A stretch of DNA of 64,000 nt from Hyphomonas sp. CY54-11-8. Lineage in GTDB: Bacteria > Pseudomonadota > Alphaproteobacteria > Caulobacterales > Hyphomonadaceae. Shown piece by piece: positions 1-64,000 of this stretch. The notes under the pieces are model-generated. The model was not told the DNA's origin and made no database searches. It saw nothing but the letters and a program-made list of their open reading frames with translations. The stretch's first letter is position 1, and every line of letters starts with the position of its first letter. The stretch covers positions 62,001 to 126,000 of the forward strand of contig NZ_AWFD01000023.1 of the NCBI RefSeq assembly GCF_000682735.1, in the 5' to 3' direction. The position numbers and the translations under genes are program-made.

Positions 1-777
1 GGGGGCGAAGTTCACCGTATTGTTTTCGACGATGTCATTGTCATAGACACGGGTAGAATGCCCGCCCATGACGGGCAGGTCCGGCAGGTCAAAAACGAGG
101 ATGCCGCCCGCATTGTGGCGCGCGATATTTCCGTACACGTCCGCATAGGAGGAGTTCTCGATCTCGATCCCGGCAACATTGTATTCGGCGACCGAGTCCC
201 GGACGATAATGTTCTGCGACTGGCCGACATAGATGCCGGCATCGGAGGCGCCGCGCACGGTGCAGTTCTGCACCAGCACGTCGGTCGACTCGACCGGGTA
301 GATGCCATAGGCGCCGTTCGTCTCATCCGGCTCGCCGGACCATTCGACTGTCAGGTACTGATAGGTGATCCTGTCGGAATCCTTGGATTTGATGCCGTCG
401 CCCTTGGTGTCGCGGATGCCAAAATCTGTCAGCACGACATCGTCGGCGGTCACCAGCAGGCCCTCGCCCGCGCCGGTCTGGCCGGCAAAGTCGAGGATCG
501 TCTTGCCCTGCCCGGCGCCGGCCAGCGTCACGTCATCCACGTCCAGCGACAGGCCGGTGGTGAACTCGAAGGTCCCTTCCGGCATGACGATGGTCTGACC
601 AGGCTCGGCTTCGATCAGGGCGAGCTGGAGATTTTCGGCAAAGTCGCCTTCTGCCGAGACATGCACGACACCCTCTTCTGCGGGCGCGGCAGTCTCCGGC
701 GCAGGAGCCTCTTTTTTGGAACAGGCGGCTGGCGCCAGGATTGCGGCAGCGGCCACTGCCAGAATGATGGGTCTCAT
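1..777 (-). CDS. Right-handed parallel beta-helix repeat lipoprotein (3' end outside window)
   Basis: An open frame runs from ATG at 777 to the window edge, giving 259 codons with no stop, so the C-terminus is missing. The N-terminus is a lipoprotein signal ending LAPAACSKK, so the mature protein should be anchored by Cys20. The rest shows repeating strands of the kind GIYPVESTDVLVQNC, GIYVGQSQNIIVRDS and GIEIENSSYADVYGN, the ladder of a pectate-lyase-like parallel beta-helix. I recall this architecture from the TIGR03805 family, which is often paired with a c-type cytochrome-like protein; no such partner lies in the window. Start choice: an AGGA-like site (GGGGAGGACAAAGGGC) precedes the ATG. 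A palindrome at 801-820 sits just upstream. The fold is clear; the substrate is unknown. Confidence 0.82.
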   Translation of the reverse strand, partial: MRPIILAVAAAAILAPAACSKKEAPAPETAAPAEEGVVHVSAEGDFAENLQLALIEAEPGQTIVMPEGTFEFTTGLSLDVDDVTLAGAGQGKTILDFAGQTGAGEGLLVTADDVVLTDFGIRDTKGDGIKSKDSDRITYQYLTVEWSGEPDETNGAYGIYPVESTDVLVQNCTVRGASDAGIYVGQSQNIIVRDSVAEYNVAGIEIENSSYADVYGNIARHNAGGILVFDLPDLPVMGGHSTRVYDNDIVENNTVNFAP

Positions 778-800
778 GCCCTTTGTCCTCCCCGGGTCTT

Positions 801-820
801 AGTTGACGCCAGTGTCAACT
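801..820. promoter_or_regulatory. Perfect inverted repeat, candidate operator of the beta-helix lipoprotein gene
   Basis: AGTTGAC (801-807) and GTCAACT (814-820) are perfect 7-base arms around a 6-base spacer. The repeat lies 24 bases upstream of the lipoprotein start at 777. Its size and symmetry fit a dimeric repressor such as a TetR-family protein; the regulator is not in the adjacent sequence. Function is inferred from position only. Confidence 0.4.
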
Positions 821-855
821 TCCGTGGCGGAAATAGCAAGAGCCGCAAAGGAAAG

Positions 856-881
856 CCCCGCCGGCATCTCTGCGGGCGGGG
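856..881 (-). terminator. Probable intrinsic terminator of the DUF1150 gene
   Basis: Arms CCCCGCC (856-862) and GGCGGGG (875-881) form a GC-rich stem. Read on the minus strand the stem is followed by CTTTCCTTT, a moderately T-rich tail. It lies 46 bases beyond the stop of the DUF1150 gene, on the correct strand. Confidence 0.55.
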
Positions 882-927
882 TATTCATGGTCCATACACG
901 GTCTATATATGGTGTTCTACATGGTCC

Positions 928-1167
928 TCAGTGCACGCTGACCGGGGTCAGGTCGTGCAGCCGGGCAGCGGCAAATGCCGCGTCTCGGCCTTCCACGATG
1001 GCCAGTTGCTGGCCGTCGGCAGAGGACACAATGAACAGGTCTTCCGGCCGACCAATCCCTTCAAGGGCATTGGCGGGCACGAGGTCCTGCACTTCGTCTG
1101 CACCCAGGTGGCGAATGTAGACGATGGGTTCCGCATCGAAGCGGGGTGTGTTTTCGTCGTTCAACAT
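928..1167 (-). CDS. DUF1150 family small protein
   Basis: A 79-residue protein with the DUF1150 pattern: a central IVYIRHLGADEVQDLVP segment, a LFIVSSADGQQLAI strand and the typical SVH carboxy terminus. This small family is known from Alphaproteobacteria and is often found near small heat-shock protein genes; none is visible here. Its function is unknown. The ATG at 1167 is preceded by AAAGGAG at good spacing. A terminator-like hairpin at 856-881 follows it. No signal peptide or membrane segment is visible, so it is probably cytoplasmic. Confidence 0.8.
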   Translation of the reverse strand: MLNDENTPRFDAEPIVYIRHLGADEVQDLVPANALEGIGRPEDLFIVSSADGQQLAIVEGRDAAFAAARLHDLTPVSVH

Positions 1168-1395
1168 GTCGGCACTCCTTTCCGTCGTACGACAGATACG
1201 GCGAACATGAGGTCCCTTAGGAGGGCACCTTTGGGCACCTTTCGTTCACATTAAAGGTGGGGTTCAATTGTGGCGCTTCAAGTGCCACGATGCGGTGACT
1301 TCAAGGCGCATAATCACGGAAAAGTGCTGTCTCTTTTCGCCCTGATATGCTGTGTCTGTTGCACAACGCACTCCACAGCAAGCTTGAGCCCAGAC

Positions 1396-2046
1396 ATGCC
1401 CGCCGAGATCTTCAGCCTCTACCTGCCGAACTTGTTACTGATCCTGTCCGTTTTCATCGTCGGGGCAGCAAGCCCCGGCCCGGCCACGCTGATGATCATG
1501 AACGTCGCCGCCCGCGAAGGCCGGGCAGCGGGCGTGATGCTCTCGCTGGGAATAGTGACCGGATCTGTCTTCTGGGCCTGCGTGGCTGCGCTCGGTTTCG
1601 TCGCGGCGCTCAAGACCTCGGTCCTGTTCTTCACGGCGATGAAAATGGCGGGCGGGCTCTACCTGCTGTTCCTGGCATTCAAGGCGTTCCGGTCAGCCAG
1701 CCGCAAGACGCCTGCTGATGTACCTGAAGCGGCGCCCATGCCGGTTTCACACGGCACGCAATACCTGCGCGGCCTGCTGCTGCACCTGACCAATCCGAAG
1801 GCGCCGCTTGTCTGGATGGCGACCCTGTCCGTCGGCGCGGCATCCACGGCCCCGCCGGCCTTCCTGTTCACGGCCGTGACCGTATGTGCCGTCGCCGGGA
1901 CGGCCGTGTTTGTCGGCTATGCCTGCCTGTTCTCGACGCGGTCAGCGGTGGCCGCTTATCGCCGGATGCGGCGGCCGTTCGACCTGGTCATCGGCACGCT
2001 TTTCGGCGCAGCCGGACTCAAGCTGCTGACGCTGAAATCAGCGTAG
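1396..2046 (+). CDS. LysE/RhtB-family amino-acid exporter
   Basis: The 216-residue protein is a six-helix membrane protein of the LysE/RhtB superfamily. It has the N-terminal signature SPGPATLMIMNVAAREGR, followed by hydrophobic helices near residues 6-28, 40-62, 68-88, 115-135, 145-170 and 190-210, and a central LTNPKAPLVWMA segment matching the family loop LxNPKxxLF. Family members export amino acids or related metabolites from the cytoplasm. The open frame extends upstream to 1270, but residues before 1396 do not resemble the family and the family length (about 205 residues) supports ATG 1396. An in-frame TTG at 1384 is an alternative. The exported substrate cannot be assigned. Confidence 0.85.
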   Translation: MPAEIFSLYLPNLLLILSVFIVGAASPGPATLMIMNVAAREGRAAGVMLSLGIVTGSVFWACVAALGFVAALKTSVLFFTAMKMAGGLYLLFLAFKAFRSASRKTPADVPEAAPMPVSHGTQYLRGLLLHLTNPKAPLVWMATLSVGAASTAPPAFLFTAVTVCAVAGTAVFVGYACLFSTRSAVAAYRRMRRPFDLVIGTLFGAAGLKLLTLKSA

Positions 2047-2073
2047 GAAAGGGCTGAATTTTCCGGAAGGAAA

Positions 2074-2149
<76 letters not shown>

Positions 2150-2196
2150 GGACCGGGAAGAGCGGGGTTTATCCCCCCCTCTTCCGGCTTTCAAGT

Positions 2197-2712
2197 CTAT
2201 TTCTCATCTTCCTCGTCATCATCGAGGGTGAGATCGTCGTCATCGTCGGCATCGTCGTCGATTTCGAAATCGTCGTCGTCGTCATCAGGCAGGATGATGT
2301 CGTCATCATCATCATCGTCAACGCCGTCTTCGGTGAAGCCGGCCGGGACTTTCTTGCCGGACTCGTCGTCTTCCTCTTCGTCGCTGCCTTCGAGGATCAC
2401 TTCGTCGTCGTCGCCGAGTTCCTTGGCTTCTTCCTCGTCGTCGCCTTCATCCTCGTCGTCGGAATCGTCGTCGTCGCGGGCGGCCGTGGCCTTCTCGTCT
2501 TCCTCGTCGTCATCCTCGTCATCGTCCTCGGCCTTGACCGCAGCGCGGGCAGCCTTGGCCTTCACCTTGGTGATGGTGGTGCGGATGACCTCGTCTTCCG
2601 GATCGAATTCCTCACCGCATTTCGGGCACACGGCCGGGCGTTTGTTGAGGTCGTAGAAACGGGCTTCGCAGGATGGGCAAACCTGTTTGGTTCCAAGCTT
2701 GTCTTTCGACAC
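2197..2712 (-). CDS. FYDLN-acid family zinc-ribbon protein (TIGR02300)
   Basis: A 171-residue protein with an N-terminal zinc ribbon (Cys12, Cys15, Cys29, Cys32) containing the FYDLN motif, followed from about residue 60 by a highly acidic, Asp/Glu-dominated low-complexity tail. This matches the alphaproteobacterial FYDLN_acid family of unknown function, usually found next to aroA exactly as here. The GTG start at 2712 is chosen because the family begins with a few residues before LGTKxVCPSC and because GAGGAGG lies 10 bases upstream; a longer frame to 2787 adds non-conserved residues. The gene is divergent from aroA with 113 bases between. The acidic tail may mimic nucleic acid or stay disordered; that is inference. 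Confidence 0.88.
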   Translation of the reverse strand: MSKDKLGTKQVCPSCEARFYDLNKRPAVCPKCGEEFDPEDEVIRTTITKVKAKAARAAVKAEDDDEDDDEEDEKATAARDDDDSDDEDEGDDEEEAKELGDDDEVILEGSDEEEDDESGKKVPAGFTEDGVDDDDDDDIILPDDDDDDFEIDDDADDDDDLTLDDDEEDEK

Positions 2713-2825
2713 GGGCGACACGCCTCCTCGTTGGATTTCTGGATTTTGATCTGGGCGGCGCTTGCCATGAACGTCGCGCGCTGTCAAAGCCCCAATTCAC
2801 GCAAAAATTCAGCTCGGAATTCTTC

Positions 2826-4148
2826 ATGGTCTGGACCAGCCGTCCCGTCAAATCCCTTAAAGGCGCCGTCCGGGCCCCCGGGGACAAATCCTGCAGCCAC
2901 CGCGCGCTGATTTTCGGGGGCCTCGCAGAGGGCACCAGTCACTTCACAGGCATGCTGGAAGGCGATGATGTTTTGCGCACCGGGGCGGCCATGTCGGCCC
3001 TCGGCGCGGAGGTGAAGCGCCTTGGCGGCGGGGCCTGGGAAGTGACAGGCGTTGGGGCGAAAGGCCTCTGCTCTCCGGCAGGCATCCTCGACTTCGGAAA
3101 CTCCGGCACGGGCTCGCGCCTGATGATGGGCGTCATGGCGGGGCACGACCTCACCGCGGAACTGACCGGCGACAAGAGTCTCTGCTCCCGCCCGATGAAC
3201 CGCATCCTGACGCCGCTGCGCCAGATGGGCCTGACCGACACGGCCGGACCGGACGGGCGCCTGCCTTTCTCGCTGACCGGCTCGAAAGACCTGCAGGCGA
3301 TCACCTACGCCCCGCCGCAGGCCTCCGCGCAGGTGAAGTCCGCCGTGCTACTGGCAGGCCTTTCAGCGAACGGCACGACCGTGGTGGAAGAGGCCAAACC
3401 GACCCGCGACCATACCGAGCGCATGCTGCGCGGCTTTGGCGTCGAGGTCGGCGTGGACCGCAAGCCGGGCGAACCCACCCGCATCTCGGTACGCGGCGGC
3501 CAGACGCTGCGTGCCATCGAAGCTGCGATTCCGGGCGACCCCTCCTCTGCCGCCTTCCTCGTGGCTGCGGGCATCCTCTCCCCCGCCAGCGACGTCCAGG
3601 TCGATGGCGTCATGTCGAACCCGACCCGGTCCGGCTTCTATGATGTTGCAAATCTGATGGGCGCGCATCTCGGTGCCGAAGAAGCCGGTGAAGCCGCAGG
3701 CGAACGCCAGATCAACATCGCGTCGGGCTATGCCCACCTCAAAGGCATTCACGTGCCGGAACGCTATGTCGCTGCCATGATCGACGAATTCCCGATCCTC
3801 GCTGTTCTCGCCGCTTTTGCCGAAGGCGAGACCATCGTCTCAGGCGCGGAAGAACTGCGCGTGAAGGAGTCGGACCGCATCGATGCCACCGTCGCCATGC
3901 TGCGCGCCAATGGCGTCGAGGCGGAAGGGACGCCGGACGGCTTCATCGTGCAGGGCTGCGCCGGCAAAGTGCCCGGCGGCGGCCTCGTCCGGACCCATCA
4001 CGACCATCGCATCGCCATGAGCGCCCTCATCATGGGCACCGCCGCGCAGAACCCCGTGCGCGTCGACGACATCTCCATGATCGATACATCGTATCCGGAC
4101 TTCCTGGCCCATATGGCGACGCTTGGCGCGGATATCGCCGACGTCTGA
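2826..4148 (+). CDS. aroA: 3-phosphoshikimate 1-carboxyvinyltransferase (EPSP synthase)
   Basis: The sixth step of the shikimate pathway: condenses shikimate-3-phosphate with PEP in the cytoplasm. The 440-residue protein has the N-terminal PGDKSCSHRA motif (Lys21), FGNSGTGSRLMMG near residues 94-106, KSAVLLAGL, PGDPSSAAF, an EFPILAVLAAFAEGET block and a C-terminal DHRIAMS motif, spanning both EPSP synthase domains. The overall style (FGNxGTGxRL, DEFPI) resembles class II enzymes of Alphaproteobacteria, but the PEP-site residue is Gly rather than the Ala of glyphosate-tolerant CP4. ATG 2826 is chosen over the upstream 2673 start because only from here does the sequence match the family. Its stop overlaps the next gene by one base (TGATG). 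Confidence 0.96.
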   Translation: MVWTSRPVKSLKGAVRAPGDKSCSHRALIFGGLAEGTSHFTGMLEGDDVLRTGAAMSALGAEVKRLGGGAWEVTGVGAKGLCSPAGILDFGNSGTGSRLMMGVMAGHDLTAELTGDKSLCSRPMNRILTPLRQMGLTDTAGPDGRLPFSLTGSKDLQAITYAPPQASAQVKSAVLLAGLSANGTTVVEEAKPTRDHTERMLRGFGVEVGVDRKPGEPTRISVRGGQTLRAIEAAIPGDPSSAAFLVAAGILSPASDVQVDGVMSNPTRSGFYDVANLMGAHLGAEEAGEAAGERQINIASGYAHLKGIHVPERYVAAMIDEFPILAVLAAFAEGETIVSGAEELRVKESDRIDATVAMLRANGVEAEGTPDGFIVQGCAGKVPGGGLVRTHHDHRIAMSALIMGTAAQNPVRVDDISMIDTSYPDFLAHMATLGADIADV

Positions 4149-4654
4149 TGCCCCGTCTCGTCCTCTATCCAGGCAGCCTGCTCGACATAGAGACCGACGT
4201 CATCGTCAATGCCGCCAATTCCAGCCTGATGGGCGGTGGAGGCGTGGACGGCGCGATCCACCGCGCCGCAGGCCCCGCGCTGAAAGAGGCCTGCCGGCCG
4301 CTCGCCCCCTGCCCGCCGGGTGAGGTGCGCGTGACCGAAGGCTTCGGCCTCGCCCCGCGCCTGATTTTCCACACGGTCGGCCCGGTCTGGCATGGCGGTC
4401 AGAATGGTGAGGCGGACATTCTGGCGAACTGCTACCGCAATTGCCTGACAGAACTTGCGAACCGCGGCCTCAGCCGGATCGTCTTCCCGGCCATCTCGAC
4501 CGGGGCCTATGGCTATCCGCCCGCGCAGGCCGCCCACATCGCCGTCACCATCTGCGCGCGCCACCCGATGGCCCGCGATGCCGACATCGTCTTTGCCGTG
4601 ATCGACCAACAAAACCGGGCCGCAATCGGCGCCGCTTTGAACGCGATCCGGTAA
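4148..4654 (+). CDS. Macro-domain (ADP-ribose-binding) protein
   Basis: A single-domain 168-residue macro protein of the MacroD type. Visible motifs are VIVNAANSSLMGGGGVDGAI (residues 19-38, ADP-ribose-binding loop 1), FHTVGPVW and the phosphate-binding FPAISTGAYGYP loop. Family members bind ADP-ribose and typically hydrolyse O-acetyl-ADP-ribose or remove mono-ADP-ribose from proteins. The start ATG overlaps the aroA stop by one base, so translation is probably coupled to aroA. No signal peptide, so cytoplasmic. Confidence 0.92.
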   Translation: MPRLVLYPGSLLDIETDVIVNAANSSLMGGGGVDGAIHRAAGPALKEACRPLAPCPPGEVRVTEGFGLAPRLIFHTVGPVWHGGQNGEADILANCYRNCLTELANRGLSRIVFPAISTGAYGYPPAQAAHIAVTICARHPMARDADIVFAVIDQQNRAAIGAALNAIR

Positions 4655-4709
4655 TCCCCTGCCCCGACGGCAAAATTGACGTCTCCGCTGCCCGCGCCAA
4701 AGTGTGGGC

Positions 4710-5792
4710 ATGATAAGTCTTTTCGATCCCCTGACCCTCGCCCATGGCCCGGCCATGAAGAACCGCTTCATGCTGGCGCCGCTCACCAACCTGCAGAGCC
4801 ATTCCGACGGCACACTCAGTGACGACGAGTTCCGCTGGCTGACCTATCGCGCCGAAGGCGGCTTCGGCCTGACCATGACCTGCGCGGCGCATGTGCAGGC
4901 CATCGGCCAGGGCTTTCCCGGCCAGCTCGGCATTTTCGATGACAAGCATCTGCCGGGCCTCTCGCGCCTTGCCGAGGCGCTCAACAAGACCGGCACGCAT
5001 TCGGTCGTCCAGCTGCACCATGCGGGCATGCGCTCACCCGCCGAACTGCTCGGCGAAGCCCCCGTCTGCCCGTCCGATAATGAAGAATTCGGCGCGCGCG
5101 CCATGACAGGCGACGAGGTGAAAGAAGCCTTCGACGCCTTCGTCACCGCGGCCAAACGCGCCGAGAAAGCCGGTTTCCACGGCGTGGAACTGCACGGCGC
5201 ACATGGCTACCTGATCTGCCAGTTCATCAGCGGTGAGGTGAACCTTCGCGATGACGAGTGGGGCGGCTCCTACGAGAACCGCGTGAAATTTCTGACCGAC
5301 ATGATCGATGCGGTACGCAGCGAGTGCGGCAAGGACTTCTCCCTCGGCGTGCGCCTGTCGCCGGAGCGCTTCGGCATGGACCTCTCCGAGATCCGCCGCC
5401 TTGCCGGCGAGGTGATGACAGGCGGCAAGGTCGACTATCTCGACATGTCCCTCTGGGACACTTTCAAGGAACCGCAGGACGAGGCCTATAAAGGCAAGCG
5501 TCTGGTCGACTGTTTCACGGACCTGCCGCGCGGCGATTGCCGCCTCGGTGCAGCGGGCAAGCTGACCACAGGCGCGGCCTGCAAGGACGCGATGGAAGCG
5601 GGGCTCGACTTCGTCGTCGTCGGGCGCGGCGCCATCCTGCATCATGACTTCCCGGAAAAGCTGAAGGCCGATCCGGACTTCACGCCTATCGCCCTGCCCG
5701 TGCCGGAAGCGCACCTTCGCGCCGAAGGGCTGGGCGACGCCTTCCTGACTTACATGAAGACGTGGAAGGGCTTCGTCGCCGAAGACGCCTGA
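4710..5792 (+). CDS. NADH:flavin oxidoreductase, old-yellow-enzyme family
   Basis: A 360-residue FMN-dependent TIM-barrel protein. Motifs: N-terminal KNRFMLAPLTN, SVVQLHHAGMRS (substrate/FMN face), GVELHGAHGYLICQFIS, the WGGSYENRVKF segment typical of OYE relatives, and a late DFVVVGRGAI phosphate-binding strand. Members reduce activated C=C bonds or act as xenobiotic or enoate reductases with NAD(P)H. ATG 4710 is chosen; an in-frame GTG at 4704 is possible and neither has a strong ribosome-binding site. It lies 41 bases before an SDR gene, suggesting co-transcription. The natural substrate is unknown. Confidence 0.9.
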   Translation: MISLFDPLTLAHGPAMKNRFMLAPLTNLQSHSDGTLSDDEFRWLTYRAEGGFGLTMTCAAHVQAIGQGFPGQLGIFDDKHLPGLSRLAEALNKTGTHSVVQLHHAGMRSPAELLGEAPVCPSDNEEFGARAMTGDEVKEAFDAFVTAAKRAEKAGFHGVELHGAHGYLICQFISGEVNLRDDEWGGSYENRVKFLTDMIDAVRSECGKDFSLGVRLSPERFGMDLSEIRRLAGEVMTGGKVDYLDMSLWDTFKEPQDEAYKGKRLVDCFTDLPRGDCRLGAAGKLTTGAACKDAMEAGLDFVVVGRGAILHHDFPEKLKADPDFTPIALPVPEAHLRAEGLGDAFLTYMKTWKGFVAEDA

Positions 5793-5833
5793 CACAAACG
5801 CTGACGCAAGAAAGAATAAATCGGAGGAACATC

Positions 5834-6616
5834 ATGCAGATTACGAACGATACCGCCGCCGTTGTGACGGGCGGCGCCTCGGGCCTCGGCCAGGCCACCG
5901 CCCGCGCGCTCGCCAAGGCGGGCGCCAAGGTCGCCATTTTCGACATCAATGAAGAAGCCGGCGAAGCCACCGCCAAGGAAATCGGCGGCATCTTCTGCAA
6001 TGTGAACATCATGGACGAAGACTCCTGCGTGGCCGGATTCGAAAAGGCCCGCGCTGCAAACGGCCAGGAACGCATCACCGTCCACTGCGCCATGGCGGCC
6101 AAGGGCGGCAAGACGCTGTCCTGGGACAAGGAAAATGCCCGCTACAAGCGCCTCCCCACGGAAGACTATGCCTTTGGTGCGCAGGGCGTGCTTGTCGCGT
6201 CCTATCGGATCGCGTCGCTCTCGGCGCTGGGTATGTCCACCCTGCCGGAGCTGGAAGACGGCGAACGCGGCTGCATCACGCTGACGGCCTCCGTCGCTGC
6301 GCAGGACGGCCAGATCGGCCAGGTCGTCTACGGCTCCTGCAAGGCAGGCGTGAACGGCCTCGTCCTGCCCATGGCGCGTGACCTGATGGACATCGGCATC
6401 CGCGTGAACTCGATCATGCCGGGCATCTTCGCAACGCCGCTGATGCTGCGCGCACCGGACAAGGTGCTGAACAGCCTCGCCGCTTCGGTGCCCTTCCCCA
6501 AGCGCCTCGGCAAGCCGGAGGAATATGCGTCCCTCGCCATGGAGCTGGCCCGGAACACCTATTTCAACGGCCAGTGCATCCGCCTCGACGGCGCTATCCG
6601 CATGGCGCCTCGATAA
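5834..6616 (+). CDS. Short-chain dehydrogenase, 3-hydroxyacyl-CoA dehydrogenase type II-like
   Basis: A 260-residue SDR with the nucleotide-binding TGGASGLG motif (residues 12-19), catalytic Ser153 and the YxxxK pair Tyr166/Lys170 in VYGSCKAG. The overall layout, including the long insert after NxA and the C-terminal NGQCIRLDGAIRM, resembles HSD17B10-type 3-hydroxyacyl-CoA dehydrogenases; other NAD(P)-dependent alcohol substrates remain possible. Start ATG 5834 has an excellent CGGAGGAAC site 7 bases upstream. It sits just downstream of the OYE gene and may form an enoate/hydroxyacyl pair with it. Confidence 0.88.
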   Translation: MQITNDTAAVVTGGASGLGQATARALAKAGAKVAIFDINEEAGEATAKEIGGIFCNVNIMDEDSCVAGFEKARAANGQERITVHCAMAAKGGKTLSWDKENARYKRLPTEDYAFGAQGVLVASYRIASLSALGMSTLPELEDGERGCITLTASVAAQDGQIGQVVYGSCKAGVNGLVLPMARDLMDIGIRVNSIMPGIFATPLMLRAPDKVLNSLAASVPFPKRLGKPEEYASLAMELARNTYFNGQCIRLDGAIRMAPR

Positions 6617-6824
6617 TGAATTGCTCGGTGCCGTTCGCGGGCTGAAGCCCGCGGCACCTGCGCCTGCGCGTCGCTTGTGGTGGTGACCAATCTCACGAGC
6701 AACGCGAAGGCGCAGCGGCCCCGAACCGGAGGCGAGGGAACAGCCGCGAGCAGCAAGGCCGGAGGCCGCGCAGCTACAAACCCCAGCTTGACTTCGCCCG
6801 CGCCTTCACCCACTCCCCGCGGCC
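6617..6824. other. Intergenic region with a REP-like hairpin
   Basis: This 208-base gap before cmk holds a compound hairpin at 6627-6658: outer arms GGTGCCG (6627-6633) and CGGCACC (6652-6658), inner arms GCGGGCT (6637-6643) and AGCCCGC (6646-6652, sharing one base with the outer arm). No T tract follows, so it resembles a REP-type element more than a terminator. The remainder is GC-rich with no coding signal I can support. Confidence 0.5.
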
Positions 6825-7463
6825 ATGATTATTGCGATCGACGGCACGACGGCGTCCGGCAAGGGCACGATCTCGAAACGGCTGGCAGGCCACTACGGCC
6901 TGCCGCACATGGATACCGGCCGGCTCTACCGGGCGACGGCCGTTGCGGCGCTCAAGAAAGGCGTCGCGCTGGACGATGAACCGCGCCTCGCAGAGGTCGC
7001 GGCCTCCCTTGATCTTAATGATTTCGAAGAAGCCGAGCTTCGCACCGCCGAGGCTGGCAAGGCCGCCTCCGTGGTCAGCGCCCTGCCCCGGGTGCGCCAG
7101 GCCCTCTACGAGCTGCAGCGCGCGTTCGCCCTGCAGGATGGCGGCGCGCTCCTCGATGGCCGCGATATTGGCACCGTCATCGCCCCGGATGCCGACGTGA
7201 AACTCTGGGTCGACGCCGATGTCGAACAACGCGGCTACCGGCGCTGGCGTGAACTTCTCGGCTTTGGCGAGGAGGTTTCCCTCGAACAGGTGATCCAGCA
7301 GCTGCGCGAACGCGACCAGCGTGACCAGAATCGCAAGGATGCCCCGGCCGCCATGGCAGCAGATGCGGTCTTGATCGATACCACTGACCTAACTATAGAA
7401 GCCGCAGTGGAAAAGGCGCTGGCAGCCGTTGAGGCCGTCCTCGCCCGTGGAAACCGCACCTGA
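6825..7463 (+). CDS. cmk: Cytidylate kinase
   Basis: Phosphorylates CMP/dCMP with ATP in the cytoplasm. The 212-residue protein begins with the P-loop IAIDGTTASGKGTISKRLA and has MDTGRLYRATA (NMP site), DGRDIGTVIAPDADVKLWVDA and the lid region R-x-RDQRDQNRKDAPA. Length and motifs fit bacterial cmk, and the cmk-rpsA-ihfB order is widely conserved in Proteobacteria. Start ATG 6825 coincides with the family start; no strong ribosome-binding site is visible. Confidence 0.95.
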   Translation: MIIAIDGTTASGKGTISKRLAGHYGLPHMDTGRLYRATAVAALKKGVALDDEPRLAEVAASLDLNDFEEAELRTAEAGKAASVVSALPRVRQALYELQRAFALQDGGALLDGRDIGTVIAPDADVKLWVDADVEQRGYRRWRELLGFGEEVSLEQVIQQLRERDQRDQNRKDAPAAMAADAVLIDTTDLTIEAAVEKALAAVEAVLARGNRT

Positions 7464-7612
7464 AGGGGCTTTCTCCTGTAAATGCAGGGGGCCTCAAATC
7501 CAAACAGGCTGCACCACTGAAGATTTAAAGAGACCACGCTCTCGGGTCGATCCAGCAGGCCGCAATGGTGCGCGCCTGCCTTGAACCGTTCGCCCCGCCT
7601 CAGGAACCTTAC

Positions 7613-9568
7613 ATGACTGACTCAATGAACCCCTCCACCGACGATTTCGCCTCCATGTTCGAATCGTCGGCTGCGGCGTCGGCAATGCAGGAAGGCCAGG
7701 TTGTCCCGGCCACCGTTATCCGCATTGAAAACGATGCTGTACTCGTCGACATCGGCCTGAAGACCGAAGGTCGTATTCCGCTTCGCGAATTCTCGATGGA
7801 AGACGACCAGCCGAAATCCGGCGACATCGTCGACGTCTATCTCGACCGTATTGAAAACGCCCTTGGCGACGCCGTCCTGTCCCGTGACAAGGCCCGCCGC
7901 GAAGAGCGCTGGATCAAGCTCGAAAAGAGCTTCAACGACAACGAACCTGTCAAAGGTGCGATCTCCGGCCGCGTCAAAGGCGGCTTCACGGTCGACCTCG
8001 GCGGCGTCAACGCCTTCCTTCCGGGCTCCCAGGTGGACATCCGCCCGGTCCGCGATGTCGGCCCGCTCATGGGCGAAGTGCAACCGTTCGCCGTTCTCAA
8101 ACTGGACCGCTCGCGCGGCAACATCGTTGTCTCGCGCCGTGCCATCCTTGAAGAGAGCCGCGCCGAACAGCGTGCGGAAATCGTGTCCGACATGGCCGAA
8201 GGCGACGTCCGCAAGGGTATCGTCAAGAACATCACCGACTATGGTGCGTTCGTCGACCTTGGCGGCATCGATGGCCTGCTGCACGTCACCGACATGTCCT
8301 ATAAGCGCATCAATCACCCGTCGCAGGTGGTTGAAGTCGGCCAGGAAGTCGAAGTCCAGATCATCAAGATCAACCCGGAAACCCAGCGTATCTCGCTCGG
8401 CATGAAGCAACTCGGCTCCGATCCGTGGGACGGCATCGATGTGCGTTACCCGGTTGGTGCCCGCCTCAAGGGCGTTGTCACCAACATCACCGACTACGGC
8501 GCCTTCGTGGAGCTGGAAGACGGTGTGGAGGGCCTGATCCACGTCTCCGAAATGAGCTGGACCAAGAAAAACGTGCACCCCGGCAAGATCCTGTCGACAT
8601 CCCAGGAAGTCGATGTGGAAGTGCTGGACGTCGATTCCGAGAAGCGCCGCATCTCACTCGGCCTCAAGCAGACCATGGACAATCCGTGGTCGGCCTTCCT
8701 GGCAGAGCATCCGATCGGCACCGAGATCGAAGGCGAAGTCCGTGGCATCACCGAGTTCGGTCTGTTCATCGGCCTCGGCCCGGATCTGGACGGTATGGTC
8801 CACATCAACGACATCTCATGGGAACAGTCGGGCGACCAGGCCATCGAAGCCTATAACAAGGGCGACGTGGTCAAGGCGAAAGTGCTCGACGTCGACGTCG
8901 ACAAGGAGCGTATCTCGCTGGGCATCAAGCAGCTGGCAGGCGATCCGATGGAATCGCTCAACACCGGCGGCGTGAAGCGCGGTGCGACCGTGACCTGCAC
9001 CGTCACCGAGATCACCTCGGGCGGTATCGAAGTCGAATTCGGCGAACCGGCCATGAAGTCGTTCATCCGCCGCTCCGATCTGTCGCGTGACCGCGCTGAT
9101 CAGCGTCCGGAACGCTTCGCAGTCGGCGACAAGGTCGACGCCAAAGTGATCCAGGTCGATCGTGGCTCGCGCCGCGTGTCGCTCTCGATCAAGGCACTCG
9201 AAATTGCAGAAGAAGCAGAAGCCGTCGCACAGTACGGTTCGGCAGATGCCGGCGCATCGCTGGGAGATATCCTCGGCGCAGCCCTGGCTTCTTCCGGCTC
9301 CGCCAAGGAAGACGCCGCTCCGGCAGCAGCTTCCGGCGATGCCGATGCGAACGGCCGCCTGGCCGCTCCGCAGGGCGATGCTGACGATCTGAAACAGATC
9401 AAAGGTGTTGGCCCGGCCTTCGAGAAGAAGCTGAACGATGCCGGCGTCTTCCACTTCTGGCAGATCGCTTCCATGACGGACGATCAGCTGGCCGCCCTGG
9501 AAGAAGAAGTCGGTACGTCTGGCAAAGGCGCTGACTGGAAAGCCGAGGCTGCAGCCCTTCAGGGCTGA
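7613..9568 (+). CDS. rpsA: 30S ribosomal protein S1 with extra C-terminal helix-hairpin-helix-like domain
   Basis: S1 binds mRNA on the small ribosomal subunit. Six S1 repeats are visible, for example KGIVKNITDYGAFVDLGG and KGVVTNITDYGAFVEL in the middle pair. The protein is 651 residues, about 80-90 longer than the usual 557-570. After the sixth repeat comes an Ala/Asp-rich linker (about residues 545-588), then a compact domain from Asp589 with LKQIKGVGPAFEKKLNDAG, a GVGP hairpin like the predicted nucleic-acid-binding domain fused to other alphaproteobacterial proteins, including some L21. Start ATG 7613 has AGGAAC upstream; the frame open from 7565 adds non-S1 residues. A small hairpin overlaps the stop codon, with a stronger one following. 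Confidence 0.96.
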   Translation: MTDSMNPSTDDFASMFESSAAASAMQEGQVVPATVIRIENDAVLVDIGLKTEGRIPLREFSMEDDQPKSGDIVDVYLDRIENALGDAVLSRDKARREERWIKLEKSFNDNEPVKGAISGRVKGGFTVDLGGVNAFLPGSQVDIRPVRDVGPLMGEVQPFAVLKLDRSRGNIVVSRRAILEESRAEQRAEIVSDMAEGDVRKGIVKNITDYGAFVDLGGIDGLLHVTDMSYKRINHPSQVVEVGQEVEVQIIKINPETQRISLGMKQLGSDPWDGIDVRYPVGARLKGVVTNITDYGAFVELEDGVEGLIHVSEMSWTKKNVHPGKILSTSQEVDVEVLDVDSEKRRISLGLKQTMDNPWSAFLAEHPIGTEIEGEVRGITEFGLFIGLGPDLDGMVHINDISWEQSGDQAIEAYNKGDVVKAKVLDVDVDKERISLGIKQLAGDPMESLNTGGVKRGATVTCTVTEITSGGIEVEFGEPAMKSFIRRSDLSRDRADQRPERFAVGDKVDAKVIQVDRGSRRVSLSIKALEIAEEAEAVAQYGSADAGASLGDILGAALASSGSAKEDAAPAAASGDADANGRLAAPQGDADDLKQIKGVGPAFEKKLNDAGVFHFWQIASMTDDQLAALEEEVGTSGKGADWKAEAAALQG

Positions 9569-9598
9569 GCCGGTTAAGGCCGGCCCGGTCGGGCCGGC
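9552..9598 (+). terminator. Tandem hairpins at the rpsA 3' end
   Basis: Two stems follow each other: CAGCCCT/AGGGCTG (9552-9567, overlapping the stop codon) and the perfect GCCGGCCC-GGTC-GGGCCGGC (9579-9598). The second is very stable but is followed by GACCCGCTTTCT, only weakly T-rich, so termination may be partial and read-through to ihfB is possible. Confidence 0.5.
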
Positions 9599-9627
9599 TG
9601 GACCCGCTTTCTAAATTTGATGAAATC

Positions 9628-9660
9628 TTTGCGGCGGGGGCCTAGCGCTCCCGCCGCAAA
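9628..9660 (+). promoter_or_regulatory. Long hairpin immediately upstream of ihfB (attenuator or terminator)
   Basis: TTTGCGGCGGG (9628-9638) and CCCGCCGCAAA (9650-9660) are perfect 11-base arms with an 11-base loop, followed by TGCGTTTTAT. It ends 19 bases before the ihfB start at 9680. Stem plus T-rich tail fits an intrinsic terminator/attenuator in the rpsA-ihfB gap; alternatively it shapes the ihfB ribosome-binding site. Confidence 0.5.
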
Positions 9661-9679
9661 TGCGTTTTATATCAATGGG

Positions 9680-9979
9680 ATGCTGAAGTCAGAACTTATC
9701 GCAAAACTCGCTACGGAATATTCGCACCTGCGCCAGGAAGATCTGGAAAAGGTCGTGAATGTTATCCTCGACGAGATCGCCGCCGCGCTCGCCCGCGGTG
9801 ACCGGGTAGAGCTGCGCGGCTTCGGCGCGTTCTCCGTTCGCCACCGCGATTCCCGCAAGGGGCGCAACCCGCGTACAGGCGAACCCGTGGAAGTTCCGGC
9901 AAAGTCCGTCCCCTTCTTCAAGGCCGGCAAGGAATTGCGCGCCCGCGTAAATGGCGGCGAAGACCCCGAGGCCCGATAA
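9680..9979 (+). CDS. ihfB: Integration host factor subunit beta
   Basis: A 99-residue DNA-bending protein of the HU/IHF family, partner of IHF-alpha in nucleoid architecture and recombination. It contains [10 protein letters not shown] followed by the beta-arm [16 protein letters not shown] with the intercalating proline region, and ends [16 protein letters not shown] 9680 matches the family N-terminus ([10 protein letters not shown]); an upstream start at 9617 would put a strong hairpin inside the gene. Position directly after rpsA supports the beta rather than alpha assignment. Confidence 0.93.
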
Positions 9980-10083
9980 GCCATCACAACTCCCGAAATG
10001 ACGAGCTACCTTGACCGTTTCGCCGAACAATAGGATCACATCCGCAGGTATTTTGGCTTGAAACCTCAGGAGGGGGCACAGAA

Positions 10084-10497
10084 ATGCTTAAGGAATTCAA
10101 GGAATTCGCCCTCAAGGGCAATCTGATCGACATGGCCGTCGGCTTTGTCATGGGCGGCGCATTCGCCACGGTTGTGACCGCCTTTATCCAGGGCGTCTTC
10201 CTGCCGCTGCTGGCCCCGATCATGGGCGGGATCGACCTGTCTTCCATCACATTCACGATCACGCCGGAAGTTATCGACGAAGCCGGTGAAATCGTAACGC
10301 CGGCAGCTGTTGTCGAGCTCGGCAATTTCATCTCCGCGATCATCTCCTTCATCATCGTCGCCTTCGTCATGTTCCTCATCATCAAGGGCATGAACAAAAT
10401 GAAGAAGGCAGAAGAAGCTGCGCCGCCGCCGGCCCCGCCGCGCCAGGAAGTGCTTCTGGAAGAAATCCGCAACCTGCTGGCAAAACAGTCCAGCTAG
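10084..10497 (+). CDS. mscL: Large-conductance mechanosensitive channel
   Basis: A 137-residue inner-membrane channel that opens on membrane stretch during hypo-osmotic shock. The N-terminal amphipathic helix LKEFKEFALKGNLIDMAVG is followed by TM1 (about 17-42, with the GGAFATVV pore region), a periplasmic loop (about 45-80), TM2 (about 76-100) and a cytoplasmic helix ending LLEEIRNLLAK. Length and order are typical. An AGGAGGG site lies upstream of the ATG. It is followed by a strong bidirectional terminator shared with folC. Confidence 0.96.
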   Translation: MLKEFKEFALKGNLIDMAVGFVMGGAFATVVTAFIQGVFLPLLAPIMGGIDLSSITFTITPEVIDEAGEIVTPAAVVELGNFISAIISFIIVAFVMFLIIKGMNKMKKAEEAAPPPAPPRQEVLLEEIRNLLAKQSS

Positions 10498-10574
10498 GCC
10501 CTGCGGTCACCATGTTCGGGTTCTGTTAAGGTTCAAGAACCATACTCCCGGACAGTAGAGTACGCGTAGAGTGG

Positions 10575-10604
10575 AAAGGGCGGCCTGATTGGCCGCCCTT
10601 TTTC
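10575..10604. terminator. Bidirectional terminator between mscL and folC
   Basis: Arms AAAGGGCGGCC (10575-10585) and GGCCGCCCTTT (10591-10601) enclose TGATT, and the stem is followed by further T residues. The mirror A-run on the other side gives a T tract on the minus strand, so it can end both convergent transcripts. Confidence 0.85.
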
Positions 10605-10629
10605 CATGTCCGGTCATGTGTTCCGGCCG

Positions 10630-11883
10630 TCAGACCGGCTCTTCACCATTCTTCGACAGGACTTCCCCGGCCAGGTAGAGCGAGCCGCAGATCAGGATCC
10701 GGTCGGCACCGGTTTCGGCGGCGGCTTTGAGGCCTGCTTCCAGACTATCGCACGCCACGGCCTCAAGCCCGGCCGTATTCGCCGCCTCGGCCAGTTCCTG
10801 CGGTTCGGCGGCCCGGTGGCCCGGCGCGTTCGGCACGGTGAAGACCTGAGGACGCAAAGACCGGAACGGCAGGAAGAAACCCGTCGCATCCTTCGACGCC
10901 AGCATGGCCGAAACCAGCACCGTCTTCCCATCCTGCTTTGCCAGGTGGCGGGCAATCGCCCGGGCGGCATGCGGGTTGTGACCGCCGTCCAGCCAGACCT
11001 CCCTACCCGGCACGAGCGCGGTGAGCGGGCCATCCTTCAGGCGCTGCATACGGGCCGGCCAGGTCGCGGTCCGGGCCCCCTCGAAAATGGCGTCCTGCGG
11101 AATTCCGGTGGAATTGCCGAACAGCTGCATCGCCATCGCGGCAAGTGCTGCATTGGCTCGCTGATGTTCCCCTATAAGTCCGATATGATCCGGCATGGCA
11201 TCGATAAAGTGCGCCTTGAGCTTGTAAAGCGGGGCGCCTTTCAGCGCCGCTTCAGCCGTAATCACCTCATCGCAAACCTTGCGCTGGATCGCGCTCAGCA
11301 CCGGGCGGCCGGGCCGGATGATACCCGCCTTCTCGCCTGCGATCTTGCGGATGTCCGAGCCGAGAAATGCCTTGTGATCAAAGTCCACTGGCGTGATCAC
11401 GCAGAGCGCCGGGTGCTCGATCACATTGGTCGCGTCGTAGCGCCCGCCAAGGCCGACTTCGAGGATCAGGAGGTCCGCAGGCACTTCGGAAAAGGCCAGC
11501 AGCGCCGTCGCTGTCGTCGCCTCGAAGTGGGTGATTTCCTGGCCTTTGATGGCCTCATAGGTCCGCTCCAGCCAGCTGATCAGGCGCTCATCGTCCACGA
11601 TTTCGCCTGCCAGCCGGATACGCTCATTGAAGCGAACGAGGTGTGGACTGGTGAAGACATGGACTTTCAGGCCCGCCGCTTCAGCCATCGCGCGCATGAA
11701 GGCGCTGGTGGATCCCTTCCCGTTCGTGCCGGCGACGTGAATGACGGGTGGCAGACGGTCCTGAGGGCGGCCGAGCGCTTCCAGAGCAGCTTCGACCCGT
11801 CCCAGCGACAGGTGTATCGTCTCAGGATAGAGCCCTTCGAAGCGCTTCAGCGCTGCGGCGAGGGCCGCACTGTCTCCGCTCAA
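10630..11883 (-). CDS. folC: Bifunctional folylpolyglutamate synthase / dihydrofolate synthase
   Basis: Adds glutamate to dihydropteroate and folates in the cytoplasm. The 417-residue protein has the Mur-ligase P-loop HVAGTNGKGSTSAFM (about residues 48-62), the SPHLVRFNERI segment, ILEVGLGGRYDATN and the C-terminal LDGGHNPHAARA motif. The start is TTG at 11883, overlapping the accD stop (TTGA), so translation is probably coupled. It closes the trp-accD-folC cluster. Confidence 0.93.
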   Translation of the reverse strand: MSGDSAALAAALKRFEGLYPETIHLSLGRVEAALEALGRPQDRLPPVIHVAGTNGKGSTSAFMRAMAEAAGLKVHVFTSPHLVRFNERIRLAGEIVDDERLISWLERTYEAIKGQEITHFEATTATALLAFSEVPADLLILEVGLGGRYDATNVIEHPALCVITPVDFDHKAFLGSDIRKIAGEKAGIIRPGRPVLSAIQRKVCDEVITAEAALKGAPLYKLKAHFIDAMPDHIGLIGEHQRANAALAAMAMQLFGNSTGIPQDAIFEGARTATWPARMQRLKDGPLTALVPGREVWLDGGHNPHAARAIARHLAKQDGKTVLVSAMLASKDATGFFLPFRSLRPQVFTVPNAPGHRAAEPQELAEAANTAGLEAVACDSLEAGLKAAAETGADRILICGSLYLAGEVLSKNGEEPV

Positions 11884-12845
11884 TCAGTCTTGCCCTTGGC
11901 AACGTGCGTTTTTGGCGGATTGAGCGACGCCGGCATACTGTCGCTGGCGCGGCGCGACTTGGGCATCAGCATGGAAAGCACGCGCGAAAGCGTGTCCTTC
12001 ATCTTGCGGCGGTCGACCACGATATCGACCTGGCCTTTTTCGCGCAGGAATTCGGACCGCTGGAAGCCTTTGGGCAGGCTCTCGCGGATTGTCTGTTCAA
12101 TCACGCGCGGGCCGGAAAAAGCGATCATCGCGCCAGGCTCGGCGATGTGGACATCGCCCAGCATCGCATAGGAAGCCGACACGCCGCCCGAGGTCGGGTC
12201 GGTCAGCACGACGACATAAGGCAGTTTCGCTTCGGCCAGTTCATTGATGGCCAACGTTGTGCGCGGCATCTGCATCAGGCTGAGCGTGCCTTCCTGCATG
12301 CGTGCACCGCCCGAAGCAGTACAGACGACAAAAGCGGCTTTGCGGGCCAGCGCCATATGGGCTGCGGTGATGAACCCCTCCCCGGCTGCCATGCCGAGCG
12401 AGCCGCCCATGAAGGCAAAATCCTGAACGAGAACGACAGCCGGAACGCCGCCGATCTTGCCATAGGCCGCCACCATGCAGTCATCCTGCAGAAGCGGGGC
12501 GCCGCCGCCTTCGGTTTCTTTCTTTTCACGGGCCGCGATCTTGGCCTTGGCCGCCTTCAGGCGGGCCGGATAAGGCTTGTCGTCCTTGAATTTCAGCGGG
12601 TCCATGGCGACGCCCGGCAGCTCGATCGGCTCCCAGCGCTCATCATCGAACAGGAGGCGGAAGCGTGTGCGGGGAGAGATGCGCATATGTGCGCCGGCCG
12701 GCGTCACATACCAGTTCTCTTCCAGATCGGTCTTGTAGACCAATTCACCGGACAGCGGGCATTTCACCCACAGATCATCAGGCGTATCACGCTTTGTCAG
12801 CATGGTCTTCAGGCCCGGCGGCGTGACCTTGTTGATCCAGTTCAT
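11880..12845 (-). CDS. accD: Acetyl-CoA carboxylase carboxyltransferase subunit beta, zinc ribbon lost
   Basis: Carries the carboxyltransferase half reaction of malonyl-CoA synthesis with AccA. The 321-residue protein has the crotonase-like core: FMGGSLGMAAGEGF, ASGGARMQEGTLSLMQM, LTDPTSGGVSASYAMLGD and FSGPRVIEQTIRE. The N-terminal ribbon that binds zinc in E. coli AccD (CxxC...CxxC) is degenerate: only Cys29 remains, with Ser32 and a TPAG turn in place of the other cysteines. I recall the same loss in rhizobial AccD, so this looks like an alphaproteobacterial trait rather than damage. It lies between trpA and folC, a common alphaproteobacterial order. Confidence 0.95.
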   Translation of the reverse strand: MNWINKVTPPGLKTMLTKRDTPDDLWVKCPLSGELVYKTDLEENWYVTPAGAHMRISPRTRFRLLFDDERWEPIELPGVAMDPLKFKDDKPYPARLKAAKAKIAAREKKETEGGGAPLLQDDCMVAAYGKIGGVPAVVLVQDFAFMGGSLGMAAGEGFITAAHMALARKAAFVVCTASGGARMQEGTLSLMQMPRTTLAINELAEAKLPYVVVLTDPTSGGVSASYAMLGDVHIAEPGAMIAFSGPRVIEQTIRESLPKGFQRSEFLREKGQVDIVVDRRKMKDTLSRVLSMLMPKSRRASDSMPASLNPPKTHVAKGKTD

Positions 12846-12873
12846 CCGACAACCTCCACGGCTGTAACAGCCA

Positions 12874-13701
12874 CTACGGCTTTGCGACCCCTGCGATCGC
12901 GCTGCTCAGTTCCTTGGCCAGAGCCCCCATTCCCTGGGGCGCACGGGCCAAATCCCCTGATTCGTGAGCCGCTTCTGCATGCTCCACGAAAGCACTGCCT
13001 ACGACAACCCCATCGGCAATTTTAGCCATTTCCGCAGCCTGTGCACCGGTTTTTACACCGAAACCCACACAAACAGGCAAGCCTGAAACGCGCCGGGCCA
13101 TGTCAATGTTCCCGGCAATTTTGGCCGGATCGGCGCTTCCGGCCCCGGTCACACCGGTCACCGAGACGAAATAAAGGAAGCCAGAAGCGCCTTCGGCGAC
13201 CTTTTTCATACGTGCTTCATGGGTCGTTGGCGTGGCGAGCCGGATCACCGAGAGGCCGTATTTTGCGTATTCTTCCCGCAGCGGGCTATCTTCTTCCGGT
13301 GGCAGGTCCACGATGATCGTGCCATCGACACCCGCCTTGTGGGCCGCTTCAGCAAAGGCGCCATAGCCCATGGAATGGACCGGGTTGGCGTAACCCATAA
13401 TGATGATCGGTGTCGTCTGGTCGCTTTCACGGAACCGGGCGATGAGCGCCAAAACATCCGTCAGCTTCGTCTTCGCTGCCAGCGCACGCAGGCCGGCCCG
13501 CTGGATCGCCGGGCCATCGGCCATGGGATCGGTGAAGGGCGCGCCAAGCTCGATAATGTCAGCGCCATTGTCGCGAAGGGCGCAAAGCGCCTCATAGCTC
13601 GTCTCAAGATCCGGATCGCCGGCCATGAGATAAGAGACAAGGACTGCGCGCTTGTCCACCTTCGCGCGGTCGAAGGCAGCGGTAATACGTTCCGTCGGCA
13701 T
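12874..13701 (-). CDS. trpA: Tryptophan synthase alpha chain
   Basis: Cleaves indole-3-glycerol phosphate and passes indole to TrpB. A 275-residue TIM barrel with LVSYLMAGDPDLETS, catalytic Glu in DIIELGAPFTDPMADGPAIQ and Asp in DGTIIVDLPPEE, and phosphate-binding GFGVKTGAQA and GVVVGSAFV. ATG 13701 overlaps the cutA stop by one base; the upstream frame to 13758 belongs to cutA territory. Expected to act in complex with TrpB encoded two genes upstream. Confidence 0.96.
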   Translation of the reverse strand: MPTERITAAFDRAKVDKRAVLVSYLMAGDPDLETSYEALCALRDNGADIIELGAPFTDPMADGPAIQRAGLRALAAKTKLTDVLALIARFRESDQTTPIIIMGYANPVHSMGYGAFAEAAHKAGVDGTIIVDLPPEEDSPLREEYAKYGLSVIRLATPTTHEARMKKVAEGASGFLYFVSVTGVTGAGSADPAKIAGNIDMARRVSGLPVCVGFGVKTGAQAAEMAKIADGVVVGSAFVEHAEAAHESGDLARAPQGMGALAKELSSAIAGVAKP

Positions 13702-14021
13702 CAGCTTTCCGTGTTTTCGTGGACCCAGGCCGCATAAGGCTCGTGTGCCTCGAGGCAAGGCAGCGCCACCATGGCCGGGACGTCATAAGGGTGATGGGTG
13801 AGGACAAGCGCCTCGATCCGGTCCCAGTTCGCCTTAGGCGCCTTGAGCCAGAGAATGTATTCGAAGGCCTGCTCCACCACGCCTTTCCAGCGATAGGTGG
13901 ACGAGACCGGGCCTTCCAGATTGGCGCAGGCTGCCAGCTTATGCTCAACCGCGGCATCGCCAATGTCTTCGGCCACACGCTGCGACGGGCAAGTGATACG
14001 GATGAGAAGAAGATCGGTCAT
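13701..14021 (-). CDS. cutA: CutA1 divalent-cation tolerance family protein
   Basis: A 106-residue cytoplasmic CutA1 protein: trimeric, linked by genetics to divalent-metal tolerance in E. coli, exact role unsettled. It has the family core LAACANLEGPVSSTYRWKG followed by E-x-x-LWLKAP and HPYDVPAMVALP. The ATG at 14021 overlaps the preceding lipoprotein gene by four bases (ATGA), and its stop overlaps trpA, so it is embedded in the trp translational chain. Confidence 0.93.
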   Translation of the reverse strand: MTDLLLIRITCPSQRVAEDIGDAAVEHKLAACANLEGPVSSTYRWKGVVEQAFEYILWLKAPKANWDRIEALVLTHHPYDVPAMVALPCLEAHEPYAAWVHENTES

Positions 14022-14392
14022 TCTGCAAGCGCCCCTGGGTCGCATTCGCCTATCTGCACAGCGGCCATTGGCACGACGGACATGGACCGGCCCTCATATG
14101 GAATGCCGACACCGGCAACCTGATCCCAGCCATAGCATTCCATGCCGTCATCGTCGCCGACCGGCGCATGTTCCTGGCCGCAAATGCCGGTCTCGGTCCA
14201 TTCGGCGTCGCGCACGAAAGCGGTATGCCCATCCGTAAAGCAAAGCGCCGTCTCTGCTGCAACCAGCGGGATTCGTTCGCCATTCTGCGCGGCCACAAAA
14301 TTCTGCTTCGTCAGCGGGACGTAATTGTACTTGGTCGTCGGCACGCACGCGGCCAGCCCGGGCAGAAGGATGAGGGACAGGACCCGCCTCAC
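14018..14392 (-). CDS. Small lipoprotein of unknown function inside the trp cluster
   Basis: A 124-residue protein starting GTG 14392 that overlaps the trpB stop by four bases (GTGA). [16 protein letters not shown] is a lipoprotein signal with LAAC lipobox, so the mature protein is expected in a membrane facing the periplasm. I recognise no domain. Visible features are four further cysteines (in ALCFTDG, GICGQ, MECYGW and GECDPG), which may form disulfides, and no membrane helix. A longer frame to 14449 lies within trpB and is unlikely. Its overlaps with trpB and cutA show it is translated as part of the operon. Confidence 0.75.
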
Positions 14393-15600
14393 ATGTCTAC
14401 TCCGAGATGCTTGGCGACGGAGAAGACATCCTTGTCGCCGCGGCCGCACATATTGAGGATGATCAGGCCATCCTTGCCCAGCTCCTGCGCCACTTCGCCA
14501 ACACGGGCGAGTGCATGGGATGGCTCAAGCGCCGGGATGATGCCTTCAAGTTTGGTGCAGAGCTGGAAAGCGTCCAGCGCTTCCTTGTCTGTCGTCGAGA
14601 GATATTCGGCCCGGCCGCTGTCGCGCAGGAAGGCATGCTCCGGCCCGATGCCCGGATAGTCGAGCCCCGCAGAGATCGAGTGCGCGTCGAGGATCTGGCC
14701 GTCATCGGTCTGCAGCAGGTAGGTGCGGTTGCCGTGCAGGATGCCCGGACGTCCACCATTGAGGGCTGCCGCATGCTCGCCCGTCTCGATGCCGTGGCCA
14801 GCGGCCTCGACGCCGATCATGCGGACGCTTTCGTCCTCGAGGAACGGATGAAACAGGCCGATGGCGTTGGAGCCGCCCCCGATACAGGCCATTATGACAT
14901 CCGGAAGGCGCCCTTCCCGATCAAGGATCTGTTCGCGGGCTTCCTTGCCGATGATCGACTGGAAGTCGCGCACCAGTTCCGGGTACGGATGAGGCCCGGC
15001 CACCGTGCCGATGCAGTAGAATGTGTTGTCGACATTGGTGACCCAGTCGCGCAGCGCCTCGTTCATCGCATCCTTCAGCGTGCCCGTGCCGGACGAGACC
15101 GGCACGATCTTGGCGCCGAGCAGGCGCATGCGGAAGACGTTCGGCTTCTGTCGCTCGACATCGGTTTCGCCCATGAAGACGACGCATTCGAGGCCAAAGC
15201 GCGCGCAGATCGTCGCCGTCGCCACGCCGTGCTGGCCAGCGCCCGTCTCCGCGATGATGCGCGTCTTGCCCATGCGCCGGGCGAGCAGCACCTGGCCGAG
15301 GCAATTATTGATCTTGTGCGCGCCGGTATGGTTCAGCTCGTCGCGTTTGAAGTAGATCTTCGCCCCGCCGAAATGCTCGGTCAGGCGCTCAGCGAAATAG
15401 AGCGGCGACGGGCGGCCGACATAATGAGTCCAGAGGTCGTCCATCTCGGCCTTGAACTCAGGGTCTTTCTGCGCCCTGCGGTATTCGGCTTCGAGTTCCA
15501 GGATAAGCGGCATCAGCGTTTCGGCGACATAGCGTCCACCGAACTCACCGAACCGGCCATTCACGTCCGGCCACTGGTCCCAGGCATTTCTTACGTCCAT
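14389..15600 (-). CDS. trpB: Tryptophan synthase beta chain
   Basis: PLP enzyme joining indole and serine to make tryptophan. The 403-residue protein has [16 protein letters not shown], the PLP-lysine motif [22 protein letters not shown], the phosphate-binding [10 protein letters not shown] and a C-terminal CGRGDKD. Length and motifs are typical of TrpB1. It starts four bases after the trpF stop and overlaps the small lipoprotein gene. Confidence 0.97.
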
Positions 15601-15604
15601 TACT

Positions 15605-16234
15605 TCAGACCTCTTTGGCAGCGCGGAGAAACGCCCGCACCAGCTCCTTGTCCTTTAGCCCCCGTAGCCGCTCCACGCCAGAGGAGACGTCGACCGCCGG
15701 CGCACCTGTCGCAGTGATCGCGCCGGCCACATTCTCCGGCGTCAGACCTCCGGCGAGGATCCATGGCTTCGGCGCCGTCCAGCCTTTCAGGATGGACCAG
15801 TCGAACGCCTGCCCATGCCCGCCGGTGCGGTCGGCATCCGTCGGGGGTTTTGCATCGATCAAAAGCCGGTCAGCGGCAGCAAATGCCCCTGCCCCGGCAA
15901 GATCCTCCGCCGTTTCCACACCAAATGCCTTCCAGACCTCACATCCGGTGCGGGCGCGGATCTCGGCCACGCGCTCCGGCGATTCCTGTCCGTGCAGCTG
16001 AAGCACGCGGATACCTGTCGCAGTCACCCGGTCGATCAGGGCATCGTCCGCGTTGGCCAGCAGGGCGACCGGCACCGATCTGCCGACACCCAGCAGCAGG
16101 GTCTCGACTGCCTCAGGTGTGACATGGCGCGGGCTGGCCTCGACAAAGACAAAGCCGACCCAGTCCGCCCCCTCCGCCGCACACAGGCGCACGAGGTCCG
16201 GATCCTTGAGGCCACAGATCTTCACACGAGTCAT
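15605..16234 (-). CDS. trpF: Phosphoribosylanthranilate isomerase
   Basis: Isomerises N-(5-phosphoribosyl)anthranilate in tryptophan synthesis. A 209-residue TIM barrel with the start VKICGLKD (catalytic Cys), [22 protein letters not shown], catalytic Asp in LLIDAKPP and phosphate site [10 protein letters not shown] and [11 protein letters not shown] 16234 is the family start; GGAG lies only two bases before it, and an upstream in-frame ATG at 16264 adds ten unsupported residues. An 11-base palindrome GGCGTTACGCC (16241-16251) lies just upstream. First gene of the visible trp cluster. Confidence 0.94.
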
Positions 16235-16294
16235 GGCTCCGGCGTTACGCCAGGGCGGGCACACCGGTCAATGCAGGGCTTCTGACGGCTGTAT

Positions 16295-16780
16295 TCAGTT
16301 CAGGATGGCATGGAAGGCCAGCATGCCTTCTTCGCCAGGGGTCATCCGCGCAAAGGTCCAGCGTACATGCGTGATCTCGTCGGCTGACGCCATACGGGTC
16401 TCTTCGCCATCCTCGATGATCAGATCATCGCGCGGCGCGAAGGATTTTCCGCCATCGACCGAGAAATCCACGGCCGCATTGTCGGCGATCACCGAGTCGT
16501 CGACATAGACCATGTCTTCCGGCACCGGGATGGTCATCACGACGCTGTCAGCCGGTTGGGCACCATCATTGCGGAAGCTGACCACATAGGCGAGCTCTTC
16601 GCCGGGCTCGACCGCTTCGGTCGGCACGTATTCCGTCTCCGTCGATCCGTCCTCATATTCCATCGAGACCACTTTCTCGACCGAAGCCGAAGACAGCAGC
16701 ACGTCGGCTTGCGCAGGCAGGAAGGCAACAGCGCAGGCCGCGAGGAAACAGAAAGAGGTCGGCAGAACCTTGGACATCAT
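16295..16780 (-). CDS. Exported protein with DUF11-like beta domain
   Basis: A 161-residue protein with a Sec signal peptide (hydrophobic stretch SFCFLAACAVAFLPAQA, cleavage probably after QA). The mature part resembles the conserved-repeat DUF11 fold: YVVSFRNDGAQPADSVVMTI followed by PVPEDMVYV and GGKSFAPRDDL. Such domains are beta-sandwich surface or periplasmic modules. Two ATGs (16780 and 16777) are adjacent; neither has a clear ribosome-binding site. An imperfect inverted repeat at 16805-16835 lies just upstream. Function unknown; the family is moderately supported. Confidence 0.65.
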   Translation of the reverse strand: MMSKVLPTSFCFLAACAVAFLPAQADVLLSSASVEKVVSMEYEDGSTETEYVPTEAVEPGEELAYVVSFRNDGAQPADSVVMTIPVPEDMVYVDDSVIADNAAVDFSVDGGKSFAPRDDLIIEDGEETRMASADEITHVRWTFARMTPGEEGMLAFHAILN

Positions 16781-16804
16781 GGTTAATACGGGACACGTTT
16801 TGGC

Positions 16805-16835
16805 TAACGATTGTGACCATCCATCACAAGCGTTA
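16805..16835. promoter_or_regulatory. 12-base inverted repeat between divergent genes
   Basis: TAACGATTGTGA (16805-16816) and TCACAAGCGTTA (16824-16835) are inverted repeats with one mismatch and a 7-base spacer. The core TTGTGA...TCACAA resembles a CRP/FNR-type site, although CRP sites normally have a 6-base spacer. It lies 24 bases upstream of the exported-protein start and in the region divergent from the flavin reductase gene. Confidence 0.45.
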
Positions 16836-16985
16836 AGATTAATTAAAAGACATGCCTGATTAAGGCGTTCATTTACCAACACCTGCACTTGGGCAAAATG
16901 TAGGCCGCATATGCCCATTTGTCCGGCAACGGATGGCTTGTTGACACAATTTTTTGGGAAATGCGCAGGATCGTGAGGCCCTCAA

Positions 16986-17528
16986 ATGAAACGCATCAAG
17001 CTCAGCCGGGCCTTCACGCTGATCGAGCCCGGCCCCGTCACCCTCGTCACCACGCATGATGGCCGCAATCCCAACGTCATGACCATCACCTGGACCATGG
17101 TGCTCGATTTTTCAGGGCGCATCGCCATCACGACCGGCCCATGGAACCATTCCTTCCTTGCGCTCCGCGACACACGCGAGTGTGTGGTGGCAATCCCCAC
17201 GGCCGACATGATCGATACAGTGATCGGCATCGGTACTTGTTCCGGCGCCGACACCGACAAGTTTGCAAAGTTCGACCTCACCCCAAAAAGGGCAAAGCAC
17301 GTCGCCGCACCTCTGCTCGGAAACTGCCTCGCAAATATCGAATGCCGCGTGGAGGAAATTATCGAACCTCACGGCATCGTCATCCTTGAAAGCCTCGCAG
17401 CCTGGCGCGATGACACGCGCAAGGAACAGCGCATGCTTCACGCTGTCGGCGACGGGACGTTTATTGCCGATGGCCGGCGTTTCGACCGCAAGGCCATGAT
17501 GGCATCGAAGCTGCCCGGCGGCCTCTGA
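16986..17528 (+). CDS. Flavin reductase-like domain protein
   Basis: A 180-residue FMN-binding split-barrel protein of the flavin reductase/DIM6-NTAB group. Motifs include PVTLVTTHDGRNPNVMTITW near the N-terminus, FSGRIAITTGPWNHSF and GIGTCSGADTDKF, with a C-terminal domain ending in helices. Members reduce flavin with NAD(P)H for partner monooxygenases or act alone; the partner is not obvious locally, although a flavin monooxygenase lies at 48.9 kb. ATG 16986 begins the conserved part. Convergent with the tonB gene. Confidence 0.85.
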   Translation: MKRIKLSRAFTLIEPGPVTLVTTHDGRNPNVMTITWTMVLDFSGRIAITTGPWNHSFLALRDTRECVVAIPTADMIDTVIGIGTCSGADTDKFAKFDLTPKRAKHVAAPLLGNCLANIECRVEEIIEPHGIVILESLAAWRDDTRKEQRMLHAVGDGTFIADGRRFDRKAMMASKLPGGL

Positions 17529-17543
17529 TCCGCAAGCAGAACG

Positions 17544-18311
17544 TCAGCGCTTCTGCTGCATCACGATCGTGAAGCGGAGATCCGTCTCGGCAGCGCCATC
17601 GGGCGCCTCTGGAAACGGCACAGCGGCGGTCACCGCCTTCAGGCACCGCCGGTCATAAAGCCGGCTGCCGCTGCTGCTCTTAATCCCGACGAAAATGACT
17701 TCGCCGTTTCGGGACAAGCGGAACTCGGCCTCGCAGTTCCCGGCCCCCCGAACGCCTCGCGGGGCATGACGGGCAAGTTGTTGGCGTACATCGCGCAGAT
17801 AGGCATCCCGCACCGCCTTTCCGTCTCCGCTGGGAGGTGCTGTTCCGGATGAGGCGGCCGGTTCTCCGGTCAGGCCCGGTTCTGCCACTTGCGGCGGGGT
17901 GTCTGGGGCAAGGGTTACGGAGGCTGGGCCGGAGTCCCGCGCGCTCACGGCCGGTTCAGCGGCGGGGTCTGATGCCAGAAGGACCGGCGTCTCTTCCATC
18001 GTTTTTACTGGCTCAGGTGCAGGGGCCGGCGCGGGCCTCGGCTGGACTTCGGCAGTCGACATATCCGGAACGTCCACTTTCTCAGGTACCGCAGGTGGCA
18101 GTTCCTTTGCCGGCGGCTTCAGCTCGGGCACGGGCGCAGGTGCTGCCACAGGTTCCTCGACGAGGCTGACAAGAAACACATCATGCTTCGTGCCAAGACC
18201 GGACGGCCCGGCGGGCGCCAGCAGGAAGACACCCGCCAGCAAGCCGCCATGGGCGAGCGCAGCCAAAGCCACGCCCGCCATATAGCTGGAGGTGAGAACC
18301 CTCCGCAGCAC
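17544..18311 (-). CDS. TonB-family energy transducer of the copper receptor locus
   Basis: A 255-residue protein with a short basic N-terminus, one membrane helix (VALAALAHGGLLAGVFLLA), a Pro/Ala/Glu-rich periplasmic spacer (about residues 55-165) and a C-terminal TonB domain (about 170-255) with AYLRDVRQQLARHAPRG, GEVIFVGIKSSSGS and FPEAPDG. It would couple proton motive force to the outer-membrane receptor encoded immediately upstream. GTG 18311, one base past the receptor stop, is chosen because it supplies the basic start; ATG 18281 is the alternative. Its position suggests a dedicated transducer for the OprC-like receptor. Confidence 0.82.
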   Translation of the reverse strand: MLRRVLTSSYMAGVALAALAHGGLLAGVFLLAPAGPSGLGTKHDVFLVSLVEEPVAAPAPVPELKPPAKELPPAVPEKVDVPDMSTAEVQPRPAPAPAPEPVKTMEETPVLLASDPAAEPAVSARDSGPASVTLAPDTPPQVAEPGLTGEPAASSGTAPPSGDGKAVRDAYLRDVRQQLARHAPRGVRGAGNCEAEFRLSRNGEVIFVGIKSSSGSRLYDRRCLKAVTAAVPFPEAPDGAAETDLRFTIVMQQKR

Positions 18312-18312
18312 G

Positions 18313-20463
18313 TCAGAAGGCGACGTTGACGCTGAGATTGAACGACCGGCCCGGACCGGCGACCTGGTGGAACGGATCGACCCGGCCACCATATTTGTAA
18401 TCGCCGAAGGCAATCCCGCCGAGCGGCAGGTCGTAGTCCTGATCGAGCAGGTTTTCGACGGCAGCGGCAAAGCGCACCCGGCCAATCTCGCCCCCTGCCC
18501 TCAGATGGATCAGGACATAGCCCGGCGTCCTGAGTTCCTGACGCACTGCGCTGATGTCATCCTTCTCATCGACCAGTTCCACTTCAAGCGCCTGCGTCCA
18601 GGCACCTTTACGGTTCTCCAGCGCGAATAGGCCCTGGAGCGGAGCGATGTTGTAGAGGTTGTCGCCGGTGTCCTTATTCTCACCCTTCGCCCAGCTGACC
18701 GTGCCGGAAAGGCGCGTGTCGCCATAGGTGGTCTGCCAGAGCGGCATGCCGCCGGCGGCTTCGAAACCATAAAGCTCCGCTTCATGGTTGGCGAACTGGA
18801 GCATGGGCAATCCATCACGGAGTGTGCCGATCCTGTCAGCATCGATATAATCCTCGACATAGCTGGCCCAGCCGGAAACCCGCAGCACACGGCCATTTTC
18901 GAGACCATCGGACCAGTCGAGCGTTGCGGCCAGGCTGCGCGCAACCTCCGGCTCAAGATCGATGTCGCCAACATAGCCGGCGCCATCGCCGGTCATGTTG
19001 GTCATGGAGCTCGACATGGAGCCCCGACCCCAGGCGTAACGCTCGTAAAGGTTCGGGGATCGGGTCTTCTGCGCTGCACCGAATTCCACTGCGACAGAGT
19101 CGCTCGGGCGCCAGGTCGCCTTGGCCGTGACATCGATATTGTCGTCTTCCCGTGCACGGTCTGCCGCGTTGAAGGCCATGGCCGCCATCGCATCCGGCAT
19201 GCTCATCATGCTGGTCCAGGAATAAGGCTGGACCTCGCCGGTATCCATTTCGACGCTTTCGTAGCGCAGCCCGATCAGGGTCGACCAGGCCGGTGCAGGC
19301 TTGGCTTCCCATTGACCCCAAACGCCCGTGCGGTTGCGTTCGCCGTCATTGATGTTCACATAATCGAGGGGTGACATCATCATGTGACCGGGAACGGCAG
19401 GCCAGTAATCATCCATGGAGGCGCGGAACATTTCCGCGCCAACCCGGATCTGCCCGACACCCTCGACGGGTGTGTCGTAGGACACTTTGAGCGATGTATC
19501 CTCACCTTCGGTGATCATCGGCATACCGCCGGTCGCGGCGCCACCCTTGTCGGACAGGAAATTCATTTCATGGTCGACGCTACGCCAGGAGGCTTCCGCC
19601 GTCAGGATGCCTGCGCCGAGCGGGCCTTCGCCATGCACCTGCACGCTGCTGCTCTTGTTATCGGTAAGGTCCATGCGCTGGTTGGCAAAGCCCTCATAGG
19701 GCACGCCCTGCTGGCTGATCCGAACCCAGAACAACACATCGTCGGCCGGACGCGCCGCCAGCAGAAGTGACTGGTCGTAATTCTGGTAAAGCGTGGAACG
19801 GACCTCATCACCGGAACCGGACTTGTAATTGTCCGCCTTGTTCCAGCTCGCCTCATAGCGCGCGCTGACTTTCTCACCCGCGGCATTGGCCTGCAGCGAG
19901 GCGCCGATGCCGTTCGATACACTGCGATAGGTCGCCCCGGCCTCGCCGAAGATCTCGATGCCGCCATCGGAGAATGCCGGCGCCCGGGTCTCGATCGAGA
20001 TGATGCCGGCGATATTGTCACCGCCCATGCTGACCGGAGACAGGGTCGGTGTCACGACGACCCGCTCGACACGAGAGGCGTCGATATAGGAGGAAACGGG
20101 GTTCATGTGGTTCGGGCAGTAGTTCGTGGCCTGCTGGCCATCGATCAGGACGCCGACGCGGTCATCTGCGAGACCGCGCAACACCGGCAGCGAGGCAATC
20201 CCGCCATTCGACTGAAGCGCGACGCCCGGCACTCGGGAAATCAGCTGGAGCGCATCGGACGATATCGCAAGACCTGCCTCGATGCTGCTGCCCGTGACTT
20301 CCGTGCCGCTGGCGGCAACGTCCCCGGTTGCGGCCGGTCCGGCATCCTGCGCCTCGATAGGCGGAAGTTCGGTGGGAGCCTGGGCAGCTGCAGGGAGCGC
20401 GAAGCCAGCCGAGGTGAAGAGCATAGTGGCTGTACTGCAAAGGAGTGCGTGTTTCATTTTCAT
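18313..20463 (-). CDS. TonB-dependent copper receptor, OprC-like
   Basis: A 716-residue outer-membrane receptor: signal peptide to about residue 28 (LPAAAQA), plug domain (about 45-165), then a barrel ending in a terminal Phe. Cys116-P-N-H-Met120 matches the CxxxM half of the copper site described for Pseudomonas OprC, and His298-E-Met300 matches the HxM half; the 182-residue spacing is close to OprC (Cys143 and His323, as I recall). The protein is also methionine-rich (PGHMMMSP, TSMMSMPDAM, SMSSSMTNM), in keeping with copper. Next to its own tonB and DUF2946/DUF2244 genes. Copper specificity is inferred from the motif. Confidence 0.87.
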   Translation of the reverse strand: MKMKHALLCSTATMLFTSAGFALPAAAQAPTELPPIEAQDAGPAATGDVAASGTEVTGSSIEAGLAISSDALQLISRVPGVALQSNGGIASLPVLRGLADDRVGVLIDGQQATNYCPNHMNPVSSYIDASRVERVVVTPTLSPVSMGGDNIAGIISIETRAPAFSDGGIEIFGEAGATYRSVSNGIGASLQANAAGEKVSARYEASWNKADNYKSGSGDEVRSTLYQNYDQSLLLAARPADDVLFWVRISQQGVPYEGFANQRMDLTDNKSSSVQVHGEGPLGAGILTAEASWRSVDHEMNFLSDKGGAATGGMPMITEGEDTSLKVSYDTPVEGVGQIRVGAEMFRASMDDYWPAVPGHMMMSPLDYVNINDGERNRTGVWGQWEAKPAPAWSTLIGLRYESVEMDTGEVQPYSWTSMMSMPDAMAAMAFNAADRAREDDNIDVTAKATWRPSDSVAVEFGAAQKTRSPNLYERYAWGRGSMSSSMTNMTGDGAGYVGDIDLEPEVARSLAATLDWSDGLENGRVLRVSGWASYVEDYIDADRIGTLRDGLPMLQFANHEAELYGFEAAGGMPLWQTTYGDTRLSGTVSWAKGENKDTGDNLYNIAPLQGLFALENRKGAWTQALEVELVDEKDDISAVRQELRTPGYVLIHLRAGGEIGRVRFAAAVENLLDQDYDLPLGGIAFGDYKYGGRVDPFHQVAGPGRSFNLSVNVAF

Positions 20464-20480
20464 TGCTTTCTGAGAGGAGT

Positions 20481-20996
20481 TCAGGCCGCCAGCGACTGGC
20501 CACGGCGACGATTCTGGAGAGCGGCTTCAATGGCATCGGCCAGCGAAGCGCGTTCAGGAGGAGACAGGACGGTGCCGACGTCCACATGCCGGGGCCCTGC
20601 CCGCAGCCGCACAGCATCGCACCCGCAGCCGGTGTCATTGACGCGATCGATGCGCAGCCAGTGCGGTGACAGATCCGACCGGATCACAGCCTCGGCATCC
20701 CGACTGCGTGTTTCGACAAACAGGGCCGTATCGGTCAGGCAGACGCGCTGGCGGTACTGGCCGAGCGACCGGGCGTGCCAGAGGATCATGACGCCAAGGG
20801 CGACCTCCGACAGGAAGACGAGTGGGGTGACCATCCACGCCCCCATCCACGCGGTCGCCAGGCAAATCAGGCTGCCCGGCAGGATCAGGGATGCCGCCAG
20901 GGTCAGGGCGACCCGGTTGTTGAGGGAAACGTTCGGCGTGATGACGGCATCCAGCCAGATCCGTTCATTATCTTGACCAGCGGTGAGCCGGGTCAT
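20481..20996 (-). CDS. DUF2244 membrane protein
   Basis: A protein of about 171 residues with the DUF2244 layout: WLDAVITPNVSLNNR at the start, two closely spaced membrane helices (about 30-48 and 52-72), then a cytoplasmic part resembling a PH-like fold with ETRSRDAEAVIRSDL and an LSPPERASLADAIEAAL C-terminal helix. DUF2244 is common in Alphaproteobacteria and has no assigned function. ATG 20996 fits the family start; an upstream ATG at 21059 adds 21 residues and cannot be excluded. A CGCD pair of cysteines lies near residue 126. It precedes the copper receptor by 17 bases, so it is probably in the same transcript. Confidence 0.78.
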   Translation of the reverse strand: MTRLTAGQDNERIWLDAVITPNVSLNNRVALTLAASLILPGSLICLATAWMGAWMVTPLVFLSEVALGVMILWHARSLGQYRQRVCLTDTALFVETRSRDAEAVIRSDLSPHWLRIDRVNDTGCGCDAVRLRAGPRHVDVGTVLSPPERASLADAIEAALQNRRRGQSLAA

Positions 20997-21142
20997 GTCA
21001 TGGTCCCAAGTTTGAGGACCCTGCAGCCTGTCGCGGGCTGCGATCAGATTGTTGTGCATTGAAATTCATCCGATTCCGGACGCACCTGGCCTGGCCAGGC
21101 GCACCAATGCGCATGTCGGCAGACATGCGCGCGCGAAGGGAA

Positions 21143-21592
21143 TCAGATGCTGAGGGGCGGCCCGCGGGCAGGCGGCGGCGGGGCAGCGAGGCCACGGCCG
21201 GGAACGACATAGTCGAAATTCGTCAGGAAACGTGCAGGCGCTTCAACAGGTCCCGCCAGATTGCCAGAGACCTCGGGCGGCGTGAAATGCGCCGACATGG
21301 CATACGGACAGGCCTGGTTCTTGCCGTCGTCCGTCTGGCCCGGAAGCTCCTCCGGATCGACGATCTTGCCGTTTTTCAGGTCCAGCAGGGCCTGCGTACC
21401 GTCCGTGCCGTCACCGTGACAGATGACGATGCTGACGAAATCACCCGGCGTGTCTGCAGTGGCCAGCATGTAACCGGCCGGAACCAGGCCGCGCACGACC
21501 ATGGCCATCAGCGCGACAGCGCTGAGCAGCGACATGAGTCCGGAACGGCTGGATCGGTACCACATACTGGACCGGAGAAAGCTCACAGACAT
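21143..21592 (-). CDS. DUF2946-like membrane-anchored small protein
   Basis: A 149-residue protein with one N-terminal membrane helix (SLLSAVALMAMVVRGLVPAGYM) and a periplasmic tail containing IVICHGDG and NQACPYAMSAHF. The layout (R-x-LVPxGYM, a C-H-G motif, then a CP motif before a Pro-rich end) resembles DUF2946 proteins, which are repeatedly found beside copper-related TonB receptors. Cys, His and Met residues could bind copper. Three in-frame ATGs (21592, 21565, 21535) lie close together and none has a strong ribosome-binding site, so the start is uncertain. Probably the first gene of the copper locus. Confidence 0.68.
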   Translation of the reverse strand: MSVSFLRSSMWYRSSRSGLMSLLSAVALMAMVVRGLVPAGYMLATADTPGDFVSIVICHGDGTDGTQALLDLKNGKIVDPEELPGQTDDGKNQACPYAMSAHFTPPEVSGNLAGPVEAPARFLTNFDYVVPGRGLAAPPPPARGPPLSI

Positions 21593-21614
21593 GTGAGAAT
21601 GACAACTGTGTCAT
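21582..21614. promoter_or_regulatory. Two adjacent palindromes at the start of the copper locus
   Basis: CTCACA-GACA-TGTGAG (21582-21597) spans the first ATG of the DUF2946 gene, and ATGACA-ACTG-TGTCAT (21599-21614) follows one base later. Both have perfect 6-base arms and 4-base spacers. Tandem sites of equal geometry suggest cooperative binding by a dimeric metal-responsive regulator, or an mRNA hairpin over the start. No regulator gene is adjacent. Confidence 0.45.
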
Positions 21615-21698
21615 GCAGCCACAGATCAGTGGCAGATCATGCCGGACCTGGCCGGATCACAGCATGATCAAGATCGGACTATAACGGACTATGCCGGA

Positions 21699-23036
21699 CT
21701 ATGGCGAGCCGAAACGCGACCGGAAATCGTCCAGCACGAGCACATAATCATCTTCGTCACGGAAAGCCTCGTCGGAGAGGTCCGGCTTCTCGCCCGGCTT
21801 GTACCAGTCGGCATACTCGGCCATGTCCCGGCTCTGCTTGCGGTAATAGGTCGAATAGGTTTCAACGGTCAGCTCCGGCGCATCCTTGCCCATGTCGAAA
21901 CTCATCAGGCGCATCCAGCCATCGCCGATGCCGACCGGCCAGGCCGACTGCACGCCGGCATCCTTTGCCGTCTGGCCGCGGTCCTGATAGTCCGCCAGCA
22001 CCTGCCAGACAGAATGACCGAAGGCGTTGTCGTCCACGCGCCAGGCCTGGCCATGTTCATGACCGCAGAGGACGAGGAAAATCTGGTCGTGCTGGCTGAT
22101 CAGTTTTTCCCAGACCATTTCCGGGCTGTTGTTGATCGGATCGACCGCATGCCCGTCGACGATCGGGTTCGGCAGGCGCTCCCCTTCCCTGGTCATATAG
22201 TCATGCGTGGAGACAATCGTCGGCAGGCCGGGATATTGCGCGATCACCGACGCGGCCCATTCCAGCGAGGCATCCGGCGGATCGAACTGGAGGCCGATAT
22301 GAAGGAAGCGATAGCCGCCCGCCTCGAACAGCTGCGCGCTGTCCGCGCCGCCCTCATGCGAGGCGACATACCAGGGCTGGCCCTTGAAGAAGGCGGTCTC
22401 GGCGCCGAACACGGACCGGAAATTGTCGAGCCCGCCAGGATGCACCACACCGAGCGACGTTTTCAGATCATTCGGGTCGATGTCTGCCGGCCCTTTGGAC
22501 TGAGGCGGGAACTTCGCCGACGTCCACATGGAATCATAGTCGTGATTGCCCGGCACAACGGAGAATGGCGTCTTGCCGGCGATCAGCGAAAAGCCCTCAT
22601 GAGCTTTCGGCATCTCGACCGTTTTCACTTTGTCCGTCGGGGCAAAATGCGCATCCATGATCGGATTGGCCACCCGTTCAAACCCGCGCGCCCTGTGCTC
22701 CTCATCCATGCCCAGCGTCTGGTGCTGCCAGACGTCGCCCAGCGACGAGACGAATGCGATCTCGCCGCCCTCGGATTCCAGATTGTCGGCGACAAACTGC
22801 ATCTGTTCGAGGAACATCTCGCTCGCATCGAAGGGAAAGCCTTCGGCCGTCTGGTGGGTGTAATCGAGATAGTTCTGGGTATCCGGCAGAACGGCGATGG
22901 TGAACGCATGGTCGATGACCGGTGCCTCGACAGGCTGGACGCCCGGCGCCGCACTGGTGCAGGCCGCCGCCAGCGCCGTGAGGGAAATCAGCGCAGACGA
23001 GATCACAGGCTGGCGCGCAAGAGCTGATAGGCACAT
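21699..23036 (-). CDS. Calcineurin-like metallophosphoesterase lipoprotein
   Basis: A 445-residue protein with a lipoprotein signal (ISLTALAAAC). The dinuclear-metal phosphoesterase motifs appear in order: AVLPDTQNYLD (D-x-x-N variant of D-x-H), SSLGDVWQH, VVPGNHDYDS, VSTHDY and LCGHEHGQ. Members hydrolyse phosphomonoesters or phosphodiesters; location should be periplasmic or outer-membrane-bound. ATG 23036 has AGGAGACAGATGA upstream. It is divergent from a TonB-dependent receptor and a glycerophosphodiesterase, which points to nutrient phosphodiester use. Its exact substrate is not visible. Confidence 0.87.
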   Translation of the reverse strand: MCLSALARQPVISSALISLTALAAACTSAAPGVQPVEAPVIDHAFTIAVLPDTQNYLDYTHQTAEGFPFDASEMFLEQMQFVADNLESEGGEIAFVSSLGDVWQHQTLGMDEEHRARGFERVANPIMDAHFAPTDKVKTVEMPKAHEGFSLIAGKTPFSVVPGNHDYDSMWTSAKFPPQSKGPADIDPNDLKTSLGVVHPGGLDNFRSVFGAETAFFKGQPWYVASHEGGADSAQLFEAGGYRFLHIGLQFDPPDASLEWAASVIAQYPGLPTIVSTHDYMTREGERLPNPIVDGHAVDPINNSPEMVWEKLISQHDQIFLVLCGHEHGQAWRVDDNAFGHSVWQVLADYQDRGQTAKDAGVQSAWPVGIGDGWMRLMSFDMGKDAPELTVETYSTYYRKQSRDMAEYADWYKPGEKPDLSDEAFRDEDDYVLVLDDFRSRFGSP

Positions 23037-23617
23037 TCATCTGTCTCCTGAATATATTCCGGGCGCACCAGGTGCGCAGCGCGGGGTCTTGTTCCGGGAA
23101 GGCTCTAACGTCCTCGCATGACAGTTTCTTGCGTGAGCCGCCCGGCCGGACCGTGTTGCATTGGCAACAGGCCGGCTGGAATGTGCAGTCGCCCGGGCCG
23201 GGCACTGCCAGCTTTCTGTATGTTTGCGGCCCCTTAATTGCCGGAAAACTGGTCATCCCTGTCGCACCCCGATCGCCCGACACGGGATCAACGCGCTGGC
23301 GGCCGATTTCCACTTTCCGTGATCATGGAGCCCCCAATTTCACCCGAAGCGGATTGGTTTTCAAGAATGCGTCACGCCGTCTACGTATCACTTACAGAGC
23401 CCCGTCTCATTTCCTTCAACAAGTGTCACAAAGTGCCTGACCGGGCAGGCTGCGCACTTGCCATATTATCGTGCAGAATTCCAAAACACTTCTACTTCGT
23501 ATACGGAATTTATACAGAAGCGCCTTCGCAAAACTTTGATTTGAAGCTTGCCACGGAAAAAAAGTAGCCAGCCCTCCAAGCGGCAAATTGTGCGCCGCAA
23601 CAAGGAATGGGCTTCTC
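23037..23617. other. 581-base divergent intergenic region with a palindromic operator candidate
   Basis: No convincing gene: the open frame at 23238-23567 lacks family resemblance and a ribosome-binding site. A perfect palindrome TGTTGC-ATTG-GCAACA (6-base arms) lies at 23154-23169, 118 bases upstream of the phosphoesterase start; its form is that of a LacI- or TetR-type site. The right half becomes AT-richer (from about 23456) and should hold the receptor promoter; GTATAC (23499-23504) is a short palindrome there. The receptor ribosome-binding site is AAGGAATGG at 23602. Confidence 0.5.
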
Positions 23618-26062
23618 ATGAATCGTCATCTTCGTTCTGCAACTGCAATTGCAGCTCTCTCCCTCTCCAGCCAGTTCGTCGCTTTTGCTGACCCGGATGC
23701 TGCCGAAACCGACCGCCGGCTCGAAACCGTCACTGTAACGACGCAGAAACAGGAGCAGACGCTCATCGATGTTCCGATCAACGTCTCCGTCACCAACCAG
23801 GACCTTATCGACAAGCTGGCCGCAGATGACATCGAAGACCTCGGCAATTTCGTGCCGGGCCTCGAGGTCCAGGCGCAAAGCCTGAACGCCCCAAGCTACT
23901 CGCTGCGCGGCGTCGTCTCCGACAGCGGCATTCCCCGCGTCGCCCTCTTCCAGAACGGCGTCGCCGTCGGCAATCCAGGCTATGGCGCAAACCTCGCCAT
24001 CTTCGACATGGAACGCGTCGAGGTCGTGAAAGGCCCGCAGGCGACGCTGTTCGGCCAGGGCGCCCTGGTTGGCGGCATCAACTTCATCCAGAACCGCGCG
24101 TCACTGGAAGGCAATTCAGGCGCGGCCACGCTGGAGGCCGGCGACTACAGTTCCGTCCGCGCCGAAGGTCACTACAACTGGGCCATCAACGACACGCTCG
24201 CCCTTCGTGTCGCCGGCCAGCTCAAGCAGATGGACGGCTATGTTCCGAACACTGCCAACTCGCCGGATCTTATGGGTCAGGACACGACCGCGGTACGCAC
24301 CGCACTGCGTTGGGCCCCGACCGACCAACTGACCGCCGACATTTTCGTGAACTACCAGGAAGACGATTCCACCGGCACGCAGTTCACCTCCGGCTTCTTC
24401 CCGGTCAATGGCAAGGTCGACCCGTTTGGCGCCACCGCCATGAACATCAATTCGGATCAGGTACGCAGCAAGCTCGGTAACGACCGCGAGCTTTTCTACA
24501 TCACCTCCAACATCGAATATGACATCAATGATGCCTGGTCGCTGACCTCGCTCACCGACTATCGCAACCTCTTCTCCAAGGAAGCCTGGGACTCCGATGG
24601 TGCAGCGTTCAACCTGCTCCAGTTCTACCAGGCCCAGAAGGCCAACACGTTCAGCCAGGAACTGCGCGTGAACTATGATGCCGGTGGCAAGCTGACGGCC
24701 TTCTTCGGCGGCAACTATTTCACCATCGACAACAAGGCGGAGCTGCGCTTCTCGACCGACGAAGCCTACGCCCAGTCGCTGTTCGCCCCGACACTGGCCG
24801 GCGCCGCTGGGCTGACAGTGACCGAAGCGCAAGGCTACCTCGCCCTGTTGGGCGTGCCGGACGCGCAGAATTTCGGCAGCTTCGATACACCGCTCCAGTA
24901 TTCAGCCCTTGCTGCCCTGTTGATGAACCAGCTCGTGCCGCTTTATGGCGAGCATCTTGAACAGTCGCTGTCGACCGACAGCCGCGACACGTATGACCTC
25001 TTCGGCGATGTCACTTATGCCGTCTCCGACCGCCTGAAGCTGACCGCCGGTCTTCGCTACACAAAGGAAGACATCCGCGCGAGCACGATCGGCCATGCGC
25101 TGAAGACCAATCCCTACCTGCTCGGCTTCGGCGGCCTGAACGGCGTGACCATGCAGTCGACCCTGCTGCTGAGCGCCGACACGCTCGATCAGCTGGCTTC
25201 GGCTTCGGAAAGCACGGATGGCGCGTTCACCTGGCGTCTCAACGCCGCTTATCGCGTCTCCGACAACATCAACACCTGGGTCGCCTATGGCCGCGGCCGC
25301 CGCCCGGAAGTCCTGTCAGCCTCGGGCGCGAATTACAGCCTGATCGACGCAGAAACGCTGGACAATGTCGAAGCCGGTATCTTCGGACGCTTCTTCGACG
25401 ACCGCCTGCAGATGACCAGCTCTGTCTATTATGGACAGTACAAGGACTTTCAGACGACACGCTTCGATCCGATCAACGGCGTGTTCATTACCGAGAACTC
25501 CGGTAACGCAACGCAATACGGCCTCGAATTCGACGGCCAGGCCTTGGTCAATGACTATGTCCGCCTGCTGGCAACCTATGCCTTCACGCATTCGGAATAC
25601 GACAAGAAGGACGACAATGGGAACCCGCTGCAATTTGCCGGCAACAAGTTCCGCCTGAGCCCGGAACAGAGCTTCTCGCTGGCCGCCGACATCACTGTGC
25701 CAATGGGTGAGCATGGCGAAATCTCGATCATCCCGAGCTATATCTGGAAGAGCAAGCACTACTTCGAGGATGACAATGGATTCGACTATGCGGCGGACGG
25801 CAATGGCGGCTTCATCCGCATTCCGGAAATGTATCCGGATGGTACCGTGGTGGAAGAATCGCAGGACGCCTATGGCGTTGCGAACCTGCGCGTCGGCTTT
25901 GATGCGGCCAGCCAGCGCTGGGGCGCCTATGTCCTCGGCGAGAACATTTTCGATGAAGAATACCTGATTGATGTCGGCAACACCGGCGGTGCCTTCGGCC
26001 TGCACACAATCATCCGCGGCAAGCCGCAGATGGTGAAAGCCGGCGTCTACGTCAAATTCTGA
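23618..26062 (+). CDS. TonB-dependent receptor of the phosphodiester locus
   Basis: An 814-residue outer-membrane receptor: signal peptide (residues 1-24, ending FVAFA), a TonB-box-like LETVTVTTQK, plug domain with VPINVSVTNQDLIDKLAADD and GPQATLFGQGALVGGINF, and a long beta-barrel whose last strand ends in Phe (GVYVKF). It belongs to the large sphingomonad/caulobacter-type receptor group for organic substrates rather than classical siderophore receptors. Start ATG 23618 has AAGGAATGG upstream. A glycerophosphodiesterase gene follows, so an organophosphate ligand is plausible but inferred. Confidence 0.92.
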   Translation: MNRHLRSATAIAALSLSSQFVAFADPDAAETDRRLETVTVTTQKQEQTLIDVPINVSVTNQDLIDKLAADDIEDLGNFVPGLEVQAQSLNAPSYSLRGVVSDSGIPRVALFQNGVAVGNPGYGANLAIFDMERVEVVKGPQATLFGQGALVGGINFIQNRASLEGNSGAATLEAGDYSSVRAEGHYNWAINDTLALRVAGQLKQMDGYVPNTANSPDLMGQDTTAVRTALRWAPTDQLTADIFVNYQEDDSTGTQFTSGFFPVNGKVDPFGATAMNINSDQVRSKLGNDRELFYITSNIEYDINDAWSLTSLTDYRNLFSKEAWDSDGAAFNLLQFYQAQKANTFSQELRVNYDAGGKLTAFFGGNYFTIDNKAELRFSTDEAYAQSLFAPTLAGAAGLTVTEAQGYLALLGVPDAQNFGSFDTPLQYSALAALLMNQLVPLYGEHLEQSLSTDSRDTYDLFGDVTYAVSDRLKLTAGLRYTKEDIRASTIGHALKTNPYLLGFGGLNGVTMQSTLLLSADTLDQLASASESTDGAFTWRLNAAYRVSDNINTWVAYGRGRRPEVLSASGANYSLIDAETLDNVEAGIFGRFFDDRLQMTSSVYYGQYKDFQTTRFDPINGVFITENSGNATQYGLEFDGQALVNDYVRLLATYAFTHSEYDKKDDNGNPLQFAGNKFRLSPEQSFSLAADITVPMGEHGEISIIPSYIWKSKHYFEDDNGFDYAADGNGGFIRIPEMYPDGTVVEESQDAYGVANLRVGFDAASQRWGAYVLGENIFDEEYLIDVGNTGGAFGLHTIIRGKPQMVKAGVYVKF

Positions 26063-26071
26063 CCCTCGACC

Positions 26072-26102
26072 CGTGCCGGGAGGGGTTCGCTCTCCCGGCA
26101 CG
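26072..26102 (+). terminator. Hairpin between receptor and GDPD genes
   Basis: CGTGCCGGGAG (26072-26082) and CTCCCGGCACG (26092-26102) are perfect 11-base arms with a 9-base loop. The downstream CTCCCCTCTTCC is pyrimidine-rich but not a T run, so this is probably a partial terminator or an mRNA-stabilising hairpin that sets receptor above GDPD expression. Confidence 0.55.
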
Positions 26103-26128
26103 CTCCCCTCTTCCGGAAAGCGCCCAAC

Positions 26129-27118
26129 ATGAAACGACTGATCTCCGCCTCCATTCTCGTTCTCGCGGCCTGCGCCAGCGCGCCTGCTGCCGAAGCCCCG
26201 GCTCAGGCCTGGAACACGCTCACCGGCGAGCGCCCGATTGTGATCGCGCACCGCGGCGCCAGCGGCCTCTACCCCGAACACACGATGATGGCCTACAAGG
26301 CAGCCATCGCGCAGGGGGCTGACTTTATCGAACCGGACCTTGTCATGACGTCGGACGGCGTCCTGATCGCCCGGCATGACCTCTACCTGTCCGCCACAAC
26401 TGACATCGCAGACCATCCCGAATTCGCCGACCGCAAAGTCGCGCGCCAGATGCCGTTCGGCGAACAGGAAGACTGGTGGGCGGATGATTTCACGTTCGCA
26501 GAAATCCAGACCCTGAAAGCGCGCCAGCAATTCGAAGGCCGCTCGATGGAGTACAATGACACGCTGGACCTCGTCACCTTCGACGAGGTCATGGACCTGG
26601 TCCTCGCCGAAGCCGAAAAGGGCAATATCGTCGGGCTGCATGTGGAAGCCAAATGGCCAAGCCACTACGCCTCCATTGGCAAGGGCCTCGCCGATCCGAT
26701 CCTCGACGCGATGAAAGCCAAAGGCCTGAAGGAGGCCGGCATCCCGGTCTACATCCAATGCTTCGAACCGCCCTTCCTGGCTGAAGTCGCAGAAAAGAGC
26801 GACCTGCCGTTGATCCAGAACATGGTTGGCGCCCCCTACGCCTCCATGATGGGGCTCGAATACGATCTCGATGCCATGACGACTGACGGCGTTGGCGCCG
26901 ATGTCTCCTATGTGCTCGGCAAGCATGGCCAGCCGACAGACTTCGTCGCCCGCGCCCACGACGCCGGCCTGCTGGTGCATGTCTACACGGTGCGGGACGA
27001 CCGCCCGGATGCCCCTTTCACGGGTAGCCGTGACGAACTGAAAGTGCTCTTTGACGCAGGCGTGGATGGCATATGGGCTGACTTCCCGGCCACGGCGGTG
27101 GAAGTTCGCGGCAAGTAG
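26129..27118 (+). CDS. Glycerophosphodiester phosphodiesterase lipoprotein
   Basis: A 329-residue GDPD-fold protein with lipoprotein signal (ILVLAAC, Cys at residue 14). Catalytic features: IVIAHRGASGLYPEHT (the HRG and E-x-T motif), FIEPDLVMTSDGVLIARHD (metal Glu, Asp and general His), HVEAKWP and a C-terminal DGIWADFP. It cleaves glycerophosphodiesters to glycerol-3-phosphate and alcohol, here in the periplasm or at the outer membrane like periplasmic GlpQ. It follows the receptor gene by 66 bases and likely processes what that receptor or the divergent phosphoesterase handles. Confidence 0.92.
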   Translation: MKRLISASILVLAACASAPAAEAPAQAWNTLTGERPIVIAHRGASGLYPEHTMMAYKAAIAQGADFIEPDLVMTSDGVLIARHDLYLSATTDIADHPEFADRKVARQMPFGEQEDWWADDFTFAEIQTLKARQQFEGRSMEYNDTLDLVTFDEVMDLVLAEAEKGNIVGLHVEAKWPSHYASIGKGLADPILDAMKAKGLKEAGIPVYIQCFEPPFLAEVAEKSDLPLIQNMVGAPYASMMGLEYDLDAMTTDGVGADVSYVLGKHGQPTDFVARAHDAGLLVHVYTVRDDRPDAPFTGSRDELKVLFDAGVDGIWADFPATAVEVRGK

Positions 27119-27130
27119 GAAGCTGACGGG

Positions 27131-27478
27131 TCAGCCCTTCTTCTTCCGGCTGAGCTTTTCCCATGGCAGCTTGACGGTCACGGGCTCCTGAATCCACCCG
27201 CTGCCCCGGCCATATTGCGCATCGAGCCGCATGATCCAGCGATAGCTGTACCAGGCAAACCAAACCGTTGAGGCAATGGCCAGCACAAGAACGAGCCAGC
27301 CATTCGGCCAGGGCTCGTGGGCCAGGAACACCTTGATCGCCCAGTAACCGAAGAACAGATAGGCATGAATTCCGATGCTACCGAGCACGCATATCTTTAA
27401 ATATTTAGCCGGCGTCCCGGAAAACGGGATACTTGCAGAAATCTCTTCACTTGCGATCGAACTTGGTTGGTCGGTCAT
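27131..27478 (-). CDS. Small membrane protein, unknown
   Basis: A 115-residue protein with two predicted membrane helices (about residues 30-52, LKICVLGSIGIHAYLFFGYW, and 62-82, WLVLVLAIASTVWFAWYSY) and a basic C-terminus ending RKKKG. I recognise no family. ATG 27478 is supported by GGGGAGGACCC shortly upstream; the longer frame to 27583 lies in the preceding gene. It starts 20 bases after that gene and the two probably form an operon. Confidence 0.65.
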   Translation of the reverse strand: MTDQPSSIASEEISASIPFSGTPAKYLKICVLGSIGIHAYLFFGYWAIKVFLAHEPWPNGWLVLVLAIASTVWFAWYSYRWIMRLDAQYGRGSGWIQEPVTVKLPWEKLSRKKKG

Positions 27479-27498
27479 GATGGGTCCTCCCCTGCAGA

Positions 27499-28023
27499 TC
27501 AGAATGGTTTGGTAATGGCGAGGTAGAGAACGATCATGGCAGACACCATGATGGCCGGGCTGGAGAGCAGCAGGAACCACCAATGGTGCTGCACCGCCCG
27601 CTCATATCCGACGGCGTCCCCTGCTTCGCGATAGCGGTGCTTCGCTCCGCCGAAATGGGCGAGATAATAGTCGGTCACCTCAATCGGAATGAAGATGCCT
27701 GCGACGAACAGGAGCTTCAGCATCAACCAGCCGACATGCGCATTGAACCCGCCTGCCCAGAACAGGAGTGGGCCGGTGATCAGGATGACTGGAAAGGCAA
27801 AGTGCTCATAGGAAGCGCCCTGGTCGAATCGCTCCATCATCCAATTCCGGAGACGGACGATTTCCTGATCCGTCGGGTTCCGGCGCCACGCCTTGAAGAC
27901 CGGCACAAGGTAGAAGGCATAGGCGACAGATGTACTCCACACCCACACCATCACGGCGGTGAGATGGATGAATTTCAGCTGGAGATAATATTCCCCCAGA
28001 AACATCCGGATGGGTTCGAGCAT
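27499..28023 (-). CDS. Multi-pass membrane protein, unknown (weak resemblance to CopD/HemJ-type proteins)
   Basis: A 174-residue integral membrane protein with about four helices. The first helix contains LQLKFIHLTAVMVWVWS, a K-x-x-H arrangement like that of CopD/HemJ-type haem-related proteins, and there are further conserved-looking His residues (HFAFPV, LAHFGG, VQHHWW). The resemblance is too weak to assign a function. ATG 28023 follows GGGAGG by nine bases; an in-frame TTG at 28029 is less likely. Divergent from the acyl-CoA ligase gene, with a shared-operator candidate at 28077-28093 between them. Confidence 0.6.
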   Translation of the reverse strand: MLEPIRMFLGEYYLQLKFIHLTAVMVWVWSTSVAYAFYLVPVFKAWRRNPTDQEIVRLRNWMMERFDQGASYEHFAFPVILITGPLLFWAGGFNAHVGWLMLKLLFVAGIFIPIEVTDYYLAHFGGAKHRYREAGDAVGYERAVQHHWWFLLLSSPAIMVSAMIVLYLAITKPF

Positions 28024-28076
28024 TTTCAATCACCTCCCTGATCATTTTGACGCTGCTTAAGCTCGGAGCGAATTAT

Positions 28077-28093
28077 TGTCAATAAACTTGACG
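28077..28093. promoter_or_regulatory. TGTCAA-N5-TTGACG inverted repeat (shared operator, copy 1)
   Basis: TGTCAATAAACTTGACG lies in the divergent region between the small membrane operon (start 28023) and the CoA ligase (start 28264). Arms TGTCAA/TTGACG match at five of six positions. It shares 14 of 17 bases with the perfect copy at 48812-48828 (TGTCAATAACATTGACA). Confidence 0.5.
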
Positions 28094-28263
28094 ATTATGT
28101 TTTCCGCACGTAATGCTTTCCAAAGCGTCGGGGAGGACGCGAAAGAGGATCTGCCCGCAGAGAAACGGGCCGGCGTCACACCGGGCCTGAACCGGGCACA
28201 CTCTCTCGCCTCACCTGCCCGCAACGACCAACCAGCGCATGCGCTCAGGACAGGCGGGCTCAC

Positions 28264-29802
28264 ATGGCATCAGCATCCGAATGGACGGGACTCCGCCTAC
28301 TTGGCGACACCGCGACGCTCTCCTCGCAAGTCAGGCACTTTGCACAGAGGAAGCCGGATGCGCCGGCAGTACTGGGCATGACCGGCAGCCTCCGCTGGCG
28401 GGAGTTGGACACATGCGCAGACCGGCTCGCAAATGCGCTGGACAGGCTCGGAATGAAGAAAGGGGACCGCCTCGCCTGGCTTGGCCGGAACAGTCTCATC
28501 TTCCCCATCGTGCTGCTGGCTGCGCGCCGGGCGGGCGCCGTCCTGACAGGACTGAACTGGCGCCTCTCTCCGGTCGAACTCACCCGCATTCTCGATCGGA
28601 CCGAACCTGCGCTTATCGTCGGTGACACCGAATTTGCGGGCAGTGTGCCCAGTCGATTCCGGTTCGTCGATACAGAAGCCGGGCTTGGCGCGTTTGTCAC
28701 CGGAGCCAGCACGGAAGCTGTCGATCGTTCCGAACCTGGCGACATTTCCACCCTGTTCTTCACCTCCGGCACGACGGGAGAACCAAAGGCCCTCGCCTAC
28801 ACAAGTGAAAGTGCAGACCGGATGATGTTCGCGCCGAACACCTTGGCCTTCACACCAGACGCGCGTCTCCTGATTGTTGCGCCCGTGTTTCACACAGCAG
28901 GCTGGTCCTGGACGCTGTATGGTCTCGCGGGCGGGATGACGCAGATCCAGCTCTCCCAGGCCAGCCCGGCCACCATGTTCGATGCCATGGAGCAGCTGGG
29001 CGTGACGCACGCCCAATGGGTGCCGGCGATCCTCTCCGATTTGCTCAAGGAGAATGAGGCGCGCCAGATTCCGAAGGGCCAACTGAAAATGGTGGGCTAT
29101 GGTGCCTCCCCCATCGCGCCATCGCTGCTGAAGGCCTGCCTCGACACATTTGGGTGCGAGTTCACGCAGGTCTACGGCATGACCGAAACAATCGGCCCGA
29201 TCACCCATTTGCCGCCGTCCGCACACCGCAATCCAGACCCAAGGGTCAATCAGGCGACAGGCACAGCGGGGCCTGGCGTGGAAATTCGTATTACCAACGC
29301 CGACGGGCTGGATGTGGCACCCGATGAGACGGGCGAAATTCTCGTCCGCCTGCCCTATCCGGCAGCCGTTCGCTGGTCAGCCGATGGGACGGTTGCCCCT
29401 GTCGCGGACGCGGAGGGCTGGCTGAGCACAGGCGATGTCGGGCACATTGATACGGATGGCTTTTTGACGGTGACCGACCGGCTGAAGGACATGATCATTA
29501 CAGGTGGGGAAAACGTCTATCCGGTCGAAGTGGAGAAGGTGTTGTCCGGCCTGCCTGGCGTGGCGGATGCCGCCGTCTTCTCAGTGCCCGACCCGAAATG
29601 GGGTGAACGCGTGGTGGCCGCGATTGTGCCAGTGACCGGAACACGGTTCGCCCCTGACGCCACGCTCGCGCTCTGCCGTCAGCAGCTCGCGCATTACAAA
29701 TGCCCGACTCGGATTTTCGAGGTCAGCGCCCTGCCACGCAATGCGACTGGCAAAGTGCTACGACAGGACCTGCGCAACTCACTTGTCCCAAACAATACCT
29801 GA
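28264..29802 (+). CDS. Acyl-CoA ligase (ANL superfamily), first copy
   Basis: A 512-residue adenylate-forming enzyme that activates a carboxylic acid as acyl-AMP and then acyl-CoA. Motifs: TLFFTSGTTGEPKAL (P-loop-like A3), VYGMTETIGPI (A5), GWLSTGDVGHIDTDGFL (A7/A8), TDRLKDMIITGGENVYPVEVE (hinge) and the A10 lysine in PRNATGKVLR. It lies 11 bases before an acyl-CoA dehydrogenase gene, suggesting activation followed by alpha,beta-desaturation. A 12-base palindrome AGCGCATGCGCT (28234-28245) lies just upstream. Substrate not assignable. Confidence 0.9.
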   Translation: MASASEWTGLRLLGDTATLSSQVRHFAQRKPDAPAVLGMTGSLRWRELDTCADRLANALDRLGMKKGDRLAWLGRNSLIFPIVLLAARRAGAVLTGLNWRLSPVELTRILDRTEPALIVGDTEFAGSVPSRFRFVDTEAGLGAFVTGASTEAVDRSEPGDISTLFFTSGTTGEPKALAYTSESADRMMFAPNTLAFTPDARLLIVAPVFHTAGWSWTLYGLAGGMTQIQLSQASPATMFDAMEQLGVTHAQWVPAILSDLLKENEARQIPKGQLKMVGYGASPIAPSLLKACLDTFGCEFTQVYGMTETIGPITHLPPSAHRNPDPRVNQATGTAGPGVEIRITNADGLDVAPDETGEILVRLPYPAAVRWSADGTVAPVADAEGWLSTGDVGHIDTDGFLTVTDRLKDMIITGGENVYPVEVEKVLSGLPGVADAAVFSVPDPKWGERVVAAIVPVTGTRFAPDATLALCRQQLAHYKCPTRIFEVSALPRNATGKVLRQDLRNSLVPNNT

Positions 29803-29813
29803 AAGCGATTTCA

Positions 29814-30965
29814 ATGACCCCACATGCCGGCGGCAGCCAGTTTGCCGAAGAAGACCTGTCCATGTTCCGCGAGAGCGTGTCGCGATTTCTGGATGCGAAT
29901 GCGCCGCCGGAAAAGGTGGCGCAATGGAATGCAGACAAGGTGGTTGAGCGGGACCTCTGGCGCAAGGCCGGGGAATTCGGAATGCTGGGCGCGACCGTTC
30001 CGGAAGCGTATGGTGGGCTTGGCGGTGACTTCCGCCACGAACGTATCCTGATCGAGGAGATGGGCGCCCGCGGCCTGGAAGGCTGGGGCGTGGCCGTCCA
30101 CAATATGATCGTTGCGCCTTACCTGACCGCCTATGCCACCGAAGCCCAGAAACAGGCCTGGCTGCCCGGTGTGGTCGCCGGAAACATCGTGCTGGCCATC
30201 GCAATGACGGAACCCTCCGGCGGATCGGATCTCGCCAATTTGCGCACCCGCGCGCGGCTGGACGGCGACGAATGGGTGATCGACGGCCAGAAGACATTCA
30301 TATCGAACGGTCAGACGGCCGACCTCGTTGTCGTCGCCTGCCGGACGGGCAGCGATGGCGCGAAAGGTGTTTCATTGATTGTCGTGCCCGGCGACGCAGA
30401 GGGATTCGAGCGCGGCCGGAATCTCGACAAGATCGGCCGGGATGCACAGGACACATCGGAACTGTTCTTTTCAGGCGTCAGGGTTCCGAAAGACAATTTG
30501 CTGGGCGGCGTGCCGGGTGAAGGCTTCAAGCAGATGATGACGATGCTTCCGCAGGAGCGGCTCGTCATTGCCGCCATGGGGCTGGCCATGCTGGAACGTG
30601 CCCTCCAGCTGACCATCGACTATACCAAGGAACGCAACGCCTTCGGAAGAACGCTGATGGATCTGCAGAACACGCAGTTTACTCTTGCTGACATCAAGAC
30701 TCAGGCAACCGTCGGACGCGCCTTTATCGATCAGTGCACCAACAAGCATTTGCGGGGCGAGCTGGATGCCGTGACCGCCTCCATGGCAAAGCTCTGGATT
30801 TCAGAGACTGAGGTCGCCAGCATCAGCCGCTGCCTGCAGCTTTTTGGTGGCTATGGCTACATGAACGAATACCCGATCGCCCAGCTGTTCCGGGACTCGC
30901 GCATCGACACGATCCATGGCGGCGCCTCGGAAGTCATGAAGCTGATCATCGCGCGCACCCTTTAA
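29814..30965 (+). CDS. Acyl-CoA dehydrogenase
   Basis: A 383-residue FAD enzyme introducing a 2,3 double bond in acyl-CoA. Motifs: AIAMTEPSGGSDLANL, the FAD strand GQKTFISNGQTADLVV, GFKQMMTMLPQERL, RNAFGRTLMDLQ and QLFGGYGYMNEYPIAQLFRD. The usual late catalytic Glu position reads HGGASEV, while the Glu in LPQERL matches the alternative catalytic position of isovaleryl- and long-chain-type dehydrogenases. ATG 29814 is the family start. It is presumably co-transcribed with the upstream ligase; convergent with the CoA transferase. Confidence 0.9.
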   Translation: MTPHAGGSQFAEEDLSMFRESVSRFLDANAPPEKVAQWNADKVVERDLWRKAGEFGMLGATVPEAYGGLGGDFRHERILIEEMGARGLEGWGVAVHNMIVAPYLTAYATEAQKQAWLPGVVAGNIVLAIAMTEPSGGSDLANLRTRARLDGDEWVIDGQKTFISNGQTADLVVVACRTGSDGAKGVSLIVVPGDAEGFERGRNLDKIGRDAQDTSELFFSGVRVPKDNLLGGVPGEGFKQMMTMLPQERLVIAAMGLAMLERALQLTIDYTKERNAFGRTLMDLQNTQFTLADIKTQATVGRAFIDQCTNKHLRGELDAVTASMAKLWISETEVASISRCLQLFGGYGYMNEYPIAQLFRDSRIDTIHGGASEVMKLIIARTL

Positions 30966-30975
30966 GGGTCCGCAC

Positions 30976-32181
30976 TCAGACGATCCCGCTGCTGCGCAAT
31001 TTTTCGATCTGCTCCGGCGTCAGGTCCAACAGTTCCGTCAGCACCTGCTCAGTATGTTCGCCGAGCTTTTCCGGCCCGGTCCAACGTACAGACCCCGGCG
31101 TAGATGACAGTTTCGGGAAGACGTTCTGCATCTTGATCGTGCCCCAGCGCTCGCTCGCAAGGTCCACCAGTGCTTCACGGGCAGCGTAATGCGGATCGTC
31201 CAGCATGTCGCGAGCCCGGTAAACTTTCCCGACCGGCACGGCGTGCTCGATCATGACGGCCTCAACCTCATCAATCGTGCGGGTCTTGGTCCAGTCATTG
31301 ATGAGATCATCCAGCCCCACCTGGTTCTCACCGCGCGCGACATGGGTCGCGTATCGTGGATCGTCTTTCAGCTCCGGCCGGCCCATGGCATCGCACAGCC
31401 GTGCAAACACGGTGTTCTGGTTGGCGGCGATGATCACCATACCGTCCGACCCATCATAGATGTTCGACGGTGCAATTGCCGGCAGGTACGATCCGGAGCG
31501 CTCACGCGTATAGTTCTCGATCGTGTATTCCGGCACGAGCGATTCCATGATGGCCAGGATGGATTCGTAGATCGCGGCATCGACGACCTGCCCCTCCCCT
31601 GTCTTTTCCCGATGATGGAGTGCAGCAAGTGCGCCCACAGTGGCGAAAGTTCCCGCCAGCGTGTCGCCGAGCGAGATACCGGCGCGTGATGGCTTCCGGT
31701 CAGGTTCACCCATCAGGTAGCGCACCCCGCCCATTGCCTCCCCGACCGAGGCATAGCCGGGACGCTTGGAATACGGGCCCGTCTGACCGTAACCGGAAAT
31801 CCGGATCATGATGATCGATGGATTCTCCTTCTTGAGGTCCTCGTAGCCGAGCCCCCATTTTTCCATCGTCCCCGGACGAAAATTCTCGACGATGAAATCA
31901 GCCTGACGGACCAGCTGGCGGACGATGTCCTGGCCCTCTTTTTCCCGCAGATTGGCCGTGATGCATCGCTTGTTGCGCGCGCAAACAGACCACAGCAATG
32001 GGTATCCCGTGCGCCCCCAGGTGCGGAGTGGATCACCCTGCCCCGGCGGCTCCACCTTGATGACATCGGCGCCCATGTCCCCGAAAAGCTGCGCGCAGAA
32101 TGGCCCCGCAATCAGCTGGCCCAGTTCCAGGACACGAAGTCCCGCCAAAGGTCCCTGAGGCGTTGTCACCGTCTTGTCCAT
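30976..32181 (-). CDS. Class III CoA transferase (CaiB/BaiF family)
   Basis: A 401-residue CoA transferase moving CoA between carboxylic acids. Motifs: GLRVLELGQLIAGPFCAQLF and DMGADVIKVEPP at the N-terminus, FRPGTMEKWGLGYEDL, and the catalytic aspartate in ISLGDTLAG (about residue 169), as in formyl-CoA transferase. ATG 32181 has AGAGGGAAAA upstream. Gene orientation and the 21-base gap place it downstream of the TetR gene, so the regulator may control its own operon including this enzyme. Confidence 0.9.
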   Translation of the reverse strand: MDKTVTTPQGPLAGLRVLELGQLIAGPFCAQLFGDMGADVIKVEPPGQGDPLRTWGRTGYPLLWSVCARNKRCITANLREKEGQDIVRQLVRQADFIVENFRPGTMEKWGLGYEDLKKENPSIIMIRISGYGQTGPYSKRPGYASVGEAMGGVRYLMGEPDRKPSRAGISLGDTLAGTFATVGALAALHHREKTGEGQVVDAAIYESILAIMESLVPEYTIENYTRERSGSYLPAIAPSNIYDGSDGMVIIAANQNTVFARLCDAMGRPELKDDPRYATHVARGENQVGLDDLINDWTKTRTIDEVEAVMIEHAVPVGKVYRARDMLDDPHYAAREALVDLASERWGTIKMQNVFPKLSSTPGSVRWTGPEKLGEHTEQVLTELLDLTPEQIEKLRSSGIV

Positions 32182-32202
32182 TTTTCCCTCTGTATTTTTT
32201 AC

Positions 32203-32808
32203 TCAGACCTTCAGGCCCATCGTCAGTGATTTCGCGAAAACGGCCGCGACTTCCTCGCCCTTGTTGGAGGCACTCGGCCGGAACCATTTAGGCACCCAGT
32301 TCACAGCACCGAGGATCGCATTGCTGACCATGGCGGAATTGTCGGCCTTCAGTTCGCCTGCCTTTATGCCGGCATCGATGATTGCCGTTATCCGTCTTGT
32401 ATGTTCCCGCGACCGTTTCAGCAGTTCATCCTTGTGCGCCTTGGACAGCGCTGGGATTTCGGAAAGCATGGCCACCGGGCCTTCATCGCCACAGACCGCC
32501 TCAACCTGATACTGGATATAAAGCTGGAGTTTTTCGAGGTCGGTTTCACCTTCTTCCAGCGCGCGGTCGAGCGCGGCGCCACCAATGTCCAGCGCGCGGC
32601 TGTAGCAGAGATAGATCAGCTCTTCCTTGTTCTTGACATAGTAGTAGACCGCGGCGTCGGTGATCCCCAATTGCCGGGCCACGTCTTTCAAGGAGGTGCC
32701 GCTCGTGCCTTTTTCGTTGAAGCACTGCGCTGCCACCTTCAACAGCATGTCCCGCTTCAGCTGATGTCGAAGCTGACGGTCAAAATGCCATTTATCCGGT
32801 GCGCTCAT
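32203..32808 (-). CDS. TetR-family transcriptional regulator
   Basis: A 201-residue regulator: N-terminal HTH (about residues 18-62) with AAQCFNEKGTSGTSLKDVA and ITDAAVYYYVKNKEELIY, then a helical ligand domain ending near VAAVFAKSLTMGLKV. This pattern (tyrosine-rich recognition helix followed by KNKEEL) is common among acyl-CoA-responsive TetR proteins of lipid and aromatic catabolism. ATG 32808 chosen with AGGGATAACGAT before it; the frame to 32871 adds unconserved residues. It is co-directional with the CoA transferase and divergent from a receptor gene. A good candidate regulator of the shared TGTCAA-N5-TTGACA sites, though unproven. Confidence 0.88.
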   Translation of the reverse strand: MSAPDKWHFDRQLRHQLKRDMLLKVAAQCFNEKGTSGTSLKDVARQLGITDAAVYYYVKNKEELIYLCYSRALDIGGAALDRALEEGETDLEKLQLYIQYQVEAVCGDEGPVAMLSEIPALSKAHKDELLKRSREHTRRITAIIDAGIKAGELKADNSAMVSNAILGAVNWVPKWFRPSASNKGEEVAAVFAKSLTMGLKV

Positions 32809-33172
32809 ATCGTTATCCCTGCCGTGTTTCCCAAGCGCGGAAGGTGCACGCGACACCCTCTGCCCCGACACGCCCTACGTTTCCGGGACCCCAATGGTTT
32901 ATTTAGTACACTCTAGATTTTCTTAGCAAGACATAAAAACCATTTGGCCGACACCTGCAGGCACTTGGCTTCATACTGGGGGACTTGCCGGGTGTGACAC
33001 GACGATCACGCCGAGAGAAAAAGTCCAAAAACTTTACAAAACCACTTGCAAAAACTTTCTGCCCGGTTTGTATTTTAGTGGGCATTAGAAAAAGTTGCTC
33101 ATGACAAGAAAATTCTGGTAGCCGGATCTAACCGGCACCCCCGGTGTTTCCGGGATGAGGGAGGTAACAACC
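32809..33172. other. 364-base divergent control region between TetR and TonB receptor
   Basis: No gene is supported here. AATGGTTT (32893-32900) and AAACCATT (32937-32944) form distant inverted arms around an AT-rich centre with TCTAGA, possibly operator DNA for the TetR. Closer to the receptor, TTGCAA (33046-33051) and TGTATT (33069-33074) separated by 17 bases resemble a sigma-70 promoter reading toward the receptor. The receptor ribosome-binding site GGGAGGTAACAACC follows. Confidence 0.45.
33046..33074 (+). promoter_or_regulatory. Candidate promoter of the 33-kb TonB receptor gene
   Basis: A TTGCAA hexamer and a TGTATT hexamer with a 17-base spacer, about 100 bases before the receptor ATG. 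The surrounding A/T-rich tract contrasts with the GC-rich neighbourhood. Alphaproteobacterial -10 boxes are poorly conserved, so this is a pattern match only. Confidence 0.35.
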
Positions 33173-35587
33173 ATGAAACAGAAGCTCTACGGCTCATCCA
33201 GCCGAGCTGTCGTCGGCGCCGTCCTCGGAACCGTCGCGATCGCCCTGGCTGCCCCTGCCCATGCGCAGGAAGACACGACCAGCGAAGATGGCGCCCGCCG
33301 CCTGCAGGCCGTGATCGTTCAATCCACCAAGCGGGATACGACCCTGCAGGACGCACCGATCTCCATCGGCGTTGTCACGGGTGAAACCATTGCGGACTAC
33401 CAGGTTGCCGACCTGACGGACCTGCAGAATTTCGTTCCCAACCTGACCGTCCAGAAGACGTTCGGCTCTTGGGCCGTGCGTATCCGTGGCCTCGGTTCCG
33501 GCGTTACGAACATTGCGTTCGACTCCTCGGTCAGCATCTTCAATGACGGCGTTTATTGCGGCCGCTCCAGCTGTCTGGAGACCGGTCTGATGGATGTCGG
33601 CGCGGTCGAAGTCGCACGCGGCCCTCAAGGCGCCCTGTTCGGGAAAAGCACGATCGCAGGGGCCATCACGGTTTCCAGCGCCCGGCCGACAAGCACGTTT
33701 GAAGCCTATGCCAATGCCGGCATCGAACTTGAAGACGGCGGCTATCGGACCTCCGGCGCCATTTCCGGACCGCTCTCCGATACAGTCCGCGGACGCCTGG
33801 CGTTCCAGACGAAAAATCTCGACGGCGACGTGAAGAACGCCTTCACTGGCAACGACGACAACTCCGTAGACGCCTGGGGCGCACGCGGAAGCCTGGAATG
33901 GGACATCACGCCGGATACGATGCTGTTCGCAAAAGTCGAGGGCGGCTCAAACTCCGTCGACGGCCGCCGCAACCAGCTGGTCACCGCAGGCGCACTGCTG
34001 TCTCCGACGGCACCGATCAATCCGGCCTATATCGAGACGAACGCTGATCAGGTGCGGTATGCCGCGACGGGCGTTCCGGTCCCGGAATATGACGATCTGG
34101 ATTCCCTCGCTTTCACGACATCGCTTTCTTCGATGATCGGAGAGCACAAGCTGGAGCTGATCGGCAACTACTGGCAGACAGAGTCTGAACGGTACCTGGA
34201 TGTCGACGGTGTGCCGGAACACCTGCTCAACACCTCAATCGGTGATGACTATGAGCAGAAATCCTTCGAGGCACGCCTGCTCTCCCCGACCGGCAACACG
34301 TTCGAGTACATCGTTGGTGGCCTCTATCACAACTCGGAAGTCGATACGTTCCAGTACAGCGCCTATTCTCCGGGGTTCTACGCGACGGTCGGCGTGCCCG
34401 CGATCGCGTACAGCCAGATCGACGGAGCCGTTGCGTCACTCCGAGAATTCCATCGCGAAACGGACACGGTGTCGCTCTACGGACAATTGACCTGGCACCT
34501 CACCGACAAGCTGAGCCTGATCGGGGACCTGCGCTACACCAAGGAAGACCAGGATGCCCGGGCGCAGAACCGCCATGCAGACCTGCCGGATCTGGTGAAC
34601 CTCGTCTTCAATCCGAATGCGCCATTGCGCAGCAATCCGGAGTTCATCTTCTACGAGTCCCGGTCGGACACGAACACCGATCCATCCATCCGCCTCCTGT
34701 ACGAGATGAACAATGACGTTAGCATGTATGCCGCATTCTCGACCGGCTCGAAGCCGGGTGGCATGAAAGCGAATGACGACGCTCTTGGAACGATCCTTCT
34801 GTCCAAGGACTCCGCTTTCCTCTCGAAATACGCCGGCGTTTCCTCGCTGACGGCAGCCGAGCTAAACGACGGGATCACCCTGTCGGAAGGAAATGGCGTG
34901 TTCGATTTCGAGGGCGAAGAGGCTGACAGTTATGAAGTCGGGACGAAAATGTTCCTGGCCGATGGACGGGTCAGCCTGAACGCCGCAGCTTTCCTGATGA
35001 AGTTCGACAATATGCAGACCTCGTCCTATGACGGCACGCGCTTCATCATCGGAAACGCGGCGTCGGCTGAAGTGAAGGGCGTCGAACTCGAAGGCCAGTG
35101 GCTCGCAACGGACAATCTGACCTTTAACGCATCGGCTGCCTTCACGGATGCGACGTTCGACGAGTTCAAGAACGCCCAGTGCCCGATCGCATCTGACGGA
35201 ACTCAGGAAGATCCGGCCTGCGTGGACGGTCAGGGAGACCTCAGCGGCCGCCAGATTGAACGCGCCCCGGAAGTCGAGCTGAACATCGGAGCGGCATGGA
35301 CGAAAAACATCACGCCGAACCTCGTCCTCGATGCCAAGGTCGATGGGTACTATTCCAGCGAATACTATGTTCGCCAGGACTTCGATCCAGCCGGCTTCCA
35401 GGACGCCTTTACCAAGCTGAACGCCCGCCTGGCAATCGGATCGGCAGATGATCGTTGGGAAGTCGCACTGGTTGGCCGGAACCTGACTGATGAGCTGACC
35501 ATTCAGCACGCCTACCAGGTGCTGTCCTCGTTCCAGTCACTGGGCGAAGGCCGGAAAGTCTTCCTCGAAGGTACCTTGCGCTGGTAG
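33173..35587 (+). CDS. TonB-dependent receptor of the catabolic region
   Basis: An 804-residue outer-membrane receptor: signal peptide (about residues 1-32, ALAAPAHAQ), TonB-box-like LQAVIVQSTKR, plug with DAPISIGVVTGETIADYQVADL and GPQGALFGKSTIAGAITV, and a barrel ending GTLRW (terminal Trp). A CGRSSC pair in the plug (VYCGRSSCLET) may form a disulfide. The subgroup is that of receptors for organic compounds in sphingomonads and relatives. It is surrounded by CoA ligases and a CoA transferase and presumably imports their substrate. Start ATG 33173 follows GGGAGG; a strong terminator follows. Confidence 0.92.
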   Translation: MKQKLYGSSSRAVVGAVLGTVAIALAAPAHAQEDTTSEDGARRLQAVIVQSTKRDTTLQDAPISIGVVTGETIADYQVADLTDLQNFVPNLTVQKTFGSWAVRIRGLGSGVTNIAFDSSVSIFNDGVYCGRSSCLETGLMDVGAVEVARGPQGALFGKSTIAGAITVSSARPTSTFEAYANAGIELEDGGYRTSGAISGPLSDTVRGRLAFQTKNLDGDVKNAFTGNDDNSVDAWGARGSLEWDITPDTMLFAKVEGGSNSVDGRRNQLVTAGALLSPTAPINPAYIETNADQVRYAATGVPVPEYDDLDSLAFTTSLSSMIGEHKLELIGNYWQTESERYLDVDGVPEHLLNTSIGDDYEQKSFEARLLSPTGNTFEYIVGGLYHNSEVDTFQYSAYSPGFYATVGVPAIAYSQIDGAVASLREFHRETDTVSLYGQLTWHLTDKLSLIGDLRYTKEDQDARAQNRHADLPDLVNLVFNPNAPLRSNPEFIFYESRSDTNTDPSIRLLYEMNNDVSMYAAFSTGSKPGGMKANDDALGTILLSKDSAFLSKYAGVSSLTAAELNDGITLSEGNGVFDFEGEEADSYEVGTKMFLADGRVSLNAAAFLMKFDNMQTSSYDGTRFIIGNAASAEVKGVELEGQWLATDNLTFNASAAFTDATFDEFKNAQCPIASDGTQEDPACVDGQGDLSGRQIERAPEVELNIGAAWTKNITPNLVLDAKVDGYYSSEYYVRQDFDPAGFQDAFTKLNARLAIGSADDRWEVALVGRNLTDELTIQHAYQVLSSFQSLGEGRKVFLEGTLRW

Positions 35588-35613
35588 CTCCTCCTAAAGC
35601 CCGGCAAAAAGGC

Positions 35614-35650
35614 GAAGGCCGCTCCATCTGGAGCGGCCTTCTTTCTTTTC
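35614..35650. terminator. Strong bidirectional terminator after the receptor gene
   Basis: GAAGGCCGCTCC (35614-35625) and GGAGCGGCCTTC (35630-35641) form a 12-base stem with loop ATCT, followed by TTTCTTTT. On the minus strand the stem is followed by GCCTTTTTGCC, so it can also end the convergent CoA-ligase operon. Confidence 0.88.
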
Positions 35651-35689
35651 GTCGAGATTTGGTCAGCGTCAGGCGACTCCGCCCTGCCG

Positions 35690-37228
35690 CTATTCGTATT
35701 CGTCGCGCAGCACGCGCTTCAGGATTTTTCCATTCGGATTTCGGGGCATATCCGAACGGATCTCAACGCGGGCAATCCGCTGGCGTTTGCCAACCCGTGT
35801 GTTGGTCCATTCCAGGATTTCCGCCAACAGATCCGGTCTGCTGCCCGGCTCCGGCACAATGATGCCGATGGGCGTTTCGCCCCATTTCGCATCCGGTACA
35901 CCGATGACGGCAACTTCAGAAACCGCGGGGTGTCCCACCATCACCGCTTCGATATCCACCGGATAGATGTTCTGGCCGCCGGACACGATCATGTCTTTCT
36001 TCCGGTCGGTGATGTAGAGATAGCCAGCTTCATCCGTGCGTCCGATATCCCCTGTCCGAAGCCACAACACTCCATCCGGGTCTACATACTTGATCTCTTC
36101 GGTGGCTTCAGGACGGTTGTGATATTCCACCATCCAGTGCACGGAGCGAACGCAGATCTCGCCGGTCCCGCCCCAGGGAAGAACCCGGCCATCATCGTCG
36201 ACAAGGATGTAGTCATTTCCGCGCACAGGCTTCCCGACTGATGCTGTCCGCCCTTCCGCCTCTTCCGGTTGCAGCGTTGTCATGAACCCCTCGGTCAGTC
36301 CGTAGAGTTCGATGACCGCACACTTGAACTGCTCGCCAACCCTCCGCTTGAGGTCCTCAAACAGGGGTGCGCCGCCGGAAATGACAGCTTCAAGTGACGC
36401 AACGCGTTCCGACCGGAAGCCCGGCGCATCCAACACGCGCTGAAACTGGATCGGCACCATGAACGTGTGCGTCACGCCGTAGCGTTCGACACAGTCCAGC
36501 CAGTCGTCCACATCGAACCGTGACCGCACCACACAAGTTCCGCCTACGATCAGGGCACAGAAAAGCGATGCCCAGGCAATGTTGGAATAGAGCCCGATCG
36601 GGCAGATCGAGATGGCTGCAAAATGATACCGGTGAGCAAGCGACAGCTCATACATGGATTGTATACGCCGCCGGTAGGCATGTTTAATGCCTTTGGGCAG
36701 TCCCGTCGTGCCGGAACTGTAGATGATGTTACACGGATCATCTTCGCCGATCTTTACCGCGGGCTGGCGATCTGACTGTGAGTCTCTCCAGGTACGGAAC
36801 TCATCAGCCGTGCCGCTTGCTTCGCCGAGCACAAACTCCGCTGGCCGGCCTGAGGGGAATTCCTGTTCCTTGAACCGCCCGAACTGGTCAGGCGTGTAGA
36901 AAATCGCCTTCGCGCCGGAGTCCTCGATCATCCGGACGAGGCCTTCCTCAATCACGGCGAGGTTCAACGGCACAATGATCGCCCCGGCCTTCAGGATACC
37001 GTACATGACTTCGACATATTCGACGCCGTTCGACATCAGGATGGCAACGCCGTCACCTTTTCCAATACCAAGCGAAAGCAGCCCGTTGGCAACCTGGCTG
37101 GAACGCCGGTCAAGCTCCCCCCAATTGAGCGTTCCGCCCTCATCGATAATTGCGGGCTTGTCCGGATACCATTTGCCATTCAGGCGAATGAAATCGTGGA
37201 ATAGTGGGGGCGTGATTTCAAAACTCAC
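35690..37228 (-). CDS. Acyl-CoA ligase (ANL superfamily), second copy
   Basis: A 512-residue adenylate-forming ligase. Motifs: NIIYSSGTTGLPKGIKH (A3), ELYGLTEGF (A5), GVLWLRTGDIGRTDEAGYL (A7/A8), TDRKKDMIVSGGQNIYPVDIE and the A10 lysine in PRNPNGKILKR. The unusual A5 (LTEG rather than MTE) and the short N-terminus separate it from the two other ligases in the window, so a different acid is likely. It begins 14 bases after the upstream ligase and belongs to the hydrolase-ligase-ligase operon. Confidence 0.9.
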   Translation of the reverse strand: MSFEITPPLFHDFIRLNGKWYPDKPAIIDEGGTLNWGELDRRSSQVANGLLSLGIGKGDGVAILMSNGVEYVEVMYGILKAGAIIVPLNLAVIEEGLVRMIEDSGAKAIFYTPDQFGRFKEQEFPSGRPAEFVLGEASGTADEFRTWRDSQSDRQPAVKIGEDDPCNIIYSSGTTGLPKGIKHAYRRRIQSMYELSLAHRYHFAAISICPIGLYSNIAWASLFCALIVGGTCVVRSRFDVDDWLDCVERYGVTHTFMVPIQFQRVLDAPGFRSERVASLEAVISGGAPLFEDLKRRVGEQFKCAVIELYGLTEGFMTTLQPEEAEGRTASVGKPVRGNDYILVDDDGRVLPWGGTGEICVRSVHWMVEYHNRPEATEEIKYVDPDGVLWLRTGDIGRTDEAGYLYITDRKKDMIVSGGQNIYPVDIEAVMVGHPAVSEVAVIGVPDAKWGETPIGIIVPEPGSRPDLLAEILEWTNTRVGKRQRIARVEIRSDMPRNPNGKILKRVLRDEYE

Positions 37229-37242
37229 AGCGCACCTTTTTT

Positions 37243-38829
37243 TCAGCTGGCCAGGTCGGCGAAGTCCAGTCGCATCTGCCGCTTCAGCACCTTGCCGGTC
37301 GCGTTGCGGGGGAAGCTGTCCACGAAGGTATATTTCCGCGGTATCTTGTAACCTGCGAGGCGGGGCCGAAGGAACGACTCAATTTCTTTGGGATCAGGGC
37401 GCACACCGGCTTTTGGCACAATACAGGCGAGCAGACTTTCCCCCCATTTGGAATCAGGGATACCAATCACCGCCACATCTTCGACATCCGGGTGCTGAAT
37501 GAGTTCATTCTCGACTTCGACCGGGTAAATATTCTCACCGCCGCTGATGACCATGTCCTTGATCCGGTCGACGATATAGAGAAACCCCTCCTCATCGAAA
37601 TAACCGGCGTCCCCGCTATGATACCAGCCATCCTTCAGGGCGTCAGCCGTCGCTTCGGGCTTATTCCAGTAAGATTTCATCACCCGGTCTGTCTGGCAAA
37701 GAATTTCGCCGATCTGGCCGGGCGGCAGTTCCACGCCATTCTCATCCACAACCTTCAGACGGGACGCGCCCAAAGGTTTGCCCGCTGATTTCAGTTTCGT
37801 GCCCGCATCATAGGTGCAATCCGCAGGGCCAAGATATGTCAGCCCTCCGCAACATTCTGTCATACCATAGGAGAGTGCGAACCCGCATTTGAGGACGCTT
37901 TGCGCTTCCCTCAGCAGTTCGACCGGGATGCCGGAGCCGGCGATCAGCAATGTGTCGAGATGCGTCAGGTCGAGATTACCCACTTCCGGGAGCCGGATGA
38001 TGTCATGGATCAGGGCAGCCGGAAGCGGTGTCACGGCAATCTTGTGATCCGCGATCAACTCAATGACTTCAGCCGCGGACGCCGCGCGGAGGATTTCCGC
38101 ACGCGCGCCGGCATAGAGGCCCGCCAGTCCTAGATTGCAGGCCGCAATGTGAAACAGCGGCATCGTGCACAAGACGGCCGCATCAGGACGGAACATCGCC
38201 GGCCAGACAGACAGGCCTTCAATCGCCGCCCGAACCATGGCGTGGTGGGTAATCTCTACGCCTTTCGGATGACCCGTTGTGCCGCTGGTGTACATCTGCA
38301 CCGCCGTCTCTTCCGGGATCGGCGGGTCCGGCAGACCGCCCGCCCCCGGTGAAGCGCCTGCCCATCCGGACAAGCCCTGCCCCGCATCGATTGCGACGAC
38401 TGTCTCCAGATCACCGGCATCCGATCGAGCCGCCGAGACGATGTCCAGAAACTCTTCCCCGGCAAAGATGAGCTTTGCGCCACTATCACGCAGGATATAA
38501 GCGACCTCCTTCGGAGCGAGGCGGAAATTGACCGGAACCAATGTGGCACCGGCCTTAGAGGTCCCGAAGAGGATCGGGAAAAATGCATCGGAATTCTTGT
38601 CGAGAAACGCAACGCGGTCTCCCCGGCCGACGCCGGCCTTCCCCAAGGCCCAGGCAATCCGGTCGCTGAAATCGTTCAGTTCACGGTAAGTGAGTGTCTG
38701 GTCCTCGTAGACAATCGCCATTTTGCCCGGGGTCCGACCGGCATGGCATCGCGGGAAGTCTGCGAGCGTTTGAATGTCGGGGTCTGCGATCTCCTCAAGA
38801 GACCGCGTTTTGCGGTCTTCGGATGCCAT
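37243..38829 (-). CDS. Acyl-CoA ligase (ANL superfamily), third copy
   Basis: A 528-residue adenylate-forming ligase with AVQMYTSGTTGHPKGVEITH (A3), SYGMTECCGG (A5), GWYHSGDAGYFDEEGFL, VDRIKDMVISGGENIYPVEVE and FPRNATGKVLKR (A10 lysine). It resembles fatty-acid/cyclohexanecarboxylate-type CoA ligases. It starts three bases after the stop of the alpha/beta-hydrolase gene and ends 14 bases before the second ligase, so all three are one transcriptional unit. Two ligases in one operon suggest parallel activation of two acids, or of a ring acid and a side-chain acid. Confidence 0.9.
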   Translation of the reverse strand: MASEDRKTRSLEEIADPDIQTLADFPRCHAGRTPGKMAIVYEDQTLTYRELNDFSDRIAWALGKAGVGRGDRVAFLDKNSDAFFPILFGTSKAGATLVPVNFRLAPKEVAYILRDSGAKLIFAGEEFLDIVSAARSDAGDLETVVAIDAGQGLSGWAGASPGAGGLPDPPIPEETAVQMYTSGTTGHPKGVEITHHAMVRAAIEGLSVWPAMFRPDAAVLCTMPLFHIAACNLGLAGLYAGARAEILRAASAAEVIELIADHKIAVTPLPAALIHDIIRLPEVGNLDLTHLDTLLIAGSGIPVELLREAQSVLKCGFALSYGMTECCGGLTYLGPADCTYDAGTKLKSAGKPLGASRLKVVDENGVELPPGQIGEILCQTDRVMKSYWNKPEATADALKDGWYHSGDAGYFDEEGFLYIVDRIKDMVISGGENIYPVEVENELIQHPDVEDVAVIGIPDSKWGESLLACIVPKAGVRPDPKEIESFLRPRLAGYKIPRKYTFVDSFPRNATGKVLKRQMRLDFADLAS

Positions 38830-38832
38830 GTC

Positions 38833-39999
38833 TTACATCCCGTGTTTCTGGAGCCAGTTTGCGCAGGTCTCGGCTGCCTCGACCGCTTTCTCCTGCTGGC
38901 CGAAGAAATAGTGGTTGGCATCCTGGATCCACACCAGTTCCTTGTCGTCATGCGAGACCGCCTCATAGAGGCGTTTGGTGTGCTCCGGCGTTATGCCGTC
39001 ATCTGCGGTGTTGCCGACAACAAGCACGGGCACGGAAATTTTCGCGGCGCATTTCACGCCGTCTGCACGCGCGTCATCATAGCTCCACTGCGAGAGCCAG
39101 CTGCGCAGCGAACAGAACCGGGCGAGCCCCACCGGGCTGTCGTTGACGACTTCAGGATCACCCAGGAAGCACCAGTTTGGTTTGCGTCCATTCGGGTCGA
39201 TCGTGGGATCCAGCCATTTCGGGTCCGCCATCGTGCGATGGACAACGAAGCCGTATTCCCGGTTCGTCTGGCCGGCGGCTTTGTATTCCGCAAGCTTGTC
39301 TTTCACCCATTTCGTAATGCGTCTGTTCCGGTCGATCTGCGCCTGGCGGAAGCGCTTCAGGTATTCTGCCGAATATGGCGGCTTGTTGGGGTTACGCGGA
39401 TCATAGATGTCCAGCTCAACATCGCGGTTCTCCGGGTCGTTCTCATCGATCACGGATGGATCTAGCCATTCTGTGAAAGTCACATGGCGGGCATGGTGCG
39501 CTGCGACCAGCATGACCGCATCGGCGGGAATGAAACCGCGCTTGGTGAGATCCGGCGGATCCCCTGCCGGTGTGGACGTCACTGACGGTTGTTCGGCTTC
39601 CGACTGGTAGAATAGCGACATGGACCCGCCACCGCTCCAACCACCAAGGACGACTTTCTCGTAGCCGAGACGTTCCTTTGCGTCGCGCACAACCGCGCCG
39701 AGATCGCAGACAACCTTCTCCATGATCAGCGCCGTGTCGACACCGCGATAGCGCGTATCGCAATAGATCGTGTGAACACCGCTCTTCGCGAGCGCAGCCA
39801 TCATCGGCAGGTATGAACCGCCCCCGATCGGGTGGGACCAGATCACCACCGTCTTGGATGGATTGTCCTTGGGCTTCAGCAACTGGCAGCTGAGAGCAAC
39901 CTTGTCGATCTCACCGGCATAAGTGTCTTTGAAGGCGGATTTGTCCTCGTAAACGACGAGGTACGGAATCCGGTCGTATTTGTGTTTCGTGGCCGTCAT
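38833..39999 (-). CDS. Alpha/beta hydrolase, possible esterase or C-C bond hydrolase
   Basis: A 388-residue alpha/beta-hydrolase. The nucleophile elbow GGWSGGGS (about residue 123), the acid in VVGNTADDGITPEH (about 350) and the His in IQDANHYFFGQ (about 372) give the catalytic triad. A long middle insert (about residues 165-290) forms an extended lid. No signal peptide, so cytoplasmic. First gene of the hydrolase-ligase-ligase operon; it probably releases an acid from an ester for the ligases that follow. ATG 39999 has GGGAGG upstream. A 20-base palindrome lies 77 bases upstream. Confidence 0.82.
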   Translation of the reverse strand: MTATKHKYDRIPYLVVYEDKSAFKDTYAGEIDKVALSCQLLKPKDNPSKTVVIWSHPIGGGSYLPMMAALAKSGVHTIYCDTRYRGVDTALIMEKVVCDLGAVVRDAKERLGYEKVVLGGWSGGGSMSLFYQSEAEQPSVTSTPAGDPPDLTKRGFIPADAVMLVAAHHARHVTFTEWLDPSVIDENDPENRDVELDIYDPRNPNKPPYSAEYLKRFRQAQIDRNRRITKWVKDKLAEYKAAGQTNREYGFVVHRTMADPKWLDPTIDPNGRKPNWCFLGDPEVVNDSPVGLARFCSLRSWLSQWSYDDARADGVKCAAKISVPVLVVGNTADDGITPEHTKRLYEAVSHDDKELVWIQDANHYFFGQQEKAVEAAETCANWLQKHGM

Positions 40000-40076
40000 G
40001 CGGACCTCCCAGTTTATTTTTCTGGGTCAGAACGTGCGGGCGACGCCCGAAAACGTTACTTTGCCCCTTCAAGAAG

Positions 40077-40096
40077 TTTTTAATCTACATTAAAAA
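40077..40096. promoter_or_regulatory. Perfect AT-rich palindrome upstream of the hydrolase operon
   Basis: TTTTTAAT-CTAC-ATTAAAAA: perfect 8-base arms with a 4-base spacer, 77 bases upstream of the hydrolase start and 38 bases past the RraA-like stop. The A/T-richness and symmetry fit an operator for the hydrolase-ligase-ligase transcript; as an RNA hairpin it would be weak. Confidence 0.45.
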
Positions 40097-40133
40097 GATG
40101 GCCGGTCAAACGTTTCCGTTGGGTCATTCCGGC

Positions 40134-40832
40134 CTATTCTTTTGGTATTTCCGCGTGCATAGTCAAAGGACGTACATGTTGCAGACGACGACTGGATTTG
40201 GTGGCGGTTTCGCGGCTTTCCCCGGCCTCGATCGCAGCCTTGATATCCGCCTCTGCACGCATGTGAATTTCGGCGTCGTGAATGATCTGCGCCGCATGTT
40301 CCTGCGGCAGCACAACCACGCCATCCTCGTCTCCCAGGATCAGGTCGCCCGGCCGGATTTCCACGTCGCCCCAGATGCCGGGAAGCGTCACCGGACGGTT
40401 CATGGCCGTGTATTTCCATTTCCTGTGCGCATTGATGGGCGAGGCGTACCGGCACCAGACTGGAACCGGCCCATCTACCAGCGCCTCACGGTCGCGAACA
40501 CCGCCATCCAGCAGGAAACCACGGGCGCCAGCACGCACCATGCTCGTCACCATGTTGTCTCCGATGATCGCACCCTTGTCGCATCCATTGGTCGCGATCA
40601 CCACGACCGCACCGGGCGTTACCAGGTCATCAAGCTCGAATGTGGGAATGGCGGGCTGGCCGCCCCCTTCCCCGCCTTCTGCACACAACGCGACGCCCGC
40701 CATTTTCGCGGCGCCAAGCGGGCGAAGGTCCGCAGCAAGCACCTGTGTCTCCAGCCCCATCGCGACCAGGACGTCTGCAATCGCCGCGGCTTCCAGTTCA
40801 GAAAGCCGCACCCACAATGGCTCTTCCGTCAT
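40134..40832 (-). CDS. RraA-like aldolase/decarboxylase family protein
   Basis: A 232-residue member of the RraA fold that includes 4-hydroxy-4-methyl-2-oxoglutarate/4-carboxy-4-hydroxy-2-oxoadipate aldolases and oxaloacetate decarboxylases. The core IIGDNMVTSMVRAGARGFLL followed by DGGVRD carries the phosphate/substrate arginine and metal Asp, with VEIRPGDLILGDEDGVVVLP downstream. Such enzymes cleave oxo-acids to pyruvate; RraA proper lacks catalytic residues. ATG 40832 has GGGAGGAACC upstream. Divergent from the kinase/enolase-like operon, making a joint pathway plausible. Confidence 0.85.
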   Translation of the reverse strand: MTEEPLWVRLSELEAAAIADVLVAMGLETQVLAADLRPLGAAKMAGVALCAEGGEGGGQPAIPTFELDDLVTPGAVVVIATNGCDKGAIIGDNMVTSMVRAGARGFLLDGGVRDREALVDGPVPVWCRYASPINAHRKWKYTAMNRPVTLPGIWGDVEIRPGDLILGDEDGVVVLPQEHAAQIIHDAEIHMRAEADIKAAIEAGESRETATKSSRRLQHVRPLTMHAEIPKE

Positions 40833-40919
40833 GCCGGTTCCTCCCATCGGATTGGCGGGAAGCTGGACACCTCCCCACCTCTGATATATCACCAGTACAT
40901 CAAGAAGCCGGTTCTGCCA

Positions 40920-41987
40920 ATGGCGGCGCCGGAGCAAATTCTGGGCACAGGCGAGGAGCGCACAATTCCAAACGTACCAGCCCCCATCTGCAAAGCGCTC
41001 CGGGAGCTGGGGCTGACACACGCCACAGGACAACTTTTCGGCGAGCCCCTGAGCGGCGGCGTTTCATGCGATATCTGGCGCGTTGACCTGCCAGAGGGGC
41101 CTGTCTGCGCCAAAAGAGCACTCGCGAAACTGAAAGTTGCCGGTGAGTGGTTTGCCCCTACCAGCCGTATTGATTTTGAAGCGGCCTATTACCGGTTTGC
41201 GCGCACAGTCGCACCAGGCGTGACACCGGAAGTTCTGGGGCATGATCCTTCACGCGGTGTTCTGGTCACGGAATACCTCCCATCATCGGAATACACGGCC
41301 TGGAAGGAAGAATTGCAGAACGGGGTTATCCGGACAGACCTTGTCCGGCAACTCGCCCTGGCGCTTCGGCGCCTGCATGATGCCAGCCTTGCAGACTCCC
41401 AGGTGCACGCGGCCTTCACCCAACCCGACCTGATCCATGCCCTGCGCCTGTCCCCTTACTTCCTGGCAAGCGTTCCAGCGAACCCGGAACTCGAACACGA
41501 ACTCACAGGACTCGTGAAGCTGTTTGAGGAAAATCGCCACTGGCTGATCCACGGGGACTTCAGTCCAAAGAACATTCTTTTCGGCCGGGACCACCCGGTG
41601 ATCCTTGATGCAGAATGTGCCAATACCGGCGATGCGGCCTTCGACCTTGCCTTCTGCAGCGCGCACCTCTGCCTGAAGGCTGCCTGGAAGCCGCAGCACG
41701 CCTCCAAATACAAAGCGGCCTTTGACACCTTCCATACAAACTACTTCGCAGCCGGTACCGATCACGACCTGGACGCCCGCGCAGCAAGATACCTGTCCGG
41801 TTTCCTGCTCGCCCGCATGGATGGGAAGTCTCCGGTTGAGTACATCACCGCCCCTACCGACAAGGCGGCCATAAGAAATTTTGCCTGGAACCATCTGAAG
41901 CAAGCGGCAACTTCTCTGCGCGCTTTGGCCGACGAATGGTTCTCCGACTGGGCGCCCCATTCCGATAAAGGAGAGACACAAGCGTGA
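40920..41987 (+). CDS. APH/choline-kinase-family small-molecule kinase
   Basis: A 355-residue protein-kinase-like phosphotransferase. The catalytic Brenner motif is HGDFSPKN (His211, Asp213, Asn218) and the metal Asp230 follows in ILDAE; the N-terminal lobe has an LSGGVSCDIWRV nucleotide-loop and a conserved Lys in VCAKRAL. Family members phosphorylate hydroxyl groups of antibiotics, choline, sugars or hydroxy acids. Its stop overlaps the enolase-like start by four bases (GTGA), implying coupled translation and a shared pathway rather than drug resistance. ATG 40920 is the best start; the longer upstream frame is antisense to the RraA-like gene. Confidence 0.82.
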   Translation: MAAPEQILGTGEERTIPNVPAPICKALRELGLTHATGQLFGEPLSGGVSCDIWRVDLPEGPVCAKRALAKLKVAGEWFAPTSRIDFEAAYYRFARTVAPGVTPEVLGHDPSRGVLVTEYLPSSEYTAWKEELQNGVIRTDLVRQLALALRRLHDASLADSQVHAAFTQPDLIHALRLSPYFLASVPANPELEHELTGLVKLFEENRHWLIHGDFSPKNILFGRDHPVILDAECANTGDAAFDLAFCSAHLCLKAAWKPQHASKYKAAFDTFHTNYFAAGTDHDLDARAARYLSGFLLARMDGKSPVEYITAPTDKAAIRNFAWNHLKQAATSLRALADEWFSDWAPHSDKGETQA

Positions 41988-43267
41988 GCCACCTCGACAT
42001 CGCATCCATGGAAGGCCGTCAGGTCTGGGACAGCCGCGGGCGGCCGACTATCGAAGTCGAAATCCGGCTATCGAATGGTGCCGTCGGACGCGCCATCGCT
42101 CCTGCGGGAGCCTCCACCGGCGCAGGCGAAGCACTGGACCTTCGGGACGGCGGCGCGGCATTCGGTGGTTATGGCGTATCAGAGGCCATGGCCGGTCTTC
42201 GGAACGAGATCATTCCTGTACTGATCGGATTGCCGGCCGACCAGCAGGAACTTGTCGATGGCACGCTTGAGGCGCTCGACGGAACGCCACAGCTCAGCCG
42301 TCTTGGCGGCAATGCGCTGATCGCAACATCGCTCGCCATCGCGCATGCAGCAGCCGCCGGACGGGATGAGCCGCTCTGGTCCTATTTCGCCATGGGCGAC
42401 GCTCCGCTGATTCCGGTTCCGGAAATACAAATCTTCGGCGGCGGCGCGCACGCCGCGGGGGCCATGGACCTGCAGGATTTCATGGTGGTTCCTTTCGGCG
42501 CGTCCAGCTTCCGGGAAGCACTCGAATGGGTTGCTGAAATCTATCTTGCGGCCGGAGATCTGGTCGCGCGGAGGGGGGCAAGCGTAGGTGTGGCGGACGA
42601 AGGGGGCTATTGGCCGGTGTTCGACAGCAATGAACAGGCACTGGACGCCCTGCTCATCAGTATCGAGAAAGCCGGATTTGATCCGGAGACACAGGTCGGC
42701 ATGTCGATCGATGTCGCCGCCAACCAGTTTTTCCGCGATGGATCCTACATTCTGAAAGCAGAAGGCCGGGCCCTCTCGACGGAAGAATGGTACGATCAGG
42801 TCGCTGGCTGGGTGCGATCCTATCCGATTGCGATGATCGAGGATCCTTTCACCGAAGACGATCACACCTCCCACCAGAAATTCACAGTCGAGTTCAAAGA
42901 TAGAACACAGATTGTGGGAGACGACCTACTCGTCACCAATCGCGTGAATGTAGAAACGGCGATCGCAGACGGTTCTTGCACAGCCCTGCTCTGCAAGCCG
43001 AACCAGGCGGGCACCCTGACCCGGACAAAGAATGCCTTCGATGCAGCAAAGGCCGCTGGAATGGGCACAATCGTCTCTGCCCGGTCTGGCGAAAGTGAAG
43101 ATACGACGATCGCCCATCTCAGCGTCGGCTGGGCGTCTGGCCAGTTCAAGGTCGGCTCATTCACACGATCGGAACGCATGGCGAAATGGAATGAAATGCT
43201 GAGGATCGAGGAATCTCTCGGCGCCAGGGCAAAATATGCTGGAGGGTCAGTCCTTGGCCGAAATTAA
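41984..43267 (+). CDS. Enolase-family paralogue with altered active site
   Basis: A 427-residue protein clearly homologous to enolase along its length: GRQVWDSRGRPTIEVEI, PAGASTG (Ser44), GGGAHAAG (His156), ADEGGYWP (Glu206), metal ligands Asp243, Glu286 and Asp313, CKPNQAGTLT (Lys338) and GQFKVGSFTRSERMAKW (Lys389). Two positions differ from enolase: the QEFM glutamate (E. coli Glu168) is Asp165, and the SHRSGE histidine (E. coli His370) is Ala366. It is therefore unlikely to be the housekeeping enolase. GTG 41984 overlaps the kinase stop; a GntR gene overlaps its 3' end. I infer dehydration or a related elimination on a phosphorylated acid made by the kinase. Confidence 0.88.
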   Translation: MSHLDIASMEGRQVWDSRGRPTIEVEIRLSNGAVGRAIAPAGASTGAGEALDLRDGGAAFGGYGVSEAMAGLRNEIIPVLIGLPADQQELVDGTLEALDGTPQLSRLGGNALIATSLAIAHAAAAGRDEPLWSYFAMGDAPLIPVPEIQIFGGGAHAAGAMDLQDFMVVPFGASSFREALEWVAEIYLAAGDLVARRGASVGVADEGGYWPVFDSNEQALDALLISIEKAGFDPETQVGMSIDVAANQFFRDGSYILKAEGRALSTEEWYDQVAGWVRSYPIAMIEDPFTEDDHTSHQKFTVEFKDRTQIVGDDLLVTNRVNVETAIADGSCTALLCKPNQAGTLTRTKNAFDAAKAAGMGTIVSARSGESEDTTIAHLSVGWASGQFKVGSFTRSERMAKWNEMLRIEESLGARAKYAGGSVLGRN

Positions 43268-43919
43268 CCCCTCCCCCACGCCTCAATCACGCCCCTTGTC
43301 GGAAGATGCCTACGAGCAGCTTGAGGAACTCATTGTCACGATGGAACTCGCTCCGGGCACGCTGGTGACGGAGCAGGAACTTGCCCAGCGCATCGGGTTG
43401 GGCCGCACGCCCGTCCGGGAAGCGGTCTTACGCCTCTCGAAAGAATACCTGATCCTGATCATGCCCCGCCGCGGCCTCAGGATCGCACCGATTGATATCC
43501 GCCAGCAATTGCGGCTGGTTGAAACCCGGCGCGCATTGGAGGTTCTTGTTGCAAGCCATGCAGCCGAGCGCGCCAATCGGCAGGAACGTGCAGTGTTCCA
43601 GTCTCTCGCGAAATCATTCCGGAATGATGGGCGGAAAAGCTACCGCCGATTCCTCAAGATCGACCAGAAATTCAATATGGCGGTCGCCGCCGCCTGCGAC
43701 AACGAGTTCGCCGTCAACGCGCTTGGATCCCTACACGGACTTTCTCGCCGCTTCTGGCACTATTATGCCGGACATGAAGACGACCTCGGTCTGGTTGCCG
43801 AAATGCATGCTGAGGTCGCCGAGGCTATCGCGGTGGGCGACGTAAAACGCGTTACCGAAGGTGTGACAGCCCACATGAATTACATCCAGGCATTCACGCG
43901 CGCGATGCTGAAGGACTGA
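43236..43919 (+). CDS. GntR-family (FadR/FCD type) regulator
   Basis: A 227-residue regulator: winged HTH (about residues 22-85) with DAYEQLEELIVTMELAPG and IGLGRTPVREAVLRL, then an all-helical FCD effector domain (about 95-220) with LVETRRALEVLVASHAA and conserved FLKIDQKFNMAV and MHAEVAEAI metal/ligand residues. FCD regulators usually sense small carboxylic acids of the pathway they control. It overlaps the enolase-like gene by 32 bases; a TTG at 43254 with GGAGGG seven bases upstream is a strong alternative start. It probably regulates the kinase/enolase-like operon. Confidence 0.88.
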   Translation: MLEGQSLAEINPSPTPQSRPLSEDAYEQLEELIVTMELAPGTLVTEQELAQRIGLGRTPVREAVLRLSKEYLILIMPRRGLRIAPIDIRQQLRLVETRRALEVLVASHAAERANRQERAVFQSLAKSFRNDGRKSYRRFLKIDQKFNMAVAAACDNEFAVNALGSLHGLSRRFWHYYAGHEDDLGLVAEMHAEVAEAIAVGDVKRVTEGVTAHMNYIQAFTRAMLKD

Positions 43920-43929
43920 GGGGTTCAAG

Positions 43930-44871
43930 ATGATCAAGGTGCTCTTCCACTATGAAGCGGGCCCGAACCTGCTCGCAAAGCTTGATGCACTCAAGGACCA
44001 GAATATCGACGTGACCTGTTGCGACCAGTCAGACGACAAAAAGTTTGACGCGCTTCTGCGGGAGACCGACGTGCTGTGGCACGTGCTCCGTCCGGTCACG
44101 GCCCATCATATAGCCCGTGCACCATCGCTGAAACTGGTTCAGAAGATCGGCGTGGGAGTAAACACGATAGATCTGGAGGCCGCAAAAGCGTACGACGTTG
44201 CTGTCTGTAACATGCCCGGAACGAATAGCCGGGCTGTCGCGGAAATGACGCTTCTGCTGATCCTCTCGGCGCTCAGACTCCAGCCGCGTCTCGACGCCCT
44301 TTGCCGCAGCGGGCAATGGATTCCGGATGAGACGACGCGGGAATCTCTCCAGGAATTGCATGGCAAGACTGTCGGCCTCGTCGGCTTTGGAGACATTCCC
44401 AGACTGCTCGCGCCTATTCTGGAGTTCATGGGCGCAAAGGTGATCTATGCGTCGCGGTCAAAAAAGGACGTGCCGTATACGCATGTCTCGCTCGACACGC
44501 TGATCTCGCAATCCGACATCGTCTCGCTGCACATCCCGCTCAACGAAGACACCCCCCACACAATAGGCGCTAATGAGCTCAGCTGCATGAAGCGCGGCGC
44601 AGTCCTGATCAACACAGCACGCGGCGGACTGGTCGATGAAAGCGCGCTCTACGCTGCACTCAGCTCAGGACATCTGAAAAGCGCCGGTCTGGACGTGTTT
44701 GATCCCGAACCTGCCGCCGGCACAAACCCGCTGTTCCAGCTCGACAATGTTATCCCGGCGCCGCACATCGCCTGGCTCACCAACGAAACATTCGACCGCA
44801 GCCTCGAAGTTGCGGTCGCCAACACGCTGGCTGCCGTCCACGGACAGCCCCTCCGCCACCGTGTGGCCTGA
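43930..44871 (+). CDS. NAD-dependent D-2-hydroxyacid dehydrogenase
   Basis: A 313-residue member of the SerA/D-lactate dehydrogenase family. The Rossmann motif is VGLVGFGDIPRLLAP (a GxGxxP variant), and the catalytic residues are Arg in NTARGGLVDE, Glu in DVFDPEP and His in PAPHIAWLT. It would oxidise a 2-hydroxyacid or reduce a 2-oxoacid. GAGGGG lies upstream and the gap to the GntR gene is 10 bases. In this context it could handle the hydroxy/oxo acid formed by the enolase-like step. Confidence 0.9.
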   Translation: MIKVLFHYEAGPNLLAKLDALKDQNIDVTCCDQSDDKKFDALLRETDVLWHVLRPVTAHHIARAPSLKLVQKIGVGVNTIDLEAAKAYDVAVCNMPGTNSRAVAEMTLLLILSALRLQPRLDALCRSGQWIPDETTRESLQELHGKTVGLVGFGDIPRLLAPILEFMGAKVIYASRSKKDVPYTHVSLDTLISQSDIVSLHIPLNEDTPHTIGANELSCMKRGAVLINTARGGLVDESALYAALSSGHLKSAGLDVFDPEPAAGTNPLFQLDNVIPAPHIAWLTNETFDRSLEVAVANTLAAVHGQPLRHRVA

Positions 44872-44903
44872 ACAAGATAATACAAAAAGAGGAAACACCG
44901 CCC

Positions 44904-46241
44904 ATGGCGACCGAACACCAAGCACCTGTTGCAAGATCCGGCTTCTATGCCTGGTATGCTGTCATCATTCTGATGCTGGCCCAAACGGTTTCCTTCATTG
45001 ACCGAATGATCATGGGCCTGCTGGTGGGTCCCATCCGTCAGTCCTTCGATATTTCGGACACGCAATACAGCCTACTTGCCGGATTTGCTTTCGCCATTTT
45101 CTACTCGATCATGGGGATCCCGCTGGCGCGCATCGCAGACCGAAGCAGCCGCAAACACCTGATCGCGATCGCCATCACATTCTGGAGCATCATGACCACG
45201 CTGTGCGGTATGGCGAAGGGATTCACTTCCCTGTTTATCGCGCGCATCGGTGTCGGCGTCGGCGAAGCTGTCCTGTCACCAGCGGCCTATTCCATCATCA
45301 CGGACTATTTCGAGAAGAAGTCTCTCGCCCGGGCGCTCAGCGTCTACACACTCGGCGTAACGATCGGCTCGGGCCTTGCCTATGTCATCGGTGGATGGGT
45401 TGTAACGATCGCGATGAACGCGGGTACGGTCGTCCTGCCAATGATCGGTGAACGTGAAGGGTGGCAGCTTACCTTCTTCCTCGTTGGTCTGCCCGGATTG
45501 CTGGTTACCTTCCTGGTTCTCCTGATCCGTGAACCCGGACGCCGGGGACTGATAGAGACGGAAACTTCCAAGAAAGGCGTTTCGCTGAAAGACGCGCTGA
45601 AATTCGTCATCAGCCGAAAGCGCGCCTTGTTCACGCATATTCTGGGCGTTTCTCTCTTCGTCATGGTCGTGTTCAGCCTGAACATCTGGGGGCCTGAATA
45701 CCTGATGAGGACGTTCTCCTTTTCTCGCGGAGATGCCGGTCGCACGTTTGGCGTTCTGATGATGATCGCCGGCACCACAGGCCTGCTGACTGGCGGCGCC
45801 CTTGGAGACCGCTGGTTCGCCAAGGGAATTCCCGATGCCTATAGCCGGGTGATCCTGTTTTCGATGGCTGGGATGTGGCCATTCGTCGTTGCGCTCGGCT
45901 TCGTCAGCACACCCTTGCTCGGCCTGATCTGTCTATCGGTTGCGGTTTTCTTCTCTGCTTTTCAGGGCGGCATCGCCGGCGGCCTGATACAGCTGATGGC
46001 GCCGAACCAGCTCCGTGGGCAGACCGTTGCGCTCTACTTCCTGGTCGCGAACTTCATTGGGATGGGACTCGGGCCCACAGTGGTGGCGAGCGCAACAGAC
46101 TATGTGTTCCACAGCGACGCCGCCCTCAACAAATCGCTCGCCCTGTGCGGCGGGATTGTGATCCCGCTCGCCGGGCTGATCATGCTCTGGGGTTTGCCGG
46201 CGATCCGGAAAGCCGTTGAGGAAGCCAGGACCTGGGAATAG
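44904..46241 (+). CDS. MFS transporter
   Basis: A 445-residue major-facilitator protein with twelve hydrophobic segments. The loop 2-3 signature PLARIADRSSRKHLI matches the MFS G-x-x-x-D-R-x-G-R-R pattern loosely, and the N-terminal DRMIMGLLVGPI with NxxQ-like LAGFAFAIFY resembles the spinster-like/anion-cation symporter groups used for carboxylates. Separated from the dehydrogenase by 32 bases with AGAGGAAA upstream, it likely imports or exports the acid used by this operon. Confidence 0.9.
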   Translation: MATEHQAPVARSGFYAWYAVIILMLAQTVSFIDRMIMGLLVGPIRQSFDISDTQYSLLAGFAFAIFYSIMGIPLARIADRSSRKHLIAIAITFWSIMTTLCGMAKGFTSLFIARIGVGVGEAVLSPAAYSIITDYFEKKSLARALSVYTLGVTIGSGLAYVIGGWVVTIAMNAGTVVLPMIGEREGWQLTFFLVGLPGLLVTFLVLLIREPGRRGLIETETSKKGVSLKDALKFVISRKRALFTHILGVSLFVMVVFSLNIWGPEYLMRTFSFSRGDAGRTFGVLMMIAGTTGLLTGGALGDRWFAKGIPDAYSRVILFSMAGMWPFVVALGFVSTPLLGLICLSVAVFFSAFQGGIAGGLIQLMAPNQLRGQTVALYFLVANFIGMGLGPTVVASATDYVFHSDAALNKSLALCGGIVIPLAGLIMLWGLPAIRKAVEEARTWE

Positions 46242-46251
46242 AGGCCGGAGC

Positions 46252-48105
46252 CTAGCGCGTGGGCAGATGCCAGATCGGCGATGCCCACGCATGTTCCTGT
46301 ATCATGACGTCGGCATCCGGGAATTCTTCGCAACGTCCCGCTTCCTGGCACAGATAAGAAGACCATCTGGGAGTCGGGACTTCGGTCACCCGTGCATACC
46401 AGTATGAAGGGGCTTCAGGATCGAAATCCGGGTCAGACCAGACCACACATGCGTTCGCTTCGCCTGCTTCGCTCGTCCAGACCGGAATGACCGCTTCTTC
46501 ATATCTGTCACCAGACAGCGAGCCTTTGATGACCTCGATTTTTTGCAGAGGGGCCTTGTCGCCTGTTACGGCGACCCGGAACGTCGCTGTCTGGCTGGCC
46601 TCCGGCAAGACGCTGCCCATGGACGTGCTGCCAGCAACCGGTGCAAGGGCGCCACCTGCCAAACAGGCAGGCACCTCCCCTCCTGCCGAAGCATCAAAGC
46701 GCAGCGCGATCCGTGGACCACTCGTGGCATAGGTTTCCCGGTTTTTCAGCGCGTTGAAGATGTCGTCGCGTGTGTTCTGCTCCGCCCAGACAGCAACGAG
46801 GCCACCGGGATTGAAGCCTATCCGACTCATATTGCGTTCGAAGTTTCCGATGCCAAACACCGTTCCCTGCCATTGGTCTTCTTCCACATAACCACCCAGC
46901 CCGGTGTGACTGTCAGTCGAGCCGATAAAGCCGACCTGCAACGGATTGCCTTCGGCATCCTGCCGGTTGGCATAGGTTATCAACCCGCGTCGCAGGAGCC
47001 CCCGTGCATAGGTCGAGCGCATCTGCTCCCACTCTTCTTCTTCGAAATCCGCGAGCGGTTTCGGTCTGGAGTGAGACGTAATGTAGTTTTCATAGCTGCA
47101 ATCCGCCGAAGTTTCGCGGTCTGCATATTCCGGCAGGCATTCGCTGGTGCCTTTTTCCTGCGTGATTTCCACCAGGCGCTCATAGCGCGTTCTCAACGCC
47201 AGCGTACGTTCGCTTTCCGTCTCAACGTCAAAGCTCTTGCCGTCTCCCATATTCATGTTGTGCGCGATTGTAATGGCGTCGCACCCATCCTCAGCCCGGC
47301 ATCCCGCCTCAAGCTTGGAATAGAGCTGGTCGATTTCAGGAAAGCGGAGATAATCGACCGGAGTGGGCGTCACCTTGTCGCTCGCAAAGATGATGTTCCG
47401 ATGCGTGTGGGAGTAATTCGGTGTGGCCGACCACTCAAACCCGTTCAGCGCCGTGAATGTGCACGGATCATCTGCTTCATTGGTCTGCTGCTGCAACCGC
47501 TCCCATTGGCTGAGCAATGCGCTGTCACATGCAGCTGGGTCTTCTGTGCAGATATCTGCCTTCGCAGGCTGCGCTTGTGTCAGCGTCGGGTTCACAAAAT
47601 CCCGGAAAACAGTTGCCCCGGTTTCCTGAGTGCTCTGGTCTCGAAGCTTCACGCAGTATGGATGCGCCGACATACGCGGGTCGGTGCAGGTATACATAAG
47701 GTCCAGCCATTCGGCATGGTCGGTCACCGCCATGAAATCGAGCGGGCGGTCGAGCTTCACCTCTCCTGCCGGTGACCCCACAGGGTTTCCTTTTGCGAAC
47801 CGGTAGGCTTCCGCCGGCGTGCGCAGCGTCCCGAACCCATACGCATCGAGTGAATACGCCGTATGGACATGCAGGTCGCCCCAGAACACCTGCTTGTGCC
47901 CGGGGCTGTAGCCCGGGCAGCTCACCTCTACGGAGTCAGCCGAGTCGGCGTCGACGGAGGCAATCCCGCTATCCGATAGGTTCCCGGCCGATGGGGTCCC
48001 GGACTGGCTGCACCCAGCCAGTACAAAGCTTGTACCAATCAACGCGATCATGCCGAAGGGCTTGCCGGAGGCCCGCCCTTCCCGTCTCGTTCTATCCGCA
48101 GTCAT
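46252..48105 (-). CDS. DUF3604 lipoprotein with PHP-like metal motifs
   Basis: A 617-residue lipoprotein (FVLAGCSQSG, lipobox Cys about residue 33) of the DUF3604 family. Metal-type motifs appear in order: FWGDLHVHTAYS, FMAVTDHAEW, TIAHNMNMGDG and FIGSTDSHTGLGG, the arrangement of PHP-like phosphoesterases. DUF3604 proteins are abundant in marine heterotrophs near TonB receptors and catabolic genes; activity is not established as far as I know. ATG 48105 begins four bases after the VOC gene stop, so both are one transcript. The frame to 48204 is antisense-free but overlaps the VOC gene. Confidence 0.85.
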   Translation of the reverse strand: MTADRTRREGRASGKPFGMIALIGTSFVLAGCSQSGTPSAGNLSDSGIASVDADSADSVEVSCPGYSPGHKQVFWGDLHVHTAYSLDAYGFGTLRTPAEAYRFAKGNPVGSPAGEVKLDRPLDFMAVTDHAEWLDLMYTCTDPRMSAHPYCVKLRDQSTQETGATVFRDFVNPTLTQAQPAKADICTEDPAACDSALLSQWERLQQQTNEADDPCTFTALNGFEWSATPNYSHTHRNIIFASDKVTPTPVDYLRFPEIDQLYSKLEAGCRAEDGCDAITIAHNMNMGDGKSFDVETESERTLALRTRYERLVEITQEKGTSECLPEYADRETSADCSYENYITSHSRPKPLADFEEEEWEQMRSTYARGLLRRGLITYANRQDAEGNPLQVGFIGSTDSHTGLGGYVEEDQWQGTVFGIGNFERNMSRIGFNPGGLVAVWAEQNTRDDIFNALKNRETYATSGPRIALRFDASAGGEVPACLAGGALAPVAGSTSMGSVLPEASQTATFRVAVTGDKAPLQKIEVIKGSLSGDRYEEAVIPVWTSEAGEANACVVWSDPDFDPEAPSYWYARVTEVPTPRWSSYLCQEAGRCEEFPDADVMIQEHAWASPIWHLPTR

Positions 48106-48109
48106 ACGA

Positions 48110-48682
48110 TCAGGCGTGATAGAATTCTGAGACTTCCCGCTTGTCGAGGGCCTCTGCCCCGAACAGTTCCTCTTTGCGCTTGCGGGTTTTCTCAGTCCAC
48201 TCACGTGTAATCTTCCGCGCGTCAGATTCTTCTTCGTCCAGGATCTTCGTGTAATCTGGCGTGCGGCAGGTGATTTCGCACTGGTAGCCGTTCGGGTCGT
48301 AGAAATAGATCGACTTCACGAAACCATGGTCGACAGGCCCGGCACATTTAATCCGCGCATCCTTGATCTTGCGTTTCCAGACTTCGAGGTCCTCGAGATT
48401 GTCGATTTCGAATGCGACATGGACGTCGAAGCTGTCTTTCTGCTCAAACTGGTCCGGCTTGACCGTGTACGGCTCATCAAAGAACGCGACCATCGATCCA
48501 TCTTCCATTTCGAAGAAGAGGTGCATGTATTCGCGCTTGATGTCCGTGCCGGAGACCTCTTCGAAGGTGAGGGCAGCGCGATACCGCAGTCCGAGCACTT
48601 CTTCATAGAACCAGCGCGTCTGCTCGGCATCGCGGCAGCGGTACGCCGCATGGTGGATGTTGGTCAGCTTCGAGAGAGACAT
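48110..48682 (-). CDS. VOC-fold metalloenzyme (glyoxalase / extradiol dioxygenase type)
   Basis: A 190-residue vicinal-oxygen-chelate protein with two beta-alpha-beta modules. Likely metal ligands are His in NIHHAAYRCRD, His in FDVHVAFEID and Glu in YQCEITCRTP, and it has the FYDPNGYQCEI signature of extradiol dioxygenase/glyoxalase relatives. The long charged C-terminal helix is unusual. ATG 48682 has GGAGGAAATAGCC upstream. It may open an aromatic ring, or act as an isomerase or lyase; the sequence alone does not decide. A candidate MarR site lies 77 bases upstream. Confidence 0.82.
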   Translation of the reverse strand: MSLSKLTNIHHAAYRCRDAEQTRWFYEEVLGLRYRAALTFEEVSGTDIKREYMHLFFEMEDGSMVAFFDEPYTVKPDQFEQKDSFDVHVAFEIDNLEDLEVWKRKIKDARIKCAGPVDHGFVKSIYFYDPNGYQCEITCRTPDYTKILDEEESDARKITREWTEKTRKRKEELFGAEALDKREVSEFYHA

Positions 48683-48758
48683 GGCTATTTCCTCCGATTG
48701 CGCGTTCGTCCGGTTCGCGCGTCCTGTTTGTGTTCTTGCCTTGCACACTACCTAAAAA

Positions 48759-48767
48759 GCACTGTGC
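48759..48767. promoter_or_regulatory. GCACTGTGC motif, candidate MarR site upstream of the VOC gene
   Basis: The 9-base palindrome GCAC-T-GTGC is identical to the one at 50711-50719 upstream of the marR gene. Both lie in control regions of the same catabolic segment. Confidence 0.4.
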
Positions 48768-48811
48768 GGCGAATTCCTGTTCGCCTCAAATTCAACCCGA
48801 AACGCAATTTT

Positions 48812-48828
48812 TGTCAATAACATTGACA
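48812..48828. promoter_or_regulatory. TGTCAA-N5-TTGACA perfect inverted repeat (shared operator, copy 2)
   Basis: TGTCAATAACATTGACA has perfect 6-base arms and lies 52 bases upstream of the flavin monooxygenase start and 130 upstream of the divergent VOC gene. It is the best copy of the motif also seen at 28077 and 52424. Confidence 0.55.
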
Positions 48829-48880
48829 TTTAAGGCCAACTCGACACTCTGCGCGCCAGAGGGAGACAAAGGGAACACTT

Positions 48881-50107
48881 ATGGCTGACACAAACGCTGC
48901 CCCGGTCCGGAATACAGAGCAGCTGACCGACGAGCTGGTCGAACGGGCCCGCGCAATTGCGCCGGCCATTGCTGCACGCGCAGAAACGTCCGAGCGCGAC
49001 CGACGGGTCGCCGACGAGACAATTGCAGATGTCGCTGAGGCAGGTCTGTTCGAAATCCTGGTCCCACAGCGCTATGGCGGGCATGAGCTTGGCATCTCTT
49101 CGATGGTGAAAGTGATGAAGGCCCTCTCACCGCTTGATGTGTCGACCGGCTGGACCCTTGCCTTCTACATGGTTCACAATTGGATGTGGTGCCTTCTGCC
49201 GGAAGAGGCGCAGAAGGAAATATTCGCCGATGGCCCGTCACGTCTTGGGCCGGTAATGGTGGCACCGACCGTAAAAGCCCAGCCTGAAGCAGGGGGTTAC
49301 CGCATCAATGGGCGCGCAAAATGGGGCACCGGCTCCTCCCACGCGCAATGGTGCATGGTCTCTGGCATTGTCGAGGAAGACCTGCCTGAACCCGTCGAAG
49401 GCCAGCCCCCTCGCCCGCCTGCCGTACGCATGTTCGCCATGCCCTGGAGCGAGGCCAAACTGGAAGACACCTGGCGCACGTCCGGCATGGCTGCAACGGC
49501 CAGCCATGACGTGATCTTCGACAACATCTTCATCCCCGCCCATCGGGTGATGGACGCCACGCCCGCCCGATCCGGCGAAGCGGAAGGCGCGCAGATTCAC
49601 GACAGCAGCGTCTACACCTCCGCTTTTACACCCATGCTCTGCGTTGCGGCACTGTCGGCAATCGTCAGCGGAACGCTCGGCGCGGCAGGTCACGCAGTCG
49701 AACGGGCAAAAACATTCCTCAGCACCTTTTCCGGACGAACGAGCGTCGACAATCCAGCGCTCCAGATTCGGCTCGCCAAGGCAGACCTGGCTGCGCAAAC
49801 CGCATCCCGGATGATCGACGCGCTGGCACAGGAAATTGAATCGGACGCCACGATGCCGCCGATACCGCTGGAAAACCGGGCCCGTCAGCGTGCGATGTCC
49901 TCCCATATTGCATCGATTTGCCGTGACGCGGTGACTCTGCTCGCGCAGGGATCTGGCGCCAGCGGACACATGTCGGACTCACCGATCCAGCGCGCTTTCC
50001 GGGACATCAACATGGCGTCCTGCCATGTCGTCTTCGACCAGGACCCAACGATGGAATTGCACGGGAAGATGCTTGTGGGACGGCCGCCGCCAATTATCCT
50101 GGCGTAA
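48881..50107 (+). CDS. Acyl-CoA-dehydrogenase-fold flavin monooxygenase (HsaA/HpaB-like oxygenase component)
   Basis: A 408-residue protein of the acyl-CoA dehydrogenase superfamily, of the Acyl-CoA_dh_2 type that includes two-component flavin monooxygenases such as HsaA. Typical features are AEAGLFEILVPQRYGGHELG, GYRINGRAKWGTGSSHAQWC, EDTWRTSGMAATASHDVIF and the C-terminal RAFRDINMASCHVVFDQD. No acyl-CoA dehydrogenase catalytic Glu motif is seen. Such enzymes hydroxylate phenols or cleave side chains with reduced flavin supplied by a reductase; a flavin reductase gene exists at 17.0 kb. ATG 48881 lies downstream of the shared operator. Confidence 0.85.
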   Translation: MADTNAAPVRNTEQLTDELVERARAIAPAIAARAETSERDRRVADETIADVAEAGLFEILVPQRYGGHELGISSMVKVMKALSPLDVSTGWTLAFYMVHNWMWCLLPEEAQKEIFADGPSRLGPVMVAPTVKAQPEAGGYRINGRAKWGTGSSHAQWCMVSGIVEEDLPEPVEGQPPRPPAVRMFAMPWSEAKLEDTWRTSGMAATASHDVIFDNIFIPAHRVMDATPARSGEAEGAQIHDSSVYTSAFTPMLCVAALSAIVSGTLGAAGHAVERAKTFLSTFSGRTSVDNPALQIRLAKADLAAQTASRMIDALAQEIESDATMPPIPLENRARQRAMSSHIASICRDAVTLLAQGSGASGHMSDSPIQRAFRDINMASCHVVFDQDPTMELHGKMLVGRPPPIILA

Positions 50108-50134
50108 CCGTCCGATCACGTTTTCAGATGGGCA

Positions 50135-50641
50135 TCAGGACTCGTCGAAGATCGGCGGCGCGTCCCAGTTCCAGTCTTCCATTGAGTAGAGCATCTCGAG
50201 TGTCTTGCGCCCGCCACGGCGCGCGAGTTCGCCCTCGAGGCGCCGCAGTATACTGACGGCATCGCGCCGCATGGAATTTCCTTCCCGCGCGAAGCGGACG
50301 ATCTTGCAGCGCTTGTCACAGGGATCGTCGTCCAGTTCGACGAGTTTTTTGTCCACCAATTGCGAAAGTGTCTGATTAATGGCCTGCCGTGTCAGTCCGA
50401 GATTCCGGGAAACCTCAATCGGCCGGACAATGCCAACCGACACGAGCAACATGACCTGCGATTCCGTGCGGGACAGCGGCGGCCAGCCACGGGCTTCCAT
50501 GTTTTGCTGCAGCCCTTTGTCCAGCCAGATGAAGGCGCGCAAAAACTCCCACATCAACAGGGGATCCTGAGGTTGCCCCGCCTCTGATTTCGTCAGCGGC
50601 CGCCTGGCGACCGTGTCCTTATTCGTGAGAGTTCCAGCCAT
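50135..50641 (-). CDS. MarR-family transcriptional regulator
   Basis: A 168-residue winged-helix regulator: helices from about residue 28, HTH with RPIEVSRNLGLTRQAINQTLSQL (split here as RPIEVSRNLGL and TRQAINQTLSQL), and wing LVELDDDPCDKRCKIVRF with the family D-x-R. MarR proteins often sense aromatic acids or their CoA esters. It is convergent with the monooxygenase gene and lies downstream of the HMG-CoA-lyase gene. Inverted copies of GCGCACTGT flank its upstream region. ATG 50641 has AAAGGTGGG upstream. Confidence 0.85.
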   Translation of the reverse strand: MAGTLTNKDTVARRPLTKSEAGQPQDPLLMWEFLRAFIWLDKGLQQNMEARGWPPLSRTESQVMLLVSVGIVRPIEVSRNLGLTRQAINQTLSQLVDKKLVELDDDPCDKRCKIVRFAREGNSMRRDAVSILRRLEGELARRGGRKTLEMLYSMEDWNWDAPPIFDES

Positions 50642-50849
50642 GGTTCTTACCCACCTTTCCCAGATGTGATCGTCTTCCGCCAGCAGCTTGGCAACAATCA
50701 GATTCAGCGCGCACTGTGCACGGAGTTGAAAATTCTGGCAAAAACAGTGCGCAGTTGTGTCTTACCAACACAGTATTCTTCGTCGCAGAACATCGCAAAA
50801 GGACTTTCCTGCGGGACCGCATCCGCCTACGGGAAAGGCCTGCGCAAGG
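50642..50849. other. MarR upstream region with paired inverted motifs
   Basis: GCGCACTGT (50709-50717) and ACAGTGCGC (50744-50752) are perfect 9-base inverted repeats separated by 26 bases, about 70-110 bases upstream of the marR start. The first includes the palindrome GCACTGTGC shared with 48759. No gene is supported in the gap. Confidence 0.5.
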
Positions 50850-51731
50850 TCAGGCGACGCAATCAATTGCTTCTTTCCCAAGCAATCTCCGAACCCAGCG
50901 TGCCGTATCTGCGAGCTGTGTCCTGTCGAGGCCGATTGGCGTTCCCGCGCGCTCGAACATATACGCAACATCCTCGCTGCTGACATTGCCCGCGGCACCG
51001 GGCGCAAAAGGGCATCCGCCAAGTCCGCCGACCGACGCGTCCACCGTTTTCGCCCCGGCCCTCACGCCGGACCAGACATTCGCGATACCGGTTCCCCGTG
51101 TATCGTGAAAATGCAGCCTGACCGGGATCGGTGCGACCGCCCTGACCACACGGCTGACAAGTTGTTCCACTTCGAGCGGGGCCGCCACACCGATTGTATC
51201 TGCCAGTGCGATCTCCCGCGGATTTGCCGCGGCGAGTTTGCGGGCAATGTCCACGACCCGGTCATGGCTGATAGCGTCCTCAAATGGACAGCCGAACGAC
51301 ACCGCAATCGTCGCCTGGCCTGATACGCCATGGGCCTGTGCCAGACGGATGATGTCGATCGCGGTCGTCACCGTCCCATCAGCGTCCTGCCCCTGATTGC
51401 GCTGACCGAAGGTATCTGAGGCGCAGCAAACTGCACCAAGCTCAGCCAACCCCGCTTCCAATGCTCTCATTGCACCGTGCTTATTCAGAACAAGGCCGAT
51501 ATAGGTGACATCGTCACGCTGGCGGAGACCCGCAACCACCGCTTCGGCATCCGCCATCTGCGGCACGCGAGCGGGATTGACGAAACTCGCCACCTCGATC
51601 CGACGGGCGCCAGCCTGAATCATCCGGTTTACAAGCTCGATTTTTTGCTCAGCAGTCAGAGTTCTTTTCTCGTTTTGAAGTCCGTCGCGGGGAGAAACCT
51701 CGACGAATTCCGGAACCTCGATCTGTGACAT
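50850..51731 (-). CDS. Hydroxymethylglutaryl-CoA lyase-like enzyme
   Basis: A 293-residue TIM-barrel of the HMGL/DRE family. Motifs: VEVSPRDGLQNEK at the N-terminus (catalytic Arg/Asp), GARRIEVASFVNP, VSFGCPFED, LADTIGVA, LHFHDTRGTGIAN (metal His pair) and the GGLGGCPFAPGAAGN loop with the catalytic Cys. It would cleave HMG-CoA or a related 3-hydroxy-3-methyl acyl-CoA to acetyl-CoA plus an oxo acid. It follows the WrbA-like gene by 23 bases. In this setting it suggests degradation of a branched or terpenoid-like acyl-CoA. Confidence 0.93.
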   Translation of the reverse strand: MSQIEVPEFVEVSPRDGLQNEKRTLTAEQKIELVNRMIQAGARRIEVASFVNPARVPQMADAEAVVAGLRQRDDVTYIGLVLNKHGAMRALEAGLAELGAVCCASDTFGQRNQGQDADGTVTTAIDIIRLAQAHGVSGQATIAVSFGCPFEDAISHDRVVDIARKLAAANPREIALADTIGVAAPLEVEQLVSRVVRAVAPIPVRLHFHDTRGTGIANVWSGVRAGAKTVDASVGGLGGCPFAPGAAGNVSSEDVAYMFERAGTPIGLDRTQLADTARWVRRLLGKEAIDCVA

Positions 51732-51754
51732 GAGCCCCTCCCCTGTTGAAAGCG

Positions 51755-52360
51755 TCAGGCGTTCGCCAAGGCACTGGCGACTTCGACAACCCGTTTGCCC
51801 TGAAACCGCGCGGATGCGAGATCATCTTCGGTCGGCGGCGCCTTGCTACCACCGTAGGAAACCGAAGATGCCCCGTACGGCGTTCCGGCTTTGAACATGA
51901 CAGGATCAGCATATCCCGGTGGCACGATGATCATGCCGAAGTGCGCCATGGGGACGAACATGGTCAGATTGTTGATCTCGTTTCCCCCATGAAGACTGGA
52001 GGAGGATGTAAAGGCCGATCCGACTTTTCCAGCCAGCTTTCCCTGAAACCAGAGCCCGCCGAGACTATCGAGAAAGGCCTTGAGCTCGGACGCGAGCAGC
52101 CCAAAGCGCGTCGGGGACCCGAGGATGATCGCATCTGCCCATTCGGCATCAGCCACGGTCGGGGCTTCGTAGGTCGCATTCATCTGATCGGCTGCCTCTT
52201 TCCAACCTTGAACGAAGCCCATCGTCGCATCGTCAACCAACTCCCTGACCCGGCGCATCCGGACCTCACCGCCCGCCGATGTCGCCCCATCGGAAATTGC
52301 CTGGGCCAAAGCCTCTGTCGAGCCATCCCGTGAATAGAAGGCGATCAGAACTTTAGCCAT
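51755..52360 (-). CDS. WrbA-like NAD(P)H:quinone oxidoreductase
   Basis: A 201-residue flavodoxin-like protein. FMN phosphate loop YSRDGSTEALA near the start, ILGSPTRFG and the WrbA-type FTSSSSLHGGNE with MFVPMAHFGMIIV, then YGASSVSYGGSK. WrbA proteins reduce quinones by two electrons, protecting against redox cycling. ATG 52360 has AGAGGATACACC upstream; the frame to 52441 runs into the control region. First gene of a WrbA / HMG-CoA-lyase-like pair, suggesting quinone-type intermediates in the pathway. Confidence 0.92.
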   Translation of the reverse strand: MAKVLIAFYSRDGSTEALAQAISDGATSAGGEVRMRRVRELVDDATMGFVQGWKEAADQMNATYEAPTVADAEWADAIILGSPTRFGLLASELKAFLDSLGGLWFQGKLAGKVGSAFTSSSSLHGGNEINNLTMFVPMAHFGMIIVPPGYADPVMFKAGTPYGASSVSYGGSKAPPTEDDLASARFQGKRVVEVASALANA

Positions 52361-52423
52361 GGTGTATCCTCTTATTTGCAAACTGATTGTTTCTAACGCC
52401 TGTTCTAGGGTCGAAATCTTATT

Positions 52424-52440
52424 TGTAAATATTTTTGACA
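52424..52440. promoter_or_regulatory. TGTAAA-N5-TTGACA inverted repeat (shared operator, copy 3)
   Basis: TGTAAATATTTTTGACA lies between the divergent WrbA-like gene (start 52360) and enoyl-CoA hydratase gene (start 52511). It keeps the architecture of the 28077 and 48812 copies with one arm mismatch. TTGACA could alternatively be a -35 box; no -10 match lies 16-18 bases downstream. Confidence 0.4.
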
Positions 52441-52510
52441 TTCTGTAGGCAATTCAAAGTCTGGCCAGATCCAGTTCGATACCCTGGAAAACATGAAGGA
52501 GATGAAGCTG

Positions 52511-53329
52511 ATGGACACCCTTTTGATCGAGCAAAAAGGTGCGGTTGAACACGTCACGCTCAATCGCCCGGATAGCCTCAATTCGCTGGACGACGACCTG
52601 ACCTTCCGGCTGCTTGCCTACTTCGAAGGCCTTTCTTCCCGGCCCGAAGTCAGAATTGTGGTCCTGCGAGGCGCCGGACGCGGCTTCTGTTCCGGGCTCG
52701 ACTTGTCCAGCGACCAGGCGAATGGGTTCGTTGATGGGACATTGCCTGAAAAATTCGCGATCCAGCACAGACTCGGCAAGATCATTCTCGCGATGCGCAA
52801 ATGCCCCCAGCCTATCATCGCCGCCATACACGGGGTCGCATCCGGGGGAGGATTCTGCCTCGCGATGGCGTCGGACATAAGACTGGCCAAACAGAAGGCG
52901 CGCATGAATGCCGCCTTCATCCGCATCGGCCTCGGCGGCGGCGATATCGGCGCAAGCTATTTGCTCCCTCGGCTCATCGGCTCTGGACCGGCGAATGCGC
53001 TACTGCTCACCGGGCGCATGCTGGGGGCTGAACGCGCGTTCCAGCTCGGCCTGCTGGCGGATATCGCCGGACCGGAGGAACTGGATGCCCTCGTCGACAG
53101 CTATGTCGATGACATGATGTCGACCGCACCTCTCGCCCTGCGGATGACCAAGGAAATCCTGAATGTGAACATCGACGCACCGGGTCTGGAAGCTGCGCTC
53201 GCCCTCGAAGACCGTAATCAGGTGATTCTTTCCCACACCCGAAATTTTGCGAGTGCCGTCGAGGCCTTCAAGGCCAAGCAGCCCGTCCACTTCTCTGCGG
53301 AAGGCGACAATCCTCGCGAACCAGATTGA
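52511..53329 (+). CDS. Enoyl-CoA hydratase/isomerase family protein
   Basis: A 272-residue crotonase-fold enzyme. The oxyanion-hole segments are GRGFCSGLDLSS and HGVASGGGFCLAMASDIRLA, and the active-site region reads RIGLGGGDIGASYLLPRLIG, where acidic Asp replaces the more common Glu. Members hydrate, isomerise or cleave acyl-CoA thioesters. Three in-frame ATGs exist at 52493, 52502 and 52511; the last is chosen because AAGGAG is nine bases before it. It follows the shared operator and precedes a convergent TetR gene. Confidence 0.88.
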   Translation: MDTLLIEQKGAVEHVTLNRPDSLNSLDDDLTFRLLAYFEGLSSRPEVRIVVLRGAGRGFCSGLDLSSDQANGFVDGTLPEKFAIQHRLGKIILAMRKCPQPIIAAIHGVASGGGFCLAMASDIRLAKQKARMNAAFIRIGLGGGDIGASYLLPRLIGSGPANALLLTGRMLGAERAFQLGLLADIAGPEELDALVDSYVDDMMSTAPLALRMTKEILNVNIDAPGLEAALALEDRNQVILSHTRNFASAVEAFKAKQPVHFSAEGDNPREPD

Positions 53330-53345
53330 TCCCAAGGTTCAGCGC

Positions 53346-53966
53346 TCAGTCACATGCTGCATCTGATGTGACCGGCTTGTCCCCCAGGATTTTGAGGATG
53401 ACGTCCTGGATCACCTCAAGGAGGGTGGCACGCTCCTGTTCCGGATGACGCAGGGCACGGGCGGACAAGCCGGAGAAGATTGTAAAGATCAACTCCGTCC
53501 GGGTTTCAGGATCATCAATTCCGGCCCGGCGTAGAATGGACATGAAACGCCGGCGCATCTGCGCATCATGATGCTGCATGATCGCCGCAACATCCGGATT
53601 CCTCTGTGCCTCTGCCAGGATTTCAAAGTTCAGGACCGTCCTGAACGGCTCCTTGTCGTTGGAAAAAATTGTGGTCGTCAGCTCCGCCATCTCGATACGA
53701 AGGTTTTCCGGTGACAGGTCTTCGAACGCTGCAATACTCTCTTCCTGACGCCCCATTTCCAGCTTCACGACAGCCTGGATCAGTTCATCTTTACTTCCGA
53801 AATAGTGATAGAGATGCCCCACGCTGATGCCGCAATCGGCGGCAATGCCTGAAATGCCAGCCCCATGAAAGCCTTTGATTGAAAAGTGTTTTTCGGCGCA
53901 TTCGAGAATCTCGCAGATCCGCGCTTCTCGCTTTGCGGCCGTCTTCGACACAGGCATTTCACCCAT
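53346..53966 (-). CDS. TetR-family repressor of the adjacent RND efflux operon
   Basis: A 206-residue regulator with HTH (about residues 12-60): ICEILECAEKHFSIKGFHGAG, here in two parts ICEILECAEKHF and SIKGFHGAG, then GISVGHLYHYFGSKDELIQA. The ligand domain continues to the end. Divergent position relative to a complete RND operon is typical of AcrR/NalC-type repressors. ATG 53966 with GGGGGAGAAAG upstream is chosen; the much longer frame to 54344 is antisense to the membrane-fusion gene. It is convergent with the enoyl-CoA hydratase gene. Confidence 0.88.
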   Translation of the reverse strand: MGEMPVSKTAAKREARICEILECAEKHFSIKGFHGAGISGIAADCGISVGHLYHYFGSKDELIQAVVKLEMGRQEESIAAFEDLSPENLRIEMAELTTTIFSNDKEPFRTVLNFEILAEAQRNPDVAAIMQHHDAQMRRRFMSILRRAGIDDPETRTELIFTIFSGLSARALRHPEQERATLLEVIQDVILKILGDKPVTSDAACD

Positions 53967-54025
53967 CTGTTCTTTCTCCCCCCTGTTAAATATCTGCACC
54001 TTGACTTTGTGCACCGCATCATTAG

Positions 54026-54043
54026 ATAGAGCGTTCATTCTAT
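54026..54043. promoter_or_regulatory. Inverted repeat between TetR and RND genes, candidate operator
   Basis: ATAGA (54026-54030) and TCTAT (54039-54043) are perfect 5-base arms with an 8-base spacer. Just upstream TTGACT (54001-54006) could act as a -35 box for the efflux operon, placing the repeat over or near its -10 region. Confidence 0.4.
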
Positions 54044-54084
54044 TTTGATAGCTCTCCTCCCAGCTCGCCGTCAAGGATCGTTTT

Positions 54085-55266
54085 ATGCAAACCGCCAAGA
54101 AGAGCCTGCCAGCACTATTGCTCGCCGCGACCATGGTGCTCACCGCTTGCGGTGGTGAGACGGCGAGCCAGCAAGCCGCTGCTCCGCCAGCCCCTGTCGT
54201 CCAGACCATGACGGTCCGCCTCACAGATGTGCCGAATGTCATTGAACTATCCGGCCGGGCCCGCGCCTTTGCCGAGGCGGAGATCCGCCCGCAGGTGACC
54301 GGCATCATCAGCGAGCGCCTGTTCAAGGAAGGCGACACGGTCAAAAAAGGTCAGGCGCTTTACCAGATCGACGCTGCGGAATACTCCGCCGCAGTCCGCA
54401 GTGCCGAAGCCGCCCTGGCGCGCGCTGAAGCCACGGCTGCCGTCGCTCGCGAAACAGCAGCGCGTTTCGAGCGGCTGGCGAGCATCAATGCTGTAAGCCA
54501 GCAGGAATACGATCAGGCCGTTGCCTCCGCCAGCCAGGCAGAGGCCGACATCGGAATCCAGAAAGCTGCCCTCGACCGCGCGCGTATTGATCTCGCGCGG
54601 ACAAAAATCTCATCCCCGATCGAAGGCCGTATTGGCCGATCATCCTTCACTCAGGGTGCACTTGTCACTCAGAACCAGACAGAGCCACTCGCCCGTGTGC
54701 TGCAGACTGACCCCATTTATGTCGACCTCACAGTGTCCAGCGCCCGCCTGCTGACCTGGCGCCAGCGGATTGCGGACGGAGACATCGCAACCACGGATCA
54801 GAACACGATACCGGTCGACATCATCCTGGCCGACGGCACCCCCTATCCCCTGCCCGGTGATCTGGAATTCAGCGAAGTGAACGTTGAAGAAAGCGCCGGC
54901 ACGGTCGCTGTCCGGGTCGTCGTTCCCAATCCGGAAAACCTGATCCTGCCAGGCATGTTCGTGCGGGCGAAATTTGTTGCCGGCTATTACGAGAATGTGG
55001 TGACCCTTCCGCAGTCTGTGGTTTCCCGCACTCCGACCGGGGATGCGACTGTCATGGTTGTGGACCGGGAGGGGATCGTTCAGCAAAGACGGATTACCGT
55101 TGAGCAGAACACAGACAATACCTGGACGGTTCTGACCGGTCTGAGCGCCGGCGAACAGGTTGCCACGGCAAACCTGCAGACCATCCGCGAAGGCATGAAA
55201 GTTGAGCCGCAGCCCGCCAGCGAGCAAACCTCTGCTGCGCAGGACACGCGCGGCGGATCCAAATAA
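54085..55266 (+). CDS. RND efflux periplasmic adaptor lipoprotein
   Basis: A 393-residue membrane-fusion protein: lipoprotein signal (TMVLTACGG), beta-barrel and lipoyl segments with EIRPQVTGIISERLF and GDTVKKGQALYQID, a helical hairpin (about residues 95-165) with VSQQEYDQAVASA, then LARTKISSPIEGRIGRS and the distal barrel. It closely follows the AcrA/MexA layout and bridges the RND pump to the outer-membrane channel. AAGGA precedes the ATG. First gene of the operon repressed by the divergent TetR. Confidence 0.94.
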   Translation: MQTAKKSLPALLLAATMVLTACGGETASQQAAAPPAPVVQTMTVRLTDVPNVIELSGRARAFAEAEIRPQVTGIISERLFKEGDTVKKGQALYQIDAAEYSAAVRSAEAALARAEATAAVARETAARFERLASINAVSQQEYDQAVASASQAEADIGIQKAALDRARIDLARTKISSPIEGRIGRSSFTQGALVTQNQTEPLARVLQTDPIYVDLTVSSARLLTWRQRIADGDIATTDQNTIPVDIILADGTPYPLPGDLEFSEVNVEESAGTVAVRVVVPNPENLILPGMFVRAKFVAGYYENVVTLPQSVVSRTPTGDATVMVVDREGIVQQRRITVEQNTDNTWTVLTGLSAGEQVATANLQTIREGMKVEPQPASEQTSAAQDTRGGSK

Positions 55267-55284
55267 GGCACACAGGTTAGACTG

Positions 55285-58200
55285 ATGGCAAAGTTCTTCA
55301 TCGACCGCCCGGTATTCGCCTGGGTGATCGCGATCCTTATCATGCTTGCAGGCGGCCTCGCCCTGCGCACGCTTCCGGTCGCGCAATACCCCGATGTTGC
55401 GCCAACGACGATCAGCGTCATGGCAAACTATCCCGGTGCCTCCGCACAAGCGGTAGAGAACTCCGTCACCCAGATCATTGAACAACAAATGACCGGGCTT
55501 GACGGGCTCGACTATGTCAATTCGACGTCCAGCTCAGACGGGTCTGCATCCATCACACTTGCTTTCCGTCCGGGCACTGATCCCGACATCGCTCAGGTGC
55601 AGGTCCAGAACAAGCTGTCTCTGGCAACTCCGTTCCTGCCTGAACAGGTGCAACGCCAGGGCGTGACGGTCAGCAAGGCCAGCACGGGCTTCCTGTTGAT
55701 CACATCCCTGTATTCACCGGGCGAAACGTTCGACCAGACAGACCTCGGCGACTATGTCCGGTCCAACATGTATGACACGATCAGTCGCCTTGATGGCGTC
55801 GGCAGTGTCACCGCGTTCGGATCCCCCTACGCCATCCGGGTCTGGCTGAAACCGGAAAAATTGGTCGAGTACAATTTGATGCCCGCCGATATCGTGCAGG
55901 CGATCCGCGACCAGAATGCGCAAATTGCATCCGGTGCCCTGGGCGGCGCACCGTCTGTCCTGGGTCAGGAAATTAATGTCACCATCACCCTGCAATCGCT
56001 TCTGTCCACACCGGAGCAATTCCGGAACCTGCTTCTAAGAACCACTCCTGAAGGCGGGTCCGTGCGGCTCGGCGATGTTGCAGACGTCGAATTGGGGGCG
56101 GAGAACTACGCTTTCATTTCACGATTCAACGGATATCCCGCGACCGGCTTTGCCGTCTCACTCGCCACGGGTGCCAACGCGCTCGACACGGCCGAGCGCG
56201 TGAAGGAAACCGTCGAGGAAATGTCCCACAACTTCCCGGAGGACATGGTCTACGCGTTCCCGGTCGATACCACACCCTTTATCGAAACCTCGATTCATGA
56301 AGTGCAGAAGACCCTGTTCGAAGCGATCGCACTGGTCTTCATCGTCATCTTCGTTTTCCTTCAGAGCTTCCGGGCATCTTTCATTCCGCTGATTGCCGTG
56401 CCCGTCGTTCTGCTGGGGACGTTTGCCGTCCTGCTCATCATGGGCATGTCCATCAACACGCTGACCATGTTCGCCATGGTTCTTGCCATCGGTCTTCTGG
56501 TCGATGACGCGATTGTTGTTGTGGAGAACGTCGAGCGTGTGATGTCGCAAGACAAGCTGCCGCCCCGGCAGGCCACCATCAAATCGATGGAACAGATTAC
56601 TGGCGCACTGGTCGGGATTGCTGTTGTTCTGTCGGCCGTCTTTATTCCGATGGCCTTCTTCCCGGGGTCTGCAGGCGTTATCTACCGGCAGTTTTCCGTC
56701 ACCATTGTATCCGCAATGGCCCTATCGGTTCTGGTGGCAATTATCTTGTCCCCTGCTCTCTGCGCGACGATCCTGAAGCCTGGCCATGGCGAGTCCCATT
56801 CGCTGCTTTCCGCACCGGCGCGCATATTCAACAATGGGTTTGACCGGCTTTCGCAGGCTTATGAAGCCACGGTCGAGCGCGCCCTGCGGCGCAAGGGAAT
56901 CATGCTGGCAGGCTTTGCCGTGATCGTCGCCCTGACCGGGCTCGCCTTTATCCGATTGCCTGCATCCTTCCTGCCCGACGAAGACCAGGGCAACTACTTT
57001 ACGCTCGCCCAGCTGCCGGCCAATGCCAGCCTTGAGCGCACGGCAGAAGTAATGGATGGCGTTGTCGATTATTATCAGACGAACGAAGCCTCGAATGTTC
57101 GGGGCATCTTTTCGCTCGCCGGATTTAGCTTTGCTGGCCAGGGACAGAATAATGGCATTGCCTTTGCCTCGCTGAAGGATTGGTCAGAGCGTCCCGGACA
57201 GGAAAACTCCGTTCAGGCAATCGTCGGACGCGCCATGGGCGCTTTATCCCAGATCGATGAGGCCCGGGTATTTGCAATTTCCCCGCCTGCGATCCGGGAG
57301 CTTGGCAATTCGAGCGGCTTCGACCTCTTCCTCCAGAATGATGGAAACTACACGCACGAAGAGTTCATGAGCATCCGCAACCAGCTGTTGGGCATGGCCA
57401 GCCAGGACCCGCGTCTGACTGGTGTGCGCCCGAACGGTCTGGAAGATGGTCCGCTGTTCAATATCGACCTCGACTATCAGAAGGCCCAGGCCCTCGGCGT
57501 GTCGATCTCCGATGCCACCAACCTGCTGTCTGTCGCTTTCGGCGGCACCTATGTGAACGACTTTATCGACCGTGGCCGTATCAAGCGTGTCTACGTTCAG
57601 GGCGCGGCAGCTGACCGAATGCAGCCGGACGATGTCGGCGACTGGTTCGTCCGCACCAACACGGGCCAAATGGCGCCGCTGGAAGAGATTGCCAGCTCCA
57701 ACTGGTCCTACGGCCCGCCACAACTACAGCGTTTTGACGGTGTGCCAGCATTCAACATTCAGGGCTCGGCGGCACCCGGTCAGAGTTCCGGTGTCGCGAT
57801 GCTCGCAATGGAAGAGCTGATTTCGCAACTCCCGGACGGCATTGGCTATGCGTGGAGCGGCCTCAGCCGGCAGGAGCGTGAATCCGGCAACCAGGCCATG
57901 GCGCTGTACGGTATCTCGATCCTGTTTGTCTTCCTTTGCCTCGCCGCCCTGTATGAGAGCTGGACAGTGCCTATTTCGGTTCTGCTGGTTGCGCCTCTCG
58001 GCGTGGCCGGTGCCGTCGCTGGCGCCAGCCTTGCCGGACTGTCGAATGACGTCTTTTTCCAGGTTGGCCTGCTGACCACGGTCGGACTTGCCTCCAAGAA
58101 CGCGATCCTGATCATCGAATTCGCACGATCCCTGGAGGACCAGGGAAAAGAACTGGTTGCTGCAGCGATTGAAGCCGTCCGCCTGCGGATCCGTCCGGTT

Positions 58201-58419
58201 CTGATGACATCGTTTGCGTTCGGCTTCGGCGTCCTGCCGCTCGCACTCAGCACAGGCGCCGGGGCAGCGGGCCGCAACGCCATCGGCATTATCGTGCTGG
58301 GCGGCGTGATCGCAGCGATGACGTTCAGCCTGCTGTTCGCGCCGATTTTCTATGTAGTCGTCCGGAAACTCACCAACCGCTTTTCCGGTCCTGACAATCA
58401 AGCGGAGACCCCCGCATGA
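55285..58419 (+). CDS. RND multidrug efflux pump, HAE1 family (AcrB/MexB type)
   Basis: A 1044-residue inner-membrane proton/drug antiporter with twelve helices and two large periplasmic loops. It begins MAKFFIDRPVFAWVIAI, has the proton-relay segment GLLVDDAIVVVENVERVM in TM4 (two Asp), GSAGVIYRQFSVTIVSAM, and a C-terminal GLASKNAILIIEFA helix. Length and motifs match AcrB-type pumps for hydrophobic compounds. Its stop overlaps the outer-membrane factor start by four bases (ATGA). Its proximity to a catabolic region suggests removal of toxic hydrophobic substrates, but that is inference. Confidence 0.97.
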   Translation: MAKFFIDRPVFAWVIAILIMLAGGLALRTLPVAQYPDVAPTTISVMANYPGASAQAVENSVTQIIEQQMTGLDGLDYVNSTSSSDGSASITLAFRPGTDPDIAQVQVQNKLSLATPFLPEQVQRQGVTVSKASTGFLLITSLYSPGETFDQTDLGDYVRSNMYDTISRLDGVGSVTAFGSPYAIRVWLKPEKLVEYNLMPADIVQAIRDQNAQIASGALGGAPSVLGQEINVTITLQSLLSTPEQFRNLLLRTTPEGGSVRLGDVADVELGAENYAFISRFNGYPATGFAVSLATGANALDTAERVKETVEEMSHNFPEDMVYAFPVDTTPFIETSIHEVQKTLFEAIALVFIVIFVFLQSFRASFIPLIAVPVVLLGTFAVLLIMGMSINTLTMFAMVLAIGLLVDDAIVVVENVERVMSQDKLPPRQATIKSMEQITGALVGIAVVLSAVFIPMAFFPGSAGVIYRQFSVTIVSAMALSVLVAIILSPALCATILKPGHGESHSLLSAPARIFNNGFDRLSQAYEATVERALRRKGIMLAGFAVIVALTGLAFIRLPASFLPDEDQGNYFTLAQLPANASLERTAEVMDGVVDYYQTNEASNVRGIFSLAGFSFAGQGQNNGIAFASLKDWSERPGQENSVQAIVGRAMGALSQIDEARVFAISPPAIRELGNSSGFDLFLQNDGNYTHEEFMSIRNQLLGMASQDPRLTGVRPNGLEDGPLFNIDLDYQKAQALGVSISDATNLLSVAFGGTYVNDFIDRGRIKRVYVQGAAADRMQPDDVGDWFVRTNTGQMAPLEEIASSNWSYGPPQLQRFDGVPAFNIQGSAAPGQSSGVAMLAMEELISQLPDGIGYAWSGLSRQERESGNQAMALYGISILFVFLCLAALYESWTVPISVLLVAPLGVAGAVAGASLAGLSNDVFFQVGLLTTVGLASKNAILIIEFARSLEDQGKELVAAAIEAVRLRIRPVLMTSFAFGFGVLPLALSTGAGAAGRNAIGIIVLGGVIAAMTFSLLFAPIFYVVVRKLTNRFSGPDNQAETPA

Positions 58420-59813
58420 ATACCAAGTCACTCCTCGCAACAGCGCTGAGCACTCTGATGCTGGCAGGCTGCGTCAATCTCGCCCCGGCGTACAGTTCAG
58501 GTGAGCTGCCTGTTCCGGCCGCCCTACCCGGCGCGTCTTCAGATGCAGAAGCGGCCCAACCGCTCCTCTGGGACGAGGTCGTCACCTCCCCTGCCCTCAA
58601 ACAGGTGATCGGCATTGCGCTGGAAGAGAACCGTGACCTCCGCGTCACGGCAGCAAACGTCCGCGCCGCGCGCGCGAACCTGCTCGTCTCCCGCTCGGCC
58701 CGCTGGCCCGCCATCGGTGCGAATGCATCGGTCCAGACAGGCGATGCCTTTGATGAAGGCTCCACTGGGGCGGCGGTTTTCGGCGACAGCACATACGCCC
58801 AGATCGGTGTCTCCGCCTGGGAACTCGACTTTTTCGGTCGGGTCCGCAATCTCAATGACGCCGCGCTACAGGCCTATCTCGCCAGTGAAGAAGGCGAACG
58901 CGCTGCAAAGATCTCTCTCGCCGGAACAGTTGCGGAAACCTGGATGCAGCTTGCGGCAGATCATGAATTGCTGAAGCTCGCGAACCGGACAGCCGAGAGC
59001 CAGACAGAAAGTCTCGACCTCACACGGGAATTGTTCGCAGCCGGAACCGCCAGCGAGCTGGATGTGCGCCGCGCGTCAGCTTCGGTCGCGCAGGCACAGG
59101 CTCAGGCAGCCCAGTACGAAGCCGCCATGCGCCGCGATATGAATGCCCTGCAATTGCTGGTCGGCGCACCCCTGCCGGGCGCACTGCTGGAGGAGGCAAT
59201 CCTCTCCCCCGCCCCGGTCGCCCTCAACCTGCCCGTCGGCCAGTCCTCGCAAGTGCTGCTGGATCGCCCGGACGTTCGGGCTGCTGAAGCGCGCCTCAGG
59301 GCATCCAATGCAAATATCGGCGCCGCTCGTGCGGCCTATTTCCCAAGCGTCTCACTGACCGGTGGTGTCGGCGTCGCCAGCGGGTCCATCGACGACCTGT
59401 TCAATGGTGACGGATCGAGCGGCTGGACCTTTACCCCAGCGATCGACCTGCCGATCTTCGATTTCGACCGCCGGCGCGGAAATGTCGAGGCAGCACGCGC
59501 CGAAGCAGATGCGGCGCTGGCGACTTATCAGAGCACAATCCAGCAGGCATTCCGCGAAGTCGCTGATGCAGCGGCCGTAGCTGACACAATTGACCGGCGC
59601 CTGACGGCCCTTCAACAGCTGGCGGAAGACACACAAGTCACGTTTGACCTGTCAGGCGAGCGATTCAAATCCGGTCTCGACGGGTACCTTACGGTTCTCG
59701 ATGCCCAGCGTGAGTATTATAACGCCCAGCAGCAGCTCATCCTCGCCCGCCTGGACAACAATCTGAACAGTATCGCGCTCTACAAGGCCCTTGGCACGTG
59801 GACCGAGGACTGA
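58416..59813 (+). CDS. RND efflux outer-membrane factor lipoprotein (NodT/OprM family)
   Basis: A 465-residue TolC-like channel with lipoprotein signal (TLMLAGC, Cys19). The internal repeat typical of the family is present: long helices with VRAARANLLVSRSARWPAIGA, shown in part as ARANLLVSRSARWP, then WELDFFGRVRN, LDVRRASASVAQAQAQ and the second half with RPDVRAAEARLRASNANIG and YLTVLDAQREYYNAQQ. It completes the tripartite system and overlaps the pump gene by four bases. Confidence 0.95.
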   Translation: MNTKSLLATALSTLMLAGCVNLAPAYSSGELPVPAALPGASSDAEAAQPLLWDEVVTSPALKQVIGIALEENRDLRVTAANVRAARANLLVSRSARWPAIGANASVQTGDAFDEGSTGAAVFGDSTYAQIGVSAWELDFFGRVRNLNDAALQAYLASEEGERAAKISLAGTVAETWMQLAADHELLKLANRTAESQTESLDLTRELFAAGTASELDVRRASASVAQAQAQAAQYEAAMRRDMNALQLLVGAPLPGALLEEAILSPAPVALNLPVGQSSQVLLDRPDVRAAEARLRASNANIGAARAAYFPSVSLTGGVGVASGSIDDLFNGDGSSGWTFTPAIDLPIFDFDRRRGNVEAARAEADAALATYQSTIQQAFREVADAAAVADTIDRRLTALQQLAEDTQVTFDLSGERFKSGLDGYLTVLDAQREYYNAQQQLILARLDNNLNSIALYKALGTWTED

Positions 59814-59912
59814 CGGGAAAGTAAGTCTGGTGGCGGTGCAGGTAGTCGGGGCCGCCTTTCCACCCAGCTCACCGAAATCAGACACGGAACACAATATCAA
59901 TAAAAATGCCGG

Positions 59913-59930
59913 ACAAGCTTCTGAGCTTGT
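59913..59930 (+). promoter_or_regulatory. Inverted repeat upstream of the glycosyltransferase gene
   Basis: ACAAGCT-TCTG-AGCTTGT has perfect 7-base arms and lies 21 bases upstream of the alg8-like start. It could be an operator or a leader hairpin. The 137-base gap from 59814 otherwise shows only a weak GGCGG/CCGCC stem (from about 59832) that may end the efflux operon. Confidence 0.4.
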
Positions 59931-59950
59931 AGAGTAAACGGTGTTTTTGA

Positions 59951-61540
59951 ATGCGTTCAGGGGCAACTTCCCTTCCCACGCCATGGAGTGAGGCGACAGG
60001 GTGGCTTGCAGACGGTGCCAAACGTGCGGGCAATGAAGTCCGGCGTCTTTATGCGTCGTTCGGAACATTTTCCATAAGTTGGTCCGCATACATCACAGCA
60101 TTCCTGTTCCTACTTGCCGTGACCCTGTCGCAATCGCCTGTACATGGGATGGACCATGTTGTCTTCCCATTGGGATTCATCGCCACATGGCGATACGGCT
60201 GGCAGATGACACATTTTGTGCGGGCGGAGCACTACAGGAACAAGGTCTTTCCCCGTTTGCGCCAGCAGGCCCAGACGGTCGCGGCAGACCCCTCGACACT
60301 GCCGGAACATATCGGTGTTGTCGTGACCTCCTATCAGATGTCGGCGTCGGAAAACTTTGGCGTCTACTCCTCCCTGTTTCAGGAGCTGGCTGCTTATGGT
60401 GTACCGGCCACGGTGGTGGCGTCGGTGACCGATGACGGGGACGCCCGCCTCATCCACCAGATCTTTGACGAGGCCCGTCTGCCGGGACATATCGATCTGA
60501 TCACCCAGCTCCAGCTCGGAACCGGGAAGCGTGATGCGATGGCAGCCGCACTGCGCGCCCTGCAGCGCAGCGATGAAACCGGCGAAGGGATTGTGATCCT
60601 CATGGACGGCGATACCGTCGTCACGCCCGGCCTGATGGAGAAGACCTGTCCTTTCTTCACAATGATGCCGGACCTGGCCGCCCTCACAGTCAACAATTCG
60701 GCCGAAGTCCGTGGCGGCGCTCTTGCGCAAACCTGGTACGCCACGCGATTTGCACTGAGGAATCTGTACATGAGTTCGCTGAGTCTCTCCCGCCGGGTTC
60801 TTTGCCTGACGGGACGGTTCTCGGTGTTCCGCGCAAATGTTGCACTGGACACGGCATTTATAGACAGGCTCCAGGTAGACATTCTGAACCATTGGCGGCT
60901 GGGAAAACTCCCGATGCTGACGGGTGATGACAAGTCTACCTGGTATCACTGCCTGAAGGACGGATGGGCAATGATCTATCTGCCTGACACCTATGTCAGT
61001 TGCATGGAAGAACTGCCGAAAGGCGGCTTCCTGAATGCATCCGCCCGGCTGATGCAACGCTGGTTCGGCAACATGCTGCGTAATTCCGACCGGGCCATCC
61101 TGCTGGGGCCCCGGCGCATGGGCCTGTTTACCTGGTGGTGCCTCGTGGACCAGCGCCTCAGCATGTGGACCAGCCTGACGGGTCCGATCTTCCTCACATT
61201 CTTTCTCCTGCAAGGCCAATGGGTCGCGCTTCCGGCGTACCTGTCCATCGTCCTTGCGACTCGGTTCATCCAGACCGTCAACGTCGCGCACCAAGGCGGC
61301 ATTGCTTCACCGCTTGTGCCCCTGCTCCTGTTGCATCAGCAGTTTGTGGGCTCGTTCATCAAGATCCAGGTCCTGTTCCATCTCGATCGCCAGAAATGGA
61401 CCCGCCAGAATATCGATTCGGGTACGGCGCCCGTCCAGCAATTGCGGACATCGATGTATGGAGACTGGCTCAAGGGCCTGGTTATCACGATCTTCATTTG
61501 TTCAATGATAACTCTGGCGGCAATCACAGCGGGAACCTGA
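59951..61540 (+). CDS. Alg8-like membrane glycosyltransferase
   Basis: A 529-residue family 2 glycosyltransferase resembling the alginate polymerase Alg8. It has N-terminal membrane helices (about residues 42-80), a cytoplasmic GT-A domain with VASVTDDGDAR and ILMDGDTVVTPG (the DxD), TGDDKSTWYHCLKDGWAMIY (catalytic acid region), the Q-x-x-RW-type LMQRWFGNMLRNSDRA, and C-terminal helices. It would polymerise a sugar nucleotide across the inner membrane. ATG 59951 has no clear ribosome-binding site and the protein is somewhat longer than Alg8 (about 494). The alg44-like gene follows by 11 bases. Confidence 0.85.
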   Translation: MRSGATSLPTPWSEATGWLADGAKRAGNEVRRLYASFGTFSISWSAYITAFLFLLAVTLSQSPVHGMDHVVFPLGFIATWRYGWQMTHFVRAEHYRNKVFPRLRQQAQTVAADPSTLPEHIGVVVTSYQMSASENFGVYSSLFQELAAYGVPATVVASVTDDGDARLIHQIFDEARLPGHIDLITQLQLGTGKRDAMAAALRALQRSDETGEGIVILMDGDTVVTPGLMEKTCPFFTMMPDLAALTVNNSAEVRGGALAQTWYATRFALRNLYMSSLSLSRRVLCLTGRFSVFRANVALDTAFIDRLQVDILNHWRLGKLPMLTGDDKSTWYHCLKDGWAMIYLPDTYVSCMEELPKGGFLNASARLMQRWFGNMLRNSDRAILLGPRRMGLFTWWCLVDQRLSMWTSLTGPIFLTFFLLQGQWVALPAYLSIVLATRFIQTVNVAHQGGIASPLVPLLLLHQQFVGSFIKIQVLFHLDRQKWTRQNIDSGTAPVQQLRTSMYGDWLKGLVITIFICSMITLAAITAGT

Positions 61541-61551
61541 TCCAAACCACG

Positions 61552-63180
61552 ATGAGCGCAGAAAGACGCCCCGACGACACACGGCCGAACCAGCCTGCCG
61601 AAAAGGAAGAGGCTGAAGACTTCGTATCGCTTGGAGATGCGATGGAAGCGGCCGGGCGCGACAAACGCAAGTATCCACGCTATTCTGCGCCCCTGACCAT
61701 AGAGATCAACGGGCACGCCTATCCGGCGCTTGACTGGTCTCTCAGTGGTTTCAGGATCGGCGAAGTGCGCAATCTTGCGCTGGCCGGGGAAAAGGTCCGC
61801 ACAACGGTCTCTGTCCGGATCTCCGATTTCGAATTCAGGTTTGAGACGCTTGCGGAGCTTCTGCGGATTTATCCGGAGAAACGGGAAGCCGCGTTCACAT
61901 TCAGGGGCCTGTCACCTGAAGAGGTGCGGGCACTGGGTTTCATCTCCAGCGCGCATTTGTCGGGCAAGCTGAAAAACGTGGATGGCGTGCTCCGCAATGT
62001 CAGTGCCGGGACAACATCTGCAACCAGCGAGGAAGAGGTCGATCACGCTCTTCAGATCGGACGGCGCAAGATCCTTGTCCGGCGGGGCATTTTCGCGCTC
62101 CTGGCGGTGCTGGCCTTGTTGAGTGCCAGAGCCTCGGTCCTGGCCATGACAAGCGTCAGCAGTGTTGCCGCATGGGTGGACACGCAGCTGATCGAGATCA
62201 GCGCGCCGGAACCTTCGGTCATAATGAACATCCTTGCCGACGAAGGCACGCAGGTGAAGCCGGGCGATGCGATCGCGACCTTGTCAAACCGGCCGCTCGA
62301 AGCCGAGCTTGCAGACGCCGAAGCCAACAAGCGTGTCATGGAAGTCCGGTTGGAGGGGCTGCATGCCATCCTCGACGGCCGCAGCGGCATGTTGCAGTCG
62401 GAATCCGCTCAGGCGGTCAGGGCGCTTCAGAAGGCACAAACGCGCCGGGACGAATTGCAGGAATCACTCTCGGCAGCCATGGCTGAAGTCGAAAAGCTGA
62501 GGTCGGTCTCCACGCCGGGTCTTGTTCCTCTCAGTACCCGCACAAATGCAGAGCAGGCAGTTGCGGAGATCACCGAACGTATCGGTCAGGCCGAACGCGA
62601 TGTTGAAGATGCACGGTCGCGGCTGAGTGCCGCCCGGTCTGGCTACTTCGTCGGCGATGCCCGGGCAACGGGATATGAACCGGCGACCCTGCAGGTGAGC
62701 ATTCGCGAAGTCGAACAGGAAATCGCCGCGGCCGAAGTCCGGATTGAAGGGCTCAGAAGCCGGCTCGATGAGCTGTCTGTCGTCAGCCCCTGTAATTGCC
62801 GCGTGTCTGAAGTCATCCTACTGCCCGGTGAACGTGTGACGGCGCAGGAACCGCTCATGCGCCTTGAGGCGATGGGCGAAACACGCATGGTCTCGGCATT
62901 TGTGAAGCATGCAGATGCACGACGCCTGAAGGTGGGCCAGCGCGTCAGTGTCAGGCTCGCCGATGGCCGGCGGGACCAGAACGCAACGATCACCGATATC
63001 AGTACGACCATCCAGCTATCGAGCGAAACCAAGCTTTACAGCCGGGACCTCAACCCCGAGCGGTATGCCCAGTTGAGCATCCGGCTGTCGGAGGCATACG
63101 CCGACGCGCCGGGCGCGGCTGTTGAAACCACAATCCACCGGCCCATGTTCCGCTGGCTGGCTGAAATTTTCCGCTTGTAG
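61552..63180 (+). CDS. Alg44-like PilZ and HlyD-domain protein
   Basis: A 542-residue protein joining an N-terminal PilZ domain to a periplasmic adaptor. The c-di-GMP motifs are intact: RKYPR (residues 39-43, RxxxR) and DWSLSG (61-66, DxSxxG). A membrane helix lies at about 174-195, followed by a lipoyl-type segment, a long coiled coil (about 240-330) and a second barrel with [16 protein letters not shown]. This is the architecture of Alg44, which activates Alg8 on binding c-di-GMP. ATG 61552 fits the family; the much longer open frame upstream is antisense-like overlap with the glycosyltransferase gene. Confidence 0.87.
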
Positions 63181-63181
63181 C

Positions 63182-63271
63182 TGGCGGTGAGACAGGGATT
63201 CGAACCCTGGAGACTATTGCTAGCCTACACACTTTCCAGGCGTGCGCCTTCGACCACTCGGCCACCTCACC
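63182..63271 (-). tRNA. tRNA-Ser (GGA anticodon)
   Basis: The minus strand reads GGTGAGGTGGCCGAGTGGTC at the 5' end and folds as a 90-nt class II tRNA with encoded CCA. The anticodon stem CACGC/GTGTG encloses CTGGAAA, giving GGA (reads UCC/UCU). A long variable arm (GTAGGCTAGCAATAGTCTC region) and T arm GGTTCGAATCC confirm serine identity. Confidence 0.96.
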
Positions 63272-63377
63272 GTTTCCAACAGCGGTCCCTCTATCTTATG
63301 GGGGCGCACCTCGCAAGACTGTGATTGCCGTTGCAGCAGTCAGGGCCCATATGAAAGAACAGCTGAAGGAGGCCGCC

Positions 63378-64000
63378 ATGCTGTTCACACGTAAGCCCGC
63401 TGCGATGCCGACGCCGGAAACGGCGCTGAAAGGCCGGGATCATGCTATCCCGACCGCTGATACACATTTCGTGAACGGGAAGGACCTGCTGGCGGATACG
63501 CCTGCCGGGTTTGAGCGCGCGGTCTTCGGTCTTGGCTGTTTCTGGGGCGCTGAGCGCAAGTTCTGGCAGCAGGATGGCGTCTGGCTGACCCGGGTGGGCT
63601 ATGCTGGCGGATACACGCCAAACCCCACCTATGAGGAAGTCTGCACTGGCCATACCGGGCATACCGAAGTCGTCGATGTGATCTTCGATCCGGCGGTGGT
63701 GACCTTTGAAGGCCTGATGAAGGTCTTCCTGGAGAATCACGACCCGACCCAGGGCATGCGCCAGGGCAATGATGTCGGCACACAATACCGTTCCGCAGTC
63801 TACACGACGAGCGAGACGCAGGCGGACACAGCCCGGCGGATGATTGCCGCTTACGAGACATCCCTCGCCAACGCAGGCCATACCGGGAAGATCACGACCG
63901 AGGTCGCCCCTCTGGACAAGATCTATTTCGCTGAAGACTACCATCAGCAATATCTCGCCAAGAATCCGGCCGGATATTGCGGGATTGGCGGCACAGGCGT
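63378..64000 (+). CDS. msrA: Peptide methionine sulfoxide reductase A (3' end outside window)
   Basis: Reduces methionine-S-sulfoxide in proteins. The open frame has 207 complete codons and no stop before the edge. It contains the catalytic [10 protein letters not shown] (Cys54), [39 protein letters not shown] and the resolving-region [10 protein letters not shown] just before the edge. ATG 63378 with AAGGAGG six bases upstream is chosen over an in-frame ATG at 63351. A few residues at most appear to be missing. The 106-base gap after tRNA-Ser shows nothing else. Confidence 0.93.

Follow-up and report, generated by a model that had tools for sequence, protein, structure and literature searches.

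Why should a small-molecule kinase and an enolase with an altered active site share one operon in Hyphomonas sp. CY54-11-8, and on what acid might they act? The window, i.e. the whole stretch of DNA that was analysed (64,000 nucleotides of contig NZ_AWFD01000023.1), contains the following features at this locus:

40134..40832, minus strand: RraA-like/aldolase gene (RraA-like match), divergent neighbour of KIN
40920..41987, plus strand: KIN, an APH-fold, methylthioribose-kinase-like small-molecule kinase with the motifs Lys65, Glu87, HGDFSPKN and ILDAE kept
41984..43267, plus strand: ENO, an enolase paralogue linked to the kinase, with Asp165 in place of yeast E168 and Ala366 in place of yeast H373
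43236..43919, plus strand: GntR/FCD regulator (GntR and FCD family matches)
43930..44871, plus strand: HADH, a D-2-hydroxyacid dehydrogenase (2-Hacid_dh match)
44904..46241, plus strand: MFS carrier (MFS_1 match)

The coordinates of the open reading frames bear out the gene order and overlaps of the preliminary description. The end of KIN (41987) and the GTG start of ENO (41984) have four bases in common in the ORF list, the GntR frame starts at 43236 before ENO ends at 43267, and 10 and 32 bases separate GntR from HADH and HADH from the MFS gene. The KIN frame as called mechanically starts at 40098, but this extension runs into the RraA-like gene on the opposite strand (40134-40832). The start at 40920 is preferred, since alignments with homologues set in roughly 15-30 residues downstream of that position. 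Pfam and NCBIfam assign KIN to APH (PF01636) and ENO to Enolase_N plus Enolase_C.

KIN is found in 39 of 385 genomes of the window's class (about a tenth). A lack of conserved linkage between kinase and enolase had been set beforehand as one of two refuting conditions, the other involving absence of a second canonical enolase, and neither applies: ENO accompanies KIN in 36 of these 39 genomes and at 72 of the 80 named loci identified through KIN alone. At 63 of the 80, both genes lie on the same strand with aligned ends less than 60 bases apart, and an NTGA stop/start overlap occurs in 62 of 111 same-strand pairs. The operon counts given further below are approximate, as gene calling overlooked KIN at 12 of the 80 named loci that have a tblastn match to it and yielded nothing for L106; three contigs are present in two locus sets (L096/L144, L092/L136, L109/L154). 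The 30 best-scoring enolases (at least 602 bits, the next 583.6) all come from KIN genomes. Carriers of the pair are scattered over several bacterial phyla and the haloarchaea, and chance neighbourhood is rejected in view of the recurrence of adjacency and residue signature across phyla. KIN without ENO is found in three of the 39 genomes (G064, G377, G398), two of which share a genus.

Alignment confirms the residues read earlier in the window's ENO: Asp165 replaces the QEF glutamate and Ala366 the SHRSGE histidine, with Lys338, Lys389 and the metal ligands retained. Of the enolases taken from loci or genomes with KIN, 116 out of 117 carry E168D together with H373A (yeast numbers); E and H are retained at both positions in 27 of 29 other enolases. 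The set of 117, from which sequences below 330 residues and identical copies were dropped beforehand, includes three without a listed KIN match at their own locus (L094 and L098, whose genomes have KIN on a different contig, and L217, which belongs to the pair in G405). S44, H156, D243, E286, D313, K338, R367 and S368 are invariant in all 117, K389 is present in 115 of 115 readable copies and E206 in 116 of 117; the phosphate-binding Arg-Ser pair is retained in KIN-linked enolases. Further changes relative to glycolytic enolase are G/S152, A204 (C in two) and V/I390. M. tuberculosis enolase uses Lys335 as base, Glu204 for the 3-OH and Arg364 for phosphate, which match ENO residues (PMC10619443); the wider enolase superfamily is the topic of another paper (PMC6946804).

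With 450.3 bits, ENO lies above the curated equivalog cut-off of the NCBIfam glycolytic enolase (TIGR01060, 300 bits). It possesses the metal ligands, Lys345/Lys396, E211, H159, R374 and S375 of that family and lacks the active-site E168 and H373. The family score is compatible with ordinary enolase activity and counts against the reading that we prefer below. ENO differs from glycolytic enolase by E168D and H373A and as a separate clade tied to KIN: the KIN-linked enolases form one side of a branch with 98% SH-aLRT when trait columns are dropped (65 of 146 sequences), in a tree with arbitrary root, long branches for L230 and L017 and no archaeal housekeeping enolase. Separate origins of the signature are not favoured by this single split. 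KIN and ENO co-vary (Mantel r 0.81, 114 loci, 0 of 999 permutations as high), as shared ancestry would also produce.

That ENO is a second, altered copy, as first proposed, agrees with the canonical enolase found elsewhere in the window's genome. A second enolase occurs in 34 of the 36 KIN+ENO genomes, canonical in the ten examined by residue, and class II glycerate 2-kinase (PF13660) in 31 of the 36. The window's own genome shows no class I or II glycerate kinase, so that this latter redundancy is seen in other genomes only.

KIN exceeds the APH PF01636 cut-off (60 bits vs 23.2), and HGDxxxxN and the metal Asp are invariant among 17 and among 25 aligned rows. It falls below the methylthioribose kinase cut-off (TIGR01767, 55.8 bits vs 275) and has only 17-18% identity to methylthioribose kinases; the labelled KIN operon partners include no methionine salvage gene. 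Pfam gives APH alone, with no class I or II glycerate kinase domain (PF02595, PF13660) in KIN. As of 2007, classes I, II and III of glycerate kinase were recognised (PMC2063504), none of them APH.

As third partner a 2-oxo-acid reductase is the most frequent, either HADH (37 of 131 operons) or ApbA (11 of 131, one member identified by Pfam and the others by similarity to it), never both. HADH lies above the cut-offs of the 2-Hacid_dh catalytic and NAD domains (95.1 and 185.7 bits), and its nearest solved relatives include glycerate dehydrogenase/glyoxylate reductase. A reductase is in the operon at 48 of 131 loci only, which counts against a reductase-containing route. PEP carboxylase is in the operon at three Rhizobium loci and nearby in L011 (cut) and L012; Rhizobium loci also group it with HADH, KIN and ENO (ENO on the opposite strand). 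Its presence within an operon fits plain PEP as product and counts against a substituted one. GntR and MFS genes are operon members only within the genus of the window (three loci each among the operons compared); the best NCBIfam match of the MFS carrier is the D-galactonate transporter subfamily, below cut-off, and a relative lies five genes from KIN in L084. RraA adjoins KIN in the window and two same-genus loci (L004 and L005, where the locus end truncates it; complete in L083), and its other matches (L012, L018, L124) are several genes off. By operon comparison RraA, GntR and MFS are local neighbours and are rejected as core parts.

The KIN-ENO pairing and the common active-site changes point to a small undescribed pathway that ends in a PEP-like product and probably starts from an acid other than that of glycolysis. 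The missing side chains of E168 and H373, together with the changes at G/S152, A204 and V/I390, suggest an acid that differs at C3 from D-2-phosphoglycerate. We favour, with slightly less than even confidence, an undescribed, horizontally mobile route in which a (2R)-2,3-dihydroxy acid other than D-glycerate would be converted to its 2-phosphate by a new APH-fold kinase family and then to a substituted PEP by a repurposed true enolase. For the full proposed route, a portable catabolic module with KIN and ENO as its core and often a 2-oxo-acid reductase besides, the chances seem about even. HADH, elsewhere ApbA, would reduce a 3-hydroxy-2-oxo acid to the (2R)-2,3-dihydroxy acid, and KIN would phosphorylate its 2-OH with ATP. 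ENO, with two Mg2+, would then take the C2 proton with the Lys338/Lys389 pair, judging by the retained residues, and Glu206 would expel the 3-OH to give PEP or a 3-substituted PEP, which may enter central metabolism via pyruvate kinase or PEP carboxylase. The kinase, enolase-type elimination and dehydrogenase of the preliminary description remain the best fit as parts of one route. Its aldolase does not, since RraA is in no operon and beside KIN only in same-genus loci, and the dehydrogenase probably holds a different position: as ApbA appears to take its place at other loci, it more likely makes the hydroxy acid for phosphorylation than handles the elimination product.

Unlikely, if still to be reckoned with, is a D-glycerate module, with HADH as hydroxypyruvate reductase, KIN as a glycerate 2-kinase of a fourth class, with APH fold, and ENO as a D-2-phosphoglycerate isozyme. 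The product would be PEP, converted further to oxaloacetate at loci with a nearby PEP carboxylase; the serine cycle takes this course in its second half. The co-location of all four genes in Rhizobium fits, as do the solved relatives of HADH. The FAH gene beside KIN-ENO in Roseibium (best match 2,4-didehydro-3-deoxy-L-rhamnonate hydrolase, 342 bits, cut-off 500) would by its chemistry yield pyruvate and glycerate from a hexonate. All three genomes with KIN but no ENO lack glycerate kinases of classes I and II, as would be expected if KIN acted there on plain D-glycerate; absence of PF13660 in 3/3 of them vs 5/36 others has a chance of 0.6% (calculated by hand; two of the three are of the same genus). 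Most KIN+ENO genomes, however, have another enolase and a glycerate kinase of class II in any case, and an isozyme for the same reaction is not expected to fix E168D and H373A in 116 of 117 copies.

A module for L-glycerate, or another S-configured acid, appears rather improbable. KIN would phosphorylate O2 of the enantiomer with inverted C2, and a re-shaped ENO would dehydrate the product, which would account for the need of a separate enolase; FAH cleavage of L-series hexonates would release L-glycerate, and the altered residues presumably lie across from the Lys pair. Against this, Lys338 and Lys389 in every readable copy speak for an unchanged C2 face, and R products are the normal outcome with D-2-hydroxyacid dehydrogenases and ketopantoate reductases. 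Equally doubtful is an ATP-driven dehydratase resembling the kinase-lyase pairs of lanthipeptide synthesis, in which KIN would phosphorylate the 3-OH and ENO take the C2 proton and expel phosphate: Arg367, Ser368 and Ser44 in 117 of 117 copies and Glu206 in 116 fit a 2-phosphate and a departing hydroxyl. That ENO lacks catalytic activity or has a role outside metabolism (regulatory, scaffold, moonlighting) and KIN works alone is very improbable, since two active-site side chains are lost but metal ligands, lysines and phosphate pair are fixed across phyla, and dead enzymes usually drift.

The preferred route has the step order proposed here in common with class II glycerate 2-kinase (DUF4147/MOFRL) plus enolase, as used by the serine cycle and by the non-phosphorylated branch of the Entner-Doudoroff pathway, from a glycerate-type acid via its 2-phosphate to the phosphoenol, with PEP carboxylase near in Rhizobium; it differs in the kinase family and the changed ENO active site. 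The glycerate-to-PEP segment of the serine cycle is matched by gene set alone, in the Rhizobium loci. LxmK/LxmY likewise combines a kinase, similar in fold to KIN, with elimination, but LxmY does not belong to the enolases. Phosphinothricin synthesis employs an enolase homologue, carboxyphosphonoenolpyruvate synthase, on another substrate; neither system is known to combine an enolase with an APH-fold kinase. A narrow search of titles and abstract starts in the open-licence PMC literature returned no description of the KIN-ENO pair. In annotated plasmid records ENO copies are mostly named phosphopyruvate hydratase and their KIN partners aminoglycoside phosphotransferase, and a module in about a tenth of the sampled class genomes may hide behind two wrong names. 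Enolase is usually treated as a single-substrate enzyme. Should the proposed chemistry hold, a glycolytic active site would have been re-tuned by few substitutions, enolase proper would gain a second catabolic substrate, KIN would represent a structurally new type of 2-kinase acting on glycerate-like acids, and a previously unrecognised carbon source would come to light.

No shared upstream pathway or carbon source emerged among 40 Pfam-scanned neighbours, whose families are diverse (EamA and DctP twice each; L088 and L181 without Pfam match). The contexts are sugar-type in Roseibium and Paracoccus, extradiol-dioxygenase-type in Rhizobium, Rhodococcus and Sphingobium, and sugar-acid-type in haloarchaea.

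Re-reading of the open reading frames upholds the coordinates and gene overlaps of the preliminary description, with families assigned by Pfam:

40920..41987, + strand, small-molecule kinase of the APH fold (KIN), APH as sole domain (60 bits)
41984..43267, + strand, enolase paralogue (ENO), Enolase_N and Enolase_C
3' of ENO, in order, GntR-FCD, 2-Hacid_dh (D-2-hydroxyacid dehydrogenase, HADH) and MFS_1
divergent from the operon, RraA-like gene
46252-48204, DUF3604 protein of 650 residues, its gene convergent with that of the MFS carrier

Of this genus's three loci, two have a called DUF3604 gene, here and in L082; in L083 it is not called. The genome comprises 3.9 Mb in 38 contigs, with the window on contig C23. 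A second enolase, as had been expected, is present on contig C4 and shares 41% identity with ENO. It possesses the canonical motifs QEF, GDEGG, SHRSGE and KTGS, against QDF, ADEGG, SARSGE and KVGS at the matching sites of ENO.

ENO occurs in 3 of 37 genomes of the genus (G000, G004 and G018, the window's own included), adjoining KIN in each, and KIN-ENO is therefore an accessory trait. Among 385 genomes of the class, 39 pass a 1e-30 threshold with the KIN profile, and the weakest of these matches reaches 8.8e-90; 299 genomes of the phylum yield seven matches, four of them already among the earlier results. The enolase profile finds 30 enolases of at least 602 bits in the 385 class genomes, every one in a KIN genome, and the next scores 583.6 bits. 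Six more KIN-linked enolases, scoring within or below the canonical range, are assigned by position (G134, G140, G343, G405, G420 and G349, the last cut by a contig end). ENO is thus present in 36 of the 39 KIN genomes of the class, the exceptions being G064, G377 and G398, and the proposed conservation of the linkage in other genomes holds; in three of the 36 (G139, G216, G355) the two genes lie on separate contigs.

Named genomes, many of them MAGs, were searched with KIN patterns and the best 80 of at least 574 relatives kept; by record title these 80 include Alpha-, Beta- and Gammaproteobacteria, Actinomycetes, Acidobacteria and Chloroflexi. ENO is found in 72 of these 80 best-scoring loci. 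In 63 it shares the strand of KIN and the aligned ends lie less than 60 bases apart; the distance is 60-200 bases in seven and greater in one, and in one ENO is on the opposite strand. The eight others of the best 80 are L128, L158, L163, L167, L174, L187, L199 and L200, of which L158, L163, L167 and L200 end within 160 bases past the end of KIN. An enolase lies near KIN in all 14 plasmids examined of 32 KIN-bearing records (8 adjacent, 6 on the opposite strand), with hosts including Rhizobium, Rhodococcus, Cupriavidus, Sphingobium, Methylobacterium, Roseibium, Paracoccus, Enterobacter, Haladaptatus and Halomarina.

The substitutions Asp165 and Ala366 of ENO (yeast E168 and H373) follow the linkage. 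KIN loci and KIN genomes supply 117 distinct enolases, all of them with Asp at yeast position 168 and 116 with Ala at position 373, the one exception being that of an Enterobacter plasmid (L017), with Gly and E211 also absent. The three metal ligands, S39, H159, K345, R374 and S375 are kept in 117/117, and K396 in all 115 readable copies. Of 29 other enolases, 27 keep E and H; L228 and L230 are odd. In a tree built without the trait columns on 65 of the 146 sequences (36 + 29 rows), a single branch splits the groups (98% SH-aLRT). In M. tuberculosis enolase (PMC10619443), the base is Lys335, the residue matching the kept lysine, Glu204 acts on the 3-hydroxyl, Glu163 touches the carboxylate and Arg364 the phosphate. 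The KIN-ENO observation is confirmed beyond what the window alone could tell: a new family of kinases goes together with a clade of altered enolases.

The surroundings of the pair vary. In Rhizobium, LysR, PEP carboxylase, HADH and KIN share one strand, with an extradiol-type dioxygenase, ENO, a cupin and an amino-acid-type ABC carrier on the opposite one; Rhodococcus has FAH, HADH, overlapping ENO and KIN, then FAH; Roseibium and Paracoccus have LacI, KIN, ENO, FAH, SDR and a sugar ABC carrier; haloarchaea have KIN, ENO, a cupin, then KARI-like and mandelate-racemase-type genes; the window's genus has acyl-CoA ligases, a hydrolase, RraA, KIN, ENO, GntR, HADH and MFS. This variety fits KIN-ENO as a common end segment feeding central metabolism. 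In L104 (10389-14096) and L105, from two genomes of one genus, a large TPP-enzyme-like protein and a POR/DUF6537 protein lie directly 3' of ENO.

With operons defined as same-strand runs with gaps below 150 bases, 131 loci with a core gene contain HADH in 37, the reductase ApbA in 11 and FAH in 10; no other partner occurs in more than five of the 131, and HADH and ApbA never share an operon among them. Of the 122 loci in which KIN was called, 54 have HADH no more than three genes away from it, against a background of 55 HADH among 1671 called genes. ApbA is named by Pfam in one member, L197, whose closest solved relative carries the name 2-dehydropantoate 2-reductase. That a single slot is filled by either of two unrelated 2-oxo-acid reductases argues for a step in which a 2-oxo acid is reduced, or for the reverse reaction.

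Two enolases are found at 1e-150 in 34 of the 36 KIN+ENO genomes, the others (G313, G349) being 63% and 78% complete, and the second copy is canonical in all ten genomes where it was read. Class II glycerate 2-kinase is present in 31 of the 36, a count covering KIN+ENO genomes alone, and class I glycerate kinase in one of the 39 KIN genomes. With a second enolase and class II glycerate 2-kinase, most KIN+ENO genomes can therefore already make PEP from D-glycerate. By contrast, glycerate kinases of classes I and II are both missing from the three KIN-only genomes, 99-100% complete, a hint that KIN is able to serve D-glycerate. We infer a glycerate-like acid that has C2 in the R form, since the lysine pair is kept, and that differs at C3. 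Of the proposed mechanism, phosphorylation of the 2-hydroxyl by KIN followed by enolase-type dehydration to a PEP-type compound is likely in outline; its substrate is a candidate only.

Side observations concern plasmid enolases. L017 (NZ_CP097174.1, Enterobacter chuandaensis, 8250-18883) contains a far more divergent enolase, annotated as hypothetical protein and pointing away from an APH kinase; the neighbouring genes encode a U32 peptidase, an NAD oxidoreductase, an aminotransferase, a metallopeptidase and MFS proteins. The whole looks like a biosynthetic cluster employing the same kinase-enolase pair. An E. hormaechei plasmid also has a kinase match. In L230 (NZ_CP080389.1, Agrobacterium cucumeris, 4569-7263) a DUF4147 gene, of the class II glycerate 2-kinase family, lies directly upstream of a divergent enolase with Ser for E211 and Gly for H373, a second, independent kinase-enolase pairing. 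The enolase of L227 (NZ_CP054209.1, Rhodococcus qingshengii, 2727-6507) keeps E168, E211 and H373; its neighbours are genes for two CrcB fluoride exporters and one MFS protein, and it may be a spare copy within a fluoride-resistance island. L229 (NZ_CP080769.1, Cupriavidus pinatubonensis, 1078-7256) possesses an enolase of canonical signature in the row PEP carboxylase, enolase, 3-oxo-tetronate kinase and 3-oxo-tetronate 4-phosphate decarboxylase.
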